A DNA stretch of 64,000 nt from Chytriomyces cf. hyalinus JEL632 (Eukaryota; Chytridiomycota; Chytridiomycetes; Chytridiales; Chytriomycetaceae). The notes beneath the pieces were generated by a model. It was given only the letters and a program-made list of their open reading frames with translations. It searched no databases and was not told the origin of the DNA. Below, one piece after another: positions 1 through 64,000 of this stretch; position 1 is the first letter of the stretch; every line of letters begins with the position of its first letter. Made by a program: the position numbers and the translations under genes. Location: NCBI GenBank assembly GCA_025435555.1, contig JAIWWG010000101.1, forward strand, positions 1 through 64,000, given 5' to 3'.

Positions 1-142
1 AATGAGGGTGAAACGGACTGCCAATTTTTTGTTTTGTTTTCTGAAACAGATCCCAATTTGAAGCAGCAGTCCGCAATTTGTCACCCATAAAGTGTTGAAG
101 CTGTTTGCGTTCTAGAAGAGATGTTACTGTATGTTAATGTGC

Positions 143-173
<31 letters not shown>

Positions 174-421
174 AACAGACGGACACACAGACAAACAACG
201 GACGTTGGTTTACGATGCACGAACAAGACACGGCAAAGCAAGCAAGCTGCGCTGTTTTTGAAGCAAGCAAGCACGCACGACGGGTCAATTTGTGAGATTG
301 TTTCAGACACGCGACAAGCCGCAATTTTCTACTACGATTTTATTTTCAACTCATCCCCAAAACACGCTAAAACGTTGTCTCTATTTTCAAAATAAAAAAA
401 AAACTACCTTGAAACACACAA
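1..421. other. Intergenic, upstream of first gene
   Basis: No convincing coding sequence. It holds a tetranucleotide microsatellite near 141-173 and an A/T-rich stretch just before the start codon at 422. The 66-residue open frame on the minus strand is a by-product of the repeat. Confidence 0.6.
141..173. repeat. (CAGA)n microsatellite
   Basis: About eight uninterrupted CAGA/GACA units, followed by imperfect copies to about 200. Confidence 0.9.
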
Positions 422-1127
422 ATGGTCTCTCCTACCTCCACTGCCAGTGAGTACCCATCCCTCAACCTACTCAACCTGCGCACCCAACTCACTCATCCGG
501 TTACAAGGCCCTGTTGCTCCATCCACCTTCCCAGCATACGTGCTCGTCAACACCACTGCCGGCTATGCCGAAAAGAACGAGGCCTTCCAAGCCCGCATCT
601 CTGCTGGATGCATCGACAGATTCCACTTTGACTCTGACAATGCCCTCCAATTTGACTTTACCGCCTCCATCTGCGGTAAAGCTACCGACCTCAAGTCGCA
701 AATTTCTCCCTTGTTTGATCTTTACAAGTCGGATGTCATTAGCGGCGATTTGCTCCCAGACGGCACATATGTGATTCAAGTGTACAGCACCCGCATTGAT
801 GACCGTCGTCGCCGTGACTTTATCAAGAGAAGAGATGCATGGACTTTCACCTACAATGGCGTGATCCCATCTTCAACTACCACCAGTGATGCTGCTTCTT
901 CTTCTTCTTCTTCTTCTTCTTCTTCTGCACCCACCTCAACTGCTGCTGCGTCTGCGTCTGCGTCTGACGAAGTGCCAGCCGAGTCTTCTTCGAGTGCGGC
1001 ACCAGCAGCTACCGAGTCTGCTGTTCAGCCAGCCTCTGTCACTGCCAACCTGTACCAGGCCGGAGCCTCCGCTTCTTCCGTCTTGACGTTTGGAAGCGTT
1101 GTCGCTGCCTTGACTCTTTTCTTTTAA
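422..1127 (+). CDS. Secreted or wall-anchored Ser/Ala-rich protein
   Basis: Two exons, 422-446 and 508-1127, give 214 residues. The 61-nt intron starts GTGAGT and ends CAAG, and phase is kept across it. The unspliced frame would start only at a GTG, so I prefer the spliced ATG at 422. Residues ~15-120 form a globular domain with two cysteines (ISAGCIDRF, ASICGK) and the motif LLPDGTYVIQV. A Ser/Ala-rich linker follows, then a hydrophobic C-terminus suggesting a GPI-type anchor. The same domain recurs in the next gene (1947-3901) with LDAGCISKF and FLPNGTYVIQV, so the two are paralogues in tandem. There is no clear signal peptide, so a missed 5' exon is possible. Function unknown. Confidence 0.7.
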
Positions 1128-1946
1128 AGAGTTTCTCGTTTCTCGTTTCTCGTTTCTCGTTTCTCGTTTCGAATGTGTCTCTCCAAACGCCTTTATACAG
1201 ATATATAAAATATTTTGATGCTCTTTTTTTAAATTGGATGAGTCGTTTGAGTTGTGCTTACGTACACAAAAAATTTGTATTGACTGCTTGCCGGCGACTC
1301 AATTTATCCGCTTCTTGGCAGTTTATCCGCTCCAGTGTCCATGCATCCGGTGGGCAACCACGGCGTGGAGTCTTGTTCTGTCGAGGTCCATCGCATCCAA
1401 CTTGTGTGGCTGGAGCCTGCTAGAACCGCCTTGTTTCTAAGCCCGATACTGGTGGTGCTTCTTTTGGTTTCCTTATCGTCCGTCTTCTTGCTCTCACTCT
1501 CTTTTCCTGTGACACTTTGTGTCTGACTGAACACAAGTGATAGATACCCTTAATTATCTGCAACACCGCATTTACTCCCGCAGTTGCGTTACGAATGAGT
1601 TTTCTGGATTGACTGACTGGCTTGTCCGAAACGCCCCTATCCCGTCCAGGCATCAACCTATACGATGCTGTCAACTTTTCTTCCCACGTTACATCCATTG
1701 AACAGGACGTGTGCTGTCAGTATCGGTTGTTATTTTGTCCAATGAAGGAGTGCTCTTTCTGATGTCCGAAAATGAAGTCGGAGTTTTGCTGTCAAATGTC
1801 CGCAAACAAAGTCCGTGGCTTTCTCTTTTCCGCACACTCAAAAAAATGTCCTCATCATGCCAAGGTCGGATTTACAGCACACCTTCTTTTTTTTTTGAGG
1901 CTGACCCCCAATCAAAAACCAAAAAAAAAAAAACACACCAAAAAAA
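1128..1946. other. Intergenic spacer
   Basis: It starts with a (TTTCTCG)n tandem repeat at 1132-1170. Several small open frames lie between 1175 and 1950 but none has recognisable protein character. An A-rich run at 1920-1945 leads into the next start codon. Confidence 0.55.
1132..1170. repeat. (TTTCTCG)n tandem heptamer
   Basis: About five perfect 7-bp units directly after the stop codon of the first gene. Confidence 0.9.
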
Positions 1947-3901
1947 ATGAAGATCATCCATGTTCTTCTCACTGCCACACTCGGATCCACCGCATTCGCT
2001 CAATCCATCCAACAACTGTTCATGGACCCATCCTGTACAGGCCCCGTCGTCCGCGCTCGCAGTGTAGACTCAACCGGATGCGCACCGCTAAACTGCGTCA
2101 ATTCCGTTGCTTCAGGCCTATACATCTCCCAAATGTGCGCACTCAACGATCCCCTCGAAACCGCAAGATCCGCTTTCCCCGGCGGCACCCAAATCCTTGA
2201 AGAATACATTTATTCAGATGACACCTGTTCCGCGGGAGGTTCCTTCTCACTCAACGCTTTGAGTGTTTGCATTCCGGATGAGGCTGGCAGTGGCGTGTAC
2301 TTCAAGTTTGAAAACATGAAGGCAACGGTTGATAGGAATGCGTATTCCGATTCAAGTTGTACATTGAAAATCAATGCCATGTCGGGATACCAGTTGGTTG
2401 GACAGTGCATCAATCTTTTGAATTCTACGGTTCAAGGCCCGCCGGATTTGGGGTCTCGTGTCTTTTCTTTTTATAATGTGCCGTATAGCAACCCGTCTGG
2501 ATATCCTACCTTGTCCTCCACGGATACCGCGTCAACAACAACAACTTCCGCACTTGGATACCCCACGCTTGTTCGATCATCAACGACTTCAACTGTTGAA
2601 ACAGCATCAACTGAGTCGGGCTATTTGACTTCAACAACTACAACAACTGACCCTGGGTATCCGACATTGGCACCATCCAGCACAACGACAACCGAAACCA
2701 CTACAACAACCGAACCTGGATATCCGACACTGAGGTCATCCAGGACAACATCAATTGAGGCAACTACAACAACCGAACCTGGTTATCCGACATTGCGGTC
2801 ATCCACCACAACAACTTCAACAACAACTACAACTGAGACTACAGCTACTTCGAGTAAGTTGATTCCCAAATACTGATGTGGATGTATCTTACTGTGATTA
2901 TATTTCCAGGCACGACCGCGTCAACTTCCACAACAACGTCAACTACAGAAACTACAACAACCACCACAACCGATCCTGCAACATCTGCGACACCTTCTCC
3001 AGACACAACCACAACTACCACTACCACTTCAACTACATCGACCACAACCACTGCAGAATACAGTATCATAACCACACAACCCGCAACAACCACAACAACC
3101 ACAACCGCAACTACTACAACTACCAGTTCATCGCCATCAGCCGCATACACCCTCTCCGCAATCATCCCAGGACTCGCAATCCCCAAAGCCGCATACAAAA
3201 CTCTTCTAGACGCAGGATGCATCAGCAAATTCCAACTCGACAGCACAGGCACGCCCCAATTTGAAAACGACGCAACCCTCTGCGGCCCTCAAAGCGACTT
3301 GATTTCCCAATTCTCTGCCCTCTTTACAATCGACAACATTCGTGCAAAAGTCAACAATGATTTCCTGCCAAACGGAACGTATGTGATTCAAGTGCAGAGC
3401 TTGAATTTGGTCAGACGGAGAGATACGTTGGATTCTGGGAGAGGAAATTGGAATTGGCTTTATAAAGGGGTGAATCCGGTTCCTACGCAGGAACCTCAGC
3501 CTACTACTCAACCCGAGCCGACTCAGCCGCAGCCGCAACCGCAGCCAACTCAGCCAGAGCCTCCAAAACCAACTCAACCTGAACCAACTCAGCCGCAGCC
3601 TCCACAACCTGAACCAACTCAGCCACAGCCTCCACAACCTCAACCAACTCAGCCACAGCCTCCGCAATCAACTCAACCCCAGCCTCCACAACCGCAACCA
3701 ACTCAGCCACAACCACCCCAGCCGCAATCTCCCCAACCTCCTCAACCTCCTCAAATCCCGCAGACCCAACCTACTCCGTCTCCACAACCTCAACCTCAGC
3801 CAAGCCAATTGCCAGTCTCGCCAACAAACTTGTTCAAGTCTGGAACTTTTGAAACTTTAATTGTCGGACCTGTTTTCGGTCTCGTGGCTCTCATTTTGTA
3901 G
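1947..3901 (+). CDS. Secreted modular mucin-like protein
   Basis: Two exons, 1947-2853 and 2910-3901, joined by a 56-nt GTAAGT...CCAG intron in matching phase, give 632 residues. Residues 1-19 are a signal peptide ending AFAQ. A Cys-rich domain follows (~20-180; motifs MDPSCTGP, STGCAPLNC, SDDTCSAGG, SDSSCTL). Next is a Thr-rich linker with repeated GYPTL motifs, likely heavily O-glycosylated. The domain shared with the upstream gene comes after that (LDAGCISKF, LCGPQSDL, LPNGTYVIQV), then a Pro/Gln-rich PTQPQPPQP repeat, then a hydrophobic tail consistent with a GPI anchor. This layout suggests a cell-wall or surface protein. I do not recognise a named family. Confidence 0.8.
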
Positions 3902-4162
3902 CCAGCTCACTCTTTTCTATCTTTGTACCGATATTATTTTCTCATTTCTCAAAACTCTTCCCACTTCTAGGACCTCTATTATCTTCTTCTCTATGTTCTT
4001 TCTCTAATTACTTATCGACCTCTTTTTGTCTTCCTCCACCTCTTCCATAAATCAATCAAACTAAAACCGCTTCCAAAATGAAACAATAAAGATATCCATT
4101 TTCTATGACCCACACACACGTCCAACCCCCATCCCCCAATCCAACCCAAAATTCAAAATCTC

Positions 4163-4720
4163 CTACTCAACCAAAACCGCTCCAAAAACGCGTTCATCCT
4201 CCATCCGCCGTTTATCCTCCATCTCAATCGTCAACTCCACAACAAGCTGCCAATCCTCAAAATACCCATCCTTGACGCATTTTTTAAATTGTTGCAGCGC
4301 TTTTTCAACTTCTCCAAGGTTTAGGTGGCAGTATCCGAGGAGGTGGCGGCCGGGGAGTGTGGAGTTTGGCATTGTGATCTTAAATTTTTTGGGTGTGTGC
4401 GGGGAAAAATGAGGTTTTTGTAAGCGGTCGGGGGGCATACACTGCGTTGGGAAAAATTCTCTCTCAAACATATTGCTGGAGACATAGTAGTGCGCGTGAG
4501 TATGCTCCGAGTTGATAGAATTCTTTCGCGACCTGAACACGTATTTTTCGAAAAATTAATGAGGGCGATTCGTGCGCGATGGATGATTTGGGGGCGTTCT
4601 TTTTTGCAAGAGAGAGTGCTAGTATTTGGAGTATATATGTTATACTTTGTAAATGTCGGCAGCTTCCGGGGCTCTGTTAAGTTTCCGTTGGAACCAGTCC
4701 ATGACTTCGTCTCGTTGCAT
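4163..4720 (-). CDS. Small TPR-repeat protein
   Basis: Three phase-0 exons on the minus strand, 4720-4646, 4532-4470 and 4378-4163, give 117 residues starting MQRDEVMDWF. The introns begin GTATAA and GTTTGA and end TTCAG and TTAAG. Exon 2 reads AKEFYQLGAYSRALLCLQQY and exon 3 begins with GRHLLGYCHLNLGEVEKALQ. Together they make about two tetratricopeptide helical pairs, loosely like the N-terminal TPR of RanBP2. TPRs bind protein partners; the partner is unknown. Only exon 3 shows as an open frame of any size, so the gene is easily missed. Its start codon lies 165 bp from the divergent PI 4-kinase start, so the two probably share a promoter region. Confidence 0.65.
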
Positions 4721-4885
4721 CGAGGGTCTATCCGTTTGTGTTTTGTTTTAAGTAAGATGCTTTTGAAGAAGCTGGAAATGGGGATGCAAAGCGTGTGCGT
4801 TACTTGAAGCTTTCGTAGTCTGTGAAGTCGGCCATCGCTTTTTTGTTGTTTTGACGAGAGATATTTATTTTAACCGTTAAAAATA

Positions 4886-7800
4886 ATGTCGATGAACATT
4901 GTTTCTGAGGCTGCGAAAGCTGCAGCGCTTTTAGCGATTCACGATCCAAGCGCAAAGAAGCAAGTCGTGGAAGAGATGCAGACCCTGTTTTTGCATGTGT
5001 CGGATTTTGAGTCCTGGAAGAAGGAGTCTTTGCAACTGTCGTATATGGTATATTGTCCCGTCTCTTTTTTCGTTTGAACGGGGCGTTTCTGTTTTGTTTA
5101 AACTTCCCCGCTCGTAGGATCAGGAAGGGATTATGGCTGAGGTGGACTTTGCAATGTTGCTGAAGGACGCCCCAATGGACAAAGTGCCGGCCGTCGAGTT
5201 TAGCATCCGCTTGATTTCGGATATGGATGCTCTTCTGAACTGTGCTGATCAAGGTGTGCTTTCTCCCAATGAGGCTCATGTGTTTATTTTTAAATTGGCC
5301 TGATCGTTTCCCAGAACCACTCGAGTTTCCCAAGTTTGTGTACAGCATTGTGGGCCGCATTCTGACGATTGCAGATGCGAATGAGTCCATCTCTGCTCGG
5401 CTGTTGGAACATGTCTGGAGCTCTGTCGTGAAACTCATGTCGCTGTTGAAGTCTGCAGGTGCTCTCGAAAACACTTTAAAACCCAACGACGTATCTTGAC
5501 CCGCATTTCCTCGCACATCTTGCTCAGAAAATTCCGCAAAGTTTCATTCATTCTTTTACGCTTTCGCAACCGCAATTCTCGAAAGCCGTGCCAGTTTACA
5601 CAAAAGTTTTGCATCGAAACTCCTCCCGCAAGCTTCGAAAGCGCTGTCGGAACTGATTCCATCCGAATTATCGAATGAAAGCACGTTGCAGGCGTTATTG
5701 GACCAGTCTCTTTTGATTTCGGAAATTTACAAACTTGTTGCGTTTGTGCTCGCGGGTTGCGTTTTGCCAGACCCGTCAGTTAAGATGGACGGACAAGCTG
5801 CGTGGGATAGTTTGCTTCAAGGAGCAGCTGCGGAAACTTCTTTCATTGATGCGAGCGAACTCAATGCGTTCTGTGCCGACAGTGCGCGCAATTGGACCAT
5901 TTTGTCTGTCTTGTTCAACTCGGAGTATTATGAGATTGTGGAATCGATTCTTCCGTATCTTTTGGTAATTGTTGCTTAGTTTGACGCTGGTGTCATATCA
6001 AGATTTAATGCGAAATCTTCCTCCTGTTGTAAAAAGCGTTCTTGGGGTCTCACTTGCATCTCTGACGCAACACGATCCAAAGACGTTTCATTTCAAATCA
6101 ACGATTTCTTGGAAACTGTTTCTGATGAGCATTTGGAATACGACATTCCACGCACGGAGTTGGTCGTGACTGCGATCGAGTTGCTTGGACTGGTTGCCCT
6201 CAAGTAACGAAATATTTTTTGCGACCAGCTCCACTCAACTTAACCCCCACTTTTTTTCCCGGCCTCAAAGTGAGCAAACAGTTTCCTCAGAAAATCTCGA
6301 AAGATTCATTCAGTTCATTTTGAGCCCAACCTTGCACTCGGGCATCAACCCACATGCAAATGTCACTGTTGCAAAAAAGAGCGCCATATCGATGGTCCAA
6401 AAAACATTGACGGTATATAATTTTGACTCTAAAACTGTTGTCGCAAGTTTTGGGTCTTAAAATGGATTTTCGCCTTCCCTACAGCTGCAAGGAAATGCTG
6501 CCATCTCGAGATCTACTCTCTTTACTTTTGTGAATGCGTTGCAGTCTTCTGCCGGGTCCAATGCGATTTTACTGCATGAAAGCTGTGTTGCTGCCATCAC
6601 TGGCATCGTTCCTGTGCTTTCCGAAAAGCAGGTGTGAAAAAAAAAAAAAAAAGTCGTTATTCTTGATAATGTCAACTAACCAAAAATTTCCATCAGGTTG
6701 TGGAAGCCGCAATTCCAGCAATCATTCGTAGAATTGAAATTGGTGGCGAAGGGAGCAGCATTGCTAGCATGTGGGAGGCGCTTGAACTTCTCGGTGTTAC
6801 GGGAACAGATCAAGTGTTTGAAGAAGTGTTTCCCTTTTTGCTAAAGTCAATCTTGAAGGGCGATAAATTGAAGGTAAAAGCTTTTTGGTTTTTGTGTCAT
6901 AATTGTTTTGCACTGGGTAACCGGTTTGGGACTGTTTTTCAGTTTGAGATCAAACTTGCTGCGAAATGCGCGAACGTGCAACGCTTTTTAGACAAACTGC
7001 TTGAAGCGTTCGTCGAAAGAGTCTCGATTCTCTCTCTCAATCTTGTAAGGCAGTCGGTTTTTCTGCTCAAGATAAACATCCATCTCACTTTAAGAAACCA
7101 GGACATTGGCCAAGACAAGGGCTTGCTGAACATCGCAACCATCATCAAATCCCTCTGCGATCTCACACATTTCGATCCGCAAAACCAATGCGACGAATCT
7201 GCCGTGCTGCTCTTCCGAAACTTTTGGCTTGTGGTGACCGCGTTCGTATTTGCCCCTCGCGCTGCGTGGCCAAAGGAGTGGAGCCTGATTGTGCAATCTA
7301 TTGCCCTCAAGACGCCAACATTGACATTGGGCAAGTCTGTCAGGAGCTTGGATGTAGATCTTGTTTCAAATAGTGTGTTGAGACTCAAGATATCAGAGCA
7401 GGTTTGCAATATGCCAAAGTGATCTAACGAGCTAATTTAACCTATTTGACATTATCTTTTAGATTTACATGAAAGTGAAAAACAGCCTCGTATCCGCCCT
7501 GTTTTCGCGTGCGAACGAAGCAAAGTCAGTTGCTGGACCTACCGCAACATTTCTCCTCGCAGTTTTACAAATCGAATCTCTCCGCATCGCCAAAGGATCC
7601 CTCTCATACTTTCTGCAATACATTCGCGACGAACGATACTACGACAGCGATGTGTTCAACATGCTCAGCGCAATTGGCGAAGAAATTCTATTTGTATACA
7701 CAAAGGGCAAGCAAGTTGGAAAAATATCGATTCACCGCAGCTTCAAAGCGCTTTTGCAGTGTGGCTCGGATCGACTTCCGCGTGTCCGCATGTTTGCGCA

Positions 7801-10800
7801 AGGGTGTTGTGTGCGTTTGCTGAATTCGGTGCCGGCGCTTTTGTGGGATAAAGGGTTGATTTGTTACATGCTGGATATTGTTTTATTTTTGGATTCCAAG
7901 AAATTGGTGTTGGACGATCGATGGGTAAGAACTTTGATCCTTTTTTGCTCGAATCTTGATTCTCAAGGTTTGAGTACTTGCACTAGGCGATTCTTCGTAA
8001 CAAAGTCGAGTTTGACTTGCATTTCGCGGATGAGACTGAACAACTCGCTGCCGCAAAAGATTACCGCACCCTCTGCGCCAACATGCTCACACTGGCGCTT
8101 GGGCATTCGCTGAGTGAAACAACGTTGACGCTTCAAGGGTATTTGCTGGACCTGCAAGTGAATTACCCAGACTTGCTGGGTGATCACTCGGACGTGATTA
8201 CGCTTTTGAGTCAGTTTTGCGCAAAGGAAGGTTTGTCTCATGACTCAATTCTCCGGCGTTATGAAGTGTTGACCCTTTGCTTATTGGCTGGCAGATGTTG
8301 CAAACGATGTCATCAAGTCCCTAAATGCTCGAGCAAAATACATTGGAGAAGTGAAAGGCATGATGCTGGTATTATCTCGAATGAAATGTTGGTGGAAAAT
8401 CATTTTGCACCGACTTCCGACTAATATTTGCAAAAATCTCAGCGCCGCTTAATGCATCCGAAATCTTGAAAAATGAAATCACGAGCGTCTCGACAGAGAA
8501 GGGAGTTCACCACTTTATCCAGAACATCAACCCAGTCCTGCAAAGATGCGCAGCTTATGTGGTAACCCAAGCTAAAGTGGACGAAGAGCTTGTTCGCCTG
8601 ATTTGCTGGACACCTCTCGCGATATTTGACAGCTCTTGCATCGAAATGGCGATTCCAGTGTGGAATTATGTCATGTCTGCTCGGCCTGATATGAATGCGC
8701 GCGTGCTGCATGAACTTATGGCGGTTTGGAAGTCTACCATGGATAATGAGCAAGGCCTTTATGAAAAGAAAACCAAGTATGTCGACTGGAATAGGTTTTC
8801 TTTTCCATTTGATTTCCATTGGCTCACCCAACCATCCATTCGCTTTTCAGACCCAACGATCCTTTCATGAACAAAATGACATACGCGCCCTCTCAGAAAG
8901 TGACCCACGTCGAAGAGCCGGCTTGGGTCCACGGCCGATGGCTCGAATTTCTTTGCGCCAAATTCAGGTCTTCTCTGTGGCACAAGAAGGAACATGTCAA
9001 GATATTTGCCAAATTTGTTCAATTGGCCGTGACAAAGTTGCAACTCTTGCAGTTAAGACCCACTTTTGAATTTTTTGCGATATGAATCAAACGAGTTCAG
9101 CCTTCTAAACAAACGATTTCTGTTTCTTTTACAGAGTGACATCGTCCTTCCGCAAAAGCGTGTTTGCGTTCTTGGATCTGGCTGTGCTTGTTGTGAACGA
9201 GTTGGATTACCAAAATGATGCGTTGTGGCTGTTTTCGGTTGAATCTTTGTTTACGCTGGCGTTTCGTTGGTTCGGCGCTTCTCCCATGTAGGTTCCCAAC
9301 TCATCAACACCGTCCAGCTGTCGACTAAAAGACCTGCGGAAAAAAAGGTGGAGCCCTTGCCATGAAAACGATCTCAAGACACTCACCAACGTGAAGGCGG
9401 CAATCAAGGCAATCAATCCTGAAAAGGCAAACACGTTGCTTTCTAAACAGCCGGAAAGAATCAATTCCAGCTTTAAAGTGTTCAAGAAGGGTATTATTGC
9501 TTTGGTTTTTTGCGTGAATATGCACTGTTGCGTCTAATTCTCACTTTCATCTGTGCCTCCATCCAGACTTGGCTGACGTGAAGAATTTGCTTGCATTACT
9601 TTTCGAAAACGAAGCGAATCGAAACAGTTTGTGGGCATCTCAGGCGGAAAAAGGTGGCGAGGGACTGTCTGCCTTGAAAGAGGTGGGAGACTTGGAAAAG
9701 TTTTTGCGTTCCATCATTCGCTCACCATCTCAAAAAATTCAGGTTAAATGGGGCTACTACGTCAAAGTAGCTTGGTTCATTGATCCGACTGTTGCCCTCA
9801 CATTCCCAACGCGTTTTCTTGGATACTCGGAGCCAATTGAAGCCGAGCTGGCGGCACTTGTTGTGCAATACCCGTTATACGCGGTCAATAATTCCAACGG
9901 AATCCTTCCCTTGTTGAAACTGAAATCAGACCGTTATGCAAACGAGCAACGCGTGAGTTTTTTCAAATATTGTTCTGAATCAAAAACCAATTTTTTAAAA
10001 AACATCTTTTTTTCAGTTCCTGATGTATTGGGGCGCAGTGAGTCCGATTTCAGCCATCTCATTCCTCAGTCCAGAGTACAATCACCCATGGATTCTTCAA
10101 TACGCGTTCCGGGTCCTCGAATTCCATCCAGTCGACCAAGTGTTCTTTTACATTCCGCAGATGGTGCAGGCTTTGCGTAACGACGATGCAGGTAATTATC
10201 TCTTGTGAATCATGTTTGAAGTCAGTTGTTGATGAGTGCGAGTACAGGATACGTTGAACTCTTTATTCTGAAAACGGCCAAGATCTCGCAACTGTTTGCT
10301 CACCAAATCATCTGGAACATGAATGCAAACATGTTTATCACGGTCAAAGTAAAGAAGCATGAGGAAATTTTGATTGTAAGCACGGATACGAATTTACACT
10401 GTTATACAAGTTGGCAACTGACACATATGTTATGCAGCCGGATCCATTGAAACCCAAACTGGACTCCATCATTGAAAAAATCACATCAGCACTCTCAGGA
10501 AGCGATCTGGAGTTTTACAAGCGCGAATTCAAATTCTTTGCCGAAGTGACGGGCATCTCTGGAAAGCTGAAGCCGTTCATCAAAAAGAGCAAGCCGGAAA
10601 AGAAAAAGAAAATTGACGAAGAAATGCGCAATATCGATCTGGAAGTTGGCGTTTATTTGCCAAGTAATCCTGAATCGATTGTGGTTGATATTGACCGTGA
10701 TTCTGGAAGGCCGCTGCAAAGTCACGCCAAGGTGACGTTATTTTTGATTGTCATCATCAACCTTCTCGCGTTTTTACGTTATTGCATATTGTGCAGGCGC

Positions 10801-12022
10801 CATTCATGGCAACCTTCAAAATTGAAAGCGCAGACGAAGATGGGCAAGACGAAAAGCAATCCAAGGCCGCGTGGCAATCTGCTATTTTCAAAGTTGGAGA
10901 TGACTGCCGTCAAGACGTGTTGGCGTTGCAACTTATTAGCATCTTCAAATCGATTATGGAAAAGTCGGGCTTGGATGTTTATGTGTTTCCTTATCGCGTG
11001 GTGGCTACGGATTGTGGATGTGGTGTGATTGAAGTGATTCCAAGGTCCATCTCGCGAGACATGATGGGACGCGAGAAAATCAACAGTCTTCCAGAGTAAG
11101 AAATTGTTATTTTTGATGCCACCTCGCTCTCTTATGTGCGCTAATTTCTCCTGCGCTTACCCCGTATGCGTGCAGCTATTTTGCTGAAACTTTCGGATCC
11201 AAAGACTCTTTTGCGTTCAAGAAGGCTCAAGAATCCTTTGTCAGATCACTTGCAGCGTACTCTGTTATTTTGTACTTGATTGCCATCAAAGATCGACACA
11301 ATGGAAACATCATGTTTGATAACGAAGGGCACACTGTTCATATCGGTAAATTTAGCGCTTGCGTTTCTCGCTATTATTACGTGTTGTTTAACTGTGTACT
11401 CGCAAAAATACAGACTTTGGGTTCATCTTGGATATTGCCCCAGGTGGAATTGAGTTTGAAGCGTCGCCGTTCAAGCTCACAACTGGTTTTGTATTTCTTT
11501 TCCTTGCCTTCGAGTCGCCTAAAACTAACTGAAAACTTTGCCATGTCGTAGAATTCATTACCGTCATGGGTGGGGACACTTCTGCAAATTACAAAATGTT
11601 CAGCGACCTTGTTGTCAAGTCGTTCCTGGCTCTTCGGTAAACTAAGTCATTATAGCATCCATCCAAAATACTGATATGTCACGTTCCCTCCACCACTTTA
11701 TCAGTCCATTCGCCGAGGAGATTGTTCAGATGGTGTCGCTGATGCTGGAATCTGGACTTCCATGCTTCAAGGGGGAATCGACAATTACCAAACTGAGAAA
11801 CCGATTCCAGTTGGACTTGGATGACAAGAAGGCGGCTGAGTTCATGTTGCAGCAGATTCAAAAGTCTCATGAGAATAAGTTCAGGTAAAGAAGGAGACGC
11901 GATACCCCGCTTGCGATGTTTTATTACTTGCCGGATTATTGATCAATTTATCTTCTTACAAAAAATAATGCAGCCGCTTGTACGATCGTTTCCAGAACAT
12001 TCAGAATGGTATTCCATTTTAG
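4886..12022 (+). CDS. STT4: Phosphatidylinositol 4-kinase, type III alpha
   Basis: About 25 exons with short introns (first exon 4886-5047) encode roughly 1,900 residues, the usual size for Stt4/PI4KA. The enzyme makes PI4P at the plasma membrane. The first two thirds are alpha-solenoid. The PIK helical domain spans ~9,700-10,360 ([39 protein letters not shown]). The kinase domain runs from ~10,780: [15 protein letters not shown], the catalytic loop [13 protein letters not shown] (~11,280-11,318), and then [12 protein letters not shown] followed by ASPFKLTT, diagnostic of the PI4K alpha group. The protein ends [15 protein letters not shown]. One region (5,964-6,110) cannot be joined cleanly and may hold one or two single-base frame breaks. 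Confidence 0.93.
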
Positions 12023-12164
12023 TAGTCGTGTGTATTGGTGACTGAATGGAAAAGTGGATGAATAAAAAACGGTATCCCCCACTGTGAGACACCACAACCA
12101 CCGTCATGCAACACGCAACTCAACAGTGCACAGTAAACAAATCGCGCACAAGAAAAGCTTCATT

Positions 12165-14970
12165 TTAATTCATTTTGGACAAACCTTCAGCCAACAAATG
12201 GTTCTTCAAGTGCTCCGAAAAAAAGTCCAACCCATGGTTCTTATTTGTCCCAACCAAAGCATCCATTTCGCTTTGCAGCTTCGCCGCACTCTCACTAACA
12301 GTGCAATTTGACTCTGCCGTCAATTCCTTGATACGCTGGTAGATTCGCTGGCGCCGAAGGAAAGTCTTGGTCATTTTGTTGACTCGTTTCGTTCCCTCTC
12401 GCCATTCACGCCATTTTGTCCCATACTTCTTCTCTATAGCATTGATTGACGGCCGGCCAAACAGTCCATGTTCAAATTCATCGTGACATGAAAGGATTTC
12501 GTTCCCGCGAGTGAATTGAAAAAACGTGCACAGCTTCGGATCTCCCTGTGCTGGTTTCGCTGGCTCCTCCAGTTGATGATATAGTTGACGCGTTTGCCGT
12601 GCCGGTGGTTGTCACATTGGGTCCTGAACTCTGCAGTGAAAAGATTGGCATATTTGCGTGCTGCTGAAGACCAGTAGATGGAGCTCCAATGCTTATTTCG
12701 CTGGATCCTTCAGATGATGATATAATTGGGGAGTTTGCCGTGCCGGATACTGCCGCATTGGGTTCTGAACTCTGTGGAGACAAAGTTGGCATATTCGCAT
12801 TTTGCTGAAGACCAGTCAAGGTCGAATTCTGATGCTGCTGTTGTTGATAGGGAGGTGGTGCTGGCTGGCTCAAAGCCGCATTTGTCTCGATAGCAGATTG
12901 CGCAAAATCAATCACCCACGCCACGCGCGCGTTTACCTGAACAAGATGATTGTTTTAGATGCTCTGCATGTTTGTTGCATGACCACGCTGTCAAAATAAT
13001 CTAAAAACTCACATCATCCATCTTTTCAGCCATATCCTGAAAAAGAATCTCTTGATTGTGCTTCATGACCTCAAGATAACCTTCTTCAGTAATTGAGGTC
13101 GAGTAGTATCCAGATGCCAGCATTTCATTCACTTTGTTCAGCGTTGTCGAGAAATTCAAACGCGTTTTTTCAGGGCTCTGGAACCTCACACTGCTCCCGT
13201 ATGCAGTTGTAGTTTCCTGATGAGAATAAATCAGACATTTGATACTCTTGTGCAAGGTTGTTTAAATGATGGTGAGCTTTGCTTGCCTTTTTCTTTTTTC
13301 CACTTTGCATTGACTCGTGCTTCAGGAAATGACGAGCGAAAATCAGGGCAGGTTTCCTGAGAGTCAGGACAGCTGCTGTGTACCATTTCCTGTTGAATGC
13401 AATGTTCAGTTCCGAGGGTTAAAATACTTCAGAAAGTCACCTTTGAAATTCCAATGGCATCCACAGCCTTATCCATAGCCTTACATAGAAACATACTTTG
13501 GATCATGCAAAACTTTAACCTTGTAAAATACAGCGCGATTTGATACTTCTGGAGGTGCCCAAACGCGAACCTCAATCCCAACAGAATACCCTTGCGCCAT
13601 GCTTTCAACTAGCCAACCCCACGCACACTCTAAAACATTCTTTGAACGAAAAAGCCCAAAATGTTCCAGAGGTCCATTGCGGTTCGTCTTTGTTAGCCTT
13701 CGCCCAACCAGAATTTTGACGGGAGCGTCAGTGACACTTTCGTTCTGCAGGGTGTTCAAGAACATATCCTTCAGGTGCCAATCTCGAGCAGGTTGATGAC
13801 GCTCAACAGTTTGTTTATCTATCCACAGTGTCGCCAGCCCTGCAAACTTTTTTGATTTCAACAGGCTCATTGCCAGTTCCGTCCATTTTGTATCATAAAG
13901 ATGCACGGGCATGTCTTCTAATTCTTCTCCATCCAAGCTTGAAGTTTTGCGCTTTTCGTGTTCTTCTTTGTGTTGTTGCACAAAACTTTTGATGCTGGGT
14001 CCTCGCGGGTAAGGAAAGCTGTTCTTGGCATTCTGAGAATTGAGCAGAATAAGATGATGAAGCAGTACGATGAAGCAAACAAAAGTTTGAAAGATAACCT
14101 GATCATTTAAGTTGACAGTTTGCCAGAAATATAAGTTCACAAGGGCATTCACATAAACTTTGATGGAATGGTGGCTCAGAGTATTATTTGTTGGCGAATC
14201 ATTCATCAGATTGGTATAATCCGGGCGTCGAAAAATAATGTTCCCGGCTTTGTCGCGGCGTTCAAGGACTACGACCTCGCCGTTTCTTTTCCGAGTTGTG
14301 CGTTTTTGGTGGTCTTGCGCTGATTTTCGACCTCGCTTTTTCAAGGGTCTGGTTTCCAAATGCTGCAGGAACTGTAACAAGCGAGACTCATTTACAAAGG
14401 TTTCTGGATAGCCTTGGATCTCGCACCAACTCTGTGAGAAAGGTTAGATGTTTGCAGTCACATAACCCCCATCCTAAACATTTGGAAATTCGGTACCTTA
14501 TATTCCTTCTGAGGTTCCGTGCACATCCTATGTCCATCTTGAACTTGACCATTACGAGCCTCCCATTCCGCCTGTGCGCGAATCGACTGTCGCGCCAAGT
14601 ATTGGTTTCGCGCGTTCGCTTCATTCTCTGCAAATTCGAAAGCCGTACCCTGGTTGTCTCTTCCAACTGAACCTTCCTCCTCATCTTCACATTCTTCTTT
14701 TATATCGCTGATATCATTTCGACATTTCGATTCCGCCGATTGATCAAGTTGAGTATTGCTGTCGTCATCGTTGTCTGAGATTGGATGGTTGTTCTCATGT
14801 TTCAACATGCAAACGCCTGGTGAGTCACTGTACGCAATTCGGCGGCGCTGTGCTTGGTTTGCTTCGATAATCGGTGAATGCAATTGTCCTGAAGGGCTCG
14901 GCTGTGAAGGAGGAGAGCGCCTCCTTTTCTGTGGCTCAGTTCGCTCAAATTTGGTTGATGTGAGGTCCAT
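12165..14970 (-). CDS. Crypton-like Ndc10/GCR1_C DNA-binding protein, probably damaged
   Basis: The minus-strand exons fit the fungal Ndc10-II plus GCR1_C family, related to Crypton tyrosine recombinases and the CBF3 centromere protein. Exon 1 (14970-14497) is a charged leader. Exon 2 (14431-14099) starts SWCEIQGYPETFVNESRLLQ. After a 66-nt intron, the exon from 14032 holds PYPRGPSIKSF, ARDWHLKDMF and GRRLTKTNRNGPLEHFGLFR, which match the core around the recombinase Arg and Lys. Near 13,485 the frame shifts by +1 into LCKAMDKAVDAIGISK. Exons follow at ~13,220-13,010 (NEMLASGYYSTSITEEGYL) and 12924-~12490, which holds an imperfect ~42-residue duplication. The last exon carries a GCR1_C domain (HGLFGRPSINAIEKKYGTKW). 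No HxxR motif was found, so recombinase activity is unlikely. Confidence 0.6.
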
Positions 14971-15228
14971 CTCGGTTTTCAAACAAACGACCGAGATTTG
15001 GGGTGTTGCAGGCCTCGCTGGGTTTGTCGGGTGCTTGCTGGTGTGTTGTTGTGAACACTTTTTTTGATGAAGGCAAAGTTGTCCGGATTTCCGCTCAAAT
15101 TTTGTTTCTGAATATTTATGTGCACTGTACCCTGGCTGATTTCGAGACGGTGCACGTAAACAGTTCATCCAAGTGGGTTCACTGTAAAGACTCAACGATA
15201 TACTTTTATTTTCACTTTTTTTGTGGTT

Positions 15229-17677
15229 TTACTTTCCGACCTTTTGACGCTTTCCTTGCGTCTGGGCAGCAGCCGCTGCGGCGCTTTTCCGCTTAATCTG
15301 TTAAAAGAGCGAGGATTGATCAGTGGATATACTTTTTGCGGGGACATGGATTTTGGTTACTCACGGAATCCACCATCGCTTTCAGATCCAGCTTGTCACT
15401 GACTTCGGCAGACACTTTCGGCTCCTTTGGTTCCGCCGATGACTTTACGGACACTTTTTTCCGCTCATCCAACAGTTTCGACATGGCAGCCGTCTTTTTG
15501 AAGCTACGAGTAGAATGAGGCAGCAATCAGCACCCGAGAAGCGCAAATCGAAAAAAAAAAAAAAAAAAAAAAAGGATGATAAAGCGTACTTGGGATTTGT
15601 CGGGTCAATCGCAAAGTGATGCGACGAATGCATTTCCGCAAACCGAGAGTCCTTGACGTTAATATCAAAGTCATCCTGAACTTGCACGAGATCTGCTTTT
15701 TTGCCCTTCTTTGTGAGCTTCTTCTTTTTGCCGGTTTGCTTTTCGGCTTTCAGGATATCTTTCATGTCAAAGTGTTTGCCCTCGGCCGCGTTGGTTTCGT
15801 CAAACATGACAAGTTCGAGTTCGGCCAGTTCCTTTTCGGTTTGCTTTTTGGTGGATGCCTTTTTCGAGGTTGATTTGGTTACGGTTGCGGCGAGTTCGTC
15901 CTTGTCGTCTCCGTCGTTGAAGAAGTCATCGTCTGGAAGAAAAGAGATGTGTTAATTTGTATAACGGCATCGTAACAATACGAAAAGATTTCACACCTTT
16001 CAAAGACTTCTTTTCCTTGGCCTTTTCTTTCCGCTTTCGTCGCTCTTGCATAAACACATTATCCTCTTCAGCCTTGATTTTCAAAAGAAAGTCGCGTTTA
16101 GAAATATGGGGTTTGGTTAGTGTCCGACAAGTGATTTACCTCCTTCTCCTTGTTCAGTTTCTTCATCTTGGCTGCAGCATTTTCACTCAATCCTGGGACA
16201 AATGTGATTTCCATGTCTCCAACTACTTCATCGTCACTACCGTTCTTATCACTGCCTGCACCATCCTCGTCATCAGCTCCACTGACAAGACTTTTGTACT
16301 TCAACGCACGTTGCTGAAGCTCCGCCTCATCTCCACTAGACTCTTCAGACTCACTCGCCAAATACGCTTTGAAATCCATTTCCTTCAATTCATCTTTACT
16401 GAACCGCTTGCGCGTGATACGCATTCGGTCGGGATCGTCGAGATCCCATGTAAGTTGCGCTTTACTGTGCTGCAAAGCGGCAGTGGAGAAAGCGGCAGGC
16501 TGGTAGTTTTCGGCAGCGCTGGTTGCAGTATCGACAGGTTTATCGTCAAAGGTCATGTCGTCAGGGATAAACTGGAGGTTGAATGTGTTGGCGGATTTTT
16601 CAAATTCGGTGCCGTCGACGGCAGTGTGGATTGCGGAAGCTGTTGCGGCACTGTCGCATTCTGCGACTGCGTAGTAATACCTGTAATGGAGATTCATTCA
16701 CTGTGCAGCTCCAGGTAAACTTAAACAAATCAACGCCAATAAAATTACCGCAGCCGGTCCAGCTGGTATTGACGCAGCTTCTCATCGTCAAAATCTTTTC
16801 CTTCTTCCTCTCCAAACAGACTCTGCTGCTCCTCTCGTCCGCCCAGTTTCTTGCTTCCAAAGATTTCTTTCGGAGGACCTTCACGCGCCTCTCGTTCCAA
16901 ACGCTCTTTGCCAAACTCGGATTTGTAAATGGAAACTGAAATGAGCGCACCAGATTTGGGTCGGAATGCGTCAAACACTTTGTACAAGTCCCGGGATTTG
17001 ATGTTGTCCCTGCAATTGAATCTCTCCCATGAGATGCATGGAACGCATTTGCAAAAACACAGTATTTACCAGTCCATGTTGACGGCTGCGAACCTGCGCG
17101 AGATTGGGCCCAAGTTCTCCACTTCAGGTTCATCCTCATCGCTCTCCGCTTGACGGTCCAATTCCTCCAATGCTTCCTGGTCGAGATCCGACTCATCCTC
17201 ATCGGAAGACTCCGCCAACCCCTCTCCACGGATCAAGGCGGATCCCGAAGGACCCTCCTCATCGCTCACACTCTCAAAGCCGTCCGATTCAGTGTCTCTG
17301 GAGTGAATCCCGCCTTCGAATGAAGCCTCTGATTCAGTGTCTTTGGAATGAATCCCGCCTTCGAACGAAGCCTCAGATTCCTCGTCCTCCTCCTTCTCCA
17401 CTACTTCTTTCTTCTCAACGTCCAGATCATCGGCACCCTTTTCTTCATTATCCTCTTCCTCGTCTTCAATCTTGTAGAAGCGCTTCAAGTCGGTGGCAAC
17501 CGTCTTTTTCAGCTTGCGTCCGTACTTGTCCGTTTTGGCTGCTTTCACGTTCGTAGAGGAAGGGGACGCTTCGTTGAAGATTGCACTGAATCGTTTGTCG
17601 ATGGACACCTTGCTGTCCTTCTTTTTGGGTTTGAGGAAGCGCGGGTTTTTGCCCAGCGATGCGAAACGGCTGTCCAT
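15229..17677 (-). CDS. ESF1: Pre-rRNA processing protein Esf1
   Basis: Multi-exon minus-strand gene starting MDSRFASLGKNPRFLKPKKK. Esf1 is a nucleolar factor in 18S rRNA maturation. An acidic Ser/Glu/Asp region occupies ~70-190 and includes two copies of SEASFEGGIHS. The conserved core follows: ISRRFAAVNMDW, then DNIKSRDLYKVFDAF, then YYYAVAECDS (RRM-like), then FIPDDMTFDD. Later exons hold WDLDDPDRMRITRKRFSKDE, SDDEVVGDMEITFVPGLSE and DSRFAEMHSSHHFAIDPTNP, the typical Esf1 C-terminal signature. The last exon encodes IKRKSAAAAAAQTQGKR and a basic end. One intron holds a run of about 23 T on the coding strand near 15,551-15,573. Confidence 0.92.
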
Positions 17678-18284
17678 TATCAGTCGGTGTTGGTTTTTTT
17701 TTTAGTTGGAGAAAAAAAGAAAGAAAGATTTGGGAAAGTTCCGTCACTCTCGAAAATGGAGAGTGAACACACACCATAGTCTTGCATGCACATTCCGACA
17801 TTCGGACTGATGTGTCCTCTGAAGTTGCAGCAGTTTGCAGTGTAGCGCCTCCAGTCCAATAAAACTGATTCCAGTCAACGAGGCTTTCGGACACAGGGAC
17901 AGACCTCCCAAACACAACGCTCATTTCGGCGAGGACGTGACCTTGCGCTGTTCTTATCTCCGGACATCAATGAATCCTCTCAACATGGGCCGAGGAAGCG
18001 TGCCGGTACAATGGACCACACGAGACCCGTCCAACATACCCTGCCATGAGAGACCAGTTCACTCATTAAGATAACTGGCCAATGCGCGAGGTAAAATATC
18101 GACATCGAACAGTAAGTAAGTCATGGTCCCAACTGGGCTTTAAGGGAAATGGGAATACAGTGTGCCTATAATTACATCAGCTGAAGAAGGTGGTTCCAGA
18201 AATTTTTTTCCTTTTTCCCTCCGCTTCCCAACTCCGAAGCCAACGACACCCACTACGCCCGTTACAAGACAGCCGGGGGACGTA
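17678..18284. other. Divergent intergenic region
   Basis: It lies between the start of ESF1 (minus) and the start of the next regulator (plus), so it is a divergent promoter region. No coding signal is convincing. An open frame continues upstream of 18285 to a GTG at 18162 but has no ATG. Confidence 0.5.
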
Positions 18285-19579
18285 ATGCATGCACAGGAAC
18301 CAACAGCTTCATCCGAGCAGTCCTCGAATGACGACCCGGACAACATCGCACTGACATTGCTGATGCTCGCGGCGGACTCTTTCAACGGCACCGACGCCCG
18401 GAAACCAGAGAAGCGAAGCTACAAAGCCGAGTCTGAAGATATGCATCTCGACGCAAAGCGAGTATGCGCCAGTGGCTCTGCCATCCCAGGATCACCCCAT
18501 ATGGATCACACTTACCCACCCACCCAGAACACTCCAAATCAGCCTCTCGACCACTCACCTCACACACGCAACGCATTCGAGCCACTCAACCAAACCAGCT
18601 CATCGGACGCGTTCCCCGTTCAAACTGTCCACCTCCATAAAGGAAACCGCACAGTCAGTTGCGCAAACTGCCACTCGGCTAAACGCAAATGTGATCGAAT
18701 CCGTCCATCTTGCACGGGATGTATTAAAAGATCGATTCAGTGCGAGTACTTGCTGGACCAGTTACGCGTCGCTCCAATCATCCACTCCTCAGTCCCTGGC
18801 TCGGGCCAACTGCGCCTACGCCAGGCCGCACCTCCTCTCGCTCAATCAAACATATGGAACTCTCCCGTCACTCCGCTCATGATGTCGCCCGAAACCATTT
18901 TTTCCCAAGACGGATCGGCAAACCCGGCGGCAGCAGAATTGGACAAACGAATGCACACGCAAAAGCCGAAAAAGGCCACTTCCGCCGCGATACCCCGTGT
19001 CAAGCAAGACACGCCTGATACCCTTATTGCTGGACCGGGTCAAGATCCTGTGGCCATGATTTTGGACCGTCTTGCAAAGTCCCGACATCCAAATCAGCCT
19101 GCAAAGAAACTCGCGTTGAAGCTACTTGCGGTGGTGGACTCTGAGACTGGGAATAAAGTATTTCACTGCATTTCTTGCAGGAAGAGGTACTTCACTTCGA
19201 GTGGATTACGGGTATGTTTTTTACGTTTTCCCCCATCTCCCTTTTTTTTTTTTTTTTTTATTATTATTCCCGCATCTCTTCAAAGATATTAGTTTGATCC
19301 ACATATTCATCCTAACCTGCGACATCCCCCCACAAACAGTACCATCTGAACGAAGAACACGACGAAAGTGACCAGCAAGCAACGTTTCCGGCTGGATACT
19401 ACTGGATGGACAAAAAGAAGGCATCCGGGGGAGACGTGGGTTTCACATGCCCGGTGGAAGGATGCGACAAGCGATACACTGCCCTTTCTGGGCTCAAATA
19501 CCATTCAGCGCATGCGCATTTGGAGTTGCGAGAATCGGCCAAAGCGGTTCTGGATCAGGAAGATGAGGGTTCAGAGTGA
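18285..19579 (+). CDS. Zn2Cys6 plus split C2H2 zinc-finger regulator
   Basis: Exons 18285-19211 and 19340-19579 give 388 residues. A canonical Zn2Cys6 cluster sits at ~126-153 (CANCHSAKRKC then CTGCIKRSIQC; spacing CX2CX6CX6CX2CX6C). The C-terminus has two C2H2 fingers, CISCRKRYFTSSGLRYH...H and CPVEGCDKRYTALSGLKYH...H. They are separated by a ~30-residue spacer with PAGYYW, resembling the split fingers of yeast Sfp1. The intron falls exactly between GLR and YHL, the same place as in the paralogue at 57259-59050. The product is presumably a nuclear DNA-binding transcription factor; targets are unknown. I chose the ATG at 18285 because the frame further upstream has only a GTG. Confidence 0.85.
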
Positions 19580-19740
19580 AAAAAATGGGCTTAATCGCGT
19601 ATTCGGTATGTTTGAGAAAAGAGAGAGGAGTGAGAGACAACAGAAAGGGGGGGCGATGAAAGAGAAAAAAAAAAACTCGTGTGGAGAATATACCTTATAA
19701 AAATAAATTTTAAATAAACCATAAAATATTTTACAAATCA

Positions 19741-21818
19741 ATGAAACACAAAGTGGCCATTCTCGCGTTTCTCAGCGACGAAGGCATCTCTCGGGCGAGT
19801 GGCCGTGCGCTCAAACGCGTGTATGTCGAAGCCCTGTCCCAGTTTGAGATTGCAATTGTGACGGACGCAACCTCCTTCAAGGCCGTCGAGCGATGGAACG
19901 GGTCCAATTCAATCCGCATTCTCAACATTGGTGCAACGAAAGACTTCAGGTGAAAAAACTGCGCTTTGCTAAAACACTGGGGGGAGGGATACCTGCGAAC
20001 CATAGCGCTGAATATGTTTTGGTTCCCCCTGCAGACTCGCCGACACAATGGACCTCCTCCTGCACCACTCGTTCATATCAGATGCGCAAACCATCACCCT
20101 GATCCCAGTCCAAGAATTACGAGAAATTTCATGGTCGCTCGTTGAATTCTGTTTAACATCAGACCACGAAACTCCGTTCTGGATCCAGAATGCGAATCCA
20201 GAAAAACTCGACGTGCATTCCGTGTTTGCATTCCGAGTCTCGAAAGCAGCGATGGATTCTATGCGGATGAATTTGACGCAGATGTACACGGACCTGCACT
20301 CTGCGGAGGCAGTCGTGCGGGATCTTGCCAACGCAGATGATGCATCCATCTGGGAAACACTTGTTCGAAACATAAGCGATATTGAGATTATGAACATTGA
20401 CAATTTGCGACTACGTGTCTCTCTGACGGCAGCTAGTTCCGAAGCACTGGCACAGACTTGCGATCCGATTATTGCTCACAGCCACGCTCGTGTTGGGCTT
20501 ATTGGAAACCCGTCTGGTAACACCACAAGAGTTTAGAAAATCGTCATATTGTATCACTTCCCCTGACAAGGTGAACAAAAAAAAAAAAAAAAAGACGGCT
20601 TCTTTGGCAAAACCATCTCCCTGCTCATCAACAACTTCCACGCAACCGTCACACTGACACCAAACGCGTCAGCAACCGATCAAATTGTCCGCATCGATCG
20701 AACACCCGAACTGGATCCGTATCAATTTGCATGCATCGAAACACTTAACACCGCATGCGAGAAGGACGGATATTACGGCGTTCAGCGGTTGATGCTTGCC
20801 GGTTTGAATGTGTTTACAGGATACTGCGAAAAGAATGGGGTGGATTTGAGCTTTTTGAGAGGTTTTACTGTCGCGTATGAGACAAACATTCCAAGGTGAT
20901 TTGTTTTTTGTTTTGAAGTACGGCCGCGTTGTGACCAAACAGCGTGTTTTCTCAATGTGTTGTGTAGACAAGTAGGACTTGCTGGATCCTCGGCGCTAAT
21001 AACAGCGCTCATTAAAGGTCTGATGATTTACTACAGACTGGGAAGGCATCCTGCGTTTGAGCCGCATCTGCGTTCAAATTTGGCGCTGGCTGCCGAAAAA
21101 GAAGCTCTCAAGTTGAGAAAAAAATCCATGTGCTCAAGCGATGTTGTGAACTCACATGTTTTTGCTGTATTTCCAAAAGCATCTCCGCTGGCCTTCAAGA
21201 CCGCGTGATTCAAGCGTATGGCGGACTTGTGTTTATGGACTTTAATCGTGCGCAAATGGAGTCACACGGGTACGGCGTGTATGAAAGAATCCCGTTGGAC
21301 CTTGTACCAAAGGGTCTTTGGATCGCGTACGTAGGATGTCCGAGTGATTCAGGTTAACCCAATTTTCCTGCCTGCATCGAAAGCCATGTTGAAAAGACTC
21401 ACATATTTCCACAACAGGATCCATTCACAACAATGTGCGCGCCCGATTTGAAAAGGGCGACCCAGAAGTAGCGGAAGCCATGAGCCTGTTTGCCTGTCTC
21501 GCAGACCAAGCCAAAGCCGCACTCACCAAAAGAGATTTTAAAACACTTGCACAGCTCATGGACACCAATTTCGCGACACGGCGCCGAATCTACGGTGATG
21601 CAGTGATTGGGGCCGAGAATTTGGCTGTTGTGGAAATTGCGCACGCGTTTGGACATGCAGCAAAGTTTAGCGGGAGTGGTGGGTGTGTCGTGGGGCTTTG
21701 GAGGGGAGAAGGAGATGAAAAAGAGAAATTGGAGAATAGGAGGGAGATGAAGAGGCGGATTCGGGAGGTGGGGTACGTGTTTGAGGAGGTGGTTCCGGCT
21801 GGGGAAGAGGACTGGTGA
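19741..21818 (+). CDS. Glucuronokinase-like GHMP kinase with N-terminal extension
   Basis: Six exons (19741-19949, 20035-20516, ~20595-20895, 20968-21111, 21180-21352, 21418-21818) give about 569 residues. The C-terminal ~370 residues are a GHMP kinase closest to plant glucuronokinase, which phosphorylates D-glucuronate at C1 on the route to UDP-glucuronate. Signatures are [35 protein letters not shown] (the Gly/Ser-rich ATP loop), [18 protein letters not shown], and GSGGCVVGL near the end. The first ~200 residues ([17 protein letters not shown] onward) are not part of the plant enzyme as I know it and I do not recognise them. The third intron boundary is unusual: a run of about 15 A lies right before the AG acceptor. 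Confidence 0.82.
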
Positions 21819-22543
21819 ATTGGATCGGAATAAAAGCGGATATTTTGAAGGAGTCTTTGCGGGTTGTTTGCATGCAAGGAACGGTCTCGCTCGACAAGGT
21901 TAACTCGCTGATTTGAAGGGTGGAGATTTTGTCAATTGAGCATTTTAATCGCGCGTGGATAACGATAACAATAATTATTTCGGATGCATCAGAACGTGGC
22001 ATGACCCACAAGTGTTTTGGTGGAGAGAGTCGCTGGCGTGGATGCGAGTATAGCTGGAGTGGAGTGGATGGACACTTGACTTGGTACGCAGATGTGTCGT
22101 AACTGACAGTCTGGCGCCAGTGCGTCTGTCTTCTGGAAGGGCACGCTCGATGATCTATCTGATGGGAGATGTTTTAATCAAATTGGCATTAGCGCTTTTT
22201 GATTGGTCGAATGGCTGTTGACGCTGGACTAACGAGGGACGCGCGCGCGTGTTTTGGCACTGAAACTGCCGGTAACTTGTTCCGATGGAATTCCCTTCCA
22301 ACGACCCACCGTCACTGCCAACAAGCTATGCCATGCCATCAACTGCCGATGGATGGCCTTTGCATCTCCATCTACTATCATCAATTATAACGAGGTGCCT
22401 CTCGACAATTTACTAGAAATTATATGCGTCACGCGATCAACAAGCCCGGCATCGTTTGCGTATATAACGCAACACAAAAATCACCAGTGCTCCCCATCCC
22501 AACTCAGCGAGCCTTACACACTCAAAAACAATCCAAACAAGAA
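21819..22543. other. Intergenic region upstream of glucoamylase
   Basis: No convincing gene. A purine/pyrimidine GCGCGCG tract lies near 22,241 and a TATA-like box at 22,461. The reading frame of the glucoamylase extends upstream to 22424 but without secretory character. Confidence 0.5.
22461..22467 (+). promoter_or_regulatory. TATA-like box of glucoamylase gene
   Basis: A TATATAA match lies about 80 bp upstream of the ATG at 22544. It would leave a short 5' leader. The assignment is by position and sequence only. Confidence 0.45.
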
Positions 22544-24043
22544 ATGCACTTACCAGCCTACCTCCTCTCTGCCGCCCTGTGTCTCTCCACCGGCACTTCC
22601 ATGGTCATTGCCCAGTCCAGCAACACAACCACGGACTTTGTCAACAAACAAGCCATCAACTCACTCCGCCTCCTCCTCGCAAACACTCTCCCAAACGGCG
22701 CCATCAAAGCGTCTCCATCCACCGCCAACCCAGACTACGCATACCACTGGGTGCGCGACGCCGCAACCGTCATGAACTCTGTTGAAGTCTCCCAAGACAC
22801 GTACAAACTCTTTTGGACGTGGGCCGCGTTCGAAACGAAACTTCAAAGCACACAGAATCCGTCCAGCCCGGACTTTACAATCGGAGAGCCGAAATTCAAT
22901 CTCGACGGATCCGCATTTACCAGGGACTGGGGTCGCCCACAGAACGATGGACCTTCGATCCGTGTGTTGACGCTCGTCCGTTTCGCGCAAAAGTACTTGG
23001 AACAAGGCGGATCCATTGATGAAGTCAAGAGACAGTTGTACCGCTCCGAGTTTCCAGCCACGTCCGTTATCAAGCAGGATCTCGAATATATTACCCGCGT
23101 CTGGGATAAAACCAGCGTTGAACTTTGGGAAGAAGTGCGAGGTGACCACTACCACACACGCATGGTCCAAGCCGCTGCTCTCTTTGCTGGAGCCCGTTTC
23201 GCCCGCCAAATGAACGACCCCGGTGCCGCTGATTGGTACGTCAAGAAGGGTCAGGACGTGTACAACTCCATCACAAGAAGCTTTTGGAACTCGCAATACA
23301 TTCCAGCCTCCATCAACGTTGTCTACGGTCCCTCTGCCAAGAAATCCTTCCTCGATTCCTCAGTTGTGCTGGCTTCGCTGCAGGTCCGTGAAGCGTTTGC
23401 ACTTGCCCAGCCAAACATCGGTGGCGCCACAATTCACGCGTTTGACGGCCCAGAAGTCTTGCTAACTGCCCTCGAGACTGCCGCGAGATTCAAGCAACTC
23501 TACGCAATCAACAAACGCGACGACTTGGCCCCAGGAATTGGTCGATACACTGAAGACGTGTACGACGGAGTCACAACAAACGGCGCTGGTAACGCTTGGT
23601 TCCTTGCCACGCTCGGATACGCTGAGCTCACTTATGCGGTTGCCGGGAAGTGGTGTTCGGCCGGTGCCGTTTCTTCCGGCTCTTCTGACCTGCTTGACAA
23701 GGCCGTCAGCTGGATCCAGCAAGACGGATTCATGGGCCGCCGTCCAAGCTCGACCACTGCCGGAAGCAGTCAACTCTCCTGCGCCAAGAACGCTGACCAA
23801 TTCAAATCTCTGATTGGTAAGCTGACATACGCTGCAGACAAGTACATTGCACGCGTGCAAACACATGTTCCACAGAAGGATGAAGGGTACGGAAAGAGTA
23901 TTGGAAGCTTGAGTGAGCAGTTTAACCGTGATTCTGGGTTCATGCAAGGAGCTGTGGAGTTGACATGGTCGCATGCGAGCTTCTTGACCATGAACAGAGC
24001 GCGTAAGGCGGCTTTGGATGCTTGCTCGAGGGTGTGTGCTTGA
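22544..24043 (+). CDS. Secreted glucoamylase, GH15
   Basis: A single exon encodes 499 residues. It hydrolyses terminal alpha-1,4-glucosidic bonds of starch-like glucans outside the cell. Residues 1-24 are a signal peptide (MHLPAYLLSAALCLSTGTSM...IAQ). GH15 landmarks follow: YAYHWVRDAATVMNSV, FNLDGSAFTRDWGRPQNDGP, VELWEEVRGDHYHTRMVQ (the glutamate here is the likely general acid), then TNGAGNAWFLATLGYAEL, and SLSEQFNRDSGFMQGAVEL (likely general base E). There is no starch-binding CBM20 domain after the catalytic domain; the protein ends soon after the last helix. I chose the start that opens the signal peptide; the frame continues 40 codons upstream without secretory features. Confidence 0.93.
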   Translation: MHLPAYLLSAALCLSTGTSMVIAQSSNTTTDFVNKQAINSLRLLLANTLPNGAIKASPSTANPDYAYHWVRDAATVMNSVEVSQDTYKLFWTWAAFETKLQSTQNPSSPDFTIGEPKFNLDGSAFTRDWGRPQNDGPSIRVLTLVRFAQKYLEQGGSIDEVKRQLYRSEFPATSVIKQDLEYITRVWDKTSVELWEEVRGDHYHTRMVQAAALFAGARFARQMNDPGAADWYVKKGQDVYNSITRSFWNSQYIPASINVVYGPSAKKSFLDSSVVLASLQVREAFALAQPNIGGATIHAFDGPEVLLTALETAARFKQLYAINKRDDLAPGIGRYTEDVYDGVTTNGAGNAWFLATLGYAELTYAVAGKWCSAGAVSSGSSDLLDKAVSWIQQDGFMGRRPSSTTAGSSQLSCAKNADQFKSLIGKLTYAADKYIARVQTHVPQKDEGYGKSIGSLSEQFNRDSGFMQGAVELTWSHASFLTMNRARKAALDACSRVCA

Positions 24044-24366
24044 TTTGAGCAACTAGAAAAGACAAGGTTTGTTTTGTCTTCGGGTGTTCGGGTAGCTTGC
24101 AGCAGGTGTACAGTGCTTGGTATCTTTTTGTAGTACTTACCAGTTTTGAGAAAAATAAAATGAGAATATATGTGGAATCAAACCCCCTCATCGTCAGACT
24201 CTTACGGCGGTATTTCCGGGCGTTTTCGGACGGGTGGCCTGACAGAAAATCGACTGATTCTTTTGACAAAGAGCTATCGTGCATGAGTTCAACCGCATTT
24301 GAATACAATTTTATTCTCCCATCTAGTTTTGTCATCTTTCAAAAAAAAAAAAAAAAAAAAAAAAGC
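24044..24366. other. Convergent 3' spacer
   Basis: It lies between the stops of the glucoamylase (plus) and the tyrosinase (minus). It contains a run of about 22 A ending near 24,363. No coding signal. Confidence 0.6.
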
Positions 24367-26210
24367 TCAAGCAATGCCTGCGTTCATCTCATCAACAAGC
24401 TGCATCACCTTCACATCACTGGCTCGGATGCTGCATTGATCCATACCCCGATCTTCAATCTGCTCGTCCGTCAAAAACGTGGGGTACTGATTGGAACTCC
24501 CCGCAACAGGTGGCTTCAAGTGAGACGGACGTGTATACACAGTCACCTTGTCACAGGCAGGACGCAACACCATGGGACATGTTGCCGTTGAAGCCTTTGT
24601 ACGCACACCTTTCCCACTACTACCAATGGGCATCAACGAAATGTGACTGCAAAAGATTTTGTGTGCTTCACAGCCAGTAGGGAGAGAGTATGTGGAAATC
24701 TTTTTTCCGCAAGTGACAGTGACTTGTGTGGCATTGTTGGCGGCTTTGTGAAAGTCAAAGGATCCAACTACCGCTGCTTCATTCTTTTTTGGAGTCGCAC
24801 CGGGGACAGCTGCACGGCGCTTCTTGGTTGCTGTGTTCCAAGGGTTCGTATTGGGTTGAGCTCCATTCTTGCATCGTGCAGCAGCGTAGTCCACATCCCC
24901 GCTACTCTTGGAGTACGTGTAACACAGAAAGTCATTGTTCGTGTCAAACACGTCCGCCGCAGTCAGACCCACCCACGAGTCAAGCGGCTGTGTGGCACTG
25001 ACTGGCTGCGAGTTTCCGAGGAGCACGCTGTTGGGGTTGACACCCGGGCTGAGGAAGCCTTGGTAGTCGGTTACGTAGTTGGGACAGAGTTGCTGCCATT
25101 TCCAGTACAGCTTGTCGACGTAGGCGTGGTGCAGGTAAAAGAGGGGGTCTCGGGGGCTCCAGAGGGAGTTTCCCATGTCGCATTGACCGCCCATGACAAT
25201 GTGGCCAGATCCTAATTGAGGTAGATTGGGTTTTAGTTGAGGAGGTCATGATTGCAATTGTCTTTAAAGTGCAGCTTTACCGTGGAAGTTGGAGGTGTCA
25301 TCACCACGAAATTCGTCGTAGGTAGTTGCCTTTGCCAGAGATGAACGTGCCACCAATTGTGCAGACCAGAGGTTTCCACTGCCGCATCGGGTAATGCATT
25401 TCTGAGTGCCGTCAGAGCCAAGAACAGTGTAGCCAGACTGACGACCAAATTGCCCGTTCGGCAGGCACGATCCTCTGCTGCCCATGCTTCCAAAGTAGGA
25501 AGAGGAGAAGAGGTCCAGGGTTTGCCAGCTCTAAAATCATTTGGACAAATCAGTAAAAGATGGAGATTTGAAGCAATTTGAAGCAACATAAAAAATTGAC
25601 ACACCGTAGGAACCGCTCCCTCGTCCAAATAAACCAAGCCTCCTTTCCAACCAGCCGACTCCAGCGCTTGTTCGTACCGTCTCAGCATGGCTCTGTGGAA
25701 CACCAGGAATTCAGCATTGGCATGCGCCCAGTGCGCATTCTGTGCGTGAGTGTAGCTAAAGTCGTCGGCAGACATTCGTGTTGGGTCGGCGTACTGGTTT
25801 GATCTAGGCCGGTTTGTGATTTGCTTCACGGCGGCAATGTACCCGTTCTTTTCCGTCGCAGAGAGTTGGTTCCATTCTCGACGGATGGTTGGGTTGCGGC
25901 AAGAGCCTGAGTTTGATGTAGGGTTTGGTTTCGCTGCGGTTGTGGTGGTGGTAGTTGTTGTAGTTGTAGTTGTTGTGGTTGTGCTGGTGGTGGAACTAGT
26001 GGTGGAGCTGGTTGTTGTTGGCACCAGCTTGCTTTTTGTTGTAGTGGTGGTAGTTGTGGTGGTGGTGGTGGTGGTTGGGATTGGCGCAAGGGTTGGCTTG
26101 GGGGAGATTTTAGTGGTGACAGGTGCTGGGGGTCTGGGTAGCCATCCACCGCAGAGCCCTTCCTGCACAGCACATGCCAGAAGACAGACAACGACAGAGA
26201 GGAGCTGCAT
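24367..26210 (-). CDS. Secreted tyrosinase
   Basis: Three exons, 26210-25605, 25530-25281 and 25211-24367, give 566 residues with consistent phase. This is a type-3 copper oxidase of phenols that feeds melanin formation. Residues 1-20 are a signal peptide. A Pro/Thr-rich linker with poly-Thr runs follows. The CuA site is HAQNAHWAHANAEFLVFHR. The CuB site is split by an intron: FHGSGHIVMGG, then WSPRDPLFYLHHAYVDKLYW. After the core comes a C-terminal extension of ~200 residues with several cysteines (CGKKIST, CEAHKIFCSH, CPMVLRPAC). The poly-Thr coding repeat produces long valine-rich open frames on the other strand, which are not genes. Confidence 0.92.
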
Positions 26211-26988
26211 TTGTCTGTTTTGGTTTTTTACTGAATTCTATTTTATTCTGTTTTATTTTATTTATTCAGAAAAGTGCGTTCAGGGTTTTTCTAAATTCGA
26301 AACACGAAAATTTGCTGAATTTTAAATGCCGAAAATTGTCTTAAAACTTTTAACCGATTTTTAATCAATAAGGGTTTCTGGCTCCAACACGCGCGGGAGT
26401 TATCATATGACGGACCCAGCATAGTCAACTGTGGTGCGATACTGTCGCCGTTCCTGCCCAGAGACAGGCGATGCTTTGCCATCGTTGGCGCGTTCAAAGC
26501 AAAGACAGTGAAATGTAAAATTTGCCAAATAGCAGAAAGTTGACTCCTAAAAAATTGATCATAATCTGAAACAAGCTGTTTCGTTACTTGAAAGCCCCTC
26601 AAATCGATTGTCTCGCAAATATTGCACAATAATAAATACAAAATAAACTGCCATTCCATTTTACTGTAAATGTTTTCGGACAATTCAATAAATATCTTCG
26701 TTCAGGTTTCAGCCGAAATATCGAAACAGGTTCAGCGTGTGAAAATGAAAGAGGACTGCGCCAGTGAGCAACTACCGTTTTTATTGAGCAGAGTTTTCAT
26801 GTGTTGAACCAAAACACGTCTTTTCCCCACCATTCCCATTCCCACGCGTTAAGTTTGTCTCATCTCCAATCGGTTGAGACTCGATTTTTAATGAAGATAG
26901 ATGGAAGCATACACTTCATATTTATTCAAGCGTTCGAACGAAGAAAGGAAGCAGCAAACACACCGTAAATATAAAAAACAAGATAGTC
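26211..26988. other. Intergenic spacer
   Basis: A/T-rich with no recognisable gene. It includes the promoter region of the tyrosinase and the 3' side of the repeat protein. Confidence 0.5.
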
Positions 26989-28578
26989 TCAGCAGAACAT
27001 CATCTGCGCAGAGCCAAGTTGATGCCACAGCGAAAGAATCGTGGCTTGATGGAGCCCCGCCGCTTGGTTGGCAAGGTCGTTCATCTGTTGCATGACCTGG
27101 GCGCAGAGCGGGTTAATCCCGCCAACTCCAGTGTTGAATCCAAACGGACTGCCAGAGTTGAAGTTTGGAAAGTTTGGCGGGGTTCCCATAAATCCAAACG
27201 GATTGTCAGAGCTGCTTGAGTCGGATCCCGGGTCCCCGCCGCTTTGGATAGCGTCAATCTGTTGTTGAACTTGTGCTTGCTGCTGGGGGCTGAGACCCAC
27301 CATTTGGCCCTGCAGAGCTTTGATCTGTGCTTGCTGGGCAACCGTGGTCGATGAGCCTCCAGCCTGGGCATTCATGATCGCAGCAATTTGCTTCTGGATC
27401 TGAGCTTGAATGGCGGGTGCGGCGCCAACCATCTGGGCCTGCAGTGCTTGAATTTGGGCCTGGTAGGCAGTAGCAGCCGAGGAACCTCCAGCCTGAGCAT
27501 TCATGATTGCTACAATTTGTCGCTGAATCTGTTCTTGAACGGCAGGGGTAGCACCGACTTGTTGAGCTTGAAGAGCTTGAATCTGTGCCTGGTAGGCAGT
27601 AGCAGCCGAGGAACCTCCAGCCTGAGCATTCATGATTGCTACAATTTGTCGCTGAATCTGTTCTTGAACGGCAGGGGTAGCACCGACTTGTTGAGCTTGA
27701 AGAGCTTGAATCTGTGCCTGGTACGCCGTAGCAGCCGACGAAACTCCAGCCTGCGCGTTCATGATCGCGGCAATCTGCTTCTGAATCTGTTCTTGAACGG
27801 CAGGGGTGGCACCAACCTGTTGAGCTTGCAGAGCTTGGATCTGGGCCTGGTACGCTGTAGCAGCCGAGGAAACTCCAGCCTGCGCGTTCATGATCGCGGC
27901 AATCTGCTTCTGAATCTGTTCTTGAACGGCAGGGGTGGCACCAACCTGTTGAGCTTGCAGAGCTTGGATCTGGGCCTGGTACGCTGTAGCAGCCGAGGAA
28001 ACTCCAGCCTGCGCGTTCATGATCGCGGCAATCTGCTTCTGAATCTGTTCTTGAACGGCAGGGGTAGCACCGACTTGTTGAGCTTGAAGAGCTTGAATCT
28101 GTGCCTGGTACGCCGTAGCAGCCGACGAAACTCCAGCCTGCGCGTTCATGATCGCGGCAATCTGCTTCTGAATCTGTTCTTGAACGGCAGGGGTAGCACC
28201 GACTTGTTGAGCTTGAAGAGCTTGAATCTGGGCCTGGTACGCCGTAGCAGCCGACGAAACTCCAGCCTGCGCATTCATGATAGCGGCAATTTGTTTCTGA
28301 ATCTGTTCTTGAACGGCAGGGGTAGCACCGACTTGTTGAGCTTGAAGAGCTTGAATCTGGGCCTGGTAGGCAGTAGCAGCCGAGGAAACTCCAACCTTCG
28401 CGTTCAATGCTGCACCAATCTGCTGCTGAATTTGAGCTTGAACCGCAGGATCAGCGCCGACTTGTTGAGCCTGAAGAGCTTGGACCTGCTCATTGGTTTG
28501 GCGTCGATCCACCGAGATGGGAGATTGGTGGGAAATGCTGACAGAAGCGAGCAAGCAGAGGAGAGTTGGGAAGAGCAT
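26989..28578 (-). CDS. Secreted protein of ten 43-residue repeats
   Basis: One exon encodes 529 residues. A signal peptide (MLFPTLLCLLASVSISH) is followed by ten tandem repeats of about 43 residues. Each has two Gln/Ala-rich amphipathic stretches, AYQAQIQALQAQQVGATPAV and QEQIQKQIAAIMNAQAG, joined by a VGATPAV or GVSSAAT turn. Repeats 2-6 are identical in protein, 7-8 differ at a few sites, and the first and last two are diverged. A Ser/Gly/Phe/Pro-rich linker follows, then a C-terminal segment with cysteines (INPLCAQVMQQMND, ending MMFC). The pattern suggests an extracellular helical fibre or scaffold. No family recognised. Confidence 0.85.
   Translation of the reverse strand: MLFPTLLCLLASVSISHQSPISVDRRQTNEQVQALQAQQVGADPAVQAQIQQQIGAALNAKVGVSSAATAYQAQIQALQAQQVGATPAVQEQIQKQIAAIMNAQAGVSSAATAYQAQIQALQAQQVGATPAVQEQIQKQIAAIMNAQAGVSSAATAYQAQIQALQAQQVGATPAVQEQIQKQIAAIMNAQAGVSSAATAYQAQIQALQAQQVGATPAVQEQIQKQIAAIMNAQAGVSSAATAYQAQIQALQAQQVGATPAVQEQIQKQIAAIMNAQAGVSSAATAYQAQIQALQAQQVGATPAVQEQIQRQIVAIMNAQAGGSSAATAYQAQIQALQAQQVGATPAVQEQIQRQIVAIMNAQAGGSSAATAYQAQIQALQAQMVGAAPAIQAQIQKQIAAIMNAQAGGSSTTVAQQAQIKALQGQMVGLSPQQQAQVQQQIDAIQSGGDPGSDSSSSDNPFGFMGTPPNFPNFNSGSPFGFNTGVGGINPLCAQVMQQMNDLANQAAGLHQATILSLWHQLGSAQMMFC
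27230..28488 (-). repeat. Tandem 129-bp coding repeat array
   Basis: Ten units of about 129 bp within the gene. The central units are nearly identical in nucleotide sequence and share the same synonymous changes in blocks, which points to recent unit duplication or gene conversion. The array is free of stops in an antisense frame too. Confidence 0.88.
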
Positions 28579-29033
28579 TTTTTGTGAAGTTTGATGGTTT
28601 TGTTGTGTTTTTTGTGGTGTTGGAAGCTTCTGAGGTCGCGGTTTAAGTAGTCGTTTAAGATGTGGGGTGGGAACAATTTTCTGGGCTTCGAAATTGGCGG
28701 ACCGTGTGAACAGTTAGTTCATGAAGAAACTTGCGCCAGAGCACATGAATCTTGTTTGTAAGCGTCGTTTTCATGGATTAGCCCCCCTTGTTCGGTTGCG
28801 TTATAGCGTCAGCGCTGCTGTTCTAGGTTGGAGCCGGTTTGGATTGAGAACGTGCGTTGAATATCCGCTTATATTCAGCAGGTATGCTTTTCATGGTTTA
28901 AAGGAAACCCGGGACCCGTGCATTTCATATTATAGCGTTTTTATTCGTTTTAAAACACGTTCTGAGTGACTTTGTAAGAGAAATTCCAAAAAAAAAAAAT
29001 AAAAGTTGGACCAAAAAAAAAAAAGTTATAGTT
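28579..29033. other. Intergenic spacer
   Basis: Upstream of the repeat-protein gene and downstream of the C2H2 gene. Short A runs lie at 28,988-29,022. No gene seen. Confidence 0.55.
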
Positions 29034-30730
29034 TTACTCGTCGTCATTTAAATCCTCGTCGTCAGAGTCTCTGTTTCGAGGAAATGCAACGACAGGTTTT
29101 TGATCGTGCGTCTTTTCCTTGTCTTGCAACGGTTTCTCGGCTTCTGTTGGAATTTGAGTGTCACTTGATGCAGTCTTTGGCTCATTAATCGGGGCCGTAG
29201 TGTGAATTTCATTCAGCGTCAGTGTTGCTTGATAAGAATAAGAGCAGGCGGTAAGGGTCAAGTTAACCTCACATTAACACGTTCCAAACTGTTTAATGAC
29301 TCACCATCCGTGTGCACAGACATCTTTTGCTTCTTCTGGCTTCCTTTTGGCGTCAACAGTTCGTGTTGAGATACAGGGGTGGACATGATCGACTCGCAAC
29401 ACTCTGGATGCTTTGTGGTTTGATGTTTCTGCAAAAGTCGCAAGGTGGCGAAATTTCTCGTGCAAGTTTCCATGCGGCATTTATGCTTGAGGGTGGGTGA
29501 GTTGTCTTGGGTTGTTTTGTGGTTGCCGTAATCGTCTGCGCTGTCTTCTTCGGCTTGTGAAGATTCTGACTCTGAATTTGTTTTTGGCGAATAAATACGA
29601 GTTTCAAGGAAGTTGTTGTAAGCTCCAGCAATAGCCTTTGGTCGTTTGTATTTTAACGGGTTCAAAAAGAGGCTTACCCAATCTCCTCTTTGCACGAAAC
29701 TTTGCCCTTTTTCCTCGCTTTATCACAACAAGCGCTGCCAAATTCTTTGCAACATTCGACACTTGATTGGCCGCAGCCGGCAACTCTGTATTCGCAACAT
29801 GGTTCACAGCCACCTGGAGCTTTCGCGGCAACTGATTCAAACTCGTTTGAAAATCAGTGGTGCTTGGGGTATTTGACGTTTCAGAGAATTTGCGCTGATA
29901 AATTGAGTACGGGTTTGAAGAATTTGGGGGGTTGTTGTGCGGCGCCGTGTTTTGAAGTGGCGGATTTGTCAAGTGTGTTTGCTGAAAATTTGCACTTTGG
30001 TGCGAAAAGCACGAGGAGTATTGGATGGGTGCATAAACAGGCAGGAATGGAAGCGGCGGCGCGTCTAAATTTGGTGGTTTGACACAAGTTAGTGAATCAC
30101 GGCTGAGAGACGGTCAAGACGTTCAAGTTTGTGGTTTATACCTGTAACTGCGGGGAGTGGAGCGGTGTACGGTGAATAATATGGGGCATAATAAGGATCC
30201 GAATACTGCGGGAAAGGTGCGTGGGCAGCGGGCGGTGGAGCGTATTGAACTGGCGGGAGTGGCCCGTAACCGTGGCTCGGGTATGGCGGATACATTGCGT
30301 TCAAAGCAGGGCGGGAAGGAGGAGCATGAGCGAAACTGCTCATGCCAGAGTACTGCGAGTATTGAAAAAGGTCAGGGCCTTGACTGCGAAGCTGTTTACG
30401 CTGCTGCGGTGGCTGAGACTGATCTGGATGAGGAGAGGATGAGGTTTGTTGGGTGATGGGGGTGCACAAGATACAGGCCAAGACTCTGAGCATACCATAG
30501 CGCCAAGAGTTTTGCGTAACCAATGGCTGTAAGAGAGGACCCGTCCTGGAGTGAGAAGCGGCGCTCTCTCCGCCGCTGTTTGCAAGATGCGGCGCCGAAA
30601 GCGCGGATTCGGTTCCGCTGCCACGCTGTGAATGTGGCGGCGGCAGCCTCGGAACGCAAGCGGGACCGTGCGGGGTGACTCCGGAGTTGGACCCCTGCGG
30701 AGCTGAGCACTCGTGTTGTGCGGACGACAT
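29034..30730 (-). CDS. C2H2 zinc-finger protein
   Basis: Multi-exon minus-strand gene. The first exon starts MSSAQHECSAPQGSNSG and is rich in Pro, Tyr and Ser (YPSHGYGPLPPVQYAPPPAA). The second exon (~30,068 downward) contains a basic stretch, KRGKRAKFRAKRRLGKPLFE, that could be a nuclear signal. The third has an acidic Ser-rich segment, then one C2H2 finger, CRMETCTRNFATLRLLQKH...H (CX4CX12HX4H). The tail is charged and ends DSDDEDLNDDE. A nuclear DNA- or RNA-binding role is likely, but one finger alone does not define a family. Exon boundaries near 29,640 and 29,290 are approximate. Confidence 0.6.
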
Positions 30731-31786
30731 ACTTAAATTTTGTATCTGAGATGGGCAAAAATTTTCGAATGTTGTTTGTTTGCAAGAGCCAGAACTCACT
30801 TTTTTTCACTTTTCAAAACGCGGTAAACGTTACTGGCGACGCGTGTTGTGCGCGGGAGTAGTGTGCGTGGTTTTGTCTGAAAGAACGACAGGCTGCTGTT
30901 TTGTCGGTGCGAGGATATGCACCTCCTTCTGGCGCGTCATGCATGCATGCCAGCCAGGATTCATTCCTCATTGCAGGCAGCACTGCCTCCGAGCTGCCAA
31001 AGTCTCCGTCTGTTGGCACACCCGAATGTCAGGTAACAAGGAATGCCTTCGAAAAATGTCATTTGTTCGATATGTATGTTCTTGCTTGCAACTATAACCC
31101 AGCCCAACTACACATTCGAAAGCAACGGCGAGGTTTCCCACCTTTAAAAGAGAGATTTCAGATACTGTGCGCACTTGACAGAGTTCGTGTCTAACGTCGT
31201 TTTGGGCGGGGTCAACGACGCACGCGACAATTTCAACAACCTGGATATCGGGTAGACCAAGTTTAGTTACTAGATCATGTCCCTTGTTAATGGACCATGT
31301 CCAAGGGCAGCTTACAAAGAAGTTTGTCCTCTCTCTCTCTCTCCTTTGCCCGCGCAGTCAGTCGGGTTCAACGTGGGACACGTAAGCTAGAAGCAAACAC
31401 GAGAAGAAGTCTGCTCATATCTTGCACTCTTTTTTATGACGGTCATAATTGCTTTGCAACGGGAAGATCGGGATGGGATGGGGTGGGGATGGGTCAAAAA
31501 ATTGTTTGCAAAAATTTTATAGTTTGATGTTACCAGACCCAACATCCAAAAACCATAAATAAATTCCATGCGAATGACATGTCCTCCAACGCCCAACAAC
31601 GGTTACATTGCTGCTTAGATGGATGGAACACTGAGCGTTCCATGTATGCTGCACATCCTGTACGGTGCCGTTTCTGTTGGAGTGCAGTACCCATCCTTCA
31701 CTTGAAAACCTTCTGCGAACGGATGGTATCGCCAGATTTTATACAACATTTTATTCGCCGCAAAAAGAGTTTTTTTTTTTTTCTTT
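30731..31786. other. Intergenic region
   Basis: About 1 kb without a supportable gene. Open frames at 30,780-31,194 lack any recognisable pattern. A CT-rich stretch lies near 31,328-31,345. Confidence 0.5.
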
Positions 31787-32874
31787 TTACAACATGGCAT
31801 GGGACCCATTCTTGCCATCGCCAGCGCTCTTCTTGAACCCAAGCGACACTGAACCAGCGTCACAAGCAAACACTGCCTTGTCCCCACCTTTCAACAGCGC
31901 AGCATTCCAAACACGCTGCAACCCCAACTCCAACTTGTGCTCAACGGCAAGCGTGTCACCATTCATTACCAAAACGCGGCCATCTTCGCCTCCAGTAAAC
32001 AACACGTCGAGGTTGCGGTGGTATGCAATGGTTGTGACATTGTTGTCGTGAAGGTTGCCGATGGTCTGGATACACGTCCCGTCGGCCAAACTCCAAACAC
32101 GCACGGTGGTGTCATCGGATCCAGTCACAAGCCAGTCTTTGACAAACTCGACCGTGTTGACTCCCTTCAAATGACCCTTCAACACAAACTTTGGCGCAGC
32201 ACTGTCCAAATTCCAAACACGTGCGGTTTGATCCAACGAAGCAGTGGCAAACTGGTCTGCATTTGAAGCGTTAAACACGACTTGCATCACGTAGTGTTCA
32301 TGGCCTTCAAATGTCTTGGCAAGAGCCCAGTTGTTGGACCAGTCCCACATCTGGACGAGCTTATCGTCGCCACAAGACAAGAGGTACGGCTTTGTAGCAT
32401 GTGGCGCAAGGCTGCGGATAAAGTCCTTGTGGGCGGCGAAGGAGGTGACTTGTGTGCCTGTTGTGTAGTTGTACACGTGGATGTGGAGGTCGTCTCCTCC
32501 TGTTACGACCCATTCGGTTTGCGGAATAAACTTGACCGAGCGCACTGTTTTTTTTTGGGGGGGGTGGCAAAGATGGGTTTAAGCGTGCACTCAAGAATCA
32601 CAAATTTTGTTGGGGTGTCTTTAGCTTACATGCCTTATCGCTCACTTGAATGCGCTTGATCAACGTCTGAAGCAAGCAGAGACAGATCAAGTCAGCAAGC
32701 ACCACCTCAATCACAGCATCCAACAAAAGGATTTGTTACCTGACGCACGCTATGCCACAGCTCGAGAGTCCCGTTATGGAATGCTGTCGCGTACAAAGAC
32801 TCGGAGCTGTGGAAATCAACAGCCTTGACACGTTCCGACTTTGTGATGAGCTTGTTTTCGGTGATCTGAACCAT
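31787..32874 (-). CDS. SEC27: Coatomer beta' N-terminal WD40 propeller, short form
   Basis: Three exons, 32874-32740, 32666-32630 and 32544-31787, give 309 residues with consistent phase. The sequence follows the first WD40 propeller of coatomer beta' (Sec27): SERVKAVDFHSSESLYATAF, LRSVKFIPQTEWVVTGGDD, AHKDFIRSLAPHATKPYLLS, TFEGHEHYVMQVVFN, GHLKGVNTVEF, then DDTTVRVWSLADGTC. COPI beta' recognises dilysine signals on Golgi-to-ER cargo through this propeller. A normal Sec27 is about 900 residues with a second propeller and an alpha-solenoid. Here the protein stops right after the first propeller with a short unrelated tail (GDGKNGSHAML). No remainder is visible downstream. It may be a paralogue or a truncated copy. 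Confidence 0.8.
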
Positions 32875-33606
32875 TTTTTTTGTTTTTTGAGGTTTGAAAA
32901 TGGATGACTTTGCGACGTGGAACTTTGCGAAATGCCGTTCTCCCCTTCCCCCCAAAAAATGATGCGTCCAGTTTCAATGCATTGCCAGGAATCTGTTGGC
33001 ATGTCACAGACGATGCATTTTTTTGCTTCAAAGGCAAAGCGATGGATGTACAGATCAATCCTCTTTTTTTTTTATTTTTTTTATGTTCATCCGGCAGCAG
33101 CGTCAGAGCGAGCACTGTAAACAGACCGTCGCAAACAATAAATTCAACAGCATTTTCAAGCGCGTTTTTTTTTTTTCTTTTTAGCTGTCTTCCCAGTCCA
33201 ACTCACTGAGAAAGAATTTTTGGAAGTTGTGAAATAGTCATTATACCAACCACGCTTACCACCAAACCAATAAGACGCGAACTACCCCAACTGAAGAGAC
33301 GCGAAACATGAGCAAAATCCGTTTTCTAAGGCCACCGCGTCACTCAAGCAAATCAAGGACAAGATCGAGAAATTTCTGGCCGGAACAGGGCATTGTTGAA
33401 AACAAGGAGGAGGAGGATGGATGCAGCGGAACCCAGTTGTATTAGGAAGAACGATACAAAACATAAACAAAACCGCAAAAACTATTAAAAAAAAAAAAAA
33501 AGAAGACCAGAAAAGCACCAGTTTCAAAAACTTCATAAAAAGAAAATCCCCAGCACCAGGTTTCCTTTCCAAAAAATAACCAGAAAAAGGCAGTCATTTT
33601 TTTTTT
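32875..33606. other. Intergenic region with homopolymer tracts
   Basis: Promoter side of the coatomer gene and 3' side of the cystathionine gamma-lyase gene. Several T runs near 33,064-33,080 and 33,166-33,182, and an A run near 33,485. No gene seen. Confidence 0.5.
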
Positions 33607-35096
33607 TTAAAGCTTTCCAGCAACCTTAACCCCCTTCACAGCCTTTTCCAAAGCCTGATCCAAATCACGAATCAAGTCCCTCTTATCCTCAATCCCAACC
33701 GACAACCGAATCAAACCCTCATCAACTCCAAGCGCAGCTCTAGCTTCAGGCGTCAATGAAGCATGCGTCATGACAGCAGGCAACTCTGCAAGCGATTCAA
33801 CACATCCCAGACTTTCAGCAAGACAAAATAAACGTAACGAGGCGAGGAACGTGTTGGACTTGTCAAGGGTTCCTTGCTTGATGCGGAATGAAACCATGCC
33901 GCTGAAACCTTTGGATTGGCGCATGGCGAGGGCGTGTTGTGGGTGGGAGGGGAGGCCTGGGTAAATGACGCGTTCGACGTGGGGGCTGGATTCGAGGTGC
34001 TTTGCGACGGCGAGGGCGTTTTCTTGGTGTTGACGCATGCCTTTGTTTTGTGAAAAATAAATATAATAAAAAATCAGAAAAAAGTCTACCATGGATCGCA
34101 AAACCAAGAAAGAAAAAAACATACGAATATGAAGCGTCTTGAGTCCACGGTTCGCCAAAAAGCAGTCAAACGGGGACGGCACGCCACCAATCGAATTTTG
34201 CAAAAATCTGAGCTTTTCAAAGATGGCTTCACTGTTGGTGATTGCAACACCTCCAACAACGTCCGAGTGTCCGTTAATGTACTTTGTGACAGAGTGCACA
34301 ACGATATCGGCGCCGAGGGTGAGTGGGTTTTGGAAGTAAGGCGACATGAACGTGTTGTCAACGACAAGGAGGAGGTCTGGGCGCGAGTGAGCAATTTTTG
34401 CGACGGCAGCAATGTCAACGAGACGAAGGGTTGGGTTGGCTGTTTTTAAGGTGGAAAAAAAAAATTGGTTGGTCAGGTAAAGAAGAGGATATTTCAAACG
34501 CACAATGGGGGACAAGTCAAAAAAAAAAAAAAAAAAAAAAAGGCGCAAGCAGGGGGTACTCACTTGGAGTTTCAATCCAAATCATTCTCGTGTTTGGCTT
34601 AATATGCTTCAAAATGTTGTTTGGATCATTCATGTCGACAAACGAAACATCCACGCCATTCGAGGCAGCAACTTTTGTAAAGTATCGGAACGTTCCTCCG
34701 TACACGTCGTTTACAGAAACGAGATGCGATCCGGCTGGAAGCATGTTCACGATGGTGGCCGTGGTGACTGATCCGGAGGCAAATGCGAGACAGTGTTTGC
34801 CTTGCTCCAATGAAGCAACGGCTGTTTCAAAGGCTGCACGGGTTGGGTTACCGCTTCGCGAGTAGTCGTAGCCCTGTTTTTAAACGCTTTGAGTTTTTGA
34901 AGTGGGATAATAAACGAGGCGTCCGTCTCAAAGAAACCTTGTGAACACCGGCGGAAGCCTGTGCAAAGGTGGTTGAGAGTGACAAGGCCGGGACGACAGC
35001 ACCGGTGTATGGGTCTGGCTGCTGTCCAGCGTGAACGGCACGCGTGTCAAAGTTGTCGCTGCGGAAGCTCCAGTCAGATTCAGAGTCGTGTCCCAT
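33607..35096 (-). CDS. CYS3: Cystathionine gamma-lyase
   Basis: Four exons, 35096-34938, 34873-34564, 34439-34125 and 34040-33607, give 405 residues, the normal size. This PLP enzyme cleaves cystathionine to cysteine, 2-oxobutyrate and ammonia in transsulfuration. Signatures: FDTRAVHAGQQPDPYTGAV at the N-terminus, then GYDYSRSGNPTR, FASGSVTTATIVNMLPAG, ETPTNPTLRLVDI and VVDNTFMSPYFQNPL. HSVTKYINGHSDVVGG carries the PLP lysine. SLGCVESLAELPAVMTH and GLIRLSVGIED lie near the end. Separation from cystathionine gamma-synthase or beta-lyase rests on overall resemblance, so the exact substrate is an inference. One intron carries over 20 T on the coding strand (34,520-34,541). Confidence 0.9.
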
Positions 35097-35597
35097 TTTT
35101 GTTCTTTTTTGATTTCACATTTGCATCTTTCTGTTTTTCGAGGGTCTTGTCGAGAAAACAAAAAAAAAAAAGTGCCTCGGACAATTGCGGATCAGCCTGT
35201 TTTGTTTACAACCGTTTACAACCTGTTTAAAATTCACACACGTTTTCTTTTTTGATCAGGTTTTGGTTTTGTTCGGTGCGTGTTTGCTGTGTACGGGGCA
35301 GCTTTTTTTTTTATTTCTGCGCAAATAAATGCAGCGCACGTTTTTTGGCGCTGGTGTTGAGTGGGCGGTCCACGCTCTCTCGGGGCCTAGCTTGTGCGGC
35401 GCTCTTGAGTTTGACACCGTCTCGTTTTAAATACCTTGGAGTTCTAGAGGGGAGACGACATGCGGGTGGTTCGAATGAGGTGGGGGCGAATTTCAGGGGG
35501 GGGGATGAGATGAGAAAGAGTCGTGGAAGAGGAGGTGGAGAGTGCAAAGTCCCTCAGAGAATCCCCTCTTTTTTTTGGCTGTCACACAAACTGTGTG
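35097..35597. other. Intergenic region
   Basis: Upstream of cystathionine gamma-lyase and downstream of the first double-zinc-cluster gene. No gene seen. Confidence 0.5.
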
Positions 35598-36596
35598 TCA
35601 AAGGTAATACTCGCACGGCTGCTTGCGGTCAACGCAGTGAGAACAGCTCGGCTTTTCTTTATCACATTTGATTTTCCGCAAGTGACAAGACTTGCAAGAA
35701 ACGGCCCGCACGGCTGCTCGAGGTTTCCCGGACCCCGTCGTCGTCGTCGTCGTCGTTGTCTTTTCATTTTTAATAACTCGAGTGTGTAGGATGGATGATG
35801 CAAATGGCAGTCCCGTTGTTGCTGTTGTTGTTGAGGATGATGATGCGTGTGCTGCAGTATGCAATGAGGTTGTTGTTGTTGTCGTGAGGGTGGTGTTTAT
35901 GGGTTCGGCAGAAAGCGCTGCTGTCGCTGTTGCTGTTGCGGGATAAGCGTTTGTCATTGGATGAGGTAGAGTTGGGCTTGGCCTGGGCGTTGGTTCCGCC
36001 GCAAAGCGGTGCGTTGAATGAAGCGAACCGAGCAGTGGATGAAGCGGGTCTATAGTGTCGTCCCCATGCACAATGTTTCGAATGGACATTGGGTTCCACG
36101 GCCGCCGTGGGTGTTGTTGTTGATGCAGAGATGACGAAGAAGAAGAAGCAATGCTGCCAGAAATGGGCTCAGAAGTCCGCCTCAAGCTGCTGCCCAGCAC
36201 AAGCGACGGAGCAGCAGTGCCAGGCGGCAAATACACACACTGGATGCCTCTATCCGAGCACCGCTGGCATGGGGCCCCCAAAGTGCACTTTCGGCGCCAT
36301 TCTCGGCATCCTTCGCAAGGGACAGGGCGCCCATAGGGTTTCGCTGTTGGCTGATTGAGTTTGTTGTTGCTTTTGGATGAGCTGCTGGAGGATGAGTGAT
36401 TCGAGCGGGATGAGCTGTTGAGTGTTGGTGGGGGTGGTGGCAGGTGATGTTGCTGGTGTTCGGGCATGCTGTTTTCGCTGGTTGTTGCGGATTCTGTGCT
36501 TGGAGCCCGGCGAGCCACGGCAGCATCGGAGGTTGCAGGGTTAGCGGGCATGGCATTGGAAGTCCAGACGGGTGAATCTTTTGGATGCAGGGACAT
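35598..36596 (-). CDS. Double Zn2Cys6 zinc-cluster protein A
   Basis: One exon, 332 residues. It has two zinc clusters. The first, at ~94-121, is CEGCREWRRKC then CQRCSDRGIQC (CX2CX6CX5CX2CX6C). The second, at ~302-329, is CKSCHLRKIKC then CSHCVDRKQPC and lies at the very C-terminus, three residues before the stop. Between them are Ser-, Thr- and His-rich low-complexity stretches and the motif NPMSIRNIVHGDD. The neighbour at 37342-38133 has the same layout and the motif VMSISNIVEPT, so the two are tandem paralogues. Zn2Cys6 clusters bind CGG-type DNA half-sites in fungi; no other regulatory domain is visible. A nuclear transcription factor is likely; targets unknown. Confidence 0.82.
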   Translation of the reverse strand: MSLHPKDSPVWTSNAMPANPATSDAAVARRAPSTESATTSENSMPEHQQHHLPPPPPTLNSSSRSNHSSSSSSSKSNNKLNQPTAKPYGRPVPCEGCREWRRKCTLGAPCQRCSDRGIQCVYLPPGTAAPSLVLGSSLRRTSEPISGSIASSSSSSLHQQQHPRRPWNPMSIRNIVHGDDTIDPLHPLLGSLHSTHRFAAEPTPRPSPTLPHPMTNAYPATATATAALSAEPINTTLTTTTTTSLHTAAHASSSSTTTATTGLPFASSILHTRVIKNEKTTTTTTTTGSGKPRAAVRAVSCKSCHLRKIKCDKEKPSCSHCVDRKQPCEYYL

Positions 36597-37341
36597 ATCT
36601 GCCTTGGGATGGATGGAAGGAAGGAGGGAGGGAGGGGAAGGAGGGAGTGTATATAAAAACTAAAAAATCCTTTTTTTTTTAAAAATGCGCGCGCGGGTTT
36701 AAATTGTTTTTGTTTTTTGTTTTTGATCAATTTCGGGGCTGACAAAAAATTGAACACAAGCTGCGTTTTCATTGGTTGAGGGATTGAGCTGAGCGAGCGA
36801 GCGGCAATGCGGCCTATCTTTAACCCCCACACACACACACACACACCCCCACATGCGGCGGCACAAACTGCGGCATGTGCGTCAGGCATGTGGATTGCGA
36901 TGCGTGGGTGTGCAAATGGAATGCGGCGACGGCGGGCATACGATACGCGCAATCTCTCAACAATCTCCCCATCTCCATCCATCTCCATCTCCATCTCCAC
37001 TCTGTGTTGCCGAATCAAAATTTTTTGTTTTTTTTCATTTGTCATCGGCAAAATTCGAAATAGCATTATTATTCCTGAATGAATAATTTACACTCACTCA
37101 CTCACTCACTCCCACCGACATCACAATCGTCATTCCATTTGCACAATTGCCGAAATAAATAAAAGAAAAAAGAAGCGCCGAGAACCCCCCCCCCACTCCC
37201 TAACCCCCATTTCTTCCTTCATTTCCTTCCAGCCAATGAGATTTCACTTGAATTTCAACCAATCAGATTCAAGAGATGTCAAACACACCCAAACCACCCA
37301 AACCACGCCTTTGCATTTATTTATTCAAAAAACACGTACTT
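36597..37341. other. Intergenic region with microsatellites
   Basis: A (CA)n run lies near 36,828-36,845, CCATCT repeats near 36,970-37,000, and an (ACTC)n run at 37,091-37,112. No gene supported. Confidence 0.55.
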
Positions 37342-38133
37342 TTAATGCATATACACGCACTCAATTCCGCGGTTTGCGCAATCGGAACAAGCCGGCTTGG
37401 TCATGTCACATTTTGTTTTCCGTCCATGACAAAACACACACGCTTTTCCTCTCCTTGACAATGACTTTGGATTTGCAGTCACAGTTTGTTCCTGTCCATG
37501 CTGCATATATCCTGTTGCTACTAGGCCACCCCCCTTGCCGTGATGACATGACGCATGCCGTTGGGCGACACGGTTTCGAACACCCAAACAAGCATCTTGC
37601 GTGGGTTCAACAATGTTTGAAATCGACATGACAGAATCTCGGTTGCTGCTTTGAAACGATCCAGCAGCAGCAGCAGAGCCCAAACCAGGCATCTGCAACA
37701 ACAACTGTATCTGTGGTGGCGGCGGTGGCGGCGACTCTGAATCATGTGCCGCGCTTACAGACGACAAAGTCGGCGACCTTCTCCCAAGTTTCCGCTCATA
37801 CCTCAACGGGATATACGTGCATACGGAGCCTCGTTCGATACACCGGTTACAACTGGGTTTCGTAAGGTTGCATTTCCGCCGCCATTCTCGACACGCTTCA
37901 CAGGGAAGGGGACGGCGGTATGTCTGATGAGTGTCTTTGGTGCATGCATTTGATGTGATACCAGTGCTTGGATGTATGGCGTGTGTGGGGGTAACTGCAG
38001 TTGCTGTTGCTGAGAGAGTGGTTGGTGACGCAACGGCGGACAAGGGCATGGTTGTAAGCATTGGTTTCACGTCCTCCTGATCATGACTGTTACTGTCGTT
38101 GGAGTTGTTGGAGTGGGTATGGTGCGTGGGCAT
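37342..38133 (-). CDS. Double Zn2Cys6 zinc-cluster protein B
   Basis: One exon, 263 residues. The first zinc cluster at ~78-106 is CEACREWRRKC then CNRCIERGSVC. The second at ~232-260 is CVFCHGRKTKC then CSDCANRGIEC and again ends at the C-terminus (VYMH). Both use CX2CX6CX6CX2CX6C. The shared CE(A/G)CREWRRKC start and MSI(S/R)NIV motif mark it as a paralogue of the gene at 35598-36596. The middle has a poly-Pro run and low-complexity Ala/Ser. Same strand, about 745 bp apart. No activation or middle-homology domain is visible, unlike typical fungal zinc-cluster factors. Confidence 0.82.
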   Translation of the reverse strand: MPTHHTHSNNSNDSNSHDQEDVKPMLTTMPLSAVASPTTLSATATAVTPTHAIHPSTGITSNACTKDTHQTYRRPLPCEACREWRRKCNLTKPSCNRCIERGSVCTYIPLRYERKLGRRSPTLSSVSAAHDSESPPPPPPQIQLLLQMPGLGSAAAAGSFQSSNRDSVMSISNIVEPTQDACLGVRNRVAQRHASCHHGKGGGLVATGYMQHGQEQTVTANPKSLSRRGKACVFCHGRKTKCDMTKPACSDCANRGIECVYMH

Positions 38134-38729
38134 TCAAGTATTGTTGTTGGGAAAGACGTGACGTGACAAATGGCTGGAATTCGAGAGTACTTGTTTTGCT
38201 TTGCGTTTCTGGACTGTGTTTTTTTCAAAAAACAAGCGCAGGGTTTTTTAAGAATGCGGTATTTTGTCGGGAAAGCTGGTTGAATAAACTTTTTAGTTGT
38301 TGGTTGTTCATTGCAAAGTAACGTGTTTTCGTCGGGCCGAGAATTTTTCATGATCACGATAATTTGGATACATCATCATGTTCATCTCATGAGAAAACTC
38401 AGCACTCAACTGTATGCTCTTTATGCCTTTTGCGTACAGTTCATTGTCATGCAAGTAAGTAGACTGACCCAGACTGAACAGGAAGACTCTTGGGGTGTAC
38501 AGATAAATAAAATAAATTATAAAATTGCACTTGAAATAAAAAAGCGCCGAGCATGACTGGGCACATTTGTAACTGATTTGTCATACATCTATTTATAGAT
38601 TCAATTTATAATTGTTTTTTATTCGCATCTATTTATCCCCCTTTTTATTTATTTTATCCCATCAGCCTTCTTCACCTTCTCCCTTCTTCACCTTCTCCAC
38701 GAGAATCTTCACAAGAAGCAACCTCCTCT
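38134..38729. other. Intergenic spacer
   Basis: Upstream of zinc-cluster protein B and downstream of the phosphoesterase. A/T-rich. No gene seen. Confidence 0.5.
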
Positions 38730-40525
38730 TCAAGGAAACTCAAACCCAACCACCCCAGCATCAAACATATCCCCAAAACTCCCAGCAACAGCGTCACGCG
38801 TACGCAACTGTCCCGGCACAACATCCGCAAACCAATTACTCTCAATAAACCTCACAATACTCGCCGGCTCCGCACGCACATGCGAAATATAACTCTTCTT
38901 GACCATACTCCCAACAGCCACAAACGGCAATCTCGGTCCATACAACTTGTTGTCAACAGCGGATCGACCGGGTGGTGCAACACTGTCCCGGAATCCACCG
39001 CTTTCATCGGGGACCAACAACACAAGCGTGTTTTCAGAGTAAATGGGACTGTTGAGGATGCTTGAAATGATTTCGTCGTTTAAAGTTTCTCCGGCAGAAA
39101 TGGTACTGTATCCAGGATGTTCTGAAGCGATACCGCGTGCTTTAATGTATGACACGGCGGGAAGAGTTCCTTGTACAACGTCTTTTAGAAAGGCTGGGTA
39201 TGCGCGGAAGTAGTCGCTGGATTTGGACGAGTTTCGCAGGGTTCCGTAGTATTCAAACGGGTTGTCGGACGGGTCGTAGTTGACGGGCCAGCATTTGAAT
39301 GGAGACAAGTTGGCGGAGTAGTCTTGAGCGTAGAAGGTGAAGGGTACATCGCATTGCGCGAGCAGGTCGGCCTGTTTGTAAACTCGTCAGCACCACAATT
39401 TGAAAATGACAAATATAAAACATCTCATGAAAAACTCACAATGGTTGGATCCGAGTACGCCTTGGCAGGAACTCCACCCAAGTTACACTTGGTCGAAGGC
39501 GGCACGGCACCGTTATCCTCAAACACAAACCCACCACGCGCAAAGTACATGTCATTTGCAGACGAAGCTCCAGCAACCGCTTGGAAAAAGTTGTCGGACA
39601 TGGCATAGTTTTTAGCCATCTCCCAGTAATGTCCACAGCTTCCCTTGGACCCGTCACAGGCAGCGTAGTTACGATCGTCACTGCCAGGACACCCACCGCT
39701 CTTAATGAAACGGTCCATCTTGCCGCCATTCATTTCACAAATCTCGCTGTGAGAGTGGTGGTCATTGTCATAGGCCATGTTGGTAACGTCGTTCAGGACA
39801 ATCGGCTTGACACCCTTCACGCTCGGTGTAATGGCAGCACAGCACTCACGGCCTTCATGACAGGTTGGGTTCGTACCGGCAGGCGCCGTGCAGTAGTTTC
39901 CAAAGTATGAGTCAAACGAGTGGTTTTCGGAAATCACAATCACGACATTTTTGATGGCACTGGCTGTGGTTCCTTTGGCGCGGCAAGTGACTTGTGGCGT
40001 TGTGACAGTTACTTGTACACTGGCAGGGCAGTCGAACCCGCCGTTCAGACAGTAGAAGGCCGTGTACGTTCCTGGGGTGGCGGGTACTTTTACTGAGATG
40101 GATCCCGTGGCGGTTGTTGCGGTGCCGAGTTTGTACACGTCTCCGTACGTGTATTGCCAGCAGTCGTTGAAAAAGTTAGATTTAGAGGGTTTGCCGGAGG
40201 GTGTAAACACGATCCAGTCGTCGGTGCTGGACGGCTTGGCGTTTTTCCAGGAGAAATTGAGGAAACCACCGGCAACGATGGAAGACTCTGCGGCTGTGAG
40301 TGTGAGGGCAGCGGGGCTAGGGCTTGTTGCAGCCGAGGATGAGGATGTTGTGGAGGGGGCAGTTGTCGAGGGGGAGGAGGAGGCAGCAGCAGCGGAGGCA
40401 GTCGTTGAGAAGGAGGACACGACGGACACGATGGGACCCACGCTGTCGTCACAGGGAGGTGGCAGACTCGGAGCGGCCAAGGCAGCAGAAGCAGAAGCGG
40501 CAAGAACAAGAAACGCCGTTTGCAT
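38730..40525 (-). CDS. Secreted phosphoesterase (acid phosphatase/phospholipase C type)
   Basis: Exons 40525-39440 and 39371-38730 give 575 residues. A signal peptide ends at SAALAAP. A Ser/Thr/Ala-rich stretch follows, then a beta-rich domain (LTAAESSIVAGGFLNFSWKN to SVQVTVTTP) that looks like an Ig-type accessory fold. The catalytic part is the phosphoesterase family of bacterial phospholipase C and fungal acid phosphatases: NVVIVISENHSFDSYFGNY, HHSHSEICEMNGGKMDRFI, NYAMSDNFFQA, and later VLLVPDESGGFRDSVAPPG and RLPFVAVGSMVKKSYISH. It probably releases phosphate from esters or phospholipids outside the cell; the substrate cannot be told from sequence. Confidence 0.87.
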
Positions 40526-41214
40526 TTTTTGGACTCTTTTTTATTTATTGTGTTAGACAGACACTTCGGCAAATAAATATAAAAGCGCGCATTTTGAATT
40601 CAGAAAAATAATTTATTGTTTTAATCAATATGTAAAAATTATGCTGATTGAAAAATTTCAAATTGATTACGGCTGCATCCCATGTGCTCTGTATGAGTCT
40701 AATGCAGCCAGCTAGCCACCTTGCGCGCAACCTCCCGCTTCTTGACACTCTTGCACGTGGGTGGGGTACATTGTATATATATTTATATATTTACATTTAT
40801 ATTTATATTTATATTTATATTTATATATATCCATCCATCCATCCACTGATGCTCGCTGTGTTGAACGTGTGTCGGCTGCCTGGATCAAGCAAGCAAGCAA
40901 CGGAGATGTGCACACCCTTATTTTATATTTTTGTTTTTGTTTACAGTTAAATTTGTTAACTCCTGATTTTATTAACAACCACTGAACGCGCGCGACTTTT
41001 GAATTTCGTTTCTTGTTTAGAGTACGCGTAGCTTTTAAAGTGAATGAAAAACCGATGAACATGTGCTGTGTGATCGATCAAGAGTTGACCGACTTGACTG
41101 CTTGACGAGCGTAGCGGGCTCCGTTGTTGCTACTGTGTGTTCTGCTGCAAAGATGCGGATGACGGCCGGCGTTGACGTGCTGGCTGAGCACCATCTTCAT
41201 AATCACAAGTGACA
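40526..41214. other. Intergenic region with A/T microsatellite
   Basis: Contains a TTATAT-type microsatellite and a short (ATCC)n run. No gene supported. Confidence 0.6.
40773..40836. repeat. TTTATA microsatellite
   Basis: Alternating TATATT and TTTATA units over about 60 bp, followed by (ATCC)n to about 40,843. Confidence 0.9.
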
Positions 41215-41690
41215 CTAGCACGGATGTAAAACACCATATGGATCATTGCATCCAATCTGACTTGCTATCGTGCCAATGACAGTCACGAGTTCCACCAACT
41301 GCGTCAAAAAAAAAAAACCGCAACACAACATAATGTGTTGTTGGCACACGACATCAAAAGTAGCTACTGGTTTGAAGCTTGGCTGTCTGAAAATGTGTGA
41401 AACACAAAGCAAACTAAAATGCCCACATCGATTGAGGCCAACAAAACAATTGAGATTGTTTCAATAATGCGTATCCAATCTTGAGCAGCCTTTGCCAAAG
41501 GTGGAAATCCTGTTTGCGAGGTGACGAGTGCCACTGCAAACACGATCGCGGGGATAATGACGGCATAAATGACAATGGGTGCCACGATAATAAGGACTTG
41601 GAAGCATTTTGCTACTCAGGCAGATATGGAATAAAGGACGGCAGAACCCGCGCTTCCAGCTATGGATCTAGTAGACTGTCTTGAAAAATG
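41215..41690 (-). CDS. Multi-pass membrane protein, partial model
   Basis: The minus strand encodes two long hydrophobic segments in one exon (41,364 to about 41,618): VLIIVAPIVIYAVIIPAIVF and ETISIVLLASIDVGILVCFV. A possible further exon lies downstream (QLVELVTVIGTIASQIGCND, ending 41215). A further hydrophobic exon-like piece lies at ~43,187-43,340 (QIFVSGFLASMIMLSSIRFI, then GALNNAVTAVFASSMVHS before GTAAGC). These could be exons of one membrane protein interrupted by the duplicated unit between them, but I cannot join them with confidence. No family recognised. Confidence 0.35.
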
Positions 41691-41879
41691 CTTGGATCGA
41701 AACAAAGTGAAACGAACCGGTGTGGGGGTTGTGGATCAACCGAGACTTGCTATCAGTCAAGTGGATGCTCAAAGCTTCAAAGTTGAAGTTGTTGTTGTGG
41801 TTTCTTTTTTTGGAATTGTCGGTTTTATATTTGTTTTGTTTTGATGCATTGGAATTGTCAGAAAGTTTTCAAGAATCAA

Positions 41880-42230
41880 TTCGGGGTTGCATTTTTCGGA
41901 ATGTGACCTGCTTTCTTCTTCCCCTTGAGCATGAAATCTTTTGGGATACAAACATTCCCATGGCATTTTTTCCAACTCTGGTTCATGAAGCTAACAAAAA
42001 AATCCTGTGGTTTCCCTCCCCACGCGTGAGTCTAATACGACAATGAAGCTGGTTTTCAAACGAGACACTGAAGCGAAAGGCGCCAAAAGTTGCCTCCATA
42101 GAGTATTCAACTCATCCATGGTTGCGGTTTTTGTCGACCTGCCAAACGGCTTGCGTCAAGCGCGCGATCCCCAGTGGTGATGTAAAAATAAGACACTGAA
42201 GGTATTGAAATGAAGGGGGGGTTGGATGGC
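41880..42230 (-). pseudogene. Eroded third copy of local duplicated gene family
   Basis: Nucleotide resemblance to the copies at 43421 and 45333 is clear in blocks, for example around CTCAAGGGGAAGAAGAAAGC and GGGAGGGAAACCACAGGATT, with the order kept. Stops and frameshifts break the protein, and it is far more diverged than the other two copies are from each other. Confidence 0.6.
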
Positions 42231-42429
42231 TGCAAAAAGAAGACTCGTTTTATATGAGGTACCCAATTTGTTTGAAAAAGATGTGGCAGCGTGGTTCCTT
42301 TTGCGGCAAAGTCACAAATGAAATTGGGAGTTTGCAGACGTAATGTCTGCTTTGGATATGGATATTGAAAGACATGTATTCCATTTTTCTGGTAGGTGCT
42401 AACATGCAGGGGCTGTACGAGTCAAGCCG

Positions 42430-42761
42430 CTTGTAGATAATGATGGATCCATTACTGAGATTGCAAAAACTGGCATTGATTTTACCCCCATTTCCTTGGC
42501 CGCCTATACACGCGTTGAAATACGTGGACTCGTTCACGCGACCCCGGACACGGCCTCGAACAAAAACTGTCGGGATTTGTGTTTCAGTGCATCCCCGATT
42601 TGAATTAACCCGCATTTTGACGAGAGCAGCAGCAAAAGTTGGGGCTGGAACCTCACAAAGTAGGGATCGTCTGGCCCGGGTTGCAAGCAAAAGTTATCAC
42701 AGAGACAACTGAACCATAAATGGTGTATTAACACTTTTATAAACTTGCACGTGTTGCCCAC
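42430..42761 (-). pseudogene. Broken WSC-domain copy
   Basis: Similar to the WSC unit at 46937-47438: it keeps NFCLQPGPDDPYFVRFQ, SSKCGLIQIGDALKH and the downstream VNESTYFNA segment. About 27 nt that encode the conserved cysteine-containing piece before CGG in the other copy are missing here, and the frame then fails. It sits upstream of the eroded family copy, in the same order as the better-preserved pair. Confidence 0.55.
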
Positions 42762-43420
42762 GCATTGCCACTCCTCAAACGAGCTTCAAGTAGGTAACCC
42801 CGTCGACACGAGAAAATCGCCAACCCGCCTCGTTTATCTTCTAGTGTGCCGCTGGAAACGAGGAACAACCCGGCCCTGGCCCGTTTTGCTTTGTTTGTTT
42901 GACCCGCTTTTGTCACCTTTTAAAAATTTGCCAAGTCATGCGGGGTTAGAAAAACACTTCAAACTGGCGACGAACCCGAAGCTCGCCAGCGAGAAGATCG
43001 AAGTGACCCCCATGCTGTACGCTGCGGTTCTCCTTCACGCATCCCACTTTCCCAACCTGGTCGGCAAGCACGATCTGGACAGTCGAAGAATGATGCGCAA
43101 ACACTGGTCCAACGCAACCAATGGTTCAGCTGAAGCGTCCGGAAGCTCCATCCGATGAAGCTCATATATCTTCATTGGTCGAATAGCTTACCCGAATGAA
43201 CCATTGAGGAGGCGAACACAGCGGTGACGGCGTTATTCAGTGCACCTCGGAAAAGGCCACAGCCATCCAGGATGAAACGGATACTACTAAGCATAATCAT
43301 TGACGCCAAGAAGCCGGAAACGAAGATCTGTCCGAGTGCAATGTATTTATTATGCTTTTATACAACCAAATCAACACGCTCGAAAGGCTCACCAGCATTA
43401 TATATTAAGCCATGGCTGAT
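42762..43420. other. Unassigned region inside duplicated cluster
   Basis: A 137-residue open frame on the plus strand (42745-43158) has no recognisable pattern. The minus strand holds a hydrophobic exon-like segment at ~43,187-43,340, described with the membrane protein at 41215. Confidence 0.4.
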
Positions 43421-44254
43421 TCACATCTTGAAAGCGTGTTTAATGCGGCTCAACTGCGGAGTGAATTGCACCTCATTTGTCTCCACATCCGACTGCACTT
43501 CCTGCCTGTGACGCAATGCCTCTGGAATCGTCGCTGATTTATTCCATGCAATGTGACCCGCTTTCTTCATCCCCTTGAGCATCAGTTCGTTCAGGATGTC
43601 CGCATTCCCAGCATAATGCAATTTTCGAGCTCGATTTACGCACCCTGCGACAAAATCCAGTGCTTCCCTCCCGCGGCACGCCCAATACCGTTTGAAACTG
43701 GATTCGACGAGATATTGAAGGAGTGAAGCCACTGTTGTTCCGTCATATTCTACGTATCCTGGGTGGGTTTTTGGACCGCCGAATGGCTTCGGCGACGCAG
43801 GTTGGAACGCAAGTCCAGCAGTGATATATATAAGCCGACTTGGGGATACTTTGGAATTTGAAAAGAAGGACTGGATGGCTGAAGACGACTTTTTTATAAT
43901 GGAAGGTCTGCTCTTCTCGGATTCGCAAATTGTGACGGTCAGGCTGCCGGATGGAACATCATCGGTCATGAGAAGGATGCTTTGCTGATGCGTGTATATC
44001 ATTATGCGGTCGACATTAACAGCAGGCTGGATTGGGGGTTGGGCCATTTCTGAGACCAAGTCGGTTGTCAAAGTCTGCATTACTAGCGGAGAGCTGTTTG
44101 AAAGACGGGGATGACTGGAGAGCTCGCCTAACAACTTACCGCTTCTGGGATGGTGGTTTGCAGTCATATTTTGGAAAGATGGCAGGGGGTGCCCTGTGAG
44201 CAGAAAGTCCCCGTTAAATGCGAAGCAATGGGAGGTTACGACGACTTCAACCAC
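43421..44254 (-). CDS. Unknown duplicated-family protein, copy 1
   Basis: A 277-residue frame whose core (from GSLTVTICESEKSRP through LIYITAGLAFQPASPKPFGG, LLQYLVESSFKRYWACRGRE and NELMLKGMKKAGHIAWN) is nearly identical to the frame at 45333-46208. The N-terminal ~70 residues differ and may be intron or another exon, so the true start is uncertain. The core is a mixed alpha/beta-looking domain with three cysteines. I do not recognise the family. Flanking exons may exist, since frame-switching protein-like segments lie just upstream on the same strand. Confidence 0.5.
   Translation of the reverse strand: MVEVVVTSHCFAFNGDFLLTGHPLPSFQNMTANHHPRSGKLLGELSSHPRLSNSSPLVMQTLTTDLVSEMAQPPIQPAVNVDRIMIYTHQQSILLMTDDVPSGSLTVTICESEKSRPSIIKKSSSAIQSFFSNSKVSPSRLIYITAGLAFQPASPKPFGGPKTHPGYVEYDGTTVASLLQYLVESSFKRYWACRGREALDFVAGCVNRARKLHYAGNADILNELMLKGMKKAGHIAWNKSATIPEALRHRQEVQSDVETNEVQFTPQLSRIKHAFKM
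43551..43960. repeat. Near-identical 410-bp duplication, unit 1
   Basis: Matches 45538-45947 with no gaps and about three base differences that I could find, in the same orientation. Similarity falls off sharply on both sides. Confidence 0.88.
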
Positions 44255-45332
44255 GGCATAGACTCTTCTATACCTTTGTCACTCTGCCCAGTCGTCGTGC
44301 GAGTCGGTCAAGCGTTGTTGTTCACAGGGCAGATTTTGAATATCAAAGTCATTGGTAAAATGTGTATTTCGAGTGTTGGAACCGTGTGAACCAAAACCGC
44401 GCTTTCTGTGTTACTGCACCACCCATAGTACTGAATCTTCGCATGCGTGATATGCGGTTGTGGTTGCCATTCTCCCTGGGCGCACTTACCTTCTAAAATA
44501 CGCGTCCACCTGCTGAGGATGTCTATTTATCCACAAAGGACCTCTGTGTGCATCGAGGACGGAAAGCAGCATGCTCTTCAAAAGCGAATTCATTCGAAAG
44601 TTCAAGAGTTTCACGAACCAATACCTTGATCGCCTCCCGCTATCAAGATCATAAACCATGCCACGTCTGTCGACTGACATCAGCCACGTGAACTGGCCTG
44701 ATCCTGTCGCTGCCACCCTATGAGAGTCAATATATTGATAAGGTAGCCTGCGATAACGCTGGGGTAGAATCTTTTCCGATTCGCCACGGGTTTATGGCTT
44801 TCTAACAATGCGGTGGTGCAATTATGTACTTACAGATTCATTGCCGATACTGGCTGACTGCATGCTAAGCTGACATATATCTCGACTCCAAGACCCATAG
44901 AGCAGGACCCCCAGGACTTTATCGAATCCGAACTGGTGTTTAAAAGCCCGTCGAACGATATGTCGTATATCCATCATCAATATGCGTGAGAGAACTCGCA
45001 CATTGCAGATTCGAAGCATAGAGCTGCGAAGTGAACCTAAAATTGGCAATGAGCTTTCACATTTACCGCCCGCCCATTCAAGGCGCGATCGAAGATAACG
45101 CTTTGTCCTGGACATGCATCCATCGCACGCTGATTTGACCTGGCGCGTCAATTCGATTGGACGCTCTGTCCGTCGTATTATGGTATAATTGGATAATAGC
45201 AGCCACTGACAAGAACTCTGCCGCACTGTCGTCAGTCATTGACAGTTACCTCCAAAGAATTTCTTGCGGCATTTTCGGACTCATGATTCTCATGTGCACA
45301 GCAGGTGTGCCGCAACTTTAGCGCCAACATAT
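44255..45332. other. Possible coding remnants between family copies
   Basis: The minus strand shows protein-like pieces in different frames, for example from 45,239 downward (MTDDSAAEFLSVAAIIQLYH) and near 45,000 (THIDDGYTTYRSTGF). An 8-kDa frame lies at 44486-44716. They could be short exons of one gene or a decayed gene. I could not build a model. Confidence 0.3.
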
Positions 45333-46208
45333 TCAGGGAAGCATGCAAAGTGCGGCTATCACTGGACGAATTCTCTCTGATTTCATGAAAGAGAAGTGGA
45401 ACGCGAAGATGGAATGTGGAAGTCGACTTCGGGGAGAATCATCCGAAGAGAATCGCCCCTCATCTGTCTCCACATCCGACTGCACTTCCTTCTTGTGACG
45501 CAATGTCTCTGGAATCGTCGCCAAAGTATTCCACCCAATGTGACCCGCTTTCTTCATCCCCTTGAGCATCAGTTCGTTCAGGATGTCCGCATTCCCAGCA
45601 TAATGCAATTTTCGAGCTCGATTTACGCACCCAGCGACAAAATCCAGTGCTTCCCTCCCGCGGCACGCCCAATACCGTTTGAAACTGGATTCGACGAGAT
45701 ATTGAAGGAGTGAAGCCACTGTTGTTCCGTCATATTCTACGTATCCTGGGTGGGTTTTTGGACCGCCGAATGGCTTCGGCGACGCAGGTTGGAACGCAAG
45801 TCCAGCAGTGATATATATAAGCCGACTTGGGGATACTTTGGAATTTGAAAAGAAGGACTGGATGGCTGAAGACGACTTTTTTATAATGGAAGGTCTGCTC
45901 TTCTCGGATTCGCAAATTGAGACGGTCAGGCTGCCGCATGGAACATCGTGGGAGAATCGAAGTACGCTCTGAGGACGGGTGTAGATTATAAAGCGGTCAG
46001 CTTGGAAGGCGGATTTGGTTGCGAATTTTGACGCATCTGAACGTAATAGTATCGACAGTGGATCCAACATGTGAACGTTAGTGCAATGGCGATGGCGATT
46101 CTTGAGTATCGCGATGAAAACGTACCGCTCGTAGTGGGGATGTCTGCAGCCATGGTTTTCATGGATGTTGGAGTGCTTGCGGCTAAAGACTGGGATAAAT
46201 GCGAGCAA
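45333..46208 (-). CDS. Unknown duplicated-family protein, copy 2
   Basis: A 291-residue frame sharing the core of copy 1 (SLTVSICESEKSRPSIIKK to NELMLKGMKKAGHIGWN). Upstream, another frame contains a likely membrane span (SRYSRIAIAIALTFTCWIHC at ~46,050-46,140), so a spliced product with a transmembrane segment before the core is possible. The C-terminal end differs from copy 1 and may be read-through into non-coding sequence. Function unknown. Confidence 0.5.
   Translation of the reverse strand: MLAFIPVFSRKHSNIHENHGCRHPHYERYVFIAILKNRHRHCTNVHMLDPLSILLRSDASKFATKSAFQADRFIIYTRPQSVLRFSHDVPCGSLTVSICESEKSRPSIIKKSSSAIQSFFSNSKVSPSRLIYITAGLAFQPASPKPFGGPKTHPGYVEYDGTTVASLLQYLVESSFKRYWACRGREALDFVAGCVNRARKLHYAGNADILNELMLKGMKKAGHIGWNTLATIPETLRHKKEVQSDVETDEGRFSSDDSPRSRLPHSIFAFHFSFMKSERIRPVIAALCMLP
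45538..45947. repeat. Near-identical 410-bp duplication, unit 2
   Basis: Partner of 43551-43960. The neighbouring coding sequence of the two paralogues is clearly more diverged than this block. Confidence 0.88.
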
Positions 46209-46936
46209 GTGTCGGTGAGTCTCTTCGTAACCTTTACATAAGATATCGTTTTCAAGTTGGGGAGCGTGACGAACTTGTTAGAGCCGCCTCTGGAAGGGGC
46301 GATCCGTGTCCATTTTGCACTTGAGTTTGCTGGTGTAAAATCTTTGCACATGATTTGGTTCCAAAAAACTTTGCAAAGAAAAGGTGGTTGACACGTTTTC
46401 CACGCGCATTTGCGATTCGATATTCGCGCAACTTTCCTTGTTGGCCCATCCTCCCTCCGTAGATGTGTGCCGGAGCATATGCGTCAGCTGCCGAAGCCAT
46501 CCTTCTTATCGTATGGCGGCAGTTTGATTCAGTTCGTCCTCTCAAAATTCAAAACTGCGTGGGAACCAGGACGACAGAGGATCGGAATATACATATATTG
46601 TTACTAAATGTTTTCTGGCTATTAAGGTGTGGGAACTCCATGCGAAAATAAAGATACGCGCATTGTTTTCTGTTCGAAAAACCTCAAGATTTCGAAGCAA
46701 ACGGCGACATAAAGTGTTCACGTTTGATCCTTGCGAAGCATCCAACCAAATGCAGGTGGTCCATAAGCAGTAGAAGGGGTAGTTTGTTTAATTTTGAAAA
46801 AAGGGGGGCAATCTGATAAAGCGGAAGAAGGACAGCCATTGAACTACTAAGACCACGAACGTGGCTTTTTAGGATTACGACTTGAAGAAAAGGAAACGAA
46901 AAACAGATCTGCGAGAAGGAAAATAACCAGTGTTAC
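46209..46936. other. Unassigned region between WSC unit and family copy 2
   Basis: Several overlapping minus-strand frames (46252-46545, 46278-46478, 45986-46351) look partly protein-like but switch frame. They may be exons linking the WSC unit to the family core. No model is supportable. Confidence 0.3.
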
Positions 46937-47438
46937 CTGCCATTGCAACAACCGAGCAGCTTTTCGATTCATCCTTGATTGAATACACGCTGAAATACGT
47001 GGACTCGTTCGCGCGACCACCGCAGGTGAGACAGTTGTTATCGGGGCATGGTCTCGAACAAAATCTGTCGGGGACTTGTTTCAGAGCATCTCCGATTTGA
47101 ATTGACTCGCATTTTTTTTTTCATTTTGACGAGCAGCTGCAAAAGTTGGCGGGGGATACTTGGAACCTCACAAAGTAAGGATCATCTGGCCCGGGCTGCA
47201 AGCAAATGTTTACACAAATGTCAGCGGCGAAATACGGCATCGTGTAGGCCCACGCGCGATCTTGTTGGTCTTCAAAGCATCCTGTGTCGGGCACTTGTTT
47301 GTGATTTAAATGGCGCGAAAGTACATGCCCCGCTGGCACACTACCTTGCACAATGAATGCAAAGTGAAAGCCAATTAGAATGAGAGGAGAGCGCCGCAGC
47401 CAGGCTGGGAGGTAAGTCATGTATGCTCGAAGCGCCAT
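46937..47438 (-). CDS. WSC-domain secreted or membrane protein, partial
   Basis: Starts MALRAYMTYLPAWLRR followed by a hydrophobic stretch (SPLILIGFHFAFIVQG) that can act as a signal peptide. A WSC-type domain follows: TGCFEDQQDRAWAYTMP, ADICVNICLQPGPDDPYFV, CESIQIGDALKQVPDRFCSR, PCPDNNCLTCGG and STYFSVYSIK. WSC domains bind cell-wall glycans or act as wall-stress sensors in fungi. Between PYFVRFQ and CESIQIG the frame changes around a run of ten A (minus strand), so there is either an intron or a frameshift. The exon ends at a GTAACA donor near 46,937; downstream exons are not identified. Confidence 0.5.
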
Positions 47439-47981
47439 CTCGTACTCGGAAAACCCAGATTCGCAGTGTCCAATTTTCGAAAGCTGTGGCTGGTCATCCT
47501 GGCCGAATGATCTGAGGAGGGAGGGCGGTTCTCATCTCCTGCAAACCCCAGTAGCAGCTTCTGCTTTGTCTTATTGAAAGTCTTTCTGTAAAAAACCTTG
47601 TTGCCACTATGACTAAAATCTCTTTCTCCTGGGAATATTTCCACAGCTTTCGCACTTGGAGATTCCTGTAGATGGAGGAGTGATGCGGACTGGACCTGCT
47701 TGTATGAAAAGAACCTTCCATGCCTCGCTGCTTCGACTTCGATGATGATGGATGGCATTGCTAACGTTTTCAAAAATAGTTTTCTTCCATTACGGGGAAA
47801 ACGCGTGCATCACAGTATGACTGACCATACTGTACCACCAAATAAACAAGTAATGTGCCTGGGTCCGTAACCCACATTCATTTCCATCAGCTGCCACAAA
47901 AAAAAAAGAAAAGAAAGGACGTGCACATGCAGCCACTGCTGCTACTGTTGACGAATGAAAGAAAAGAATCTTCGCAGCCAT
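47439..47981. other. Intergenic region
   Basis: Holds a 118-residue minus-strand frame (47417-47773) with no recognisable features. Otherwise upstream sequence of the WSC unit and 3' flank of the thioredoxin gene. Confidence 0.4.
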
Positions 47982-48457
47982 TCAAACTGACGCCGTATGC
48001 TTCTCCACAAACTGCTTCACAAACTCCTCATTCCTCAGCCCAACAAACGTTTCCACCAACGCACCGTCCCGAAACACACCCACAGTCGGCAACGACGCAA
48101 TCCCGTACTCGGCTGCCGTCTTTACAGCTTCATCCACATTCACTTTCACGAGAAACGTTTTTGGTGCAGGTTGCTGCGTTTGGATTGATTTCTTGAGGAT
48201 CGGTGCGAGCATGCGGCATGGACCGCACCAGCTGTTTTTTAATGAATGCACGAGGCAAGCGGTTAGTTCCGAGATTTGGTGTGTTTATGGGTTGATTACT
48301 CTGCGTAAAAGTCGACCACGACTGGCGTGGACCCGGCCAGTGCCAGTGTCTGTTTAAAGTCCGCGTCGGATCGTTCGACAACCGTTCCGAGCAATGCACC
48401 GACGGCAGAGGAGGAGGGCTTTGTTGAAAGGCTGCGTTTAAAGATTGTCTGGAGCAT
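47982..48457 (-). CDS. Mitochondrial-type thioredoxin
   Basis: Exons 48457-48300 and 48231-47982 give 135 residues; phase matches across the 68-nt intron. The N-terminus MLQTIFKRSLSTKPSSSA is basic and Ser/Thr-rich like a mitochondrial presequence. The thioredoxin fold follows: [20 protein letters not shown], with the redox motif WCGPC created exactly at the splice junction, then VKVNVDEAVKTAAEYGIASL, then PTVGVFRDGALVETFVG with the cis-proline. It reduces protein disulfides. Only exon 2 shows as an open frame, and it lacks the tryptophan context. The start lies 56 bp from the divergent LYRM2-like gene. Confidence 0.88.
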
Positions 48458-48513
48458 TTCAAATATTTTCTTTGGATAAAAGCGGTTTATATATATCCCC
48501 CCTGAAGCTTTTC
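48458..48513. promoter_or_regulatory. Compact bidirectional promoter
   Basis: Only 56 bp separate the start codons of the thioredoxin (minus) and LYRM2-like (plus) genes. It contains a TATATATA-type element near 48,488-48,495. Confidence 0.55.
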
Positions 48514-49110
48514 ATGTCAGCTGCGAAGGTGCCGAAGCTGGATCTGAAGCAGGTTTCTATACCCTCCATAATAACCTCATTCGGATCGAAGTACTCATCT
48601 GCTTCTATCACTCAGTTCATGCTGCGCATGCAAGTTCTCTCCCTGTATCGGTACTTCGTTCTAGATGAACAACGCAATCGAATCTCACACAGACCCATCA
48701 CCCCCGTAATCCAATCAGAAACATCCATCGCAGCCTCAAATCCGTCAAAAACACATCCGAACGCCATTTCATTCGCGACTGGGCACGCGCTGATTTCAAC
48801 CAATCTCGTTCCATCCAAGATCCTGTAAAAACAACATTCCATTTCGAACACAATTCCTCGTATTTATCGATGTGCACATACATTGCACGCATATATATAT
48901 ATTTTTTACTCGCAACAGGAATCCATCAAATACCTGTTATCAAAAGGAAAAGCCGAATACCACAACCTCCTCTCGAACCTGCACTTGAGCAAAAATACAA
49001 GCGAAACAACCGATATTATTACTGAGCAAGCGGGTTCCAATACGGATACCACGTCTCATCCTTCTGCAACACACTCGCACACGTTGAATCATGGCAAACG
49101 GCGCGGGTGA
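48514..49110 (+). CDS. LYRM2: LYR-motif protein, LYRM2-like
   Basis: Four exons, 48514-48552, 48616-48650, 48734-48824 and 48919-49110, give 118 residues; all phases agree. The product reads QFMLRMQVLSLYR, the LYR motif with upstream context as in LYRM2, then TSERHFIRDWARADFNQSR, a close match to the WAReEFkrNk segment of the family, then SIKYLLSKGKAEYHNLLSNL. LYR proteins are small mitochondrial matrix factors that bind acyl-ACP and assist respiratory complex assembly. The C-terminal ~37 residues are Ser/Thr-rich and unlike the family. Its last ~92 nt overlap the 3' coding end of INTS4 on the other strand. An AATAAA signal overlaps the stop. Confidence 0.78.
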
Positions 49111-51791
49111 ATAAAGCCGATGTCGGGCGGAGCGTCCATTCGTCAAACATTGAAGCGGGGAGGGTGGATGCGTCATGGGACTGGATGAGCTTGCATTTCA
49201 CGTGCTTGGAGTCTGTGTAGATGGTGGGGAAGAAGAGAATGGAATTATTAAAACAATAAACCCATCACCAGGGGGTCTTCCTTCACACGCACCTCCCAAA
49301 ACAAGTTTTGTCGAAAAAGAAAATCGCGCCTCATATGTCTCAACGGGTTCGAGACACTCAGAGTCAAGCGGCACGACAATCTGCTTCAAATTGGACAACT
49401 GCCAAATGCAAAATAAACTCTTGTCAGTTTAACAAGGAGGACAATCTTGTTAAGGTTGAAATACCTCAACAAGTACTGCAACACTGCCATCCTTCCAACT
49501 CCCACCAGATCGCCGCCAATTTTGCACGCTCCCTTCAAACTGAACAGGTACTGGGATATATTGAGCGCATTCGAGAGTTGCCGGCAACCCGTGTTCAACT
49601 GTGCAAGTGACTGTCCCGTTGAAGAAACGAACCCATCGAGCAACTTCAATTTTCGGGAGTTTATAGCTCGATATATAGGTTTTCAAAATTTCTAAATGGA
49701 CTGCACTGGTATCTGATGTGATGGGGGGTATCGCGGCAGTCTCTTTTTTGATTTTGTTGATAAGCTGCACGTGTTCCTGACTTGTGTTGGAAAAAAAGGT
49801 CAACCTTCAAAGAATGGATGGGCAAGTGAACAAACAATATACCTGTTGAGATACTCCAAACCACCATTAACCCCTTTCACCGCTGCAAAAGCAGCGCCCG
49901 CCTGCGCAAGGACCCCCAACTCCAGCAAACAACGCAACGTGCTCACCTCCAACCCCAAAAACACAGACAACAGCGCTCGCGTGAGGTTAAATAAACTGAA
50001 ACAAGTCCGCGAGATTTCGGCACACTGTTCGATGCAAGTTGAAGTGAAAGATCGGGTTTCGGTGGTTTGGAATACAAGCGATTGGATGGTTGCAGTGAGC
50101 TTGAAAGCTTGAATGCAGCCTTTGGCGAATACGGCCATGTGCATGTCGGGTTCCAAACGACAGATTTTATGCAATTGTCTGGATGAGAAAAAAAAGACTT
50201 TCAGCAAAACAAAAAAAAGGGGGGGAGCACCCGAGGTGGTAACTTTTTCGCACCTGCCAAATCCATCCAACATCTCAATACATGCACGAAATTCGAGCGC
50301 CGTCAAAAGATCTTGAGCATCGCGTGTGACTGAATTGAACGTTTCGCAAACAAAATCCATATTCGAGAGTGTTGTCATGGAAGTGGGGTTCATCAATTCG
50401 CTTGGTGCTTGGCCATGGTCCATGGGATGGTCAAAGTCCTTTTTTGGGGATAATCTCAAGTGAGTTGGCGGGGGGGGGGGGGGGGGGGGGGGATGAAGTG
50501 ATGGACGACAATCCTCACCTCCATCTTTGGGAAACATTGGGGATATTTTGCATTCAGGAAATACACTTGCCGGAATGTGTAGTTGGGCATGGATTCAAGG
50601 ATTATAGGGTGAGAAAACCCGGCATTGAAAATGAGGATCAAGTTTGCAATGTCTGAGTTTTTTGGAAATCAAAAGGTTGGGTTGGTCAGCCTTTCACTGT
50701 TTGTCATTGATATATTTGTCAGTGTCTCACGTGTTAAGCTGTCCAGGTTGACTTCTTGGGGTAAATAACGGTTATCAAGCTTCAACAGTCGATCCTTGTA
50801 TTCCTCTGTTTTTTAAAAGTGAGTAGGCAAATTGGGTGAATTCGGCGAAAGAAAAAAAAAGAAAAAGAAATCCACACTACCCACGTATCCAGGATGATTC
50901 ATGCCCAAGTCTCGAAAGCATACTAAAATCTTGGGTAAATCGCCGGGAAAGCGTTTCAAATTTCGATACAAGTGCATAATGACGCGTTTCAGGGAATCCA
51001 GGTCAACGAGTCGAAACAGTCTGCGCAACACATGAGTTCATTTTAAACACCATCTGATATGGATCATTTTACCCAAGGAGATCATATCCCAAGTGCCGCA
51101 TGTTTAGATTTACTGCATCAAGAGCCAGGAGCATGGTTGTTAATTGCATGACATTGAGAATGAGTGGAAAATGCGTTGCGATGCGTTTGATGTTTGTGAT
51201 TGCGGCAACGCGGACCGAAAACATTTCGTCGTTGAACATGTCTGGGTTTTTTTTTTTTTTTTGGCTTAGTCATAAAATCGACAATATGGACAATGAAATA
51301 GTCAGCGCACCAACAAGACAGTCCAGAGCTGAAGAGGCAAATGCAGGTGACTTTGTTGCAAGTGTGATTGTGCAGAGCGAGTCTGTAAAAGTAAATTCGG
51401 CATCGATGTAAATAAATAAATAAACAAATGGAAAATAAATAGATTACCGACTGCCGCCTTTCGCACAAGTTCGAATTCGTCTTCGCAGCCATGCACAAAG
51501 GCTCCGCATGCAGCTGTTGGCATGCGCTGCTGTTTCGGGTTTTTAGGTTCGGACTTTGTCAGAGACTGTTTCAGCATTTCCATGCCCCCTTTCGACCAAT
51601 CTGAATGCGCCAGTTTATAGAATGCCTTTGCGCGATCGACTGGATTTGCGCTTGCGATTGCCGCGATGGAGCAGTGGGCAAAGTCCATCTGTTTACGAGG
51701 TGTTTACAAAGTGAAAATAAATATAAATAAATAAATAAATAAATAAATAGGGAACAATATTCACCCCCAAATCACGTCCGAATCTGTCCAT
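49019..51791 (-). CDS. INTS4: Integrator complex subunit 4 homologue
   Basis: Multi-exon minus-strand gene starting MDRFGRDLG. Exon-encoded segments in order: MDFAHCSIAAIASANPVDRA, then TAACGAFVHGCEDEFELVRK, matching the CGALVHGLEDEFyeVR of INTS4. DMFNDEMFSVRVAAITNIKR then LNMRHLGYDLLG are HEAT repeats. Next are LYRNLKRFPGDLPKILVCFR, ANLILIFNAGFSHP and NYTFRQVYFLNAKYP, again as in INTS4. A helical region follows (QLHKICRLEPDMHMAVFAKG), and the C-terminal beta part ends YPYWNPLAQ. INTS4 scaffolds the snRNA- and mRNA-cleaving module of Integrator in animals. One intron contains a run of about 24 G. I rate the family assignment good but exon boundaries approximate. Confidence 0.75.
50469..50492. 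repeat. Poly-G tract in INTS4 intron
   Basis: About 24 consecutive G on the plus strand (C on the coding strand), an extreme homopolymer for this sequence. Its length may be uncertain in the assembly. Confidence 0.9.
51714..51750. repeat. (AATA)n microsatellite
   Basis: About eight AATA units within the first intron of INTS4. Confidence 0.85.
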
Positions 51792-51980
51792 TTCAGGTGC
51801 GTATTTATCGCCATACTTTCTTTCCGATTTGTCTCACTTTGGCCTCTGCAAAACATGCTTCTTCCGCTCTCTCAACGTGTTGCAAAAGGAAAAACTCGGT
51901 TCCAATTCACAGATAATTTTTTGCAAACAAAACGTGAAAATTTTGCCAAAGAGCACAACCACAACTCTACTTCGAATCGA

Positions 51981-54900
51981 ATGGACCCAGAAGCACCCGA
52001 CAAAGAACTTGAGGCAGCGCAAACGATCCTGATGATGATGGAGGTCGGGGCGGAGAGAGAGCCCGGCAACGACGGGCCCTCCGGCACCGGCGGTGAGTCA
52101 TCCGGGTCGGCGCTTGGATTGCGGCCACGCGTGAAGCCGTGCGAGGGTTGCAAGCGGAGGAGGAAGCGGTGTGATGCGGTGCGACCCGTCTGCGGGACGT
52201 GTGCCAAGCTGCGAGTGTCGTGCGAGTGGACTCCTGAGCATTCTTCCGGATTGGTGTCCACTATTGCCGCACACGGTGAGTATTTTCCGGACACAGTTTG
52301 CTTGATTCTCTTTTTTTCGCATTTCCCCGCTTTCGGCTCTTTGTACCCGTTTCTGACGTGGGATGCCCGCTTTCGATCTGTGTCTGCAAATTCCCTTCTC
52401 CATCTTCACCTGCCTTCGAAAAATTTTTGCTGTCTGAAAAAGAAAAAACGCCTCCTTTTTTCAGTAATACTTTTCTTCTTCATTTTCCACCCCCTTCTAT
52501 CTTGATGTCTTTCTGTTTTTCCCTTTTTTCTTCCTCTGATTTTCGCTCTTTTTTTCCCTTTTTTTTCCCTTTTTTTTCCCTTTTTTTTCCTTCTTTTTTT
52601 TTCATTTATTTCACCCACTCACTCACTCACTCACTCACTTACACTCACAACCAGACTCAGCGCAACGCGCGGAATCACCATGTGAATCATGCCACCTGGA
52701 TAAAACCCATTGCGATCAAACATTCCCAGTCTGCACCCCATGTCTAGGCAAACCCAACCAATGCAAGTATCCGACGCCAACCATATCTGAAAACACGACC
52801 CCATCTTCCCCAAGTCCTTCCGCAACCAGCAGCCTCGCTGTAGCACCTCAAACAGACAAACCAACAAACAACATTCAGCCAACCCAAATCCAGCAGCAAA
52901 TCACTCAGCACCGGACAAAACCAAGCTGCTCAACTTGTCGAACATTTAACCGCGAATGCAACGCGGCGCGTCCTTCCTGCTCATCCTGTATCGCGCACAA
53001 CACTCCGGGAACCTGTGAATACCGTGGCAGAAGGCGCAAGGATCCGCGGTTGATGAGTTGTGCACGGTGTCAGCGTCTTCATTTAAAATGCGACAATGCA
53101 AGACCCTCCTGTGGAGAGTGTTCGAAAAGAGGTCGGGACGGGGCGGCCGGATGTCAATATGCAAGACACGATCCTGTTGCCACCATTGGGAGTGGTGGTC
53201 CGTCTCTCATCTCAATGGAAACAGAAGAGGCAAAAATAGAAAGGAAAATGAGCTTTGGAAGCGATGTTTCACCGCAGTCCTTGGAGTCGGGCAGTGTCGT
53301 TGCAATTGAGGAAGGTTTTCGCAACGTTCAGATGGACGTTGCAGAACCAGAGCAGGAAAATGAGCAAAGTACATCCAGTTCAAGTGCATGCGCCATGGAA
53401 GCGCATACGTCTGCTATGGACTCACAAGTCCAGCGACGAAACGACGAGCAATTGGAAGGACATGATCACCAGCCTCAGTATCCGAGGTACAATGACGCAG
53501 GTCCGAAAAAAGCAGGCCCTGTTGGAGAGTCAGGAGATGCATTGATTGCTGGATCTCGAGCTGTGATTCAGTCACTTTTCACGGACGCACCTGCGGCACA
53601 ACAACCGACTGAAAAGAGCTTACACACTGATGGTGGAGGAGGTAGAAAAACACTCCGCGCAATATCCTCAGGAGAAGACAGTGCATCCAACTCGGAAGGC
53701 AACGGTGGGGATGACAACAACGCTGGAAAGGAAGGAAATGCCAGCGGCGACGATTCATCCTCATCTCAAGAGCGGCATCATCGACACAACCAACACACAT
53801 TGCACGTTCAACGCCAGCAGAACAAAGAACAAGCTCAGCGTGTGCAAGAACGGCGAGATAAAAAGCACGAGTTGGAGCAACATCACCAAGTCATGATTCA
53901 ACAACGCGTCGAGCAACAAATGACGGATCAGCAAGGAAAGGAAGTTGCTGACGAGTCTCCTTCTAATGGGCAGCAAGTGCAAAATCCGTTCCATCACCAT
54001 CACCATCACTACTATCATCATCACCATTATTCGAATGATGGATCCATCGAACAAGATCAGCCGGAGCAGCAGCAGCATCTAACTCAACAATACATGAACG
54101 AAACCTCTCCCTCAACGGTGTTGGCTTCACCTCGAGTGGAATCATATCCTGTCCATCCGATCTACCATCCGACCCAGGAAGCCCAACAACAATATCAACA
54201 ACGTCAACACCAACAATATCAAGAACAGCTGCAATACCAGCATCAACAACAACAGCGGAATCAACAATTTCAACATCCGCAGGCGCTTTCACAATATGGA
54301 AGCCATTATTACCAACAACAATACGACCATGGGCAACTTCAACAACAGCAGCAACAGCAGAATCATCAACATCAACAGATGGCGCAGCAGCAGCGTCAGT
54401 ATCAACAACAACCTTCAACCGACATGCAGCAATCTCAGCAACAACAACAGGGTCAACATCATCACCACCATGTCTACTACCACCAAGTAGCCTCTGCTCC
54501 GTTGGGAAGATTCACATCATCTGCGCCATCAGCACCAACTACTACGCAATCAGTTCCTTCTGCAGCATCCCAAAAAACTGTTTCAAAGCCAACGAAATCA
54601 GTTGCATCAGCGGCGAAACCACCAGTCGCTCAACCCGCCGCAGCAAACTTGGCCTCAAAAACGCGTATCGCAAGCTGCTGGACTTGCTACAAAAAGAAGG
54701 TGAAATGTGACCGTTCTCGGCCGCGATGTGGTTTCTGTCACGCGCGGGGACTCGCATGTGAATACCCAAGTCCGAAAGCGGGTGGTGGTGGTGGTGGTGA
54801 TGAAATCTTGGGTGCTGCCGAAATTATTACACCCAGTGTAACGATTGCTCATCATCAGTCGGCTGAAAAATCGAGGGTATCCACTGATTTGCGAGGTCAG

Positions 54901-55459
54901 CCGCCTGCGCCTGGTGAGAGAGAGAGATGCTTATTTCCGTTGTTTTTTTATTGGTTGATTTTTGATTTCTAATTTTATTTTTTTTTCCCCCCACAAATTT
55001 GTGTTCCAATCAACAGCTGCTGCTGCCGCTCCTTCATCCACACCCGCACATCCAACCATCGACACCAAACCGATTGCCGACCCTAAACCATCGAAAAACT
55101 CATTCTCAAATCTCTTGCCTACTGGATCCGTGCCGTCTCCTGCTGAAGGTAGCACTTTAAGCGGAAGCTTTGTCCCATCTCCGTCCCACCACCTACGAGC
55201 ATTTTCGAACGTGCTCGAAGAAGGATGGACACCGAGTCCCGTTCCAGATGGTGATTTCTCGACACCGAAACATGTACATCAGCAGCAGCGTGGCGGTAGT
55301 AGCAGTAGCAATAGGAATTCAAGCACTCGTGTAGGTGCAGCAGCAGCAGTTGATGCCAAGGGTGTGGCCATGAATGTCACGTATGCGGAAGTGTTGAAGG
55401 CTGGGTTGTTGGGTGGGGGATTGCAGTCGAGAAGTCGGAGTTTGGGAAAAAATGAGTGA
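51981..55459 (+). CDS. Five-cluster Zn2Cys6 protein
   Basis: Exons 51981-52275, 52655-54913 and 55017-55459 give 998 residues; both joins keep phase. Five separate Zn2Cys6 clusters are present. C1 ~54-81: CEGCKRRRKRC, CGTCAKLRVSC. C2 ~108-135: CESCHLDKTHC, CTPCLGKPNQC. C3 ~190-219: CSTCRTFNREC, CSSC, with 8 residues before the last Cys. C4 ~234-265: CARCQRLHLKC, CGEC, with 10 before the last Cys. C5 ~773-800: CWTCYKKKVKC, CGFCHARGLAC. The first four are packed in ~210 residues. C5 is separated by ~500 residues rich in Gln and His, including His runs at ~445-460, typical of activation or condensate-forming regions. It is presumably a DNA-binding regulator. C2 partly lacks the basic residues that contact DNA. 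The first intron is 379 nt, long for this genome. An ATG at 51855 could extend the N-terminus. Confidence 0.85.
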
Positions 55460-56305
55460 CTTGTGGCTTTGGGGTACCAGATGATGGAAGCCAGCATTTA
55501 CTGGGAAAAAAAAAGGGGGGTGAGTGCCAAACAGGGGAGGAGGTGTGGGAGGATGGAAAAGTGCATAGAAACAAGTCCGTTGGTGGGGTGTTGTGTGTTG
55601 TGTTATAGAGGTTGGTTTGTGTGAGAAATGCTCCCAAAATCGAAAGTCTCCCGCGCGCGTATTTGTCGAAATTTTTCGATGTCTCGAAAGGAATCATTTC
55701 CCGAAAGTCCCATTGAAATTTATTCGGAAGTTGCGTTACATTAGCTGGATTGTTTTTCCCGGGCGTGTTTTGTGCTTGTGAACACAAAAAAATTGTCAGT
55801 GCGTATATTAATGGTTTGGAGATTGCTTGTTATTTCTTTTATTTTTCATTCTCGTTGAGGACTTGTATCGTTGTGTACCATATACCCCCCCTCCTTCCCC
55901 TGTTATTGGCACCAGGTCTTAACATGTGGTGGTGTGCTTTTTTTTTGTTTTGTTGTTCTTATTTCGTTGAGGAATAAATTTGTACGTTGCGGCTATGAAT
56001 GAATGCATGAGAGTACTCTGAAGCCAGATGGATTGTTCCTCAGATCGATCTGATGCTTACATGGATGGCATCTTTCCCGTGGCGGACTGACTGCATAAAC
56101 ATCATTTCTGAAAGAAACTCAACTCGTCCAATGAGTGCCTTAAAGGGCGACAAATACGCGCTGTTTGGAAAGGGTAAATCTCACGCTTTGCGTACTTCAA
56201 AAGTAGATGAAGAATATATTCATTGTTCAAGATGCAAGCTCAAAAGTGTAAAAGTGTAAATATTAAAATGAAAAAATAAATAAATACAGTTATAATCACA
56301 ATTGG
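55460..56305. other. Intergenic region
   Basis: 3' flank of the five-cluster gene and spacer. No gene supported; short open frames lack recognisable features. Confidence 0.5.
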
Positions 56306-56707
56306 TCATTTCCCTCTCCCCAATCGCTTCTCAACCCTTTGCACAAGTCCGCGACTCCAAAACCCAACCGCAGATGACACCATCCACCAAACAATCATGA
56401 TCAGTGCATTAAGAGAGTCATACACCCGCCGCAGAGCAGGCTTTGGCGCCGTGCACACCTTCCACGGCTCTGCGTAGCAGTAGTCCATAGACCGGAACAA
56501 GGGTATCGCGGATGTTCGCGAGAACTGGGTTGCTGAGATGGTGAATGGAGGCATGGCGGACTCAAAGTCTGAAAACGGGTCCGAAGACACGACGTGATGT
56601 AGGAGATCGACGTGTGGTGGCATATCCCGTGCGGAGATGGGAGAGGAGCATACGACTAGCAAGAGAAGCGAGATGTGTCTGAGGGAGACGGATGATGATG
56701 ATGGCAT
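56306..56707 (-). CDS. Small hypothetical secreted or membrane protein
   Basis: A 133-residue frame starting MPSSSSVSLRHISLLLLVVC, a good signal peptide ending near SPISA. A short lumenal part follows with a CYAEPWKVC cysteine pair. Near the C-terminus is a hydrophobic segment (SLNALIMIVWWMVSSAVGFW) followed by a basic tail (RVEKRLGRGK). This suggests a small type I membrane protein. No family recognised. The frame continues upstream to 56755, but the start at 56707 opens the signal peptide. Confidence 0.45.
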   Translation of the reverse strand: MPSSSSVSLRHISLLLLVVCSSPISARDMPPHVDLLHHVVSSDPFSDFESAMPPFTISATQFSRTSAIPLFRSMDYCYAEPWKVCTAPKPALRRVYDSLNALIMIVWWMVSSAVGFWSRGLVQRVEKRLGRGK

Positions 56708-57258
56708 TCTTTGCTTCGGAATTTCGTTGGGGAAAGGACCCAAAAAACCAAGCATTCCGAAAATTGAAGGTACCCCCCCCTGATAAGAAACCCTGTTTTT
56801 ATTTCACGCATCAAATGTTATCCCGTTGCTCACTCCGACGGCGGTCACAGAGGAACCTGACTGAATGTCGGCATCGGCAGAGTGTTTGATGAGAGAGAGT
56901 GCGTGTTTGAGAGTGAGAAGACATTGTGCCTCCGCTTGTTGGGCCAGTGCTCGAAGTCAGTCTTTGTCAGCATTGTAAGCGTCGGTTCTGTCGCTTCAGG
57001 CAGAATGTCTCTCGTTGTTTGTTTGCACCCGCGTCAAGAATAACACAAGTCTTAAAAAGGGATTCGATCGATTGCCGCATTTGAAATTCCCACAACTTCC
57101 CGCAAAATAGCCTCGTGTTCTCTCGGCCCGCCCGTTAACAGCAGCTCGCACTTTAAGCCCGGCAGGACCATGGTAGCAGCAGTGGCAGCACCAAATCCAG
57201 CAATAAAGACAGCAAAAAAGAAAGAAAACAAAAGTGAAAAAAAGAGAAAAAAACAAAA
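56708..57258. other. Intergenic region
   Basis: Divergent spacer between the small membrane protein and the zinc-finger gene. A-rich just before 57259. No gene seen. Confidence 0.5.
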
Positions 57259-59050
57259 ATGCAATATTTGTTTCAGAATTTGTCGCCGTTTCCCAAGCAA
57301 CAACCACCGCACAAGAGTCAGCCGCAAGACTGGATGCAACCAACACATTCACTGTCCGCAGAGTACGGAAGCAGCTCAGACCAGGAGCGGGAGGCCGTCG
57401 AGGCCATGCTCAACTTTCACCGCTGCTCCCAGTCCCCACCACATCGCATCAGTCACGGCGAGGCCGGCGATTCCTACCCCGAGGCCCGGAGTGCAGCCCC
57501 AATATCAGCGGGGATGCCGCTGGGAACAAATGGGCCCGCCGAAGTAGATCGGCTGCCCGACGGCGTCGCTGCTGGTTCACTCAAGCGCTTACGCCCCTGC
57601 GACTTGTGCAGGGCCATGAGGAAACGCTGCGAGTTTGAGTCTGGCGAAAATTGCATTCGCTGCACCGAGCGGGGCGAAACTTGTGCGTATGCGGATGAGA
57701 TGCGCAAAAAGTCGAGTCTCTCGGGTGGCACAGCCGAAATGTCTTCATCCTACGACATTCCCACTGTCTCTATGCCTGATGTAAGAGCCATGTCGGACTC
57801 TCCGTACATGCAGCAAGCCATTCTGGCTTCTCTCGACGAGTCTCCGCGCATTGCAAAGACACGCAGGCATGCCGCCTGCACAGCCTGCCACACCAAAAAG
57901 ATAAAATGCGATATGCTCAAGCCATCATGTACGGGATGCTATGAGCGATCCAAAGTGTGCATCTATCCGATTCCGCCTCAAAATGGCGACGGTGAACCTC
58001 GAAAGGCTCACTTTGCCCTTCCAAAAGGCGCATCGCCCGTTATTCCCTCCCAACCGATACCAGCAGAAGCTTCAAATACTGCCAAGGCGGAAGTGTCGGG
58101 ACAATCTTCAGCATCGATCAATCCTTCCTCGTCTGTCGCACTGCGAAATCCTTCACTGGGGCCTGATTCTGGGGACGAATCCATTCATTCAGCAGACAAT
58201 GGATACTATTCAACCGATTCAGCTGCTTCAAGGCTAAATCAAGTTGCGCAGGACCAGTCGCAAATTGACAGCACTTCCGCAATTTCATCTGCAGCACTTG
58301 CCATCGAAAATTTATCGAAACCACAGCTCCCTTCACTTCCTGCAGCCTCCTCCGCTTCTCCGCTTTCATACGATCGCAACCTGTCAAATCCAAGCGACGT
58401 CCACAAGCCCGCACATGAATTTAAGAAATCAGCCAATCAATTCCCACTCTTTCACCCTTCCTTCTTTGAACGCGACCCAAATTTTGTATCCCGTTTCAAA
58501 TCCAAAAAGCAAATCAAGCAGGCTGCCATCACTGCCGCAGCGCTTGCATCGAATCCAGGCAGTCTGTCACTTGCCGACATTGTCCTCGACAAACTACCGC
58601 GAGTCAAACCGGGCATTCGAAAACGAATCAAGTGTGGAAAGTTGTGGATTTTGGACCCGGAGACTGCAGAAAAGGTGTATTTTTGCCCGATTTGTCGCAA
58701 AGATTACACCACTGCAAATGGGCTGAAGGTGATTTTTTCAAGATTTTATGTTTGAATGTTTCCAGACAGCTGATGGCTGCTTTGAAATTTCTTAGTATCA
58801 CTTGAGCTTGCATACGGATTTTCACAACATGCCGCCCGGGTATTATTGGAGCAAAGAATCGGCAACTGAAGATTTGACCAAAGTCTTCCAATGCACTGTA
58901 GAGCCATGTCGAAAAGCATACAGCACACTCGCGGGACTCAAATATCACATGGGAAAAGGCAAACATGGATCTGCGGAGGGCAGGCAAAGTGGGGATGAGG
59001 CGGGAGCAAGCAGTTCGGAAGATGAAGAAGATTTGAACCCGGATGAGTGA
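57259..59050 (+). CDS. Double Zn2Cys6 plus split C2H2 regulator
   Basis: Exons 57259-58728 and 58796-59050 give 574 residues. Two zinc clusters: ~114-142 (CDLCRAMRKRC, CIRCTERGETC; CX2CX6CX7CX2CX6C) and ~207-234 (CTACHTKKIKC, CTGCYERSKVC). Near the C-terminus are two C2H2 fingers, CPICRKDYTTANGLKYH..H and CTVEPCRKAYSTLAGLKYH...H, separated by a spacer with PPGYYW. The intron splits GLK and YHL exactly as in the paralogue at 18285-19579, and both share sequence just before the fingers (LDPETAEKVYFC versus VDSETGNKVFHC). This copy has one more zinc cluster than its paralogue. It ends with an acidic tail (SEDEEDLNPDE). Likely transcription factor; targets unknown. Confidence 0.87.
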
Positions 59051-59770
59051 AAAGTGTTTGGAAGAAGGCTCTTTTTCTTTTTTTGGGTTTATTTGGGGGG
59101 TATTCGGTGTTTTTTCTTCTAATTTTGGACACGGCTTTCTTGTTTGATTGACGCGCTTTTATGTATTGTTTTTTTTTCGCAGTTTCCCCTTTTTCACTCG
59201 GAGCTTTTTTATCACTTTCGACTCTTTCTGTCCTGACTTATTCTTCCGACCTGTTTCTGTTTTGACTCATTCGATTGATGGCTGTATATATTTTTAGTCG
59301 CTGTTCTTTAACTCACTCCTTCCAAATAAAGTAACCTTTTCGCAGTCTCAACAAAAAGAAAAGAAAAAAGAAAAAAGAAGAAGGAGGAGAGAGGGTGTTG
59401 AGAACTGGGGACTGTTTGTAGCGAGTGTCGGGTAACGTTCACATGATGCATCAAATGACCTTGTTACGCCCAATGTTTATGCCCTTACAGCTGTGTTAGT
59501 AACGCGTAAGGAATCGTGGGTCATGCCGTGATCCCATCGGCTGTTTTCCGGTGATTGTCATTCAGCGAACGGGCGCAGTCACTTGCTCAACCGCGAGCAT
59601 ATGATTTAAACAAGCCACCCGAAAAAAAGCGGACAAAAAAAAACACTTTGAAATATGGTTGGTGCCCTGATCCCAAAGAAACCAAGGCAACGCTAACCCA
59701 AGCAACCCCCCACCCCATTCCACAGCCCTGCTGCAACATACACAGTCTTGCCGAATGCTCTGACGAGGCA
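59051..59770. other. Intergenic region upstream of aminopeptidase
   Basis: T-rich 3' flank, then a spacer. The aminopeptidase frame stays open back to 59555 but has no ATG before 59771. No separate gene seen. Confidence 0.5.
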
Positions 59771-62700
59771 ATGGCACTCATCACCGCCTCAGGAATGTCT
59801 CCCATTGCCGTGAACAAGAACTTTGCCACGGACTCTGCCAAGCCCAGTTACGCGCCACACTCACGGATCCTTCCCGTGCACATCCGGATCGCCCTCCAGA
59901 GCACCGAGCACGAGCTGAAGGCCAAGCGGATGCCTGCTGTCGTGTCCGTCACTGTCCGCGGGCATTCCGCCGCATCCGGATCCCTTGCAAAGGTTGACAG
60001 AGTGCTGAGACTCAACGCCGTCGATTTAACAATCAATTCTGTCACGGGGGTGGACTCGTGGGATCATGATGGAAAGATTCTCGAGCTGCAATGGATCAAG
60101 GGATTCCACGGCGACAAGGTTGTTAGCATTGACTATGTCATTGAAAAGTAAGTGGAGCTTTCAGAATTTGGCACCCCCCCAACCCTCGTTATTCAAACTA
60201 TGTCCACTGCATAAAACAGACCCATCGCAGGTCTCTACTTCCATGTTGCGGATGCGGCCGTTCCTGATCGGGCGCTCCATGTCATCACCGACCACGAATC
60301 TGAGCGCGCGCGGTACTGGCTGCCCTGTGTCGATCTTCCACTTGTACGAACCACGCTTGGTATGTGTGTTTCAAAAACTTCTCATGCATGCATTGGCTGG
60401 CACAGTTCCTGATGCGTCGTTTCGATTCTCACTTTTACTCAGAATTTGTCATCACTCACTCAACCCATCACACTGCTGTGGCAAATGGTGCTCACATCTC
60501 AACCACCCCAAATGCCAACAACGCTGATATCAGTACAACCGTATACAAACTCGCGAACCACACATGTCCGAGTTACTTGATTTGCTGGGCTGTGGGTGAT
60601 TTTGTGACTGTGGATGATGGAGATGTGGACGGCATGAAGTTGCAGTACCTTTGCTCCAGAGACAATGAGTTTGTCACACCCGAGAACTTGCTGAAAACGT
60701 TTGGACGGACGGGCGAAATGGTGCGGTGGATGCAGAACAAGCTTGGGTTCAAGTTTCCTTGGGAAAAATACTATCAGGTTGCCGCAACTCAAAAAAGTTA
60801 TCGATGTGTTCGAATGCAAAAACTAAACAGTTCTTAAAAAAACTCAGATTATTTCCCCAAAAATCGAGGGCGGTGCCATGGAAAACATTAGTCTCGTCAC
60901 TTACAAGGACATTTTCCTCGTCGACGACAACATTGCGAAAGACGGGTGGGGAGCTATCGTCGAAGGTGTCAACTTGCACGAAATGGCGCATACGTATTTC
61001 GGTGACTTGATCACGATGCGTCACTTTGAGCATGTCTGGTTGAAGGAGTCCTGGGCCACATACATGGAGAGTGTGTGGGCGGAGGAGCATCACACCCATG
61101 AAGAGGCGCGTTTCGAAATCTTCAATCAGGTGGAGTGGTACATGCAGGAGACTGCGTCGTATGTGCGGCCGATTGTCTGTCGCACGTACGACAGCTCTTG
61201 GGATATGTTTGACGGTCACACGTACCCAGGAGGTGCGTTTAGGTTGCACATGTTGCGATGGACTTTGGGAAATGACACGTTCTGGGCTGGAGTGAAGAGT
61301 TGAGTTTTTTTGCTTTACTACAATTATCTCGATGAAAATGCTGACTGGCTTCTCAACCAGATTACATCAAAAAGTACTCTGGCAAATACTCTGAAACCGA
61401 GGACTTTAAACGCGAATTGGAACTCGAATCCGGCATGAACTTGACCAAATTCTTTGACCAGTGGATTTACGGCCGCGGCTTCGTTAAACTCAAGGCTGAC
61501 TACGAATACAATGCAGACCGCAAGCTAGTTCAAATCACGCTCGAGCAAACTCAGTTCAACAAGGACCTTCAAATCCCGTTGGTGTTTGATGTGACAATTG
61601 AAATTGACGTTGTTGACGTTGATGGAAAAGTGCACACTGCGGAAGTGGTCTTCAACGACACAACTGGCCCAAAAGTGATGGCATTCATTCCATTGGGCGA
61701 TGCAAAGCCAGACGTGGTTGAAATTGATCCGCGCGGAAAAGTATTGCACAGTGCTGAGTTTAACCCTGGCGAAGCCATTTTGGAAGGAACTGCTAAAAGA
61801 GGCAGGGATGTCGTGAGCAGGGTGAGCATCTTAACTTGGCTGCCTTTCTTGACGGTTTTGTTGACTTGTTTCCTGTTTAGATTCGTGCATACCGTCAACT
61901 CATCAAAAACGGTGGTGTATCTTCCATGAAGAAGGTGGCCGCAGCATTACTCAATGAGCCATTTTATGGCGTCAGAAGTTCTGGTGAGAAGTCGCCCTGG
62001 GTTCCACTCTTTTAGGCTCTGCACTAATTTTTACTTTGCCAGTCTACACAAGCCTGTCGAGTTCCGACCTTCAATCTGCAGTGAACATTCTGGCAGCCTC
62101 TTTGGCGACTGAAAGTGACCCACGATCTTTGCGAGTTCTCGTCAATTCTGCCACTGCAAAGGACGCTGGAATCCGCGACGGGCTTTTATCCGTGCTCAAC
62201 ACAAAAGCCAACCTTCTCTCCCCACGCTCCCGTCGATTCTTGTACACCAACCTCGGCCGCCAAAGACACTCCGATGACGCAAACCTCTTGATTGCAGCCT
62301 GGAACGACCCATCCAGCCGTGACATCCACTCCCACACGTACCAAGGAATCCTTGCTGGTCTCGGTCTCCACCGATCCCAAGCGGCCTTTGACCACCTCCA
62401 CACCCTTCTATTCAGCGAGAATGGACGTGCAATGCCCGAGACATGCCACGTGGTTGCAGTGGACGCATATGCAAGTGCTGCAGTATGGCTCGAGAACGCG
62501 CTTCACAGGAAGGAAGCTGCAGAGCGTTTGGCACACCTTGTTAGAGCGGATGGCTCGCACCGAGTGCAAGTGGCAGCTATTCGTGCATTGGCCAAATTTG
62601 GAGATGAAAAGAAGCCACATTTGGGTGTTTGTGCGGCGGTGGCTGCGACGGCGCTTGCTGAGCAGGAGACGGGTAAACTGGTGGCGTTTGTGAAGGGTTT

Positions 62701-62848
62701 GAGTTCAGGCGGTGCGGACGATGTTGCCGGATTGAAGAAGACTGTGGAGGAGCTGGAAACGAAGCTGAAGAAGGTGGAGCAAACCATGTTATTATTGGAG
62801 GCGAAGCAAGAGAGCGGACTGTTTACTGCTGCGACCAAGAGCGAGTAG
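59771..62848 (+). CDS. M1-family metallo-aminopeptidase
   Basis: Multi-exon gene of about 900 residues starting MALITASGMSPIAVNKNF. M1 zinc aminopeptidases remove N-terminal residues from peptides. The substrate-binding GGAMEN motif is present (KIEGGAMENISLVTYKD). The zinc site follows: HEMAHTYFGDL, then 18 residues after the second His, LKESWATY with the third ligand Glu (HEXXH-X18-E intact). Later are SWDMFDGHTYPGGAFRLHML and FFDQWIYGRGFVKLKADYEY, as in the domain after the catalytic one. The C-terminal third is HEAT-like helical (HRVQVAAIRALAKFGDEK) and ends in a short coiled coil (ELETKLKKVEQTMLLLEAKQ). No signal peptide, so probably cytosolic. The assignment is firm; the exact substrate is unknown. 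Confidence 0.9.
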
Positions 62849-63013
62849 AATTGTTTGTGACTGCCATTAAAGCCGCTTAAACTTTTTGGATACAACGAAC
62901 TTGTTTCGGTTGGATATAGGATCAACACTGCTGCATTCATTTCAGATCACATCATTTTATTATTCTTTGATAAACACAATACGCCCAAGCACAAACAGTC
63001 TTGCTCCCCTCAC

Positions 63014-64000
63014 TCACGACGCTGCCATTCGCAGCTTCTTTTTCGTAAGAAACCCTTCAATATCAAACTTTTCCGGCTGATAGTCTCCATTGTAGATTGT
63101 CAGAATTTTCATGTTGACGTGGTACTCCAAGTCCGGCAACAGTTTTGGCGTGATCAAAAAGTACCTAATTTACGCAACAGAATAATCAGTAAACGCCAGC
63201 TTCCAGATAGACAAACAAGGAAAAAAAAGAGGTGTATTCCGCAACTGAGAGGATCCAGCTTCACAGGCAATTTCCACCATTTGCGAATGAACCGCACGTT
63301 CGTTTCGAGGATCCATTCCTTGGTTGATTTCGTCTACAACTCGGAAAGGCGCCTTCGACAGTTGTTGTAGAGCCATCAGGTATGTGATTGTTGTCACGGA
63401 CCGTTCTCCTCCAGACTGCCGTTGATCATCGAGGATTTGAAGCTTTTCAGTGTCGCGAAACCTGACGAGGATATCAATTCGCCATTTGTTGAAGTCTTCT
63501 TCCTCGCCTGATGATGCCAAAAATAAACGACATGTTCAGCTTACACAGGTGTAGAGAAATGAGCGGCTGTGCTATTCACCAATCTTAATCTCTCCAGCGC
63601 ATCCAATATCTAAACAGATGCAAACCGTCAGAAACTTAACCCAGTTATGAAACACGCATCTCAACTTTGTAGCGATTTTGAGAACTGATTGTTAATTTTC
63701 GTCACAAGCTCATTCAGCTGTCCCTGCCAGACTTCTCGCATACGTTCAATGCTCGCCTTCAATTTGAGAATGTTTTGCTGAATCTTTGCGATTTTTGCTT
63801 TGGCTGCATCAATCTGGATGACAAAGAATTAGTCAACAGACCAAAAAGAATACAAACGGATGCTGAGATTACCTCCACCGCGCGCCTCTCAAACTGCTCC
63901 AAAACTTTCGGATCCGTGTTTGCCAAAATGTCCGCACGTGCTTGGACTCGCGTGAGTTGGTCCAGCAATTCTTCCAAAGTGTTGTTTTCTTTCACCTGAT
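63014..64000 (-). CDS. SMC5: SMC5, C-terminal part (runs off window)
   Basis: Minus-strand gene whose 5' part lies beyond base 64000. Visible parts: coiled-coil exons (ELLDQLTRVQARADILANTD, IDAAKAKIAKIQQNILKLKA), then the C-terminal ATPase half: FNKWRIDILVRFRDTEKLQI, DDQRQSGGERSVTTITYLMA (signature motif) and APFRVVDEINQGMDPRNERA (Walker B, with the NQGMDP of SMC5), then FLITPKLLPDLEYHVNMKIL. It ends with a basic tail before the TGA. SMC5 pairs with SMC6 in DNA repair and chromosome segregation. The family is fixed by VVDEINQGMDP and ITPKLLP. Confidence 0.93.

Follow-up and report, generated by a model that had tools for sequence, protein, structure and literature searches.

The window analyzed here is the whole 64,000-nucleotide stretch of contig JAIWWG010000101.1 from Chytriomyces cf. 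hyalinus JEL632 (assembly GCA_025435555.1). On its forward strand lies a three-exon gene (51981-52275 + 52655-54913 + 55017-55459) whose joined frame, with predicted splicing, is open for 998 amino acid residues and contains five matches to the Zn2Cys6 profile PF00172. The original prediction had placed one protein with five complete clusters, read in a single spliced frame with agreeing exon phases, at 51981-55459, and both the coordinates and this reading held. The features of the gene are listed below, with the PF00172 score of each cluster.

51981-52275, + strand: exon 1, with the start codon, the N-terminus, and cluster 1 (ORF and splice check)
52140-52223, + strand: cluster 1, last loop X6, 33.9 bits
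52276-52654, + strand: predicted intron 1 (GTGAGT..CCAG, 379 bp), rich in pyrimidines and containing a CACT repeat
52655-54913, + strand: exon 2, with clusters 2-5 in a single open frame and the Gln/His-rich stretch
52681-52764, + strand: cluster 2, last loop X6, 30.0 bits
52927-53016, + strand: cluster 3, last loop X8, 28.3 bits; AF2 model
53059-53154, + strand: cluster 4, last loop X10, 31.0 bits; AF2 model; identical in Chytriomyces hyalinus HDU78_009540
53155-54675, + strand: linker between clusters 4 and 5, 507 residues, Gln/His/Ser-rich (94 Q, 39 H)
54676-54759, + strand: cluster 5, last loop X6, 39.8 bits; Lys at both the Gal4 Lys17 and Lys18 positions
54914-55016, + strand: predicted intron 2, 103 bp, GTGAGA..ACAG
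55017-55459, + strand: exon 3, the C-terminal tail up to the stop

Using hmmscan on the whole protein, we detected five PF00172 stretches (E 8e-28, 96.7 bits). Each cluster was also cut out and tested alone, and clusters 1-5 scored 33.9, 30.0, 28.3, 31.0, and 39.8 bits, respectively, against a curated Pfam cut-off of 21 bits. Cluster 5 thus had the best score, and clusters 2-4, on whose profile scores the original prediction had staked its reading, all exceeded the cut-off. Judged by the profile, five above-cut-off matches within one frame are not chance. All five clusters have six cysteines arranged as C-X2-C-X6-C-X6-C-X2-C-Xn-C, where n is 6, 6, 8, 10, and 6, which confirmed the stretched last loops claimed for clusters 3 (X8) and 4 (X10). 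The clusters start at residues 54, 108, 190, 234, and 773 and are separated by linkers of 26, 54, 14, and 507 residues, consistent with the earlier description of four clusters within the first 265 residues followed by a Gln/His-rich stretch of approximately 500 residues. A Pfam scan at E values up to 1 matched PF00172 alone; neither PF04082 nor a C2H2 domain was matched. A simple heptad scan in 28-residue windows found no clear coiled coil in the protein, with L/I/V/M at no more than five of eight a/d positions (windows starting at residues 271-276). The Gln/His/Ser-rich linker is a candidate activation region. Without an alignment, AF2 gave no usable model of clusters 2-4 (mean pLDDT 41.5). 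With an alignment consisting of zinc clusters, the predicted structure of clusters 3 and 4 lines up with known Zn2Cys6 folds, a fold that the input had partly built in.

Clusters 2-5 lie in one uninterrupted ORF (52540-54972, 810 codons), and no splicing is needed to link them; splicing is needed for cluster 1 only. The first ATG in the frame of exon 2 is at 53053, just 5' of cluster 4, so clusters 2 and 3 would be translated only via an upstream exon, unless a non-ATG start is used. The donor of intron 1, at 52276, scores 7 of 8, and a score of 7 or more was reached by only 24 of the 3713 GT dinucleotides on the same strand. The interval offers 26 donor-acceptor pairs; four preserve the frame, and two of these use the donor at 52276. 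An alternative first exon inside intron 1 could be built from two ATG-donor choices (four with both acceptors), and the donors of these score 3/8. Intron 1 is long (379 bp) compared with the intron of approximately 70 bp inferred for the 57-kb gene, the sole intron compared. For intron 2, the flanking residues are continuous on both sides in Chytriomyces hyalinus HDU78_009540. One gene thus appears to encode the five-cluster protein, with exon 1 joined through the predicted intron 1. Upstream of the gene, 51400-51980 contains 10 CGG/CCG (a raw count, with no control sequence). Rfam and tRNA scans of the window gave no match.

Searching a collection of approximately 5.8 billion proteins with query residues 40-290, we found HDU78_009540 of C. 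hyalinus (690 aa) as the sole relative at E <= 1e-3, one of 1428 candidates with lengths of about 549-1746 aa. A second search with residues 1-281 at E <= 10 returned one match of 536 candidates, which was the window's own protein. HDU78_009540 and the five-cluster protein match in 298 of 370 columns over residues 232-601, cluster 4 being the same letter for letter, and the C-terminal alignment, which includes exon 3, covers 226 columns at 79% identity. The annotated HDU78_009540 model begins at the Met that precedes cluster 4 (matching 53053), follows the +1 frame across the Gln-rich stretch, and leaves out cluster 5 thereafter; Pfam finds one cluster in it. Clusters 1-3 and 5 are absent from this model; it therefore backs the downstream frame of our gene and not the five-cluster count, and the between-species comparison covers cluster 4 alone among the clusters. 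In a small test on part of the Gln-rich linker, with one ambiguous codon excluded, the back-translated differences fell 17 times on third, seven times on second, and four times on first positions of the window's frame. Most first-position changes leave the +1-frame residue unaltered and are hence under-counted, so the fair contrast is 17 versus 7 (one-sided 0.03). Both gaps in the Gln-rich alignment are whole codons, and the window's own +1 frame through this part contains a stop. Because the differences concentrate on third positions of the window's frame, we infer that the public model of HDU78_009540 appears to be wrong, in that it starts within the array, reads the Gln-rich part off-frame, and omits cluster 5.

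To place the gene in its genome, we searched the assembly (G000; 37.8 Mb, 242 contigs) and obtained at least 79 PF00172 matches at E <= 0.001. Thirty of the 79 form 15 pairs, each within one open frame and above the cut-off. C186 carries four of these pairs, C4 and C79 have two apiece, and C111, C221, C45, C162, C177, C173, and C166 have a single pair each. A further two-cluster gene lies at 57 kb of the window, and both of its stretches pass. More than two clusters were seen only in the five-cluster gene among the frames read; reading by single frame misses genes with clusters on different exons, and 11 stretches (12 of the 79 matches) were unread. Our own profile with a 12-bit cut gave two clusters in 11 of 47 distinct matching frames, one of which (L024) is doubtful, and a pattern search, which confirmed the frames of the 15 pairs, gave 18 two-cluster frames by adding C175, C177:717 kb, and the 57-kb gene; the count used here is the 15 from the Pfam matches. 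Two clusters per frame are therefore a frequent arrangement in this genome, and the five-cluster gene is the extreme case among the frames read. The statement in the original prediction that zinc-cluster factors have one cluster, rarely two, stands insofar as five is unusual. With 15 other two-cluster frames, three two-cluster genes in the window itself, and a four-cluster protein in a marine transcriptome set (see below), it fails as a rule in this genome. The tightest pair seen, with two Zn2Cys6 clusters five residues apart, is on the minus strand of L056 (C166:619000-625500), near 3157-3256.

No second copy of the five-cluster gene was present among the 17 genome matches listed; besides the gene's own two, all were cluster matches with 31-47% identity. 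Among these matches the gene is, by sequence comparison, single-copy. The closest paralogues are on C162 and C45 and align with the tandem of clusters 3 and 4 as one unit (40-42% identity); the two-cluster gene on C221 aligns in the same way with clusters 1 and 2 (34% identity). The ten pairs among the five clusters had a mean score of 58.5, compared with 69.2 (sd 17.5) for all pairs of 56 distinct cluster cores of the genome, a mean that is raised by recent paralogues. Among the cores are four of the five clusters and an overlapping artefact (C166); a [KRE]C filter excluded some cores, including cluster 2, which was kept in the within-protein pairs. The best match of each of the five clusters is a cluster in another gene. 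Similarity among the five clusters does not exceed that among the genome's other clusters, so recent internal duplication was rejected as the likely origin. These comparisons speak for either old divergence or module fusion, two origins that alignments of 28-32 residues, which resolve little, cannot separate.

Other features of the window were also recorded. At 35598-38133 on the minus strand lie two adjoining two-cluster genes, with a second Zn2Cys6 cluster ending four codons before the stop, and similar genes are found on C186 (two adjacent) and C111. The gene at 57238-59053 on the plus strand has two Zn2Cys6 clusters plus C2H2-like motifs identified by eye. A copy of window 56.3-59.3 kb is located on C186 near 220 kb; the DNA is 82% identical over the 57-kb gene, and 58796-59053 is 97.7% identical in translation over 86 aa. 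Upstream of this copy, the paralogous segment on C186 has no match to the five-cluster gene, and the only match is one of 50 bases to window 3005-3051. A one-cluster ORF at 18144-19292 on the plus strand has a terminal C..C motif resembling that of the 57-kb gene, and the two may therefore be related. At 43421-46277 on the minus strand, ORFs of 285 and 314 aa have a long, nearly identical stretch in common and no Pfam match at E 0.01; they are perhaps a recent tandem duplication. A 574-aa ORF at 26989-28713 on the minus strand consists mostly of near-identical tandem repeats of ~43 residues (YQAQIQALQAQQVGATPAVQEQIQ...).

A synthetic 12-cluster query at E <= 1e-8 retrieved one match of 7695 candidates, P0003 (405 aa), from the marine microbial eukaryote transcriptome set (MMETSP), with seven member sequences. 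P0003 has four PF00172 stretches with last loops of 12, 6, 10, and 8 residues. It thus shares the cluster array and the stretched last loops with the five-cluster protein, but it has an X5 middle loop in all four clusters and lacks a Gln-rich stretch. When rescored locally, the query gave 1.8e-15 for the five-cluster protein, and only two of the two-cluster frames reached 1e-8. The query would overlook most two-cluster proteins, any protein whose length falls outside about 308-978 aa (as that of the five-cluster protein does), and proteins with few shared 5-letter words; the rarity of three or more clusters can therefore not be derived from it. This match suggests that, as judged from transcripts, another eukaryote also has cluster arrays, and that stretched last loops occur repeatedly.

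The position of Gal4 Lys18, located by counting from the second Cys, is occupied in clusters 1-5 by R, K, N, H, and K, so that three of the five have Lys or Arg; the preceding position is occupied by R, D, F, L, and K. His is the commonest residue at the Lys18 position in this genome (19 of 56 distinct cores) and therefore marks a normal subtype here. The protein may read clustered CGG sites, but clusters 3 and 4 have neither Lys nor Arg at the Lys18 position and cluster 2 has Asp before it, so not every one of the five clusters need contact CGG.

Judged from its sequence, the protein is most likely a Gln-rich transcription factor that reads DNA through several clusters at its N-terminal end and has a fifth cluster set far apart from them. 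It would act in the nucleus of a Chytriomyces-like chytrid, with five zinc-binding modules per chain that contact DNA. Clusters 1-4 would form an N-terminal array, with modules 26, 54, and 14 residues apart, that grips an extended or composite site, and one chain would do what Gal4-type factors achieve by dimerising. The long Gln/His-rich stretch could serve as a flexible activation region, and cluster 5 may touch a second site or strengthen binding. For this proposal as a whole, namely, five Zn2Cys6 modules in one chain, an N-terminal array on a composite site, an activation stretch, and an auxiliary cluster 5, we consider the chances evenly balanced. We hold only tentatively the broader idea that arrays of four to five clusters arose in chytrids and, independently, in another eukaryote as single-chain multivalent readers, which would bind long composite sites without dimerising.

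Several other readings bear on the same evidence. The DNA readers could be only clusters 1 and 5, perhaps with cluster 2, while clusters 3 and 4 are zinc-folded for contact with protein, non-CGG DNA, or RNA; the protein would then behave like a standard factor for one or two sites, the remaining clusters being passengers. The residues at and before the Lys18 position and the stretched last loops of clusters 3 and 4 fit this reading, whereas the commonness of His at that position in this genome and the identity of cluster 4 in C. hyalinus argue against it. In the part of PMC5559640 available to us, Pho7 also has Asn at the Lys18 position, and two Pho7 sites contain a required CGG, which weakens the argument from cluster 3. 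We regard a protein with so few readers as possible, though doubtful. The locus could instead hold two genes, one in which exon 1 reads into the intron to give a one-cluster protein of 174 aa, and another that begins at 53053 and carries clusters 4 and 5. In favor of this, the collection contains such a predicted 174-aa protein (P0002), and the annotation of the C. hyalinus protein begins at the Met matching 53053. However, such an arrangement would leave the in-frame, above-cut-off clusters 2 and 3 untranslated, and the agreeing exon phases and the rank of the donor at 52276 also favor a single gene, which makes two genes improbable.

Neutral domain accretion, in which a working factor in a lineage rich in paired clusters gained clusters by fusion with its function unchanged, would account for the 15 paired frames and the single copy, for the unmatched upstream part of the C186 segment, and for clusters no more alike (58.5 versus 69.2) than expected when different modules are fused. 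The retention of six cysteines and an above-cut-off score in all five clusters speaks against it, although the cross-species comparison consists of cluster 4 alone, and we judge it very unlikely.

In many ascomycetes no regulator family is larger than the Zn2Cys6 proteins, and the usual account of them is one cluster per chain plus dimerisation. For A. nidulans, PMC8396895 reports 520 factors, of which 331 belong to this family and together contain 332 Zn2Cys6 domains. In the accessible text of a review (PMC5415576), chytrids stand close to the beginning of the family, at a stage with few clusters, and no strings of clusters are described. A five-cluster chain in a genome rich in two-cluster frames would allow a direct test of whether clusters are strung like C2H2 fingers, and it suggests that some fungi may build regulators from strings of zinc-cluster modules. 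Two-cluster proteins of ascomycetes and basidiomycetes are described in PMC6471507, PMC7295025, and PMC10305253, as far as these sources were available. According to the excerpts seen, Tolypocladium CCG_02279 and Cordyceps CCM_00582 also have more than one cluster, but two, and are placed among DUF3468 proteins; Pleurotus PoZCP55 has two rather than five, with septin domains; an Alternaria factor has two rather than five, with a transmembrane domain; and an X11 last loop occurs in Cordyceps militaris. Within this partial coverage of the literature, we found no protein with more than two Zn2Cys6 clusters and, among titles, no multi-cluster protein of chytrids. The domain is known, and five per chain is apparently new, at least to us.

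The paired-cluster genes of this genome (on C45, C162, C79, C177, C173, C166, C186, C111, and C221 and at 35.6-38.1 and 57.2-59 kb of the window) likewise have more than one cluster per frame, but two as opposed to five. Gal4, HAP1/CYP1, Ppr1, Put3, Leu3, and Pho7, all members of PF00172, have the same six-Cys cluster and spacing, and the Pfam score passes. For clusters 4 and 5, the only two searched, HAP1/CYP1 matched best among sequences with solved structures, and the HAP1 last loop aligns as X8, the same as in cluster 3. By contrast, Gal4-type factors have one cluster, and the five-cluster protein lacks PF04082 and, by the simple heptad scan, a clear coiled coil. The Fungal_trans middle domain (PF04082) is common but not universal in Gal4-type factors. 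As a single-chain multivalent architecture, the array may be regarded as a parallel to poly-C2H2 proteins, which likewise repeat small zinc modules in one chain and serve here as a working analogy. The zinc folds differ, and C2H2 linkers are short and uniform, whereas those of the five-cluster protein are 26, 54, 14, and 507 residues long.
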